Assembly: GCA_022561875.1 (NCBI GenBank)
Contig: JADFQJ010000025.1
Location: 1 to 36,006, forward strand
DNA length: 36,006 bases
Origin: Bacteroidota bacterium
GTDB taxonomy: Bacteria > Bacteroidota > Bacteroidia > Bacteroidales > VadinHA17
Direction: 5' to 3'
This document shows positions 1 to 36,006 of the stretch, one piece after another (the stretch's first letter is position 1; the number at the start of each line of letters is the position of its first letter). Position numbers and translations under genes: made by a program. A model generated the notes under the pieces. That model was not told where the DNA came from. It made no database searches and saw nothing but the letters and a program-made list of their open reading frames with translations.

Positions 1-60
1 ATAACAGCTAGTTATTCGTATTAAGTTTGTGTTAGGTTAATTTTAGGGTTAATACTAAGG

Positions 61-79
61 TTTTTTGTAATTATTTAGC
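61..79 (+). repeat. Left inverted repeat of IS66-like element
   Basis: TTTTTTGTAATTATTTAGC. It is identical to the reverse complement of 1840-1858. Similarity does not continue on either side of the 19 bases. Confidence 0.65.
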
Positions 80-184
80 TGCTCACGCAAAAATATTTCG
101 ATATATAGGATAAAAATACGAAAAACCAACCTGTATTAACAATTTTAGTGGTCTTGTGTGAATAACTTTCATGTTCTGAAGATT

Positions 185-259
185 TTAAAGCCTCTGAGAA
201 TCCTGTATTTGAATGCATTCTTTTCCGGTCTTTAACATATTCAAATCTCAGGGGCTTAA
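185..259 (+). other. Interrupted hairpin in transposase leader
   Basis: The outer arms are TTAAAGCCTCTGAG (185-198) and CTCAGGGGCTTAA (247-259). The inner arms are ATTTGAAT (207-214) and ATTCAAAT (239-246). Together they can fold into a long two-part stem upstream of the transposase gene. It could be a leader RNA structure that limits transposase expression or a transcription barrier against read-through. The function is inference; the complementarity is seen directly. Confidence 0.4.
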
Positions 260-371
260 TTTTTGAAAATCAAGTGATATCAACAATTTTAGCATTATTG
301 ATTTGATAACTTTTTGCTTAAAAACTTGATATTTAATAGTAATCCGAACTACTTTTGAAAAAACAAAAAGT

Positions 372-1844
372 TTGGATAAAGATCAACAAATATCAGAATT
401 AATAATCAAGGTTGATTGTCTTGCTCAACGCTTAGGGCAAGCCGAAAAAAGCATTAAAAAATTAGAGTCTGTAAATACCGCACTTAGATTGGGGAATACT
501 AAACTTAAGGTGGAGAATAACGAACTAAGGTTGGAAAATAACGAACTAAAAGCCCGAATAAATAGTAATAGCAATAATAGTAGTAAACCACCATCAAGTG
601 ATGGCTATAAAAAGAAGCCTGCATTTCCCAAAGCAAAAAATGGCAAACAGGGAGGCCAGAAGGGACATAAAGGACGTACCTTACAACAAGTTGAAAAACC
701 GGATAAAATAGTAGAATGTAATCCTAATAAATGCAATTGTGGACATGAGTTCACAAAAGATGAGTTGATTTTATCTGAAACACGCCAGGTCTTTGATTTG
801 CCACAACCCCGATTAGAAATTACGGAATACCAAATACATAAGGCAAGGTGCCCTATATGTGGCAAATTGAATAAAGGTGCCGCACCGGAAAACGTGAATG
901 CCCCCGTTCAATATGGCAATGGAGTAAAAGCTTATGCTGTATTATTAAATGTGCATTTTAAGCTTCCATTCAAAAAGATACAGTTATTATTTGGTGATTT
1001 ATTTGGCTATTCAATAAACGAATCAACCGTCTATTCAGCCTCTCAACAATGTTATAAAAAGCTTGAGAAAACTGAAGAAATAATAAAGTCAAAAGTAGCT
1101 GAAAATAATGTAGTTCATGCTGATGAAACAGGAATACGGGTAGCAGGAAGATTGCATTGGCTACACACTGCAACAACATTACTTCACACTTATCTTTTTG
1201 TGCATGAAAAACGAGGAGCTTTAGCGCTAACAAGCGACAAATCAATATTGGACAGAATCAACGGTTGGCTTGTCCATGATTGTTGGAGTAGCTATTTCAG
1301 ATTTAAGAAATTTAAGCATGCAATTTGTGGAGCTCATATTCTAAGAGAATTAGAAGGATTGTCTGAAAGCGGACAAAGCAAATGGGCAAAGGTTTTCAAA
1401 GCATTTTTGATGAGTGTTTATGAGATGCCCTTTGAAAAAAGGGTTAAACGACGACAACAAATTGAAGCCAGATATATCCTCATTTGTGCTATTGGTGAAA
1501 AATCGGAACCAACACCTATAAAAGTAAAAGGAAAGCGAGGCAGGTATAAACGGACTAAAGGAAGAAATCTTGTTGAACGTTTAATCAGGAAACGAAATGC
1601 GGTACTTGCATTTGCTTTCAATAAAGAAGTGCCATTTACTAATAATCTCGCTGAAAGAGATATCAGACCTGCAAAAATTAAGCAAAAAATATCAAACTGC
1701 TTTCGTACTTTCACTGGTGCAGAAATCTATGCCCGGATTGAAGGGTTTGTTTCAACCGCTAGAAAACATAATCAGAATGTTTTTTCCGAATTATGCACTA
1801 CCTTTGAGGAGCATAATTTTATTTCCGGAAAAATAACCTGCTAA
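372..1844 (+). CDS. tnpC: IS66 family transposase (TnpC type)
   Basis: This 490-residue DDE transposase would move the surrounding element. Residues 1-65 form a Leu/Asn-rich coiled coil. A basic linker with SSKPPSSDG follows, typical of the IS66 N-terminus. Next comes a zinc-finger-like region with CNCGHEF and CPICGK pairs (about residues 120-165). The catalytic core includes VVHADETGIRVAG and WLVHDCWSSYF, and the C-terminal part has the IS66 motif NNLAERDIRPAKIKQKIS. The length is normal for the family and the frame is intact. The start is TTG, chosen because homologous N-termini begin with this coiled coil and no ATG lies upstream in frame. The stop lies inside the right inverted repeat. 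Confidence 0.93.
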   Translation: MDKDQQISELIIKVDCLAQRLGQAEKSIKKLESVNTALRLGNTKLKVENNELRLENNELKARINSNSNNSSKPPSSDGYKKKPAFPKAKNGKQGGQKGHKGRTLQQVEKPDKIVECNPNKCNCGHEFTKDELILSETRQVFDLPQPRLEITEYQIHKARCPICGKLNKGAAPENVNAPVQYGNGVKAYAVLLNVHFKLPFKKIQLLFGDLFGYSINESTVYSASQQCYKKLEKTEEIIKSKVAENNVVHADETGIRVAGRLHWLHTATTLLHTYLFVHEKRGALALTSDKSILDRINGWLVHDCWSSYFRFKKFKHAICGAHILRELEGLSESGQSKWAKVFKAFLMSVYEMPFEKRVKRRQQIEARYILICAIGEKSEPTPIKVKGKRGRYKRTKGRNLVERLIRKRNAVLAFAFNKEVPFTNNLAERDIRPAKIKQKISNCFRTFTGAEIYARIEGFVSTARKHNQNVFSELCTTFEEHNFISGKITC

Positions 1845-1858
1845 ATAATTACAAAAAA
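1840..1858 (-). repeat. Right inverted repeat of IS66-like element
   Basis: Exact reverse complement of 61-79. It includes the transposase stop codon (TAA at 1842-1844). Confidence 0.65.
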
Positions 1859-1927
1859 TCATTGATTGATCAATTTATTTCTATTTTTGTTTGCTTTCAA
1901 ATTAATTATAACTAAGAATTATTTAAC

Positions 1928-3643
1928 ATGGAACAAAGTATCAATCTTGGATGGATAGATTACTCCATCATGCTTATTTACTTCGTGTTCGTGCTCGGTA
2001 TCGGATGGACACTAAAACGGTACATGAAATCATCCACTGATTTTCTTGAAGCCGGCAAATCGCTACCTGCCTGGATAACAGGATTAGCATTTATTGCTAC
2101 AAACCTGGGAGCGTTAGAGGTTATCGGTATGGCTGCTTCGGGAGCCAAATATGGTATTACCACTGTTCACTTTTACTGGATAGGCGCTATACCGGCAATG
2201 ATATTCCTGGCTATTTTTATGATGCCGTTCTATTATGGTTCAAAAGCCCGCTCGGTTCCCGAGTACCTGAAATTGAGGTTTGATGAAAAAACAAGAGGTT
2301 TCAATGCCGTTTCATTTGCCATAATGACCATCTTTGCTTCAGGCATTTCAATGTATGCTTTGGCAATGCTAATGGAGGTTCTTCTGGGTTGGAATTTCAA
2401 TTTCAGCCTGTTTCTGTCTGCCGCGATAGTTCTCGTTTATATATACCTCGGAGGACTGACATCAGCGATTTATAATGAGGTGTTACAGTTCTTTTTAATT
2501 GTAGTTGGTTTCCTTCCTTTGGCAATTATTGCTTTAATAAGTATCGGAGGATGGGAAGGATTGAAATCAAGTCTGGATGTTGTAGCAGTCAACAATGGTT
2601 TTGAAGCCGGAGCATACACAGAAACCTGGCAACATATGAGTAAACCCGAATCAAATCCTATGGGTGTGGAATGGATGGGCATTATTGTGGGCCTTGGTTT
2701 TGTACTTTCATTCGGCTACTGGTGCACCAACTTCCTTGTAGTGCAAAGGGCAATGGCTGCAGATTCGATCACTTCAGCCCGGAAAACACCACTTATCGGA
2801 GCACTTCCTAAAATGTTTATTCCTTTCCTTGTTATTTTACCGGGAATGATAGCTATTGCATTAACCAGCAACCCGGACAGCGGATTCGAACTTCCTGTAA
2901 AAGGAGAAGCTTATGATTATGATAAGACAATTCCAATGATGCTCGGATATTACTTCCCAACCGGTGTACTGGGACTAGGACTTACAGCTCTTATGGCGTC
3001 ATTTATGTCAGGTATGGCCGGCAATGTTACTGCTTTTAATACGGTATTCACTTATGATATTTATCAAGCCTATATTAACAAAAGTAAATCTGACAAACAT
3101 TACCTGCGGGTAGCTCAGCTTACTACGGTGTTCGGAGTACTTGTCAGTATTCTTGCTGCATATGTAGCAAATCTGTTTAATAACCTGATGGATTTCCTCC
3201 AGTTAATATTTGCCTTTATCAATGCTCCGCTGTTTGCCACTTTCCTGCTTGGGATGTTCTGGAAACGAGGCACAGGCCATGGTGCATTTTTCGGATTACT
3301 GTCAGGAACATTCGCTGCCGGTTTACACCATGGACTAACTGTTCCTGAAGGTGCAATGACGCTGGTAAAGGGTGGTTGGCTGGGAACAGTAGTGCATACA
3401 TATCCAAGTGAAATGGCACAAAACTTCTGGACAGCCATTTATGCTTTTACAGCCTGTTTAGTGATGACAATTATTATTTCAATCTTAACAAAACAGCTAA
3501 AAACAGATGACCAGCTCAAAGGACTGGTTTATTCACTTACACCAAGAAAAAGAATAGAAGGGCTAAAATGGCATGATAACCCTGTTACTCTGGCAATTGT
3601 TGTAGGTGTTATTGCAATTATTTTAAGTATAATATTCTGGTAA
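1928..3643 (+). CDS. Sodium:solute symporter (SSS family)
   Basis: A 571-residue inner-membrane protein predicted to couple sodium uptake to import of a sugar or other small solute. About 13-14 hydrophobic segments run along the whole length, starting with IDYSIMLIYFVFVLGIGWTL. The family-type segments GLAFIATNLGALEVIGMA (TM2 region) and NFLVVQRAMAA (residues ~270-280, the QR-A-A motif after TM7) are visible. The length fits SLC5/SSS proteins. It is followed after 11 bp by a small two-helix membrane protein, probably in the same transcript. The nearby aldose epimerase, sugar kinase and hydrolase relic suggest a sugar substrate, but the substrate cannot be read from sequence. The IS66-like element ends about 70 bp upstream and may have separated this gene from its former promoter. 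Confidence 0.9.
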   Translation: MEQSINLGWIDYSIMLIYFVFVLGIGWTLKRYMKSSTDFLEAGKSLPAWITGLAFIATNLGALEVIGMAASGAKYGITTVHFYWIGAIPAMIFLAIFMMPFYYGSKARSVPEYLKLRFDEKTRGFNAVSFAIMTIFASGISMYALAMLMEVLLGWNFNFSLFLSAAIVLVYIYLGGLTSAIYNEVLQFFLIVVGFLPLAIIALISIGGWEGLKSSLDVVAVNNGFEAGAYTETWQHMSKPESNPMGVEWMGIIVGLGFVLSFGYWCTNFLVVQRAMAADSITSARKTPLIGALPKMFIPFLVILPGMIAIALTSNPDSGFELPVKGEAYDYDKTIPMMLGYYFPTGVLGLGLTALMASFMSGMAGNVTAFNTVFTYDIYQAYINKSKSDKHYLRVAQLTTVFGVLVSILAAYVANLFNNLMDFLQLIFAFINAPLFATFLLGMFWKRGTGHGAFFGLLSGTFAAGLHHGLTVPEGAMTLVKGGWLGTVVHTYPSEMAQNFWTAIYAFTACLVMTIIISILTKQLKTDDQLKGLVYSLTPRKRIEGLKWHDNPVTLAIVVGVIAIILSIIFW

Positions 3644-3654
3644 AAAAATAAATT

Positions 3655-3879
3655 ATGGGTTTAGATATTCGTTATCCAATTGGTTTTATATTTTCCCTTT
3701 TCGGGATTATGTTAACAATTTTCGGAATAGTAACCGATTCTGATGCTGAAATGTATCACAAATCGCTCGATATAAATATCAATCTCTGGACAGGTTTGGG
3801 CATGCTTATTTTTGGCGGGTTTATGCTGATAATTGCATACCTGTCCACTAAGAAAAAAGCAGGGAAGAAGGAGGAGTAG
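3655..3879 (+). CDS. Small two-helix membrane protein next to symporter
   Basis: A 74-residue protein with two hydrophobic segments (about residues 8-27 and 44-64) joined by a short acidic loop. It ends in a Lys/Glu-rich cytoplasmic tail (KKKAGKKEE). It begins 11 bp after the symporter stop, so translational coupling is likely. No catalytic motif is visible. I infer an accessory or stabilising partner of the symporter from position only. The codon usage and clear topology support a real gene. Confidence 0.7.
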   Translation: MGLDIRYPIGFIFSLFGIMLTIFGIVTDSDAEMYHKSLDININLWTGLGMLIFGGFMLIIAYLSTKKKAGKKEE

Positions 3880-3933
3880 TTGAAGAAGTCGAAGGGTCGA
3901 AGAGGTGAATAATTGTGATGCAGTAATGCAGTG

Positions 3934-5886
3934 TTAAAACTTAACAATCTTCTTCACATAAGATTTATCATCTTTACGGATACGGAGAAAGTAAAGACCG
4001 GCAGGCAGATGACTGCCATCCAGGGTGAATTCATTATGTTCTGAAACAATTTTAATAAGCTCTTTACCTGAAATATCCAGCAGGGATATTTCTTTAAGGC
4101 CTGGCTGGCCAGGAAAGATCACGTTCAGACTGGTTGAAAAAGGATTTGGAAACACCCTGATGTTTCTTTCTTCAAATTCTTTATACTCAGGTATATAGCT
4201 GATCGACGATACATGGTTAAGAATCCAGTTAGCAGGATCAACCTCAAGTGAAGTAATATCATATGGAACATACATATTGAATGTCTGTATACTCTGTTCC
4301 TGGAAAACCCTGATTGTAGTATCACCGCCCTGGTAATTCAGCCTGAATTCCACAGAAGTCTTAAAAGAAGGTGTATTGTTTGATGAAGTGGTAATTGTTG
4401 AACGGATGCTGACAGTATCCCCATCCCTGCTCCACTCAATACCAAACCTGGGAAATCCGCTTCCATAGTACCACTGGTCAAAAAACCACGAAAAATCACG
4501 ACCGGATATATCTTCCAGTACACCCCTGAAATCGTCACCGGTGGCTACACTGTCTGCAAATTCCTGCTGGAATTCCCTGAGCGTTGTAAAAAAGAGGGAG
4601 TCATTATCCAGCTCAAACCTGATCATATGAATGATAGCCGCTCCTTTCTTATAGGATAAAGCGTAGGAAAATATTCTACTGACATCTGAAGCTTCATCAA
4701 ACGGGATATAAACACTGCCATCAGGCAAACCCATTGCCCAATTATGAGAATTATCCATCCAATCGCCGGCATAAGTCTGCGACCGGAGGTTCTGGTATGC
4801 CAGATACTCGGTATAAGAAGCAAAACCTTCATTGATCCAGATATCCTGCCATGTTGCACAGGTTACATTATCACCGAACCATTGGTGACCCAGTTCGTGA
4901 GCAACAAGGTAAAATGAAAAATTATCAATAGTAGTCATAGTCTGATGTTCCATAGCCCCACCCATTGGAGCAACGCAGTGCCCGTATTTTTCATTTGCAA
5001 AAGGATACAGGGAATACAAATCGGAGAATAATTCTATCAGAGTGGCAGTTTCGTCAATCAGCTCCCTGTTCTGCTCCAGGTATGCTGTGTTATCATAAAT
5101 AAAATTCTGTATCAGAATAGAATCATCCAAACCTGCCGGATGAGCATAAATGCTGTAATCCTGGTAATCAGCAACAGTCATTGAGATAAGGTAATAGTCG
5201 GTTGGATAGTAACTTCTCCATTCATACCTTGTTTTTCCTCCTTCAACAGGCACAGTATTTATTAGTCTGCCATTTGAACCTGCCATCAGACTGTCAGGCA
5301 CAGTTATATCTATCATCACAGAATCAGCTTTATCCTGAAGATCCTGTTTACACGGAAACCAGTCCTTCGCATTGAATGGTTCAGAGAGGGTCCATGTAAC
5401 AGAATTGCCCCAGTCATTATCAATGTCTGATGTCATCCCTGAAAAGAAACCTTCTTCAGGGACGGTACCGTGATAAAATATTTTTACCCTGAAAAATTCA
5501 CCGGCCGGAACCGGGTATCCCATATTAACTGTTATCAGGTCATTGGAATGAATAAAGCTTAATGATGTTGATCCGGTCAGTACTGAATCAACGGTAAGAT
5601 CAGTGATCAACTCAACAACGAAACTACCCAGGGAAGCAACATTAGAAACAGCGCCGATTTCAGTACTGCCTTTAATAAAAGTTGAGGTATTGTCAGCTTC
5701 CAGATCAAGGTGATAATATTTAACATCATAATCCTGTAATGCATCAATTGTTACTGCTGGATAAATTTTACTGTGAGGAAAACCTGCCCTGAGGCATTTT
5801 CCCTCAAACCCGGCGATATCATATTCCTGGGCAATAAGAAGGATATTGCTCAGAAGTAAGAAAATGAATAAAACAGATTTTTTCAT
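3934..5886 (-). CDS. Secreted M1 family aminopeptidase with T9SS sorting tail
   Basis: A 650-residue zinc metallopeptidase that removes N-terminal residues from peptides outside the cell. It has a signal peptide (residues 1-19, ending LLIAQ) and an M1 N-terminal beta domain. The substrate-anchoring motif is GGAMEH (309-314) in place of GAMEN. The zinc site is H330-E331-x2-H334 with E353 nineteen residues later. The last ~75 residues, from RVFPNPFSTSLNV to the terminal YVKKIVKF, form a type A Por secretion C-terminal domain, so export by the type IX system is expected. The gene converges with the symporter pair. A heptamer-repeat spacer lies upstream. Confidence 0.92.
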   Translation of the reverse strand: MKKSVLFIFLLLSNILLIAQEYDIAGFEGKCLRAGFPHSKIYPAVTIDALQDYDVKYYHLDLEADNTSTFIKGSTEIGAVSNVASLGSFVVELITDLTVDSVLTGSTSLSFIHSNDLITVNMGYPVPAGEFFRVKIFYHGTVPEEGFFSGMTSDIDNDWGNSVTWTLSEPFNAKDWFPCKQDLQDKADSVMIDITVPDSLMAGSNGRLINTVPVEGGKTRYEWRSYYPTDYYLISMTVADYQDYSIYAHPAGLDDSILIQNFIYDNTAYLEQNRELIDETATLIELFSDLYSLYPFANEKYGHCVAPMGGAMEHQTMTTIDNFSFYLVAHELGHQWFGDNVTCATWQDIWINEGFASYTEYLAYQNLRSQTYAGDWMDNSHNWAMGLPDGSVYIPFDEASDVSRIFSYALSYKKGAAIIHMIRFELDNDSLFFTTLREFQQEFADSVATGDDFRGVLEDISGRDFSWFFDQWYYGSGFPRFGIEWSRDGDTVSIRSTITTSSNNTPSFKTSVEFRLNYQGGDTTIRVFQEQSIQTFNMYVPYDITSLEVDPANWILNHVSSISYIPEYKEFEERNIRVFPNPFSTSLNVIFPGQPGLKEISLLDISGKELIKIVSEHNEFTLDGSHLPAGLYFLRIRKDDKSYVKKIVKF

Positions 5887-5924
5887 TCAACATACATTTT
5901 ATGTAATATACATTAAAAAGCAAC

Positions 5925-5997
5925 TAAATGATTAAATGACTAAAATTCAAAATGACTAAAGTGTTACGAGTTACGAGTTACGAGTTGCGGGTTAGGC
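5925..5997. repeat. Intergenic 7-bp-period repeat (GTTACGA family)
   Basis: Three exact GTTACGA units (5963-5983) are followed by a degenerate GTTGCGG unit. They are preceded by AATGACTAAA-type words spaced 7-8 bp apart. The same GTTACGA words recur near 31400. Confidence 0.8.
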
Positions 5998-6004
5998 ATT
6001 TCTT

Positions 6005-6472
6005 TTATTTCAACTCATACATTTCAATCAGCAATTTTGCCATGATAGAGTCCCAGATATAGTTTGTGGGACAATCGACCAGGCTATTATCAGGGCTGTA
6101 ACTTTCCCAGTAATTATGATTCGCCGATAGCTGTGTTGTAACGGCAAGTATCATTTTATTCCCAAGTTCAATTGCCAGATCATTATAACCATAGTTCACA
6201 AGTCCGTGGAACACCATATAATCCCAGAGCAGCCACACCGGACCGTTCCATTTGCAGCAATAGTCAACATACGGACTGAACCATGGATCGTCTGCCGCCA
6301 GGGTTGGTTCGCCATATTTTCTCCGGAACTTTCCAGGATCAGTAAGTTTATCGATCAACAGTGATACCTGGACTTCAGAAGCCACACCTGCCCACATTGC
6401 AAGAAACCCTATGATCTCCTGCCTTTTCAGGTCACGTCCCATAAAATTGAATTCATGATTCACTTTATCCAC
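6005..6472 (-). pseudogene. C-terminal relic of an MGH1/trehalase-like glycoside hydrolase
   Basis: A 155-residue open frame resembles the final part of (alpha/alpha)6-barrel glycosidases of the MGH1/GH63/trehalase-like group. The motifs are LKRQEIIGFLAMWAGVAS, YCCKWNGPVWLLWDYMV and YWESYSPDNS. Complete members run to several hundred residues, so most of the catalytic barrel is missing. The frame begins at a weak GTG and is closed by TAA two codons upstream. No matching coding sequence follows in any frame up to 6779. I read it as a 5'-deleted remnant. Family assignment rests on recall of motifs and is moderately sure. Confidence 0.6.
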
Positions 6473-6586
6473 AAATTAGAAAATCTTCGATTTTCGTAAA
6501 TTTCCGGGAGCTAAGGCTAAGGTTTCTAACTACACATATTAATCTTTTGGCCTTCATTTAGACTTATTTTTTTTGACTTTATATTA

Positions 6587-6752
6587 ACTAACCTAAGTTG
6601 CTTGTTACTGTTTGCTGGTTGCTTGTTTGTTAAAAAATCAGATAGTTAGAAAAATGATTGATCTTTGAAATAAACATATAATGATTTTATAAACAATTGA
6701 GTTATAGTATATTAACCAGTAAATAGTAACGAACAACTAGCAACTTGAGTTG
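6587..6752. repeat. Inverted pair of heptad-like repeat words in the gap 6473-6779
   Basis: The word series AAGTTGCTTGTTACTG...GCTGGTT (about 6594-6620) reappears as its reverse complement at about 6713-6752 (AACCAGTAAATAGTAACG..., ...CAACTTGAGTT). It could fold back across a ~90-base loop. A perfect GAAAATC-TTC-GATTTTC hairpin (6479-6495) sits at the broken end of the hydrolase relic. No gene is visible in the rest of this gap. Confidence 0.55.
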
Positions 6753-6779
6753 ATTATTATGTTTTTATAATACTGAATT

Positions 6780-9563
6780 TCACTTTGCGTCTTTTACGCA
6801 GCGGAACCCGACGGTAGCATTACGGTCGAAGCCCGGTGAGACCATAAGGAGCATTTGTGTTTTATCAAGCTGTTGCGGACCGCCCTGTACGTACCACCAG
6901 CTTGATGCAGGCTTGTAATAACTTCCCCCGCGAATAATGACAAAATAGTAACTTCCGTTATCATAAACATCATCGGTAAGCTGCCATACATTCCCAACCA
7001 TATCCATAACTTTAAAAGGGCTTTTTCCTTTCGGGAATGTATTAACGGGTGTGGGTCGCCCGAAAGCATTGTTACATTTGGTACCGTGGAATGTATCACC
7101 CCAGGGCCATAACCGCCCATCAGTCCCCTGTGCTGCATACTGCCATTCAATTTCGGTTGGCAGACGTTTGCCGGCCCATTCGGCATAAGCCCGGGCATCT
7201 TCAATACTTACCCATACCACAGGATAGTTAGCCTGCCCTTGCACATACATATTGTTCTCCCAGTGTTTCATGAAATTTGCCGGATATTCAGGCTGATACC
7301 CGGAACTTTCAAGGAATTCATAGAACTTTGAATTGGTAACAGGATATTTATCCATGAAGAACCTGTCAATATGCACCTTGCGCGGCCGAGAATAATCAGG
7401 ATATGGTATAAATTGATCGGGGTTGGTAACTAAAAACTCAAAATCCCCCTCTCCTATTTCTTCCATACCTGCAGGTGATCTTTTAACCGGTTTTGTGGGT
7501 TTCACCTCACTGATCAACCAGGGTTTTCCCGGCTCCATTCCTACCACAACTTCATCCATAAGTTCTTTTTCATCAAACAACTGGATCACTACCTTACCCT
7601 CATACCTTCCGAAAATCTCACTGATCTTTAACTTAACCGGTTTTGGTTCAAACTCTACAGGCTTTTTTTCATACGATGGATCTCCCTTCCATACCAGGAT
7701 CTTTTTTCCTTCTGCAGAATTAATAAAGAGAGAATCACCTCTCAGGCTGACCCCCAGAATATCTGGAAGGCGGGCTACACAATCCACATTTCCTTCCCTA
7801 CGTGAATTCAACCACCCCTTATTAAAGGCTTTCACTTTTACCGGGATCATCCATTCATCGCCTGATTTAACAGGTTCCAGGGCTTCATGGTTCCACAGAC
7901 TGACAAAATGATATCCTTCTTCGGGAACAACTTTAAACAATGGAGCTGACACGCCCTCAGGTATTAAACTAAAAATGGTATATAATGTCTTATTCCTGTT
8001 TTGCCAGCGGTTTACCCATACACTGTCTGTTACTGTCGGGATAAGCGGTCTCCACCGGTCGTTCAGAAACACTGATGAATTTTGCCTGAGGATCATAGTT
8101 GTACGTCCAAGGTATCTGTAATCTTCTTCCATCCATCCGGGACGTCCGGGAGCAAATGTATTTAACTCCGTGCCATAACCATTAAAGAATGAGATTGCCA
8201 CCTCGCGGTGGATCCTTCCCCGGCTAAGCTGACAAACCCTGAAGATGGCAAATTCAGGCTTTATCAGTTTATTCAGATTAAGTGGAGGGGGCATAAAAAT
8301 AGCATCATGAACCCTGCCTGAAATTATACCGGGCATATCTTTCGGTACTGCCATGCCCTCTGAATACATGATCACTCCTTCTTTCACTCCATCGGCTGCC
8401 TCCTGAAGTTTTTTACTGGAACTTCCATGGCAATCCAGTACAACTCCATCAGCGCCTGTGCTCCTGATAAGTCTTGCCATACCTTCATAAGGATCCTCTT
8501 CACGTGTACTCTTGTCCCATGGATTATATTCAATAAAGAATTTTGTGGAATTGCTTTGTGCATACCTTGCAAGTTCCTTAATTTTATCCAATCCCAAAGG
8601 CATATCTTCATACAGATCCCATTGGCTCCTTTCATCGATACCAAGACGGGGCCATGTTGGCCATAAACCGAATACATCATAGCCCCCGAAATATTTTTTC
8701 CCTTCTTCTAAAAATCCGAAAAAATTATACTTCCCTTCAAACCGGTCATAATAATTATGATCCCACGCGAACTGGAGTGTTATAATATATTTGTCCCGTA
8801 TCCATTTCAGATCTTCCCTCTCATAAAGCGAATTATCAAAAGACTCCAGATCGTACAAGTACCTGTCCTGGAACATTAGCTGCATTCCGTTTTGCCAATC
8901 TCCCTTAAAAACATCCGCATAGATTGTATATTCAACATTCCCTCTTGGAGGAACCACAGTTTTATAGCGGTGTTTCTGTGAATCATCGGCAGATGTTCTC
9001 CGGGCAATTGCACAAGCTGAAAGATTATCGTCAAGTTCAATCGAACCATATCCCATTTCCCAGGCGTTATCTGGCAAAATAACTCCAACCGGTCCGAACC
9101 CCGGTCTGAATATCTTTGTACGGGCCAAAGCCCATTGACCTGTCCCTGTAATATAAATATGGTCATCAACTGCCCCGAAAGGTACCACATTCGATATCTC
9201 AATAGTATCGACAGATATATTCTTAATTGTAAGAACCGCTTTCCAACCCGGTTCAAAACCGGGAACAGGTTCCAGGTTACCCTGTATACTACTTCCAAGC
9301 TGGTATCTGAACAACTCTCCTTCCTTTATCACTTTTGCATCGCCGGAAAGAAACTTTTCATTATTAATCTCCAGGCTGAACAAAGACACAGGAATATTTG
9401 GATTTTGCTTATTACCATTTTCCAGTAAAATAGCAACAACAGAAAGACCTTTAGACTGGTCGATTTCAATATTCCTGATTGTTTGAGCGGCTCCTGTTGT
9501 AATATTAACCAGAACTATTATAATAAAACAAAAAATTCCGGGGATAATCCTGAATACTTTCAT
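6780..9563 (-). CDS. Secreted barrel-like protein fused to a SUMF1 (FGE-sulfatase) domain
   Basis: A 927-residue exported protein with a signal peptide (MKVFRIIPGIFCFIIIVL..., cut near TTGAAQ). A beta-rich region comes first. A central part follows (about 250-520) with barrel-like segments: FFIEYNPWDKST, TGADGVVLDCHG and VIMYSEGMAV. A C-terminal SUMF1/formylglycine-enzyme fold (about 700-925) carries MDKYPVTNSKFYEFLESSG, GKRLPTEIEWQYAA, MVGNVWQLTDD, IIRGGSYY and VGFRCV. The two copper-binding cysteines of true FGEs are not seen in the segment after RGGS, so sulfatase activation is unlikely. The central region resembles a glycosidase, with Asp in VLDCHG and Glu in YSEG as candidate catalytic residues. 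That role is inference. Neighbours deal with sugars. Confidence 0.8.
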   Translation of the reverse strand: MKVFRIIPGIFCFIIIVLVNITTGAAQTIRNIEIDQSKGLSVVAILLENGNKQNPNIPVSLFSLEINNEKFLSGDAKVIKEGELFRYQLGSSIQGNLEPVPGFEPGWKAVLTIKNISVDTIEISNVVPFGAVDDHIYITGTGQWALARTKIFRPGFGPVGVILPDNAWEMGYGSIELDDNLSACAIARRTSADDSQKHRYKTVVPPRGNVEYTIYADVFKGDWQNGMQLMFQDRYLYDLESFDNSLYEREDLKWIRDKYIITLQFAWDHNYYDRFEGKYNFFGFLEEGKKYFGGYDVFGLWPTWPRLGIDERSQWDLYEDMPLGLDKIKELARYAQSNSTKFFIEYNPWDKSTREEDPYEGMARLIRSTGADGVVLDCHGSSSKKLQEAADGVKEGVIMYSEGMAVPKDMPGIISGRVHDAIFMPPPLNLNKLIKPEFAIFRVCQLSRGRIHREVAISFFNGYGTELNTFAPGRPGWMEEDYRYLGRTTMILRQNSSVFLNDRWRPLIPTVTDSVWVNRWQNRNKTLYTIFSLIPEGVSAPLFKVVPEEGYHFVSLWNHEALEPVKSGDEWMIPVKVKAFNKGWLNSRREGNVDCVARLPDILGVSLRGDSLFINSAEGKKILVWKGDPSYEKKPVEFEPKPVKLKISEIFGRYEGKVVIQLFDEKELMDEVVVGMEPGKPWLISEVKPTKPVKRSPAGMEEIGEGDFEFLVTNPDQFIPYPDYSRPRKVHIDRFFMDKYPVTNSKFYEFLESSGYQPEYPANFMKHWENNMYVQGQANYPVVWVSIEDARAYAEWAGKRLPTEIEWQYAAQGTDGRLWPWGDTFHGTKCNNAFGRPTPVNTFPKGKSPFKVMDMVGNVWQLTDDVYDNGSYYFVIIRGGSYYKPASSWWYVQGGPQQLDKTQMLLMVSPGFDRNATVGFRCVKDAK

Positions 9564-9635
9564 TAGGAAATGACTAAAATGGCTAAAATTCAGCTCATTT
9601 ATTATTTGTATGAAGGCTTGTGTTGCGCCAGGAAT

Positions 9636-10814
9636 TTACCTGGTCATGAATTTATATACAGTTGAATGGGTGTATTTTTCGCCCGGTTTAAGGATTGTTG
9701 ACGGGAAATCAGGCTGATTTGGCGAATCAGGATAATGCTGGGTTTCAAGGCAAAAACCGTAATGCTTTAAATAAACAACATCATTTTTCCCAGTAACCGA
9801 TCCGTCAAGAAAATTACCGGTATAGAACTGCACACCCGGCTCGGTTGAATAAACCTCCATTACCCGTCCACTTTCGGGTTCGGTTACCGAAGCAATTAGC
9901 CCTAATGCATCAGCATCATTGTTAACTACATAGCAATGATCGTAACCTCCGGGGACATCATCAATTCGTGCACCTATTTTCATAGCGGTATTAAAATCCA
10001 AAGGGGTTCCCTCAACCACCGGTAGATCACCGGTTGGAATTAAACTTTCATCAACAATAACATATCTGCCAGCATCGATCATCACCTCATGACCAAGCAT
10101 ATCCTGCTTACAGGCAGTCAGGTTAAAATAGCTGTGATGAGTAAGGTTAACCGGACCGGCTTTATCAGTAACTGCTTCGTAATCAATCTTCAGCTCATTG
10201 TCATTGGTTAGAGTATATGTAACGGTTACATTCAGGTTTCCCGGGTAACCTTCTTCCATATCTTCACTCAAATAAGTAAGTTTTAGTGCCGAACCATTTG
10301 CAGTCTCAACCGGTTCAGCATCCCATACTTTTTTATCAAATCCTTCCAGACCACCATGAAGATGGTTCTCACCGTTATTCACAGCCAGGGTATACTCTTT
10401 TCCATCTACTGTGAATTTTCCTTTAGCGATGCGGTTTCCATAGCGACCCACAATTGCCCCAAAATACGGATGTTCGCCGAGGTAACCTTCGAGATTATCA
10501 AATCCAAGTACCACATCCTCGAAATTTCCATTTTTATCGGGTACAATGATTGAAGTTACAATGCCTCCAAAATTCGTGATTTTCACGATCATTCCCTGGT
10601 TGTTTTTCAATGTAAATAAATCAACCTCGATATCACTTTTTGTTGTTCCGAATGACTCTCTTGTTATTTCCATTTGTTCTTTGATTTTATTTTTTTCTTT
10701 AACAGTCTGCCCTGAATTGCATCCAACAAATATCAGGGTTAATAAAAAAACGATAATGCCGGTCAGAATCTTTCTATCTGACAGCAAATTAAAAGAAAAA
10801 GTTTTCATATTCAT
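9636..10814 (-). CDS. galM: Aldose 1-epimerase (galactose mutarotase), lipoprotein
   Basis: A 392-residue enzyme that interconverts alpha and beta anomers of aldoses such as galactose or glucose. An N-terminal lipoprotein signal ends in LIFVGC, so the mature protein is probably membrane-anchored outside the cytoplasm. Family motifs seen are GRYGNRIAKGKF, NHLHGG (substrate-binding His), NLTHHSYFNL (catalytic His) and FCLETQHYPDSPNQP (catalytic Glu). The length is normal for Bacteroidota secreted GalM. It lies 72 bp downstream of the SUMF1 fusion gene's start on the same strand and is transcribed first, so the two may form one unit. The 290-bp region upstream (10815-11104), divergent from the small lipoprotein gene, shows no other gene. 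Confidence 0.93.
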   Translation of the reverse strand: MNMKTFSFNLLSDRKILTGIIVFLLTLIFVGCNSGQTVKEKNKIKEQMEITRESFGTTKSDIEVDLFTLKNNQGMIVKITNFGGIVTSIIVPDKNGNFEDVVLGFDNLEGYLGEHPYFGAIVGRYGNRIAKGKFTVDGKEYTLAVNNGENHLHGGLEGFDKKVWDAEPVETANGSALKLTYLSEDMEEGYPGNLNVTVTYTLTNDNELKIDYEAVTDKAGPVNLTHHSYFNLTACKQDMLGHEVMIDAGRYVIVDESLIPTGDLPVVEGTPLDFNTAMKIGARIDDVPGGYDHCYVVNNDADALGLIASVTEPESGRVMEVYSTEPGVQFYTGNFLDGSVTGKNDVVYLKHYGFCLETQHYPDSPNQPDFPSTILKPGEKYTHSTVYKFMTR

Positions 10815-11104
10815 AAAATATTGGTTTTATAGTTAGCAAATTTGCAGGACGCAAGATAGTGAATTTGACTTAAACAGGCTATTTTTCCATTTCGAAAAAA
10901 TGAATAATAAGAAAAGTTGTTAGAATGTATCATCCCCAATACGCTCCTTCATTTTCTTTACATTTTTCCAACTGACACCTACTCATTTTCCGGATGAACC
11001 GAAAAAAATATCACTATTTTTATTATTTTAAACAAATATGTTACTATTAATAAAAACATTATAGTAATAATTACGTATAAATAACAAAACAGAAAGACTT
11101 ATAT

Positions 11105-11308
11105 ATGCGAAGTTTTATTAAAATATTTTTGTTGTTATTAATTTTTGTTTTTTGCAGTACTCTTAATACAGGTTGTAGTTCATCTTCAAAAACAAGAAAA
11201 GCAAAACGAAGAATTATACATGTAGATAATACAAAACTTGGCAAGAATAAAGTCTTTTATTCAAAAAGCTATCAAAGAAAACTGAAAAACAGAAAGAAGA
11301 GAAGGTAA
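11105..11308 (+). CDS. Small basic lipoprotein
   Basis: A 67-residue protein with a hydrophobic signal and lipobox-like LNTGCSSSS at residues ~20-28. A very basic tail follows (KTRKAKRR..., KNRKKRR). It would leave a lipidated, strongly positive peptide of about 44 residues in the envelope. No family is recognised. The clean signal-plus-lipobox layout and a separate ATG make it more than a chance frame, though its size limits certainty. Confidence 0.55.
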   Translation: MRSFIKIFLLLLIFVFCSTLNTGCSSSSKTRKAKRRIIHVDNTKLGKNKVFYSKSYQRKLKNRKKRR

Positions 11309-11418
11309 TATGTAATTAGTAGTACCGGATTCTTTTTCTTCACTTATCTTACTACATTTGGGATTTTTCCATGGATCAGGTTTTACAACCTGTAACAAAA
11401 AATACTATCTCCTGTTTT

Positions 11419-12519
11419 ATGAAAACCAAGTTTAAACAAATCCTTGATCAATTTGATATCAAGGGTGAACCGGCAAGAGTTGAACCCTATGGCACAGGCC
11501 ATATAAACGACACCTACCGGGTTATCAATTCAAATACAAAATACCCGGATTATCTTCTTCAAAAGATCAATAACCGGATATTCAAGGATATTCCTGGATT
11601 AATGGATAATATCAGGAGGGTTACCGAACACCTGCGAAAAAAATTAAAGGATATCCCGGGCAGTATACCTGACAGGGAAGCCCTGTCACTTATTCCCTCA
11701 AAATCAGGAGATTGGTACTATCATGATGAAGAGGGCAATTATTGGCGGCTATATCTGTTCATTAAAAAACATCGTTCATACGATATTGTTAAGAACCATG
11801 CGCAGGCATACGAAGGTGGCAGAATGTTCGGAAAATTTCAGGCTTTGCTTGCTGATATACCTGGAGGAGCTCTTAACGAGACAATTCCGGGCTTTCATGA
11901 TATCAATAAAAGACTGGATACTTTTTACCAAACCCGTGAAGCAGACCCTGAAAAAAGAGCAGGCGATGTAAAACCGGAGATCGATTTTGTCAGATCACGC
12001 GTGACAGAAATGGGCAGAATACTACGGTTGGGACAGGATGGAAAAATACCGGAACGAATCACACACAACGATACCAAATTCAATAATGTACTGCTTGACC
12101 ACCATGATAAAGGACTATGTGTAATTGACCTGGACACGGTTATGACCGGGTATGTTCATTACGATTTCGGCGATTCTATAAGGACATCAGCAAATACTGC
12201 TTCTGAGGATGAAAAAGATCTGTCAAAAGTAAAGATGGACATCAACCTGTTTGAAGGATATGCAAAAGGATTCCTTAAAGAAACAAAAGATGCCCTGACC
12301 CGGACCGAGATTGATAACCTTGCTTTTTCAGCCAAACTGATGCCGTTCATAATAGGACTCAGATTTCTTACAGATCATATTGATGGCGATAATTACTTTA
12401 AAACCGCTTATCCTGATCATAACCTTATAAGAGCAAGAACGCAATTCAAACTCGTTGAAAGTGCTGAAGAACAATTCAGCCGGATGGAGGATATTATTCG
12501 AAGAATATGTTCAGAATGA
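11419..12519 (+). CDS. NahK-like sugar 1-kinase (aminoglycoside phosphotransferase fold)
   Basis: A protein of about 366 residues with the APH/choline-kinase fold, resembling the N-acetylhexosamine 1-kinases of glycan-degrading bacteria (often mislabelled mucin desulfatase). It would phosphorylate N-acetylhexosamine at C1 in the cytoplasm. Motifs are the N-terminal GTGHINDTYRV, YLLQKIN, the catalytic loop RITHNDTKFNNVLLD and the metal-binding VIDLDTVMTGYVHYDFGDSIR. I chose ATG 11419 (MKTKFKQILDQF) because family members start there. The in-frame ATG at 11371 would add 16 unconserved residues. The nearby mutarotase and symporter fit sugar uptake and activation. Exact substrate not provable. 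Confidence 0.85.
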   Translation: MKTKFKQILDQFDIKGEPARVEPYGTGHINDTYRVINSNTKYPDYLLQKINNRIFKDIPGLMDNIRRVTEHLRKKLKDIPGSIPDREALSLIPSKSGDWYYHDEEGNYWRLYLFIKKHRSYDIVKNHAQAYEGGRMFGKFQALLADIPGGALNETIPGFHDINKRLDTFYQTREADPEKRAGDVKPEIDFVRSRVTEMGRILRLGQDGKIPERITHNDTKFNNVLLDHHDKGLCVIDLDTVMTGYVHYDFGDSIRTSANTASEDEKDLSKVKMDINLFEGYAKGFLKETKDALTRTEIDNLAFSAKLMPFIIGLRFLTDHIDGDNYFKTAYPDHNLIRARTQFKLVESAEEQFSRMEDIIRRICSE

Positions 12520-12526
12520 AGGGACA

Positions 12527-12561
12527 ACTGGTTACTGGTTACTGGTTACTGGTTACTGGTT
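12527..12561. repeat. Five exact tandem ACTGGTT heptamers (gap 12520-12864)
   Basis: ACTGGTT is repeated five times without error just after the kinase stop. Degenerate AAAGGCA heptads follow (about 12578-12596). The rest of the 345-bp gap is AT-rich. It holds a TAATTTTG word at ~12681-12688 that could be a -7 element, but no convincing -33 box and no gene. Confidence 0.9.
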
Positions 12562-12864
12562 AAGAATTGTGATGAGGTGAAAAGGCAAAAGGCAAAAGTG
12601 AAGAGAGAAGAGCCGGAAAGTAAAGAGTAAGAAGGAAAACAACTTATAACTCTTAAAAGGTGATAAGATGAAAATTATAATTTTGTAGAACAAACATTGA
12701 TTTGTTTATTTACACTGGTTTACCTGCAAACCAAGAATCTTCTGTTAAAATTATCTTAACAAAAACTACCTTCGTCAACATTTTTCCTGCATTCGTGTAA
12801 TTGTTTAAACAAAAAGGTTTATCTACCGTATATATAAGTAAGAAAACAAAAGCGGAGGTATAAG

Positions 12865-13293
12865 ATGAAAACAATAAAAATAATATTACTGATCGGGATA
12901 ATAAGTGGTTTTACAAACACAGTAATCGCTTTTGATAAAAAATCCCAAAAAGAAATAACAGAAAAATATTCAGAAAACGGCTATTTAACAAAAAAGGAAT
13001 TAAAAAGGGAATACTTCCAGGGCACATACTACATTTATAACGAAAAATACAGTCAGGCGCTGCATGTATTCTCCAAACTGCTGAAAAACGATCCGGAGAA
13101 TTCCAATTTATCCTTCTATGTCGGGATATGCTATTATAAGTTGGAAAAGTACAATATTTCAAAAAAGTATCTTAAGGATGCTGTTAAAAATATCAGTGAT
13201 GATTATAAAGACAGTGTGTTTGAAAAAAACGCTCCCTCTGAAGCACAACATTTCCTTGATAAAATTAATGAACTAGCGTCTGTGGGTGAATAG
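12865..13293 (+). CDS. Periplasmic TPR-type repeat protein
   Basis: A 142-residue exported protein. The signal peptide is MKTIKIILLIGIISGFTNTVIA. Two or three tetratricopeptide-like helical pairs follow: FQGTYYIYNEKYSQALHVFSK, then NSNLSFYVGICYYKLEKYNIS. It ends with a short helix (EAQHFLDKINELASV). It has an unusually strong Shine-Dalgarno for this window, GCGGAGG about 7 bases before ATG, which fixes the start. Function unknown; such short TPR proteins usually hold protein partners together in the envelope. A hairpin terminator follows 35 bp after the stop. Confidence 0.8.
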   Translation: MKTIKIILLIGIISGFTNTVIAFDKKSQKEITEKYSENGYLTKKELKREYFQGTYYIYNEKYSQALHVFSKLLKNDPENSNLSFYVGICYYKLEKYNISKKYLKDAVKNISDDYKDSVFEKNAPSEAQHFLDKINELASVGE

Positions 13294-13328
13294 AAGATTT
13301 TATATTACAGGGTTTCGGGTTAATAAAT

Positions 13329-13364
13329 AAAAAAGCATCTGCCGGTTGGCAGGCGCTTTTTTTT
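13329..13364. terminator. Bidirectional intrinsic terminator
   Basis: An A-tract (13329-13334) leads into a stem GC-xx-CTGCC / GGCAG-xx-GC with loop GGTT, then eight T (13357-13364). It can end transcription of the TPR gene (+) and of the converging isomerase gene (-). Confidence 0.85.
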
Positions 13365-13376
13365 ATTTTGTAAGAA

Positions 13377-13409
13377 ACTCACCGGGTGACTTGAAGTCAC
13401 CCGGTGAGT
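13377..13409. repeat. Perfect 33-bp palindrome, REP-like or terminator stem
   Basis: The arms are ACTCACCGGGTGACTT (13377-13392) and AAGTCACCCGGTGAGT (13394-13409) around one central G. It lies 7 bp past the isomerase stop and 12 bp from the intrinsic terminator. It is much more GC-rich than its surroundings and lacks its own T-tract. It may be a mobile palindrome or an extra barrier to read-through. Confidence 0.8.
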
Positions 13410-13416
13410 GATTGGC

Positions 13417-14283
13417 TTAATGTGAATCCAGATACTCCACACACTTTTTAATATCCGGTACGGAATTCTCCCAGTTATGCTCATATTCGATAGTATACAC
13501 ACCATCGAAATTTTGCCTGTCCAGTTCGGCAAGTATTGCAGGCATATCCAGAACACCTTCTCCAAAAACTACAGTATAAGCTTCAAGGTCATTCATAAGA
13601 TTCATATCCTTATAATGAAGGCTTTTTATCCTGCCTTCAAGGGTTTTCAGACATTCAACCGGATCTTTCCCTGACCGTGCCCAGTGTCCGATATCAGCAC
13701 ATGCCCCGATACGATCGCTTTTGTCCATTATTGCTGCCAAGACCACTTCGGGATCCCAGTAAAAAGATGGTGTCGGATGATTATGGATCCCGATATTGAT
13801 CTCATATTTATCGCAAAGGGTACCGATATAATCAAGATGCGTAGTATCCGGTTCGGCTGTAATTACTTCTATTCCCATATCTGCAGCAAATTCAAATACT
13901 TTATCCCATCCTTCCGGCTCATCAATACCTCCTACAACACCATAACATACCAGTTTAACACCTGCATCATTCAATTTTTTCTTAATTATATCCCTGGTTT
14001 CCTGATCCATTGTAAAATGAGTATTTCCTTCAATTTCACCACCGATATCCTGACCGGGATATGCTTCAATATAAGGCGCACCGGCTTCAACGGTTTTGTC
14101 AATAGCTTCAAAAAACGTAAACTCTTTGAACGAATATGCCTGAACAGCTACCTTCCGGTCAACTTTCTGCTCCTTTACGGCTGCTCTCTGCTCCTTTGGA
14201 GCACTATTTTTACAACTCACCGCAAAGCCGGCAACGGCAAGTGTAACAACAATTAAAGAAAAGTTTTTTACTAAATTTTTCAT
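13417..14283 (-). CDS. Sugar phosphate isomerase/epimerase family lipoprotein
   Basis: A 288-residue xylose-isomerase-like TIM barrel. An N-terminal SPII signal ends in GFAVSC, so the enzyme is probably anchored in the envelope after lipidation. Likely metal-binding segments in family order are VITAEPD, IGIHNHPTPSF, GACADIGHWARSG, KSLHYKDM and VYTIEYEHNWEN. The length matches short members (IolE/IolI-like). Exported members are common in Bacteroidota and often act on sugar-derived compounds, but the substrate is unknown. The gene ends at the double hairpin shared with the TPR gene. Confidence 0.85.
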   Translation of the reverse strand: MKNLVKNFSLIVVTLAVAGFAVSCKNSAPKEQRAAVKEQKVDRKVAVQAYSFKEFTFFEAIDKTVEAGAPYIEAYPGQDIGGEIEGNTHFTMDQETRDIIKKKLNDAGVKLVCYGVVGGIDEPEGWDKVFEFAADMGIEVITAEPDTTHLDYIGTLCDKYEINIGIHNHPTPSFYWDPEVVLAAIMDKSDRIGACADIGHWARSGKDPVECLKTLEGRIKSLHYKDMNLMNDLEAYTVVFGEGVLDMPAILAELDRQNFDGVYTIEYEHNWENSVPDIKKCVEYLDSH

Positions 14284-14352
14284 AAGATTTTGTGATTTTA
14301 ATGTTTAAGAAATATGTTTGTTAAAGATTATTTACATTCTCTTCCAATCTTC

Positions 14353-14390
14353 CCCTGTAGAAATAGCTCCTGCGTCGCATTTCACAGGGC
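14353..14390. repeat. Intergenic GC-rich hairpin with CAGGGCAGGC end; microrepeats to 14521
   Basis: CCCCTGTAGAAATAG and CATTTCACAGGGCAGG pair across a short loop containing CTCCTGCGTCGC. The 13-mer CACAGGGCAGGCA recurs at ~32581 in another gap, so this may belong to a dispersed palindromic repeat family. The rest of 14284-14521 holds degenerate GTAACTAGTAAC and CTCTTCGA words of 7-8 bp spacing and no gene. Confidence 0.5.
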
Positions 14391-14521
14391 AGGCATTATT
14401 CCATTAATATAAATGTTATATGTTCTTCTTCTTAACCCGTAACTAGTAACCCGCAACTCTTCACACTACAACACAATTTCTCAACTCTTCGAACCTTAGA
14501 CCTTTCGACTCTTCGACTTCC

Positions 14522-15589
14522 TCACTCTTCCTGTTGTTTTCTCATTTTTCTTTCTTTTTTCTTACTTCCTGAGAATAGTCTGATAAGCCAGCTATGCTCA
14601 ATAGCATCGGAAGCTTCCTGAATCTCAATAATTCCACGGTTCAGGTTTCCAAGGGTTATAGAAATGCTGTCAGAGAAAGCGCTGTCAGTCAGCAACTTAT
14701 TTATAAAACCTTTCCCTGTGTTTATCTGGTTAGTTATTTCGGCCAGGTTTTTTGTTGCCTCCCTTGTACTGGCGCTTGTATATGCAATATTTTGAAGAAA
14801 GGAGGTATCGGTAAAAGCTTTTCCGAAAATCCCTTCACCCTGGTTTATTCTTCTGGCAATATTCACCAGGTTTTCTGATGCAATGGCCAGGTTCTCACTT
14901 ACCTGGTGCAATTCCTTTACCAAAGAAGTATCAGACAGCAGATGACCAATTAAACCATATTCATTGACGATCTGGTCGGTGATAGTTGCAAAGTTATCTG
15001 TCAGTTCGGCTGTATTGGCGCTAATCCGATCAAGATTTTGTGAAAAAACGGTGTCTGCGAATATCTGTCCGAATATTCCTTCTCCCCTGTTCACTTTTTC
15101 TGTAATATCGACCAGGTTTCGGGTAATAGCAGTAGTATTCCTTGAGGATTTTTCCAGTTCGCGCATTATATCTGCAATTTCAATACCCTGGCCGGTAGGA
15201 AGAATATCTCCATCTTCAATAATTTCCATGTCAAAAGAGCCCGGCATTATGTTCACCACCTTATTTCCGAGTAATCCTGTAACTGTAATTACTGCTTTTG
15301 AATCTTTCCTGATAAATTTTCCAACATTCTTATCAAGCATAAAATCAACCAGAATTGAGGTATCATTAATAATGGTAATATTGCTAACTGCCCCGATATC
15401 AATACCTGCGAACCTGACATTACTACCTACCTGCAACCCTTGTACATCGGTAAATATTCCCCTGGCCATCAGAGAAGTTCCAAAAATACTTTGCCGAACT
15501 CCGATTGTATATATACCCAGAATCAGGATCAGTATGCCGATACTGACAAACAGGCCAAGCTTAATGGATTTGTTTCTGTTCATTTGCAT
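14522..15589 (-). CDS. mlaD: MlaD/MCE-domain lipid-transport protein
   Basis: A 355-residue substrate-binding subunit of an Mla-type lipid ABC transporter that moves phospholipid between membranes. One N-terminal membrane anchor is followed by an MCE domain (GIFTDVQGLQVGSNVRFAGI, GLLGNKVVNIMPG; residues ~40-120). A helical region (~150-320) has four similar units centred on VNRGEGIFGQIF, VNEYGLIGHLL, INQGEGIFGKAF and INTGKGFINKLL. Such helical repeats often build a tunnel or needle in MCE proteins. A clear GGAGG precedes the start and the gene begins 2 bp after mlaF, so the two are co-translated. No MlaB or MlaC is present, as usual outside Proteobacteria. Confidence 0.9.
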   Translation of the reverse strand: MQMNRNKSIKLGLFVSIGILILILGIYTIGVRQSIFGTSLMARGIFTDVQGLQVGSNVRFAGIDIGAVSNITIINDTSILVDFMLDKNVGKFIRKDSKAVITVTGLLGNKVVNIMPGSFDMEIIEDGDILPTGQGIEIADIMRELEKSSRNTTAITRNLVDITEKVNRGEGIFGQIFADTVFSQNLDRISANTAELTDNFATITDQIVNEYGLIGHLLSDTSLVKELHQVSENLAIASENLVNIARRINQGEGIFGKAFTDTSFLQNIAYTSASTREATKNLAEITNQINTGKGFINKLLTDSAFSDSISITLGNLNRGIIEIQEASDAIEHSWLIRLFSGSKKKERKMRKQQEE

Positions 15590-15591
15590 AG

Positions 15592-16332
15592 TTATTCCTC
15601 CTTTTTAATGAAAAATGAGCTTATCCAGGGATCATCCGATGATTGTAATTGTTCGAATGTACCTTCTGCATATATTAATCCATCGCGGATTATAAGCATC
15701 CTGTCGGAAGTCATCCTGACACAATTCATATCATGAGTAATAATAATAGATGTCACTTTATTGCTTTTTCGCACATCCAGTATCATTTCATTTATCTCCA
15801 TTGAAGTTGCCGGATCAAGGCCTGTTGTAGGTTCATCATACAAGATGATCTCCGGCTTTTTGATCAGAGTCCGCGCTAATCCTACCCGTTTCTTCATTCC
15901 ACCTGACAGTTCTGCCGGCATTTTATCTATCGCATCCACCAATCCAACACTTTCAAGAACCTCTTCCACCCTTTCACTAATCACCGTTTTCGAACCTAAA
16001 AAAGTACTTCGTTTAAGCGTAAATAAAAGATTCTCCCTAACCGACATGGAGTCGTACAATGCAGAACCCTGAAATACAAACCCTATTTTTTTTCTGATAA
16101 ATTCCAGGTCTTTTAGCGAAGGGTTCATCATATCTTTACCCAAAACATTGATCTTTCCCGAATCGGGCTGCATCAATCCAACCATACATTTTATCAGGAC
16201 TGTTTTTCCGATGCCGGATCTTCCACACACTGCAAGATTTTCTTCTCTTGGAAGATGAAGATTTATACCTTTCAGTATCTCTTTACCATCAAAAGTTTTC
16301 TTCAGATTCTCTATTTCAATAACATAATCCAT
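15592..16332 (-). CDS. mlaF: MlaF-type ABC transporter ATP-binding protein
   Basis: A 246-residue ATPase powering the Mla lipid transporter at the inner membrane. Walker A is GRSGIGKT, the Q-loop is GFVFQGSALYDSMSV, the signature is LSGGMKKRVGLARTL, Walker B is IILYDEPTTGLD and the switch His is in SIIITHDMNC. The sequence ALYDSMSVRENL is characteristic of MlaF/Mkl proteins. The length is normal. Its usual partner mlaE is 298 bp away, separated by an AT-rich repeat block, whereas mlaD follows directly. Confidence 0.93.
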   Translation of the reverse strand: MDYVIEIENLKKTFDGKEILKGINLHLPREENLAVCGRSGIGKTVLIKCMVGLMQPDSGKINVLGKDMMNPSLKDLEFIRKKIGFVFQGSALYDSMSVRENLLFTLKRSTFLGSKTVISERVEEVLESVGLVDAIDKMPAELSGGMKKRVGLARTLIKKPEIILYDEPTTGLDPATSMEINEMILDVRKSNKVTSIIITHDMNCVRMTSDRMLIIRDGLIYAEGTFEQLQSSDDPWISSFFIKKEE

Positions 16333-16388
16333 AAACCCTGATAAATTAAAAAATCAATTATTATTTGTTAATAAAGTCAAGCATTCTC

Positions 16389-16602
16389 GTAAATAAAGTA
16401 CCAAATGGTAAATAACAAATAGCAAATTACAAATATCAAATAAACTCCAATTAACAAATATCAAAAATTCAAAACAGAATTAACCGATATTTAATTTTTA
16501 CGCTTTTCTTCTTTTGAACATTGGGATTTGATATTTATTTGTTATTTGGTGCTTGTTTTTTGTAATTTTTAATTTCTAATTTTTAATTTTTATTTAAACT
16601 TT
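16389..16602. repeat. AT-rich foldback of CAAATAAC/CAAATATC words between mlaE and mlaF
   Basis: The left half (16400-16475) repeats AAATAACAAAT, AAATTACAAAT and AACAAATATCAAA. The right half (16525-16602) carries the same words on the other strand (TTTGATATTTATTTG, TTATTTGGTGC, TGTAATTTTTAATTTC). The 298-bp gap holds no gene. The word spacing is mostly 7-8 bp. Confidence 0.75.
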
Positions 16603-16630
16603 CTACTTTATAAACGGACTCTATTTAGCA

Positions 16631-17416
16631 TCAATATATTATATGTGTAACCTGCACAGCTATAAGGTCGATCAGAAAAACAGCCAGCGAGGCGCTTACA
16701 ACAGCGGTATTGGCTGCTTTACCAACTCCTTCAGTTCCGTAACCGGCAAAATACCCCTTATAACAACCTATGATCCCGATCATAAACCCGAAGAAAACAG
16801 TTTTTGCCACGGCAGGGAACAAATCGGAAAAGTGCAAAATATCAAATACATCAAAAATGAAAAGTGTGACAGATATATTACCATGAATATTAACTGCCAT
16901 AAAGCTGCCTGCAAGTGCAATTGCATCAGCATACAATACAAGTAACGGTACCATTAATGTTGTTGCCAGTACTCGTGTAACAACCAGGTAATTTATGGGG
17001 TTAACACCTGAAACTTCCATAGCATCGATCTGCTCGGTAACTCTCATAGATCCAAGAACAGCGCCAAACTGTGAAGCTATTTTACCGGCACAGATCAGTG
17101 CAGTAATAACAGGTCCTATTTCTGTGACTATCGAAACAGAAATCATTCCGGGCAACCATGCTTCAGCGCCAAATTCCATTAATACCGGACGTGATTGCAA
17201 TGTCATCACCAGGCCTAAAATAAACCCTGTTAAACCTATGAGTCCCAAAGATTTGGCTCCCACTATATATGATTGGTACAGAAATTCATTGAATTCAAAC
17301 GGGGGGCGGAAAAGCTCTTTGAAAAACCTCCCGGTAAACCAGGTAAGTTCCCCTACCTCGATAAAAAGATCTATAACAGGGTCAGGTAACCAATTATATG
17401 TGTGTCGTAGTTTCAA
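16631..17416 (-). CDS. mlaE: MlaE-type lipid ABC transporter permease
   Basis: A 261-residue inner-membrane permease of the Mla lipid transport system. An amphipathic N-terminal helix is followed by five or so hydrophobic segments. The MlaE signature is seen in PGMISVSIVTEIGPVITAL, GKIASQFGAVLGSMRVTEQI and the following DAMEVSGVNPINYLVV. The length is normal. It should pair with MlaF and MlaD downstream. The gene starts 190 bp from the divergent DPP4-like gene. Confidence 0.93.
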   Translation of the reverse strand: MKLRHTYNWLPDPVIDLFIEVGELTWFTGRFFKELFRPPFEFNEFLYQSYIVGAKSLGLIGLTGFILGLVMTLQSRPVLMEFGAEAWLPGMISVSIVTEIGPVITALICAGKIASQFGAVLGSMRVTEQIDAMEVSGVNPINYLVVTRVLATTLMVPLLVLYADAIALAGSFMAVNIHGNISVTLFIFDVFDILHFSDLFPAVAKTVFFGFMIGIIGCYKGYFAGYGTEGVGKAANTAVVSASLAVFLIDLIAVQVTHIIY

Positions 17417-17516
17417 AATTATTTAATAAGTATTAAAGATAATAAAAATATGAGGGTTAAAGTAAAGATAACGGTTTTTCAAGGGAAAAGGGTTGAATTC
17501 TATATTTTCAAATCAT

Positions 17517-17548
17517 TTTGGTTTAGTTCGAAATTTATTCTACTTTAA
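17517..17548 (+). promoter_or_regulatory. Candidate Bacteroidota sigma-ABfr promoter for the S9 peptidase gene
   Basis: TTTG at 17517-17520 and TACTTTAA at 17541-17548 are separated by 20 bp. This fits the Bacteroidota TTTG/N19-21/TAnnTTTG pattern, with two mismatches at the end of the -7 box. The start codon is 59 bp downstream. Confidence 0.35.
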
Positions 17549-17606
17549 GTGTTCAAAATCTATCAATTTTTTCATTAAATTAACTATTTATTAACCTGTT
17601 AAAATC

Positions 17607-19835
17607 ATGAGATACAGAAGTTTTATTCCGTTCCTGGTGCTTATTGTACCGGGTGTTTTACTTTCTACTGAAGGATTTTCTCAAAAGAAAAATCTCACCT
17701 ACGAGCAGGTATTTTCTCGCGGTGAACCCCGGTTAACCAGCCCGCTTCCACGAATTACAGGATGGCTTGATGATGACTATTTTCTTGAATCCAGAACTAA
17801 AGACGAGAAGCAAACAGTTATGAAGATAAATGCACTTACCGGAGAGGAAAGTGTTTACCTGGATCACGAAAAATTCAATGAAAAGCTACCGGAAGGTTTT
17901 ACTTTGCGAAAGAGTGAAACGCGAACTGATGACCTGAATTATTTTATTTTCAGAAAGGATAGTAACCTCTATTATTTCAATTTACCTGAAGAGGAATTCC
18001 GGCAGCTTACCGGTCCGGAATCAGAAGAAAAGAATATCACTTTTTCACCTGATGCCGGCAAGATAGCTTTTACACGCGACCATAATCTGTTCGTTGTTGA
18101 TCTGGCTGCCGGAGAAGAGATGCAATTGACAAATGATGGAACAGACCGCATTTACAACGGATGGGCTTCGTGGGTTTATTATGAAGAGATACTCGGACGG
18201 AGTTCACGTTACCGCGCTTTCTGGTGGTCGCCCGACAGTAAAAAACTGGCTTACCTGAGGTTTGATGACAATCCTGTTCCGGAGTTTACCTTGTTCAGTG
18301 CAGAAGGTACACATGGGGAGCTGGAGGTAACACCGTACCCAAAGCCGGGTGATCCGAATCCGGTGGTACGTCTTGGTATTGCACATCTGGAGACAGGTGA
18401 AACGGTGTGGATGAATACAAATGATGGAGTTGACAGGTATGTTGCATGGCCTTTCTGGACAAGGGATTCCAAACAACTCATCTACCAGTATATGCCGAGG
18501 GACCAGGATGAGATAACATTGTTTTCAGTTGATCCTGCCACAGGTGGAAAAACTGAAATTTATACTGAAAAACAGCAATCATGGGTTGAGTTTTTTGAAG
18601 ATCTTTATCTTTTTAAAGATGGCAGCGGATTTCTGCTCAGAAGTGATGTTGACGGATGGAGAAACGTGTACTACTATAATATGTCAGGAGAACTGATAAG
18701 CAAGGTAACCGATTTTGACTGGCGTGTGAATGGAATAGCCCGGGTTGTTGAGAAAACAAAAACGCTGTTTTTTACAGGTACAGGAGGCGAATCAACTGAG
18801 AATCATCTGTTCAGTATCAAGCTGAACGGAAAGGGATTAAAAAAGCTTACATCTGTTCAGGGAAGCCACAGGGTAAATGTTTCCCCGGAAGGGAAATATT
18901 TTATTGACACATACAGCAATATCCATACCCCGGCAAAAATGGAATTGTTCTCGGCAAACGGGAAATCAATCCGTATGCTCGGAGACTCGAAATCTGATAT
19001 AATGAATGAATACAACCTGGGGAAAGTTGAGCTTTTCACTATCCCTACATCAGATGGCTGGGAGTTACCTGCAAAATGGACTCTCCCACCCGACTTTGAT
19101 AAAACAAAAAAATATCCTGTACGGTTTTCAATATATGGCGGTCCGAATGCATCATCGGTCAGTAATTCGACCGGGTATTCGCTAAGCAATCATTATTATG
19201 CTCAGCATGGAATTATCACCATTTCGGTTGATCACCGTGGCAGTGGTCATTTTGGAAAAAAAGGAGTTGAACTTATGCACAGGAACCTCGGGAAATGGGA
19301 AACCCACGACTATATTGAAGCAGTAAAATGGCTAAGAAAAAAGCCTTTTATTGATCCCGGTCGAATTGGCATTACAGGTAGCAGTTATGGTGGCTACATG
19401 ACCTTAATGGGGATGACTGCTGGAGCTGACTATTTCACACACGGACAGGCACGTTCTGCCGTTACCGACTGGAGATTATATGATAATGTATATACCGAGA
19501 GGTACATGGACACACCTGAGCAAAACCCTGAGGGATACGACTACGGTTCTGTAATGACACATGCTGATAAATATAAAGGACATCTGCTGATCACTCATGG
19601 CACTATGGATGACAATGTTCATATGCAGAATATTATTCAATTGATATCCACGATGGAAGATCTGGGTAAAGATTTTGAGCTTATGTTATACCCCGGCGGA
19701 CGTCATGGCTGGGACGGACCAAAGCGTGTTCATTCAACAAGGGAAAGTGTTCAGTTCTGGTTCAGGCATTTTCTTGGTAAGGAGCTGGAGGAGGAAGTAG
19801 GGAGTAAGGTGAAAAAGGTGAGAGGTGAGAGGTGA
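17607..19835 (+). CDS. Dipeptidyl peptidase IV-like S9 family serine peptidase
   Basis: A 742-residue exported peptidase that should cut dipeptides, often X-Pro or X-Ala, from peptide N-termini in the periplasm. A signal peptide (ending STEGFSQ) is followed by the DPPIV beta-propeller domain. It includes NGWASWVYYEEILGR, which carries the paired acidic residues that hold the substrate N-terminus, and AFWWSPDSKKLAYLRFDD. The alpha/beta hydrolase domain has the nucleophile in GSSYGG (S593), Asp in TMDDNVH (D668/D669) and His in GGRHGW (H700). The length is normal. The last residues (KVRGER) and the stop codon are encoded by a GTGAGAG heptamer array, so the natural C-terminus may have been altered. 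Confidence 0.93.
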   Translation: MRYRSFIPFLVLIVPGVLLSTEGFSQKKNLTYEQVFSRGEPRLTSPLPRITGWLDDDYFLESRTKDEKQTVMKINALTGEESVYLDHEKFNEKLPEGFTLRKSETRTDDLNYFIFRKDSNLYYFNLPEEEFRQLTGPESEEKNITFSPDAGKIAFTRDHNLFVVDLAAGEEMQLTNDGTDRIYNGWASWVYYEEILGRSSRYRAFWWSPDSKKLAYLRFDDNPVPEFTLFSAEGTHGELEVTPYPKPGDPNPVVRLGIAHLETGETVWMNTNDGVDRYVAWPFWTRDSKQLIYQYMPRDQDEITLFSVDPATGGKTEIYTEKQQSWVEFFEDLYLFKDGSGFLLRSDVDGWRNVYYYNMSGELISKVTDFDWRVNGIARVVEKTKTLFFTGTGGESTENHLFSIKLNGKGLKKLTSVQGSHRVNVSPEGKYFIDTYSNIHTPAKMELFSANGKSIRMLGDSKSDIMNEYNLGKVELFTIPTSDGWELPAKWTLPPDFDKTKKYPVRFSIYGGPNASSVSNSTGYSLSNHYYAQHGIITISVDHRGSGHFGKKGVELMHRNLGKWETHDYIEAVKWLRKKPFIDPGRIGITGSSYGGYMTLMGMTAGADYFTHGQARSAVTDWRLYDNVYTERYMDTPEQNPEGYDYGSVMTHADKYKGHLLITHGTMDDNVHMQNIIQLISTMEDLGKDFELMLYPGGRHGWDGPKRVHSTRESVQFWFRHFLGKELEEEVGSKVKKVRGER

Positions 19836-19838
19836 GAG
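19818..19838. repeat. Three GTGAGAG heptamers at a gene end
   Basis: Three exact tandem GTGAGAG units overlap the last codons and stop of the S9 peptidase gene. The same unit in the same orientation is found at 34318-34353, where it supplies the start codon of another gene. Confidence 0.9.
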
Positions 19839-19863
19839 TCCGGTACAGAATCAATACTTTTAA

Positions 19864-21444
19864 TTAATAATTTAGTATCTCATCTGCTTGTTCCTTATCA
19901 CAATCCATTATGTAGGGGATACCACTTATTTCACTTGCTTCCTGTGTTAAAGCAGATATATCATTTCTGTCAATGTACTCTAATGAAAATTTTCTTGAAC
20001 CTGCCATAATCTGTCTTAGTCCCTGGTGAAGTCTTTTCATATAAGTGTAAAGTCCCATAGCTCCTGTAGGAATATCATCGAATTTCTCACCGAACATAAT
20101 TTTAAGTTCGGGCGCTGTTTCAAATATTTCATCTTTTGTTCGTCCGAAGCGTGATACATATACGGGCAAATCACCTTGTTTTATTGCCAGCCCTATGTTT
20201 TTGCCAACCATTGCAGCAGCCAACGGCGCTCTTGCCATACCTATCATTTTAAAATACGGGGCTCCCAATGCCAATCCTTTAAACATCTGATCCTCCATTG
20301 TAATTCCACTGGCAAATGCAGCATTAGGCACATACTTCCCTTTCTTTGCCAATTTATCGAGGTAATTATATAACAATGACCAAAGTTCAATTGGAGGCAC
20401 ACCCCATTCATTCATCATTCTCCAGGGGCTCATTCCTGTTCCGCCACCTGCTGCATCCACAGTAAGCAGGTCAATTTTTGCTTCAGATGCGCATCTTACC
20501 GCCAAAGCCAGATCGGACGGCCTGTAGGCTCCTGTTTTCAGAAATATATATTTCGCACCGGCAGCCCTTAATACTTCCACCCTTTTCATAAAACTATCAA
20601 TTTCAACCATGCCTAATCTTGAATGCCTTTCAAATTCATGGAAAACATGTCTGTTAAAAGCATCGATAACATTCGGGTCGTGAGGATCAGGTAATACAAT
20701 ATATCCCCTCTCCTTTAACATTTGTGCACGTTTCAGATCTTTTATCTTTACCTCGCCCCCGATATCTTTTGCCCCCTGTCCCCATTTCAGCTCGACAATT
20801 TCAACACCCAGTTTTTCTATTGCATATTCCTGAGTGGCAAGGTTTGTGTCTTCTACGTTAGCCTGCAGAACAATACCACCATAGCCATCCTGTTGCCACC
20901 TTTGATAAATTTTGACCCGGTTTTCCATTTGAGGAGAATGGATGATTCTTCCGTTTTTAATAGTTGACTCGGGATCCATACCGCATACATTCTCACCAAT
21001 GGTTAGTATTATGCCAGAAATAGCAGCTCCAACAGCAAGTCCTTCCCAGTTGTTTTTTGCAATGTTTGTTGATCCGAGACCAGGAATAACAACCGGCATT
21101 TTTAGTTTAATACCCTTATCATGCCCTAATGTTTGTTCAATATTAACATTTTCAAAAAGAGCTAAGTCCGAATCCGCCTCAATCCCATGCGCACCTCTGC
21201 AGGTGCCAAGTATTGTAAAATGGGACAAATCCACAGGATACTCTTTTTCAGATGCTGAAGTAATTATTCCAAAAGGTTGCGGATAAATAACTTCCACACC
21301 TCTGTAAGATGATTTACCAATATCACACATACCAATACAACCATCTATACAGGTAGCACACATTCCACTTATTGGAACAATGGCATCTTCTGTTCTGTTC
21401 TTGGTTAAAGTTGCTGCTGATGCGTTAATTTTTCCGTATTTCAT
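19864..21444 (-). CDS. FMN-binding glutamate-synthase-like subunit without glutaminase
   Basis: A 526-residue cytoplasmic protein with the FMN-binding TIM barrel of the glutamate synthase large subunit. Motifs are GLGSTNIAKNNWEGLAVGAA, EIVELKWGQGAKDIGGEVK, LLTVDAAGGGTGMSP and APYFKMIGMARAPLAAAM. It lacks the N-terminal glutaminase domain and the C-terminal beta-helix of GltB, and I see no 3Fe-4S cysteine triplet after the barrel. Instead the N-terminus has C29-x2-C32-x3-C36-x3-C40, a plausible Fe-S site. It follows the NuoG-like gene by 18 bp and is the last gene of the operon, which suggests it is the catalytic subunit fed by the NuoEFG-like module. The product could be glutamate from ammonia or something else; substrate unknown. 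Confidence 0.85.
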   Translation of the reverse strand: MKYGKINASAATLTKNRTEDAIVPISGMCATCIDGCIGMCDIGKSSYRGVEVIYPQPFGIITSASEKEYPVDLSHFTILGTCRGAHGIEADSDLALFENVNIEQTLGHDKGIKLKMPVVIPGLGSTNIAKNNWEGLAVGAAISGIILTIGENVCGMDPESTIKNGRIIHSPQMENRVKIYQRWQQDGYGGIVLQANVEDTNLATQEYAIEKLGVEIVELKWGQGAKDIGGEVKIKDLKRAQMLKERGYIVLPDPHDPNVIDAFNRHVFHEFERHSRLGMVEIDSFMKRVEVLRAAGAKYIFLKTGAYRPSDLALAVRCASEAKIDLLTVDAAGGGTGMSPWRMMNEWGVPPIELWSLLYNYLDKLAKKGKYVPNAAFASGITMEDQMFKGLALGAPYFKMIGMARAPLAAAMVGKNIGLAIKQGDLPVYVSRFGRTKDEIFETAPELKIMFGEKFDDIPTGAMGLYTYMKRLHQGLRQIMAGSRKFSLEYIDRNDISALTQEASEISGIPYIMDCDKEQADEILNY

Positions 21445-21462
21445 ATTTATATTCTCCTTTAA

Positions 21463-22170
21463 TTATTTAATATTTTCTGTAATATTATTTTTTGATTCTT
21501 CATTATAACATGTTCCGCATTCATATCTTAATCCCATCCAGCAATTATAATTATCTTCATTTGAAATACATGTTGGCTGGAGACTATTATAGCATCCGTT
21601 ACATAAAACACTTTCCGGGTTTTCCCCGTGGCATCTCAGTGTAACTACCGGACAAATATACATGCAAGCGCCACACCTCCTGCAATCATCCGATTTCTCA
21701 TCAAAAGGTGTGGAAATTTGAAGTTTATTTCCCCTGCTCACAAACCCGATAGCTTTTGCCATCATTTGTTCTTCACACATTCTTACACATAATCCACAAT
21801 CTATACAATTCTCCCATTTACCTTTGAACCTTACTTTGTTTAAGCCCATTTTTGAGGCAATATCCTGTAATACTTTGGATGTAGGGCATTGTGATATCAA
21901 CAATTCAAGTATCATCTTTCGGGTTCTTACAACTCTTTCAGATGAGGCATGCACTACAAGACCCTCCTCAACCGGATATGTACAGGAAGTTACCAGTTTG
22001 GTCCTGTCACCTGTTCCTATCTCCACTATACAGAGACGGCAACCTCCCCATGGTGACAAGCCTTCATGGTAACATAGTGTTAGAATTTCTAAACCAAGAA
22101 ACTTTGCTGCATCAAGTATTGTGAAATCTTCAGGTGCATTAAAACTTATCCCGTCAATCTTTATTTTCAT
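21463..22170 (-). CDS. NuoG-N/HydA-N-like iron-sulfur subunit (no H-cluster)
   Basis: A 235-residue electron-transfer subunit. A plant-type 2Fe-2S domain has C33, C44, C47 and C63 (CYHEGLSPWGGCRLC). A linker resembling the NuoG/HydA middle domain follows. Two 4Fe-4S motifs come next: CIDCGLCVRMC (122-132) and CRRCGACMYIC (163-173). Seven more cysteines lie in the tail (C180-C221). The protein stops where an FeFe-hydrogenase H-cluster domain would begin, so it is not a hydrogenase. Its place between the NuoF-GltD fusion and the GltB-like subunit suggests it wires electrons between flavin sites. Confidence 0.88.
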   Translation of the reverse strand: MKIKIDGISFNAPEDFTILDAAKFLGLEILTLCYHEGLSPWGGCRLCIVEIGTGDRTKLVTSCTYPVEEGLVVHASSERVVRTRKMILELLISQCPTSKVLQDIASKMGLNKVRFKGKWENCIDCGLCVRMCEEQMMAKAIGFVSRGNKLQISTPFDEKSDDCRRCGACMYICPVVTLRCHGENPESVLCNGCYNSLQPTCISNEDNYNCWMGLRYECGTCYNEESKNNITENIK

Positions 22171-22230
22171 GTATGTTATATGTTATTGCTTGTTGTTACT
22201 TTTAATTATTAGCACGTTAATACATTTCTC

Positions 22231-22262
22231 CATTATTCCATCATTCCACTATTCCACTTCTT
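22231..22262. repeat. ATTCCAT/CATTCCA heptads inside the oxidoreductase operon
   Basis: Four imperfect units with the ATTCCA core at a 7-8 bp step lie in the 102-bp spacer between the NuoF-GltD fusion and the NuoG-like gene, next to TTATATGTTATTGCTTGTTG words. Confidence 0.7.
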
Positions 22263-22272
22263 GTCTCTAAAT

Positions 22273-25200
22273 TTACACTTTTACTTTTTCAAGACTCTCT
22301 AAAAACATCTTACCATCTTTCGTTTCAAGATCACACCGCAGACATCTTTTTGCTTCCTTAATTGCTTGTTCTTCAGTTAATCCCTGATTTACCTCCATTA
22401 AGTTGTACTTTCTCTTTTCAGAAGATAGAAGAGACATTTCTGACCGTTTGGCTGATAATAATTCCTCCAGTTCTTCGTCCGAAAACTCGATAGGTTCAAT
22501 ATATCTTGAGGGCCGGGTTAGTTTATACTCCCGTTTTACCTCTTTCCCTGTTAAATATTGATCAATAGATTCTGAAGCAATTTTCCCTGCAGCAACAGCA
22601 TCAACAACAGTATTAGGACCGGTAACCACATCTCCACCGGCAAAGATCCCCGGTCTTTTAGTAAGACAGGTTTCCTGGTTAGTTAAGATCGTATCCCATT
22701 TTGAAAATTCGAGTCCTTCATTTTTAAGGAATGAAATATCAGGACTTTCTCTAATGGAAACTATTAATGTATCTAGTTCAACAGTAAATTCGGAACCTTC
22801 TATCGGCACCGGTCTTCTTCTGCCTGATTCATCTACGTCACCTAACCTCATTCTAATGAATTCACAAGCTTTCAGTTTTCCATTACCTGTTATGATTTTT
22901 ATCGGAGCTGTTAGAAATTCGATTTTTATTCCTTCATCTCCGGCACCTTCTACCTCTTCTTTATAAGCAGGTATTTCATCAATGGTTCTCCTGTAGAATA
23001 TTGTTACACTTTCGGGCTTTGTGGCACGTAATGCGCTCCTTGCCGCATCAATCATAGTTACACCTTCCGATGTTTCTGCACGCAATACACGCCTGGCAGC
23101 ATCAACTGCGGTATTACCTCCGCCTATTATCCCTACCCGTTTCCCAAGATCTATTTTCTTCCCAAGATTTAAAGCTGAAAGTGCTTGCATGCCCGGTATT
23201 ACACCATCAATTTCCTCGCCGGGTATATCAAGCTTCAATGATTGATGTGAACCGGTAGCAAGAAATACAGCTCTATAACCCTGATCGAATAAGCTGTCTA
23301 AAGTATAATCTTTACCAAGTGCGGAATTTATTTTCATCTCCATTCCGGCACTTTTAATATAATTGAGATCAGCCTTCAGTATTTCTCTGGGTAACCTATA
23401 TTCGGGTATCCCAAGAGCTAACATACCACCTATTACAGATTCTTTTTCGAATACTGTAACTTCATAACCTTTTTTAGAAAGATAAAAACTGCATGTGAGT
23501 CCTGCAGGACCTGAACCTATAACAGCTACTTTTATACCATTGGTTTTATCAACAGGTTCAGTTGTAGAATATAAATTATTTTCTATTCCATAATCAGTTG
23601 CAAATCTTTTAAGATCCCTTATTGCAACAGGATCCCCGCCATCACCTGCTTTACATTTATATTCACAGGGATGATGGCAAACGCGTGAAAGAACGGAGGC
23701 AAACGGGTTTTCATCTTTAATAACTTCCAGAGCTTCAGTATATTTTTGCATAGCTATCAAAGCAACGTAAACGGGAACATCCGTATTAATCGGACAGGTA
23801 TATTGGCAGGGAGAAGAAATAATTTCCTTACATACAGTCGCTTCACATTTTTTCTTTTCAATATGGTCGATATATTCATTTTTAAAATACCGCAGGGTTG
23901 CCAACACAGGATTAGGTGCAGTTTGACCAAGGCCACACATTGACGCATCTTTAATTACCAGCCCTAATTCTTCAAGTAAAATCAAATCTTCTATTTTACC
24001 ATTTCCTTCCGTGATATTTGTGAGTATCTCATTCATTCTTTGGGTGCCTTCCCTGCATGTTGAACATTTTCCGCAGGATTCTTCCTGCAGGAAATTGGTA
24101 AAATATTTTGCAATGTCGACCATACAGGTATTTTCATCCATCACTATCATACCCCCTGATCCCATAATAGAACCAACTTTGTTCAGGCTCTCATAATCAA
24201 TTGGAAGGTCGAACATTTTTTCCGGTATGCAGCCACCTGAAGGACCACCGGTTTGTATTGCTTTAATTTTTGCTTTTTCTGAAGGACCGCCACCTATATC
24301 ATATACCACCTTATTTATTGTTGTTCCTAAAGGAACCTCAACAAGTCCGGTATTTTTTATCTTTCCAACAAGAGAGAATATTTTTGTTCCAGTGTTACCA
24401 GGTACGCCAACTTTAATATATTCATCTGCCCCATTGCTGATTATTACCGGTACATTCGCAAGAGTTTCCACATTGTTTATGCAAGTAGGATATCCCCAAA
24501 TTCCTTTGTTAACGGGATATGGAGGTCGTTGATTTGGTTGACCCATTTTCCCTTCAATGGATTTAATAAGAGCAGTTTCTTCGCCACAAACAAAAGCTCC
24601 TGCACCACGAACAATTTCAATATCAAAATCAATACCAGTACCAAGAATATTTTCCCCAAATATGCCAATATCACGCGCCTGACGAATTGCAATTATTGCA
24701 TGTTTAATGGCTAACGGATATTCACTGCGTACATATATGAAGCCTTGCGTGGCGCCAATAGCTATCCCGGCAATTATCATACCTTCAATAATCAGATGAG
24801 GATTGCCTTCTAAAAGACTACGATCCATATAAGCGCCCGGATCACCTTCATCTGCATTGCATACGATGAATTTTTTTGTCGAATTATTATTTGATTTTAG
24901 TGCGGCTTCCCATTTTATGCCTGTTGGAAACCCTGCTCCCCCACGCCCCCTGAGCTTAGATATTTTAATCTCCTCAATTATCCAATCGGGATTTGGATCG
25001 GATATTACCTTTTCAAATGCTGCATACCCTCCGTCATTGATATAGTTGTAGATCCTTATTGGGTCAATTCTCTGGTTTTTTCCTAAAATTGTGCGGGTTT
25101 GATTCTTGAAAAAAGGAATATCTTGTTGCGAATCGTAACTCTTCACATCACCCGGCTGCCTGTAGAGCATCTCTTCAATAACCTTTCCGTTAATTGCCGC

Positions 25201-25500
25201 ATCAATAATTTTCGGCACATCTTCTATATTTAATTTCGGGTATACATTATTGCCGGGTTCAACTATAATGAAAGGATCCATTTCGCAAAAACCTAAACAA
25301 CCTGTTATTCTGAGTAAAATTTTATCATGAAGACTATGCTCGATTATGTAACGTTTAATCATACGCATGATGTCATTCGATCCGCTTGCCTGCCCCCCTG
25401 TGCCTGCACATAACACCAGACAAGGTCTTTTCACCCCGGATTCAATCATAATGAGTTTTCGGAAATCGATAAAATCTTCAATAGATGAGATTCTTTTCAT
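22273..25500 (-). CDS. NuoF-GltD fusion flavoprotein (NADH/NAD(P)H oxidoreductase)
   Basis: A 1075-residue fusion of two flavoenzymes. Residues 1-110 form a thioredoxin-like 2Fe-2S domain (C27, C31, C68, C72; G36 stands where the second CxxxxC cysteine is usual). Residues ~135-550 are NuoF/HydB-like: GRGGAGFPTG (185-194), CNADEGDPGAYMDR, GAGAFVCGEETAL, and 4Fe-4S C476/C479/C482/C522. Residues ~560-1000 are like the glutamate synthase small subunit: Cys C565, C569, C608, C612, C616; FAD site GSGPAG (662-667); NAD(P) site GGGNTA. The C-terminus ends with a Cys-poor tail. It should oxidise NADH and/or NADPH and pass electrons to its partners. Two flavins with many clusters are compatible with electron bifurcation, not proof of it. 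An 18-residue tandem duplication lies at 800-835. Confidence 0.9.
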   Translation of the reverse strand: MKRISSIEDFIDFRKLIMIESGVKRPCLVLCAGTGGQASGSNDIMRMIKRYIIEHSLHDKILLRITGCLGFCEMDPFIIVEPGNNVYPKLNIEDVPKIIDAAINGKVIEEMLYRQPGDVKSYDSQQDIPFFKNQTRTILGKNQRIDPIRIYNYINDGGYAAFEKVISDPNPDWIIEEIKISKLRGRGGAGFPTGIKWEAALKSNNNSTKKFIVCNADEGDPGAYMDRSLLEGNPHLIIEGMIIAGIAIGATQGFIYVRSEYPLAIKHAIIAIRQARDIGIFGENILGTGIDFDIEIVRGAGAFVCGEETALIKSIEGKMGQPNQRPPYPVNKGIWGYPTCINNVETLANVPVIISNGADEYIKVGVPGNTGTKIFSLVGKIKNTGLVEVPLGTTINKVVYDIGGGPSEKAKIKAIQTGGPSGGCIPEKMFDLPIDYESLNKVGSIMGSGGMIVMDENTCMVDIAKYFTNFLQEESCGKCSTCREGTQRMNEILTNITEGNGKIEDLILLEELGLVIKDASMCGLGQTAPNPVLATLRYFKNEYIDHIEKKKCEATVCKEIISSPCQYTCPINTDVPVYVALIAMQKYTEALEVIKDENPFASVLSRVCHHPCEYKCKAGDGGDPVAIRDLKRFATDYGIENNLYSTTEPVDKTNGIKVAVIGSGPAGLTCSFYLSKKGYEVTVFEKESVIGGMLALGIPEYRLPREILKADLNYIKSAGMEMKINSALGKDYTLDSLFDQGYRAVFLATGSHQSLKLDIPGEEIDGVIPGMQALSALNLGKKIDLGKRVGIIGGGNTAVDAARRVLRAETSEGVTMIDAARSALRATKPESVTIFYRRTIDEIPAYKEEVEGAGDEGIKIEFLTAPIKIITGNGKLKACEFIRMRLGDVDESGRRRPVPIEGSEFTVELDTLIVSIRESPDISFLKNEGLEFSKWDTILTNQETCLTKRPGIFAGGDVVTGPNTVVDAVAAGKIASESIDQYLTGKEVKREYKLTRPSRYIEPIEFSDEELEELLSAKRSEMSLLSSEKRKYNLMEVNQGLTEEQAIKEAKRCLRCDLETKDGKMFLESLEKVKV
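22996..23103 (-). repeat. In-frame 54-bp tandem duplication inside the GltD-like domain
   Basis: Two 54-bp units (23050-23103 and 22996-23049) encode DAARRVLRAETSEGVTMI and DAARSALRATKPESVTIF. Ten of 18 residues are identical, placed directly after the GGGNTAV pyridine-nucleotide motif. The reading frame is kept. Confidence 0.85.
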
Positions 25501-25543
25501 ATTCCTTTTCCTTAATATTTATCAGCGAATTGCTAAATTATTT

Positions 25544-26434
25544 TTATACATCTAACATATGTCCTTCACAACCACGACTAGGACAAATGTGTATAGTTCC
25601 ACCACCACGAATCATCATAGGAACCATGTTTACACTGCATACAGGACATTCTAAACTACTGGTTAATTCTGTGTGACAATGCGGGCAAAAACAGTTCAGT
25701 TCAGTATCCATTGGTATTTCATGCTCTGATTCAATACTATAACTGCCATAAAGCGAAGATAATCTCAGCCACCCGTGTTTACGACCGAATGATACGGTAA
25801 TATGAATGCACGGGTAATTATCAATAAGGTGTTCAGTGCTCATCAAGCTGTGGTTGCACCGGGGACAACTGACTTTAACAGGAAAAATGTGTTTATATTT
25901 TTCTATATCGATCTTTTTTATGCCGGTCTTTGTCTGTTCAATAATTTTCTTAATCACTGTTGGTTTGACATTAGAGTGATAAATACCATCAACAACAACA
26001 ATAGGTCCCATAGCACAACAACCCAGACAAGCTGCAGTTTCCTGTGTAAACAATAAGTTTTTGGTGGTTTCTCCCGGTTTAATTCCTAATTCTCTAATTA
26101 TTGCATCGACAATTCTCGAACCACCGCGTACATGACATGCAGTACCAGTGCATGTAGTTATTATGTGCTTCCCTTTTTGATTAAAGCTAAAAGCTTTGTA
26201 AAAACTGGCAACTCCATAAATATTACGAAGAGGCATATTTAATTTATCTGCAAGCAATTTCATTGCATTCTCAGGAAGATAATTATAATGTTTCTGTATT
26301 TCCTGCAAAATGGCAATTAGAAACTTGCTATGCTTTTTCATACATGACTCAACAACAGATTCCAGTTCTGTTGAAACTTCTGATAAGTACATATTATCTT
26401 TTCTTTGGTAGTTTTTATCGATAAAAGAATGCAT
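25544..26434 (-). CDS. NuoE-like 2Fe-2S subunit with C-terminal zinc-ribbon-like extension
   Basis: A 296-residue protein. Residues ~20-165 are a NuoE/HydC-type thioredoxin-like domain: an N-terminal helical bundle, then CTGTACHVRGG (C95, C100) and CLGCCAMGP (C136, C139/C140) binding a 2Fe-2S cluster. Residues ~185-296 are an unusual extension with CPRC (190-193), CFCPHC (248-253), CPVC (263-266) and CPSRGC (284-289), probably two or more structural metal sites. The ATG directly follows the stop of the upstream Cys-rich mini-gene (TAAATG), so the two are coupled. An in-frame ATG at 26392 is a possible alternative start. It should relay electrons to the NuoF-GltD fusion. Confidence 0.88.
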   Translation of the reverse strand: MHSFIDKNYQRKDNMYLSEVSTELESVVESCMKKHSKFLIAILQEIQKHYNYLPENAMKLLADKLNMPLRNIYGVASFYKAFSFNQKGKHIITTCTGTACHVRGGSRIVDAIIRELGIKPGETTKNLLFTQETAACLGCCAMGPIVVVDGIYHSNVKPTVIKKIIEQTKTGIKKIDIEKYKHIFPVKVSCPRCNHSLMSTEHLIDNYPCIHITVSFGRKHGWLRLSSLYGSYSIESEHEIPMDTELNCFCPHCHTELTSSLECPVCSVNMVPMMIRGGGTIHICPSRGCEGHMLDV

Positions 26435-26719
26435 TTATACATAATCTTCGCAATGCCAGATAATTATATCTGGCTTTGTATTCATACAGGTTTCACGATT
26501 ACCGCAATTCTTACAAATACCTATATGAGTTTGATTTTCTTCCTTAACAATCGGTTCCACGTAAGGTATTTTTTCAATTACCGGACGATAGAAATAAACC
26601 TCGAATTCTTTACAATGTAGTACAGGTCGATTTCCATTTTTAACATATATGCAGTAAGAAAAATTCTTACAGGTCATGCATAGATCATTGTAATCTTCTC
26701 TTTTCGTTTTTTCTGTCAT
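26435..26719 (-). CDS. Cys-rich mini-protein with duplicated four-Cys modules
   Basis: A 94-residue protein made of two similar modules. The first has C14-x2-C17-x5-C23-x12-C36, the second C69-x2-C72-x5-C78-x11-C90, each ending with HC-(K/E)-(E/D)-(F/Y). Each module could hold one zinc ion or Fe-S cluster. No known family is recognised with certainty. It is the first gene downstream of the predicted sigma-54 promoter and is immediately coupled to the NuoE-like gene, so it probably belongs to the same complex or helps its assembly. Confidence 0.8.
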   Translation of the reverse strand: MTEKTKREDYNDLCMTCKNFSYCIYVKNGNRPVLHCKEFEVYFYRPVIEKIPYVEPIVKEENQTHIGICKNCGNRETCMNTKPDIIIWHCEDYV

Positions 26720-26773
26720 ATCAGATAAGTTATTTAATGAAAAATGATATTCTCATCACTCGTTTTCGTAATT

Positions 26774-26788
26774 ACAATACTAATGCCA
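26774..26788 (-). promoter_or_regulatory. Candidate sigma-54 (-24/-12) promoter
   Basis: The minus strand reads TGGCATTAGTATTGT. The invariant GG of the -24 box is present, followed after exactly 10 bp by GT where GC is usual, with TTG just as in TTGC. Compared with TGGCACG-N4-TTGCA it differs at three positions. It lies about 55 bp before the first ATG of the operon, a fitting leader length, and a sigma-54 activator gene lies just upstream. Inferred, not proven. Confidence 0.5.
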
Positions 26789-27025
26789 AACGATATAAAA
26801 CCCTGTTTTATAAACACTTAAAAAGGGATATTTATCTAAGTTGCGTTATGGGCATCCCTATAGGACAAGCCGTGCTGTAGGAATTTCTTTGAAACAAGCT
26901 ACCTGCCTGCCTGCCGGACGTGGAAGCAGCGAGCTAAGCAATATAAGATCAGTAAGTTATTTAAAATGATCTTTTTTAAATGGAATGATAGCGGGAAGAT
27001 ATGTAGTAGATAAAATGAAAATTTC

Positions 27026-27064
27026 AATGGGTAATTTTGAACCAGTGGTTCAAAATTACCCATT
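27026..27064. repeat. Perfect 39-bp palindrome: activator site or terminator
   Basis: The arms AATGGGTAATTTTGAACCA (27026-27044) and TGGTTCAAAATTACCCATT (27046-27064) are exact reverse complements around one base. It starts 11 bp past the stop of the sigma-54 activator gene and lies about 240-290 bp upstream of the candidate -24/-12 site. As an RNA it would form a 19-bp stem, but the following bases (GAAATTTTCATTTT) are only partly T-rich. It could be a terminator, an enhancer-binding-protein site, or both. Confidence 0.8.
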
Positions 27065-27074
27065 ATATTCACTT

Positions 27075-28457
27075 TTAATGATGGTTGAGGAATTTTTTTA
27101 TTTTTTCCCGTAAAGTTTTGCGATCAATTCCAAGAATTTCAGCTGCTTTAGTTTTATTACCATCAACATTTGCGAGTACGTTATGGATGTATTCAGCTTC
27201 CACCTCAGCAAGGGTTCTGGTAATCCCTTTTCCTCGCAGAGCTGAAAAACGCATAATTGATGGTAAGTCTGGAACATCAATAATATCTTCCTCTGTCATA
27301 ATTACGAGACGTTGTACAATATTTTGTAATTCTCTTACATTGCCAGGCCAATGGTAATCTTTCAGTATCTGTAGGGCTTTATCAGAAAATTGTGTTTTAG
27401 GTTTATTAGCTTCTTTTGCAAATTTGTTGGTAAAATGATGAATCAAGAGAAAAATATCCTCTCCTCTATCCCGTAAAGGGGGAATGTTTATATTTAGTAC
27501 ATTAAGACGATAATACAAATCTTCCCGGAATTTATTCTTCTTCACTAAATCAAACAGATCAATATTTGTTGCAGCAATTATTCTTACATTTACCTTTTGA
27601 GGTTTTTTTGATCCAATCATGTAAACTTCTTTATCCTGAAGTACACGAAGAAGTTTAATCTGCATTGAAAAACTGGTGTTGCTAATTTCATCCAGAAAAA
27701 TTGTGCCACCATCTGCTGTGTGAAAAAATCCTCCCCGTGTTTCGGTGGCACCTGTAAAAGTACCTTTGAGGTGTCCGAACAATTCACTCTCAATTAATTC
27801 TTCAGGTATTCCACCACAATTCACCGGCACAAACGGGGAAGAAACATCTGTACCACTATAATGAATTGCTCTTGCTACAAGTTCTTTACCGGTTCCGCTC
27901 TCCCCGGTTATAAGCACTGTAGCTGACGTTATGGAGACTTTTTTTATTGTATTAAATACTTCTTGTATGGCTTTTGAAACTCCAATAATTCCCTGAAGAG
28001 TTTTGTTTCTAAAGTGGGATTTAACTTGTGTGGCTATGCGTGCATTTAATTTATCAAAGGATCTCTGAACAGCAGCAAAAAGCTCCTCGTCTGTAAACGA
28101 CTTCACAAGGTATTCCTCAGCTCCGGTTTTCACAGCATCAACTGCTCCCTGAATTGAGGGATAACCGGTTATTACCAGAACTTCAATATTTTTAAAGTTT
28201 GCCCGAATATGTTTAATGAGTTCCAAACCACCGACCTCTGGTATCTTAAGATCTGTTATAACCAGGTCAACCTTAGCTGAATCAAGTATTTTTATGGCAT
28301 CCGGGACACTTTGTACAGTGTAAGTTTTATAACCCTTTAATGTAAGATTTCTTCTGAGGACTTCCAACATGTCCTCAGAATCATCCACTACAAGGATGCA
28401 ACCATTATTAAAATTTCCTTTCCTAATCACTTGTTTTCTTATTTTGTGAAATGGCAA
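27075..28457 (-). CDS. Sigma-54-dependent response regulator (NtrC family)
   Basis: A 460-residue transcription activator. The receiver domain (~20-135) has the acidic pair D25/D26, the phosphoacceptor D69 and K119. The AAA+ domain (~155-395) has Walker A GESGTGKE (185-192), a sigma-54 contact loop reading GTFTGA (232-237) instead of GAFTGA, and Walker B GGTIFLDEIS. The Fis-type helix-turn-helix at the end is NKTKAAEILGIDRKTLREKI. The start overlaps the histidine kinase gene by 35 bp, so the two are translationally coupled and form one two-component pair. The target is probably the oxidoreductase operon just downstream, given its -24/-12-like site. Confidence 0.93.
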   Translation of the reverse strand: MPFHKIRKQVIRKGNFNNGCILVVDDSEDMLEVLRRNLTLKGYKTYTVQSVPDAIKILDSAKVDLVITDLKIPEVGGLELIKHIRANFKNIEVLVITGYPSIQGAVDAVKTGAEEYLVKSFTDEELFAAVQRSFDKLNARIATQVKSHFRNKTLQGIIGVSKAIQEVFNTIKKVSITSATVLITGESGTGKELVARAIHYSGTDVSSPFVPVNCGGIPEELIESELFGHLKGTFTGATETRGGFFHTADGGTIFLDEISNTSFSMQIKLLRVLQDKEVYMIGSKKPQKVNVRIIAATNIDLFDLVKKNKFREDLYYRLNVLNINIPPLRDRGEDIFLLIHHFTNKFAKEANKPKTQFSDKALQILKDYHWPGNVRELQNIVQRLVIMTEEDIIDVPDLPSIMRFSALRGKGITRTLAEVEAEYIHNVLANVDGNKTKAAEILGIDRKTLREKIKKFLNHH

Positions 28458-30132
28458 TGGGTAACTTTATTTCAAACTGTGTTCCTTTACCAGGTTCGCT
28501 TTCAACTTTTATTTTTCCTTTATGAGAATTTACTATCCCTTGTACGACGGATAATCCCAGTCCTATTCCCTTTCCTGCTTCTTTAGTTGTAAAGAACGGA
28601 TCAAATATTCTCTCCTTCACATCCTTACTCATACCATGACCAGTATCTTTTATGAGGAGGCAGATATCACCATCAGTGGAATGTGTTTCTATATCCAGTT
28701 TTCCCCCTTTTGGCATTGCCTGCATTGCATTTACGATAATATTAACCATGATCTGATTAATTTGAACAGGATCAGCTGTAATGCATGGTAAATTCGGTTC
28801 AAGAGAAACACTTAGAATAATTCCTTCTTTATAACATCGTGATTTAAAAAAATATATACCATCTTCAACCAGTAGATTAATATCTGTTTTTTTCTTTTCC
28901 GGGTAAGCTTTCCTGGCAAAAGACATCAGTTTTTTAATAATTTCACGTGCATGCAAGGATGATTTCACAATTTTTTCTAAATCCATTTCTGCCTGGTTTG
29001 GTAAGCCAGGGCACTTACCGGCAAGCTGGGCGAAACCCATGATACTGCCCAATGGTTCATTAAGCTCATGGGCCACTCCGGCTGCAAGCTCACCAACAGT
29101 TGCTAACCTGTCAGCATGGTGTAGTTTATTCGTGAGATTTATTTTTTCTTCTTCAGCATCTCTTCGTTTTATAATTATGGCCAGTTCGTTTGCAATTGTA
29201 TCAATTAATTTTCTTTCCTCTTTCAAAAATGCTCCTTCATCCAGCTCAGGACATTTTTCTATATAAATAACCTCGATTACCCCTCGTTTTTCATCATTTA
29301 CATCAATATCTGCCACAAGTTTGTGCCTGCCATCCTCTAAATCAGGATTGGAATAATCAATATCATCCAAAATTATTCGGGTTCGTGTAATTTCGGGATA
29401 TTGCCATGCCGGAGGGATCAATTCCATAATACGATACAGAAGATCTTCCAGTGAAATATCAATTTGTTTCGATATCTGAGACATACCGTATAAGCAAGTT
29501 AGTTCTTTGACACGTTCTTGTAAAGCTGCTAGTGCATACTGATTTAACATTATAACACCTAGTGTTTGTGCAAAATCTTCAACTAATTCTATTTCATGTT
29601 TTGAGAACAAATCTTGTTTAATATTTTTCAATTGCATAAGTCCAATTCTTTCATCACTAAATAAAAACGGAATCATTATCAGCGATTTATATTTTTTCTT
29701 GATAATGGTGTTGCAGGTACTTTCTTGTATAGAAATTTCTTTATTTAATAATGAGGTATTGTTTGAACTATTTGTCCGGAAGCTTCCCTTCGCTGTAAAA
29801 AAAGGTGAAGAGGAATCAAAATTACCTTGTAAAATATCCTTCCAAATGCCATCTGTGCCATTGTTTTCAATAAAATCGTGAGGGTAAGAATTTTTCTCGA
29901 ACTGCAGGCTGGATAAAATGTAATAATTAAAAGTCTTCTTAGTATGTTGTATAAGTTCAAAACGAGTTTGATCATTAGGTACTTTTAATAATAATATGAC
30001 TTCAGTGCATTTAAAACAATTTAGAAGGATATTTGAGATTTTGCGGAGAAAATAAGTTCTTGTAAACCCGCTGTGTGCTAATTGCAATATTTGATATGAT
30101 AAAGAAGAAAAGTCTATTCGGTTAATTTTCAT
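28423..30132 (-). CDS. GAF-domain sensor histidine kinase, partner of the sigma-54 regulator
   Basis: A 569-residue soluble sensor without clear membrane segments. An N-terminal GAF-like domain (~20-195) contains SLIMIPFLFSDERIGLMQLK. A second GAF-like region (~205-325) follows. The HisKA domain has phosphoacceptor H355 in ELAAGVAHELNEPLGSIMGF. The HATPase domain has N-box MVNIIVNAMQAMPKGG, DTGHGMS, FDPFFTTKEAGKGIGLGLSV and PGKGTQFEI. The lack of transmembrane helices suggests it senses a cytoplasmic signal, for example redox state or nitrogen status, via GAF domains (inference). The gene is followed, with overlap, by the NtrC-type regulator. Confidence 0.92.
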   Translation of the reverse strand: MKINRIDFSSLSYQILQLAHSGFTRTYFLRKISNILLNCFKCTEVILLLKVPNDQTRFELIQHTKKTFNYYILSSLQFEKNSYPHDFIENNGTDGIWKDILQGNFDSSSPFFTAKGSFRTNSSNNTSLLNKEISIQESTCNTIIKKKYKSLIMIPFLFSDERIGLMQLKNIKQDLFSKHEIELVEDFAQTLGVIMLNQYALAALQERVKELTCLYGMSQISKQIDISLEDLLYRIMELIPPAWQYPEITRTRIILDDIDYSNPDLEDGRHKLVADIDVNDEKRGVIEVIYIEKCPELDEGAFLKEERKLIDTIANELAIIIKRRDAEEEKINLTNKLHHADRLATVGELAAGVAHELNEPLGSIMGFAQLAGKCPGLPNQAEMDLEKIVKSSLHAREIIKKLMSFARKAYPEKKKTDINLLVEDGIYFFKSRCYKEGIILSVSLEPNLPCITADPVQINQIMVNIIVNAMQAMPKGGKLDIETHSTDGDICLLIKDTGHGMSKDVKERIFDPFFTTKEAGKGIGLGLSVVQGIVNSHKGKIKVESEPGKGTQFEIKLPIAISQNKKTSD

Positions 30133-30174
30133 TGCATTTTTCTATTTTAAAGTAACAAAGTTATTCAAAAAGGT

Positions 30175-30378
30175 TTGATTATAATATTTTTAATTTTATC
30201 ATTTACAAATTGTAGCAGGATAAATAAGAATAAGGAAACCAAAAGTATTTGGGATATAACCGGTCGGTGCATAAAAGGTCAGCTTAAAGGTAAAGAACTG
30301 ATGCCGGAAATACACAGCAATCACTTTGCTTTTGCCTGGTTTTCTTTTCATCCGGAATCAGAGATTTATGAAAAGTAA
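30175..30378 (+). pseudogene. Remnant of a DUF3179-type protein
   Basis: The part DITGRCIKGQLKGKELMPE followed by FAFAWFSFHPESEIYEK matches the C-terminal signature of DUF3179 proteins (S/D-x-x-TG-x-A-x-x-G-x-L-x-G-x-x-L ... F-x-F-x-W-x-x-F-x-P-x-T-x-x-Y, recalled). Complete proteins are several hundred residues. Here only ~50 residues remain, behind a hydrophobic, lipoprotein-like stretch (FLILSFTNCS) that could be the original signal joined by an internal deletion. The start is a TTG with no ribosome site. The other bases of 30133-30486 show nothing further. Confidence 0.5.
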
Positions 30379-30486
30379 GCCTGTGGCTGTGAGGGCATGT
30401 TGCATGTTAAACTCATTTTGTTATTTGATTCCAATAAAAAAAATCGTTAAATTGAACTCCGGTTATTTACCAGTTTGAATTTAAAA

Positions 30487-31326
30487 ATGAATGTGCTTTT
30501 TAACAAAAAATTCTTACAGCATAACGCGGAAAGCAGCGCTGAGGGAGCTTACCGCATCGGTGAATTTGTCGGTCAGTTCGAAAACACGGCAAGAGACGGG
30601 GAAGAATACGTTCAATTGGTTCACAGCGAAAGATACCTTAATTGGGTTAAAGAGACTTGCTTTCAAAACGCCATTCTTGCAGAAGTAAGGGTTACTCCGG
30701 AGAGTTATGAAGCCGCATGCCTGGCTGTGGGTTTAACGATTCTTGCTTCGGAAAATAATGACTTTGCTATCGTTCGTCCACCCGGTCATCATGCCAGGCA
30801 GGAAATCGCAGCCGGGTTTTGCCTTTTTAATAACATCGCCATTGCAACACAAAAACTGGTAAATGAAGGAAAAAAGGTTTTTATCCTCGATATTGACGGG
30901 CATCATGGCGATGGAACACAAAATATTTTCTACCAAAGCAACAAGGTATTATATTGTTCCATGCACCAGGAATTTGCCTATCCCTGGACAGGAAAAATTG
31001 ATGAGACAGGCGAAGTTGAAGGAAAAGGCTATACGATGAATTTTCCTTTACCTGCCGGAAGCGGTGACCGGGAATTCTTGTATGCTGTTGACATTGCTAT
31101 TGAAAAAGCAAAAACGTTCCAGCCGGATGTTGTTGGTGTTTCTGCAGGTTTTGACGGATATGAAAAAGACAGCCTTCTCGACTTAAATTATTCTTTAAAT
31201 GCGTATTATGAATGTGGTTACCGGCTTCGACAGGCTTTTCAAAATATATTTGCCGTTCTTGAAGGAGGGTATCACCAGGATATTAAGAAATGTACGGAAA
31301 GCTTTATTAAGGGTATAAGGACATAG
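30487..31326 (+). CDS. Class II histone-deacetylase-like / acetylpolyamine amidohydrolase
   Basis: A protein of about 279 residues with the arginase/deacetylase fold, predicted to remove acetyl groups from polyamines or other acylated amines in the cytoplasm with one zinc ion. Motifs are RPPGHHARQEIAAGFCLFNNIAIA (tandem active-site His), LDIDGHHGDGTQ (zinc-binding Asp-x-His), GVSAGFDGYEKD (second zinc Asp region) and VLEGGYH. It is slightly shorter than the usual 300+ residues because the N-terminus is trimmed. ATG 30487 is preferred over the in-frame TTG four codons upstream. Confidence 0.88.
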   Translation: MNVLFNKKFLQHNAESSAEGAYRIGEFVGQFENTARDGEEYVQLVHSERYLNWVKETCFQNAILAEVRVTPESYEAACLAVGLTILASENNDFAIVRPPGHHARQEIAAGFCLFNNIAIATQKLVNEGKKVFILDIDGHHGDGTQNIFYQSNKVLYCSMHQEFAYPWTGKIDETGEVEGKGYTMNFPLPAGSGDREFLYAVDIAIEKAKTFQPDVVGVSAGFDGYEKDSLLDLNYSLNAYYECGYRLRQAFQNIFAVLEGGYHQDIKKCTESFIKGIRT

Positions 31327-31357
31327 TTTCATAAATAATTAGGGATATTCGCTAAAA

Positions 31358-31418
31358 GAAACACTGAATGATTGAATGATTAGATTGTTACGTGTTTCGG
31401 GTTACGAGTTACGAGTTT
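31358..31418. repeat. TGAATGATT and GTTACGA heptads
   Basis: GAATGAT-TGAATGA units with a 7-bp step are followed by GGTTACGAGTTACGAGTT. The second family is the one seen at 5963-5990, in the same orientation. Confidence 0.75.
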
Positions 31419-31497
31419 TTTTGAGTCAATGCCTAAATAACGTTGACCTTTTTGTTATTAATTTTACTTCTATTTTTATAGTTAATTTGATTTACTG

Positions 31498-31539
31498 TTG
31501 ATAACGGGAGATTACTTGAAGAGTAATCCTCGTTATCAA
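31498..31539. terminator. Hairpin after the ATP-grasp fragment
   Basis: TTGATAACG (31498-31506) pairs with CGTTATCAA (31531-31539). Inside, AGATTAC and GTAATC pair with a small bulge. It is 8 bp from the minus-strand stop at 31548. There is no strong T-tract on either side, so it may be a weak terminator or an mRNA 3'-end structure. Confidence 0.4.
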
Positions 31540-31547
31540 TAGTACTT

Positions 31548-32483
31548 CTAAACATGCTGGGTGTTATCACCGAACAAACACCTGAAATCCGTTTGGCAAA
31601 CAGCCAGTTTGATACATTTTTTTTCCAAATCAAGTTCCGGCATTTCCTCTGCCCATAAATTCAAAGGAATTTTTTCCTGGACAATATAATTGCCATCTTT
31701 CAGCGCGAGGGATACGATATCATCCACATTCAGGTTAATTCCACCAACTCTCACACCTTTTCCTGAATATCCACGTTCGGGCTTGAGTACCAGGCTTTCC
31801 CAGTTAGACCGGGTCCATTCGATGAGGTCCGGTATATCCTCTCCGCCGGGACCATGTGTTCGACGGGGATAAAACTGCCTGGTCCACGGGGTTCGCCGAA
31901 CCGTTTCCTTACGAAATAAGTTTTTCGTTTCAGGTCTGGTGATAACCTCAAACATGCTTTTGGCATTGATCGGTTCGGTACCCCTGGGGTTGATCACCCT
32001 TCCTTCCCTGACGGCTTTTAAAAGGGGGTCCAGGCTATGTTTACGGTGTAAATCCAAAAGAACGTTTGTATTAAAATCCATAAAAATGATCGAGACAGGT
32101 GTGCCTTTGAAACAGACACGTCCATCTCTCACCTCCAGTTCATGCGGTGCCATAAGAGCGCCTGACAATCCATTTAACTTGTTTATGTGTTTTACAAGAT
32201 TACTGTTCTCAACTACATCTTCCAATGTCTCCTCTTCCGCCACCACGGCAATCATACCGGAATTTGAACCCTCCCTCATGCGATGAGCTTCCTTCAACAT
32301 ATTTACAAAACCATTTACCGGATGCAACATTGGATGATCAAAATCCAGATCTATGTCAATTCGCCGGATCTGCAAAAGCTTACGCCATACTGCCTTCCCA
32401 ATCTCCTGAGTAATACGTTGATAGTCCCAACCGCCCGGACTACCCAGATTCCACTCAGCATGATATCCTAAAAACCGATCCAA
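31548..32483 (-). CDS. ATP-grasp-like protein, probably missing both ends
   Basis: 311 residues resembling a circularly permuted/glutathionylspermidine-synthase-type ATP-grasp family. The opening RFLGYHAEWNLGSPGGWDY, the nucleotide loop SLVLKPERGYSGKGVRVGG, YIVQEKIPLNLWAEEMP and QTDFRC are recognisable. From memory, relatives have ~100 residues before FLGYHAEW and a Gly-rich end after TDFRC; neither is present, so this is likely a decayed internal fragment or a rearranged gene. The start is TTG with GGAG five bases upstream, and a stop codon (TAA) closes the frame before it. Its first 18 codons lie in a 127-bp block repeated at 35880-36006. Confidence 0.5.
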   Translation of the reverse strand: MDRFLGYHAEWNLGSPGGWDYQRITQEIGKAVWRKLLQIRRIDIDLDFDHPMLHPVNGFVNMLKEAHRMREGSNSGMIAVVAEEETLEDVVENSNLVKHINKLNGLSGALMAPHELEVRDGRVCFKGTPVSIIFMDFNTNVLLDLHRKHSLDPLLKAVREGRVINPRGTEPINAKSMFEVITRPETKNLFRKETVRRTPWTRQFYPRRTHGPGGEDIPDLIEWTRSNWESLVLKPERGYSGKGVRVGGINLNVDDIVSLALKDGNYIVQEKIPLNLWAEEMPELDLEKKCIKLAVCQTDFRCLFGDNTQHV

Positions 32484-32556
32484 AATTACTCCAGTTTCTT
32501 AAGTCCACTAATTAATTGCAAATGAAACATGTACACAAAGATAGAATTAATACCTT
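32430..32556. repeat. 127-bp direct repeat, copy 1
   Basis: It matches 35880-36006 with two differences (G/T at 32447 vs 35897; T/C at 32499 vs 35949), spacing 3450 bp. It contains the first 18 codons of the ATP-grasp-like gene on the minus strand and its leader. Confidence 0.95.
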
Positions 32557-32893
32557 AAAATTTAGTTTCTTTCAGAATTCCACAGGGCAGGCAAAGCCGG
32601 AATCCCGGTCCGCCAGTTACCCCAGCGCATAAGGGACTTTCACCCTCCGGACTTTCTTTTATTCAAAGAACTTTACTAAATTTACCATTCGAGGCAAACA
32701 CAATGTGTAAAAATAATAACCGGGATAGTAGGTTTTTCAAGGCTTGTAACCCGCTTCAACTTTCTTGTATCTTGACAAAAATGAAGCCCGCAGTCGGCTA
32801 CTATTCTTATACTCACCGTTGCCTGTAAGGCATATTCTTGACTCAAATCATTTAATATTAATAAAGTAAAAATATCTTGCACAAAATTTATTA
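32557..32893. other. Gene-free stretch with a GC-rich block
   Basis: Together with the leader from 32484 this is a 410-bp gap. Positions 32578-32665 are markedly GC-rich and include CACAGGGCAGGCA, shared with the hairpin near 14380, and AAGGGACTTTCACCCTCCGG. This may be part of a dispersed intergenic repeat. The part from 32680 on has one weak open frame on the minus strand without recognisable motifs. No gene is called. Confidence 0.4.
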
Positions 32894-34210
32894 ATGAAAA
32901 TACTCATTATTTCCCCAACCGTTGATGCCGAAAAAAGAACTAATAAAGGACTTAGGATTCCTCAACTTGCCCTTTATCTTTTGGAAGGATTAACTCCGCC
33001 CGAACATGAAGTTAAGATTATTGAGGAAGAGACAGACCACGTTGATCTTGATCAGGAATGCAATCTGGTTGCAATAAGTTGCATGACGGCAAATGCTCCA
33101 AGAGCTTACGAACTTTGTCAAGAATTTAAAAAAAGAGGCAAAACTGTAGTACTTGGAGGAGTACATCCGACCATACTCCCTGACGAGGCCTTGCAACATG
33201 CCGATAGTGTAGTAGTTGGTGAAGCAGAAGGAGTATGGGAAACACTACTCAAAGATTTCCAGAATAATAATTTGAAAAGAAAATATCATAATCCGATACC
33301 TGATTTAGAAAAATACATTCCAAAAGATTTCAGCAAGATTACCAAAAAAGTACTGTTTAATCTTATTCCGATAATGACAACCCGGGGATGCCCTTATAAT
33401 TGTGATTTTTGCTGTGTCACAAATCTTTTTGGAAAAAAAATCAGACATGTACCTATAAAAAATATAGTACGGGACATTAAGGAATCTGGTGCAAAGAACT
33501 TTATATTTCTGGATGATAATATTATTGGCCATCCAAAGTATGCGAAAGCGTTATTCAAGGCAATTAAACCTTATAAAATTAAATGGGTAGGACAGGCTTC
33601 TGTGTCATTGCTGGCCAGAGATAAAAAACTTATGCAACTTGCAGCAGAAAGTGGATGCAAAGCACTCTTCTTCGGAATTGAAAGTGTGTCTGAGCAACAG
33701 CTACAAACAATGCGTAAGGCAATTAACAAAATTGAACATTTGGAAACAGCCTTGAAAAAGATCAAAAAGATGGGTATTCTTATCCACGCATCAATGGTTT
33801 TTGGTTTTGATAATGACACAAAAGAAATATTCAATGAAACCGTTCGATTTTTAATAAGAAATAGAGTAAGTACTGTTTCCTTCAATATATTAACTCCTTA
33901 TCCTGGAACAAAAGTTCATGAAGATCTAAAAAATGAGAACCGTTTGACAACTACAGACTGGAGGTATTATGATCATAATACAGTTGTATTCAAACCCAAG
34001 AACATGACACCTTACGAACTCCAAATCGGAAAAATCAATGCAAGGAAAAAGTTTTATAGCGTATCGTCAGTTCTGTATCGGGTATTAGGCAATCTGTATA
34101 GCCCGGTGATATACTTTGCTATGAATTACGGACATATGAAACAAGTAAAGGTTGAAGAAAAAAGAATAGCTAAACTAAAGTCAGAATTATTTGAAAATAT
34201 TCATGAATAA
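32894..34210 (+). CDS. B12-binding-domain radical SAM protein
   Basis: A 438-residue class B-like radical SAM enzyme. An N-terminal cobalamin-binding fold (1-140) contains the start MKILIISPTVD, LVAISCMTANAPRAYEL, VVLGGVHPTILPDEAL and VVGEAEGVW. The radical SAM core has C166-x3-C170-x2-C173 (TRGCPYNCDFCC), FIFLDDNI, FFGIESVSEQQL and VSFNILTPYPGT. A C-terminal extension (~345-438) with a hydrophobic stretch follows. Members of this group perform methylations or ring rearrangements on lipids, cofactors or natural products. The substrate cannot be deduced, and no obvious pathway partner is adjacent. The length is normal and the gene appears intact. Confidence 0.92.
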   Translation: MKILIISPTVDAEKRTNKGLRIPQLALYLLEGLTPPEHEVKIIEEETDHVDLDQECNLVAISCMTANAPRAYELCQEFKKRGKTVVLGGVHPTILPDEALQHADSVVVGEAEGVWETLLKDFQNNNLKRKYHNPIPDLEKYIPKDFSKITKKVLFNLIPIMTTRGCPYNCDFCCVTNLFGKKIRHVPIKNIVRDIKESGAKNFIFLDDNIIGHPKYAKALFKAIKPYKIKWVGQASVSLLARDKKLMQLAAESGCKALFFGIESVSEQQLQTMRKAINKIEHLETALKKIKKMGILIHASMVFGFDNDTKEIFNETVRFLIRNRVSTVSFNILTPYPGTKVHEDLKNENRLTTTDWRYYDHNTVVFKPKNMTPYELQIGKINARKKFYSVSSVLYRVLGNLYSPVIYFAMNYGHMKQVKVEEKRIAKLKSELFENIHE

Positions 34211-34317
34211 TAAAACCCTGCAGGTAATCGAGGCGGCTGACGGGATTGCATCTTTAACTGCGTATTTACGTAAACCGAAATCTTAGCTTTGCAACTCTTA
34301 GACCCTAAAGTAAAGAG

Positions 34318-34353
34318 GTGAGAGGTGGAGAGGTGAGAGGTGAGAGGTGAGAG
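34318..34353. repeat. GTGAGAG heptamer array at a truncated gene start
   Basis: Five units, four exact (34318-34324, 34333-34339, 34340-34346, 34347-34353) and one with a 1-bp insertion. The last unit supplies the GTG start of the DUF4062 gene. TGA in the preceding unit (34341-34343) closes the frame upstream. Confidence 0.9.
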
Positions 34354-35783
34354 GACATTATTTACTGAGTGATGCGTTGCTGGGCAGATTTTTCGATCCG
34401 TTTATTTTTGAGAAATTGCCGGCTGCTGATGTGCGTGCTGACAATGTCTATCTTAATGAAGTACAACATAGCGATATCTATCTGGGGATTTTCGGAAAAG
34501 ATTATGGCAGTGAGGATGCTGATGGTTTATCACCCACCGAGCGCGAATTTGACCTGGCCTGTCATGAAAATAAAACCAGGCTCATTTTTATCAGCAGCCA
34601 TAGCAAAACAGAAAGGCACCTAAAAGAACTGGCATTGATTAATAAAGCCGAGCGCGAAGTAATAAGGAAGAAATTTGCATCTTCTTCCGAGTTAAAAACT
34701 GCTGTGTATGCATCTATGGTAAGGTATCTTGAAGAAAAAGATCACATTCGTACAGGACCTTTTGATGCTTCTCCCTGCATTAATGCAACCCTGGAAGATA
34801 TTGACAGCGAAAAAATTAAGGAGTTTATCCTGCTTGCTAAATCAAAAAGAGGTTTCCCTCTGCCTGCAACTTCCGATCCTGATAAAATTCTGACACATCT
34901 TAATTTACTGGATAACGGCAGGATAACCAATGCCGCAATCCTCCTGTTTGGAAAACAGCCGGAACGGCTTTTTAGCAATGCCGAAGTGAAATGCGCCCAG
35001 TTTCATGGTGCCACCATTAGTAAGCCAATACCTGCTTACCAGGTATACAAAGGCGATGCTTTTCAACTGGTAAACCAGGCAGTTGATTTTATCCTTTCAC
35101 GAATTAATGTAGAAGTGGGCTTGCGCAACAAAGGTGTAGATGCCCCTCTGGAGTATGAAATACCCCGTGCAGCCATTGCCGAGGCCATTGTAAATGCTGT
35201 TGCGCATCGTGATTATACCAGTAATGCAACCGTTCAGGTAATGCTGTTCCGCGACCGGCTTGAAATATGGAACCCCGGCCAACTGCCCCACAATCTGACC
35301 CTCTCACAATTAAAGCAACCTCACAGTTCATTTCCGGCTAACCCGTTAATTGCCGAACCTTTGTATTTTACTGGCTACATTGAACGGCTGGGAACCGGCA
35401 TACTCGATATGATCCTTTTATGCAAAGAGGCCGGACTTAATGAACCGGAATTTAAACAGGAAGATGTTTTTAAGGCAATTATCTGGAGAAGCGGACAAGC
35501 TACCGGACAAGCTGGTGGGGAACCTGCCGGGGAACCTGCCGGGGAAGTTGCTGAGGAAGTGCGAAGGATTATTCTTGTGATAAAAGGCGAAATGAAAAGA
35601 GCCGAAATCCAGCAATTGCTCGAACTGAAACATGATGATTTCTTCCGGACAAATTATATAATCCCTGCGCTTGATTCGGGTTGCATAGAAATGAAGTATC
35701 CTGAAACACCCAACCATCCCAATCAACGTTACCGTTTAACACAAAAAGGAAAAGCATTAATCCAACAACTAAAAAATAAATAA
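34347..35783 (+). CDS. DUF4062 plus ATPase-domain regulator, N-terminally truncated
   Basis: 478 residues. Residues ~3-150 match a DUF4062 domain from its LSDALLGRFFDPFIFEKLPA segment onward (VYLNEVQHSDIYLGIFGKDYG, GLSPTEREFDLA, RTGPFDASP). The first ~20-25 residues of the family, with the FISS-x-x-x-EF strand, are missing, and a heptamer array stands in their place. Residues ~150-380 are the RecG-like/AlbA-associated part with a HATPase_c_4-type segment (AIAEAIVNAVAHRDY, LFRDRLEIWNPGQLP, YIERLGTGILDMI). A linker with GEPAGEPAGEV leads to a C-terminal winged helix. Such proteins are often encoded with restriction-modification genes, and a methyltransferase start follows 17 bp downstream. Role in defence is inference; function of the truncated form is doubtful. 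Confidence 0.8.
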   Translation: MRGHYLLSDALLGRFFDPFIFEKLPAADVRADNVYLNEVQHSDIYLGIFGKDYGSEDADGLSPTEREFDLACHENKTRLIFISSHSKTERHLKELALINKAEREVIRKKFASSSELKTAVYASMVRYLEEKDHIRTGPFDASPCINATLEDIDSEKIKEFILLAKSKRGFPLPATSDPDKILTHLNLLDNGRITNAAILLFGKQPERLFSNAEVKCAQFHGATISKPIPAYQVYKGDAFQLVNQAVDFILSRINVEVGLRNKGVDAPLEYEIPRAAIAEAIVNAVAHRDYTSNATVQVMLFRDRLEIWNPGQLPHNLTLSQLKQPHSSFPANPLIAEPLYFTGYIERLGTGILDMILLCKEAGLNEPEFKQEDVFKAIIWRSGQATGQAGGEPAGEPAGEVAEEVRRIILVIKGEMKRAEIQQLLELKHDDFFRTNYIIPALDSGCIEMKYPETPNHPNQRYRLTQKGKALIQQLKNK

Positions 35784-35800
35784 CATTAAAAGAAAAAAAT

Positions 35801-35965
35801 ATGGCAAAAATAGACATAAAACGAACCGAACTGGTATGGAAAGGCAAATACGATGAGGATGGAAAACTTATACCGGTTGACCGCCCGGACTACCCATATT
35901 CCACTCAGCATGATATCCTAAAAACCGATCCAAAATTACTCCAGTTTCCTAAGTCCACTAATTAA
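35801..35965 (+). pseudogene. Start of a site-specific DNA methyltransferase, cut off by the repeat
   Basis: The first ~29 codons (MAKIDIKRTELVWKGKYDED, then GKLIPVDRP) match the characteristic N-terminus of type III-like adenine-specific DNA methyltransferases, which run to many hundreds of residues. From about 35880 the sequence becomes the 127-bp repeat and the frame ends at TAA 35963-35965 after 54 codons. The match to the methyltransferase stops at the repeat boundary, so the gene is either truly truncated or the assembly is chimeric here. It follows the DUF4062 gene by 17 bp, as in an operon. Confidence 0.6.
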
Positions 35966-36006
35966 TTGCAAATGAAACATGTACACAAAGATAGAATTAA
36001 TACCTT
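35880..36006. repeat. 127-bp direct repeat, copy 2, at the window end
   Basis: It matches 32430-32556 with two differences and runs to the last base. On the minus strand it again carries the TTG start and first 18 codons of the ATP-grasp-like gene (Leu to Met at codon 14), ending at GSPGG where the methyltransferase begins on the other strand. Confidence 0.95.

Follow-up and report, generated by a model that had tools for sequence, protein, structure and literature searches.

Glycosidases of the amylase type (GH13, clan GH-H), such as neopullulanase and maltogenic amylase, have a (beta/alpha)8 barrel with a beta domain on its C-terminal side. In the retaining enzymes of this fold the catalytic Asp stands after strand 4 and the Glu after strand 5, and further hallmarks of GH13 are an Arg at the second position ahead of the nucleophile and a conserved Asp that follows strand 7. 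The enzymes of GH129, GH101, GH31 and GH36 have a beta-sandwich before the barrel, and to our knowledge none of these families contains an FGE domain. The SUMF fold of FGE, SUMF1 and SUMF2 (PF03781) is also found in proteins which are not FGE enzymes; for GldK/PorK, CarF, Tvp1 and others of them, we know of neither an FGE reaction nor a fusion with a glycosidase-like barrel. Human FGE binds copper through Cys336 and Cys341, and EgtB has an iron-binding domain of DinB type. The window studied here, the whole analysed stretch of 36,006 nucleotides, contains a gene whose product combines an amylase-type barrel with a SUMF fold in one chain. No description of this barrel-FGE fusion was found in that part of the matching literature on the fusion and on ribose loci which was surveyed, and the family is apparently both widespread and undescribed.

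The gene (6780..9563, minus strand) is a single intact open reading frame with an ATG start and encodes 927 aa, in which Pfam detected the C-terminal FGE-sulfatase domain alone. The AlphaFold2 model of the whole protein, built with 62 family sequences, had a mean pLDDT of 90.5 and a pTM of 0.86, and showed a signal-like helix, a beta-sandwich (residues 29-220), a barrel, a beta domain (515-676) and the FGE domain from about residue 690. The sandwich and the beta domain had been overlooked in a preliminary description of this DNA. The N-terminus (residues 1-26; 9486..9563, minus strand) is hydrophobic and signal-peptide-like, with a low-confidence helix at residues 8-23 of the model, in agreement with the secreted protein proposed in that description. 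The N-terminal sandwich, set at residues 27-220 (8904..9485, minus strand) from model and alignment, occurs only in type B of the two types of the family, to which the window gene belongs; in type A sequences this part of the alignment is occupied by no more than 40-70 residues. The barrel (residues 250-500; 8064..8816, minus strand) has strands at 260-265, 297-301, 341-345, 373-375, 398-401, 415-418, 439-445 and 464-468. These form eight strand/helix units at 260-500 with a pLDDT of 62-98 by blocks of ten residues, and 79 in the blocks of Asp377 and Glu402. When residues 221-640, which span the barrel and the greater part of the beta domain, were folded alone, the same barrel was obtained (pLDDT 88.1), so the barrel-like middle region suspected earlier was confirmed by both models. 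The beta domain after the barrel was assigned to residues 501-676 (7536..8063, minus strand) from the model and the fold search, and the FGE/SUMF1-like domain to residues 690-927 (6783..7496, minus strand) from Pfam, the fold search and the cysteine count.

Among the matches listed by VIA, the closest solved folds of the barrel were amylase-type, namely neopullulanase and maltogenic amylases (Z 20-23, about 300-345 residues aligned, including the beta domain to about residue 600). The top match, 1jf5, aligned over 330 residues at 3.2 A with a Z of 23.2, and other amylase-type entries were close behind and tied. Identity to the amylase-type structures was 7-16% in the rows listed, and compared with GH13-type amylases the barrel-FGE protein has an added FGE domain and an added N-terminal sandwich. 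Foldseek with the barrel alone also returned amylases, and GH29 alpha-L-fucosidases among them, so the sugar cannot be read from the fold. With the whole protein, the first Foldseek row was a Zobellia 3,6-anhydro-D-galactosidase, whose assignment to GH129 was taken from the title of the second row; GH129 thus occupied ranks 1 and 2, and GH31 and GH36 entries followed among FGE entries. The GH129, GH101, GH36 and GH31 rows had E values of about 1e-13 to 3e-16, a TM of about 0.24-0.32 and 8-13% identity. These families were not among the 50 VIA rows listed, though being missing from such a list does not count against a family.

No known family was recognized in the sequence of the barrel. In 62 members searched with Pfam at E up to 10, no barrel match rose above chance and no row had an E below 0.06; one Melibiase_C row (E 0.065) appeared in one member, and neither PF00128 (Alpha-amylase) nor GH129, GH101, GH36 or GH31 was among the 11 families listed. 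Ten diverse members gave FGE-sulfatase and one sub-threshold row, and nothing else, in Pfam, and no NCBIfam family covered the barrel in the 11 members checked. A barrel profile matched PDB sequences only at chance level, the best being a designed protein with an E of 0.014, and hhalign of the barrel against four GH13-type sequences, two of them Pfam-confirmed as Alpha-amylase, gave a probability of 7% over strands 2-3. In a separate search, PF11308 (GH129) matched none of 296 Bacteroidota genomes, where the controls likewise matched nowhere, so that this result carries no weight. The suggestion of a possibly new glycoside hydrolase therefore stands as far as Pfam, NCBIfam and the sequences of solved chains are concerned, but not for the fold: structure prediction upheld the barrel, and fold comparison matched it clearly to the amylase type, with no family match at the sequence level.

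The C-terminal domain was matched by Pfam FGE-sulfatase (PF03781) at residues 716-924, with an E of 9.4e-39 and 134 bits (cut-off 23.3). Its SUMF fold is standard, with VIA Z scores of about 23-24 to CalU17, SUMF2 and FGE and 30-33% identity over about 215-220 residues. The human FGE mutants C336S and C341S in the fold-search list (2aft and 2afy) define the spacing of the copper site as C-x4-C. Unlike FGE, SUMF1 and SUMF2, the family domain is fused to a barrel and has no C-x4-C motif in any of 92 members, and only Cys830 and Cys922 are present in the domain of the window protein. The preliminary description had noted the FGE/SUMF1 signature and the missing cysteine pair, and both observations hold for the family; judged from its sequence, the domain cannot work as an FGE that uses the known pair of cysteines. 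The genome itself has four further places with FGE domains and seven with sulfatase-family matches.

The family occurs in Bacteroidota, Acidobacteriota, Pseudomonadota and one KSB1 bin; when public genomes were scanned, the best 80 of 120 relatives gave at least 79 loci. In the relatives set (99 genomes including its own), a match of some kind was seen in 67, in many to the FGE domain only; the gene is carried by 47 of the 58 genomes that share its genus or family (as fragments only in G019 and G030) and by 2 of 40 from other families of the order. Of 295 other Bacteroidota genomes, 10 contained it according to the barrel-only profile. Two types are cleanly separated: type B of about 925 aa with the N-terminal sandwich, and type A, mostly of 720-800 aa, without it, whose carriers include the culturable Edaphobacter and Paraglaciecola. 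Both occur in one genome, G035 (L123 and L157).

The FGE-like domain almost always accompanies the barrel. A full domain in frame was present in 107 of 110 distinct near-complete barrels, a set partly gathered with full-length queries, and the three exceptions were a gene cut short within the FGE domain by the contig end (L025), one with an in-frame stop (L141) and one with a broken frame (L008). In the set which the barrel-only profile yielded, counting the gene's own genome, all 11 barrels had the domain, in frame in ten and split by a stop in the other copy. Within type B the median identity was 61.5% for the barrel and 62.5% for the FGE domain (741 pairs), and within type A it was 72.4% and 70.3% (1431 pairs); between types it was 22.8% for the barrel vs 46.2% for the FGE domain (2106 pairs). 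At 50-55% identity of the FGE domain, the barrels were 56.5% identical within type B (76 pairs) vs 21.2% between types (299 pairs). Since the FGE domain is conserved beyond the barrel between types, either the barrel was remodelled at the split of the types or one younger FGE domain is common to two old barrels; domain shuffling may be the cause of this gap in divergence. In an FGE tree of 62 rows, made by a quick method, type A and type B each formed one group (support 99 and 98). A single origin of their FGE domains was not accepted, since the branch placing both types on one side had a support of only 36.

The domain could instead be an ordinary carbohydrate-binding or lectin-like addition to an independent glycosidase, close to the binding module first suggested, and the VIA rows for it do include PorK, Treponema variable protein 1 and CarF. 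We consider this somewhat unlikely. Against a mere addition speak its presence, full-length and in the same frame, in nearly all barrels of both sets, and its conservation between types with differing presumed sugars, which is twice that of the barrel. Because the domain is nearly always present, is better conserved between types and does not change with the presumed sugar, it is probably an integral part of the enzyme rather than an appended module.

The barrel gene adjoins a galM-type aldose 1-epimerase (9636..10814, minus strand; PF01263, 324 bits), which lies 72 bp upstream on the same strand and is the only one found in the genome. Further away are an APH-fold kinase (11371..12519, plus strand; PF01636), which stays beside galM and the barrel gene in the genus relatives L036 and L170, and an SSF sodium:solute symporter (1928..3643, plus strand; PF00474). 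The galM, symporter and kinase named in the preliminary description were all recovered with Pfam, but the label NahK-like for the kinase had no NCBIfam match. At 6005..6472 (minus strand) lies a 155-aa C-terminal remnant of an MGH1/GH63-like hydrolase; this third gene of the sibling arrangement, 717-718 aa long in L036 and L170, is here reduced to the remnant. One galK is present in the genome, on another contig, and the profile search found no GalT-family match in the genome, so the galactose route, as far as profiles tell, is incomplete or different. The genome had no match to the GH36 and GH27 profiles, and three to that of GH2, all elsewhere.

Neighbourhoods were compared for 111 distinct genes, 85 of which had enough flank for a range of 8 kb (34 of type B and 51 of type A). 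Names in the counts refer to one-probe phmmer matches above 80 bits, with the representatives alone verified by Pfam or NCBIfam, and galE was left out of the galactose genes since its probe is closer to dTDP-glucose dehydratase. At least one of galM, galK and galT was found near 22 of 34 type B genes and near 1 of 51 type A genes (L072), and 12 of the 34 type B loci had none of the three within 8 kb. A ribokinase, GRP-type transporter, ADP-ribosylglycohydrolase or nucleoside hydrolase was found near 36 of 51 type A genes and none of the 34 of type B. The Fisher p values (8e-11 for the galactose genes and 3e-12 for the ribose-type genes) are descriptive, as the loci are related; because of this relatedness, and because 8 of the 12 galK cases come from a single conserved block next to dnaA, the 22 type B loci are far from 22 independent events.

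The arrangements in type B were diverse. galM was directly upstream in the window and in L036, L164, L167, L168, L169, L170 and L153, and divergent in L161; L150 had galT-galK-galM upstream and LacI downstream of the barrel gene, L146 and L147 had galT with MGH1-like hydrolases, and L156 and seven others had a convergent galK, beside dnaA. The galT of L150 and L146, the galK of L156 and the ribokinases of L080 and L123 passed their NCBIfam cut-offs. The galK and galM of L150 and the galM of the window were below equivalog cut-offs, both galM being above a subfamily cut-off; GalM is no proof of galactose. In type A, ribose-type neighbours were found at 30 of 43 loci in Acidobacteriota, 4 of 5 in Pseudomonadota and 2 of 3 in Bacteroidota. 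L123 and L155 are accompanied by SusC- and SusD-type genes, a ribokinase-type kinase, a GRP-type transporter and a Pfam-confirmed ADP-ribosylglycohydrolase, which resembles the Bacteroides rus locus, reportedly a ribose-scavenging locus; the difference is the barrel-FGE protein, which is not known to us from the rus locus of B. thetaiotaomicron. On an annotated Sphingopyxis plasmid, a relative that is type A by its length and absent sandwich lies directly downstream of a ribokinase, which a TonB receptor precedes, and is followed by an arabinofuranosidase-domain protein and a CoA transferase. An annotated relative in Spirosoma had no ribokinase among its annotated neighbours. A fructan substrate was considered and rejected, as GH32 was near 3 of 79 loci (two Pfam-confirmed) and DUF2961 near 6 of 109, and the links to galactose and ribose were far stronger. 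Mucin and plant oligosaccharides had been proposed as targets; nothing was found in their support, and the neighbourhoods point to galactose for type B and ribose for type A.

Galactose is somewhat favoured as the sugar of type B, and ribose as that of type A to the same degree. A glycosidase whose type B members free another hexose, glucose or an unusual one, with GalM as a general mutarotase and galK a neighbour by chance, is unlikely in our judgement. It would fit with the MGH1/GH63-like hydrolases accompanying 9 of 34 type B loci, of which the one checked matched an alpha-glucosidase model, far below the cut-off (95 vs 625 bits), with the closest barrels among the VIA matches listed being those of glucan enzymes, and with the genome lacking a GalT-family match. 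Against it speaks that galT or galK lies near type B genes at 14 of 34 loci, in differing arrangements.

Two short motifs of the barrel, VVLDCHG and MYSEG, had been pointed out as possibly catalytic. The first contains Asp377 (8433..8435, minus strand), just after strand 4, and the second Glu402 (8358..8360, minus strand), just after strand 5, and each residue is present in 92 of the 94 members; in L045 and L047 both are changed. This glycosidase-like placement and conservation favours the earlier suggestion, and the two residues would correspond to the catalytic pair of the amylases, an equivalence taken from strand positions in the model rather than from a superposition. The GH13 hallmarks were missing in the family alignment: column 375, two residues before Asp377, holds Val, Ile, Met or Asn, and no Asp is conserved across both types at 438-456 for strand 7. 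Because no profile matched and both hallmarks are missing, its sequence does not place the barrel in GH13. Both types have polar residues in common close to the strand ends, namely Asp268, Asp310, Arg312, Gln314, Asp350 and Asn461. A barrel without catalytic activity, in a protein that as a whole serves in sugar binding or as a scaffold, seems improbable. The amylase-like barrels of CD98hc/4F2hc, proteins not known for catalysis, were among the VIA matches and could be taken as precedents, together with L045 and L047, but the intact Asp and Glu of the other 92 members, across three phyla, and the shared polar residues argue against this reading.

An enzymatic role of the FGE-like domain itself, for instance as a non-heme-iron or other oxidase supplied with substrate by the barrel, is very improbable: two relatives are named 'SUMF1/EgtB/PvdO family nonheme iron enzyme' at NCBI, the domain is highly conserved, and EgtB and SenA profiles match it weakly, but the C-x4-C pair is absent, the NCBIfam scores of the window protein for EgtB, OvoA and SenA were far below cut-off (67 vs 360, 39 vs 400 and 60 vs 420 bits) and similarly low in ten further members, and no second Pfam domain, such as one of DinB type, was present beside FGE-sulfatase in eleven proteins, that of the window among them.

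Taken as a whole, the barrel-FGE protein is probably a glycosidase, and we regard as an even call the complete reading of a secreted retaining exo-glycosidase, galactose-releasing in type B and ribose-releasing in type A, with the FGE-like domain as a fixed part. The protein would be secreted or periplasmic and would act as an exo-glycosidase with its active site in the barrel, where the ends of strands 4 and 5 would present Asp377 as the putative nucleophile and Glu402 as the putative acid/base, respectively, so that double displacement would lead to retaining cleavage, as in amylase-type barrels. An alpha linkage of the substrate is somewhat favoured. Type B enzymes would free galactose for GalM, the kinase and the rest of galactose metabolism; type A enzymes would free ribose, or a sugar used by ribokinase, for ribose metabolism. 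The FGE-like domain, fixed in the enzyme, would most likely complete or gate the sugar-binding site or hold a feature common to both substrates. It is conceivable, though doubtful, that the family is a new glycosidase family in which a SUMF fold devoid of the cysteine pair is integral to the catalytic unit and the barrel was rebuilt for galactose or ribose, type A being a family of secreted ribosidases.

Two annotated relatives take their names from the FGE domain only, which conceals a glycosidase-like barrel without an assigned family. If the proposed reading is true, it would add a glycosidase family with two sugar specificities already suggested by the gene neighbourhoods, and would place the FGE fold in a new role. 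It would also provide a candidate for extracellular ribose release, for which few enzymes are known to us.

A 155-aa C-terminal remnant of an MGH1/GH63-like hydrolase was located in the window (6005-6472); in the genus relatives L036 and L170, a full-length hydrolase of this type (717-718 aa) lies immediately downstream of the barrel gene. The FGE-like domain was also detected as a protein standing alone, the 273-aa product of L115:1052-1870, which shared 49% identity with the FGE domain of the window's protein across 727-866 and scored highest among barrel-less relatives in a search of the 99-genome relatives set, own genome included. In two family members the proposed catalytic residues were both replaced, by Glu and Asp in L045:9866-12730 and by Glu and Ser in L047:9866-12739, and judged from these residues both proteins are possibly non-catalytic.

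Elsewhere in the window, the M1 peptidase (3934-5886) carried a Por secretion-system C-terminal tail in Pfam, which marked it as a probable type IX secretion substrate; on the barrel protein, Pfam detected no tail of this kind. Near the symporter gene lay a transposase of the IS66 type (372-1844), in which DUF6444 and zf-IS66 domains were recognised. Consecutive genes for MlaD, an ABC ATPase and MlaE (14522-17416) form an ordinary set of the lipid transport type. The row of NuoF-like, NuoE-like, ferredoxin and glutamate-synthase-like genes (19864-26434) perhaps encodes an electron-bifurcating NADH module.

Among the type A loci, whose barrel proteins lack the N-terminal beta-sandwich, an upstream run of MGH1-like, GH13, DUF2961 and GH18 genes was found at L078:765-7544. 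A CoA transferase gene was present near ribokinase at two Paraglaciecola loci (L057 and L081), at L080 and at L172 (Sphingopyxis), accompanied in L057, L081 and L080 by a gene read as HpcH/CitE-like. These neighbours suggested that the substrate at the four loci is perhaps a riboside with an organic acid attached.
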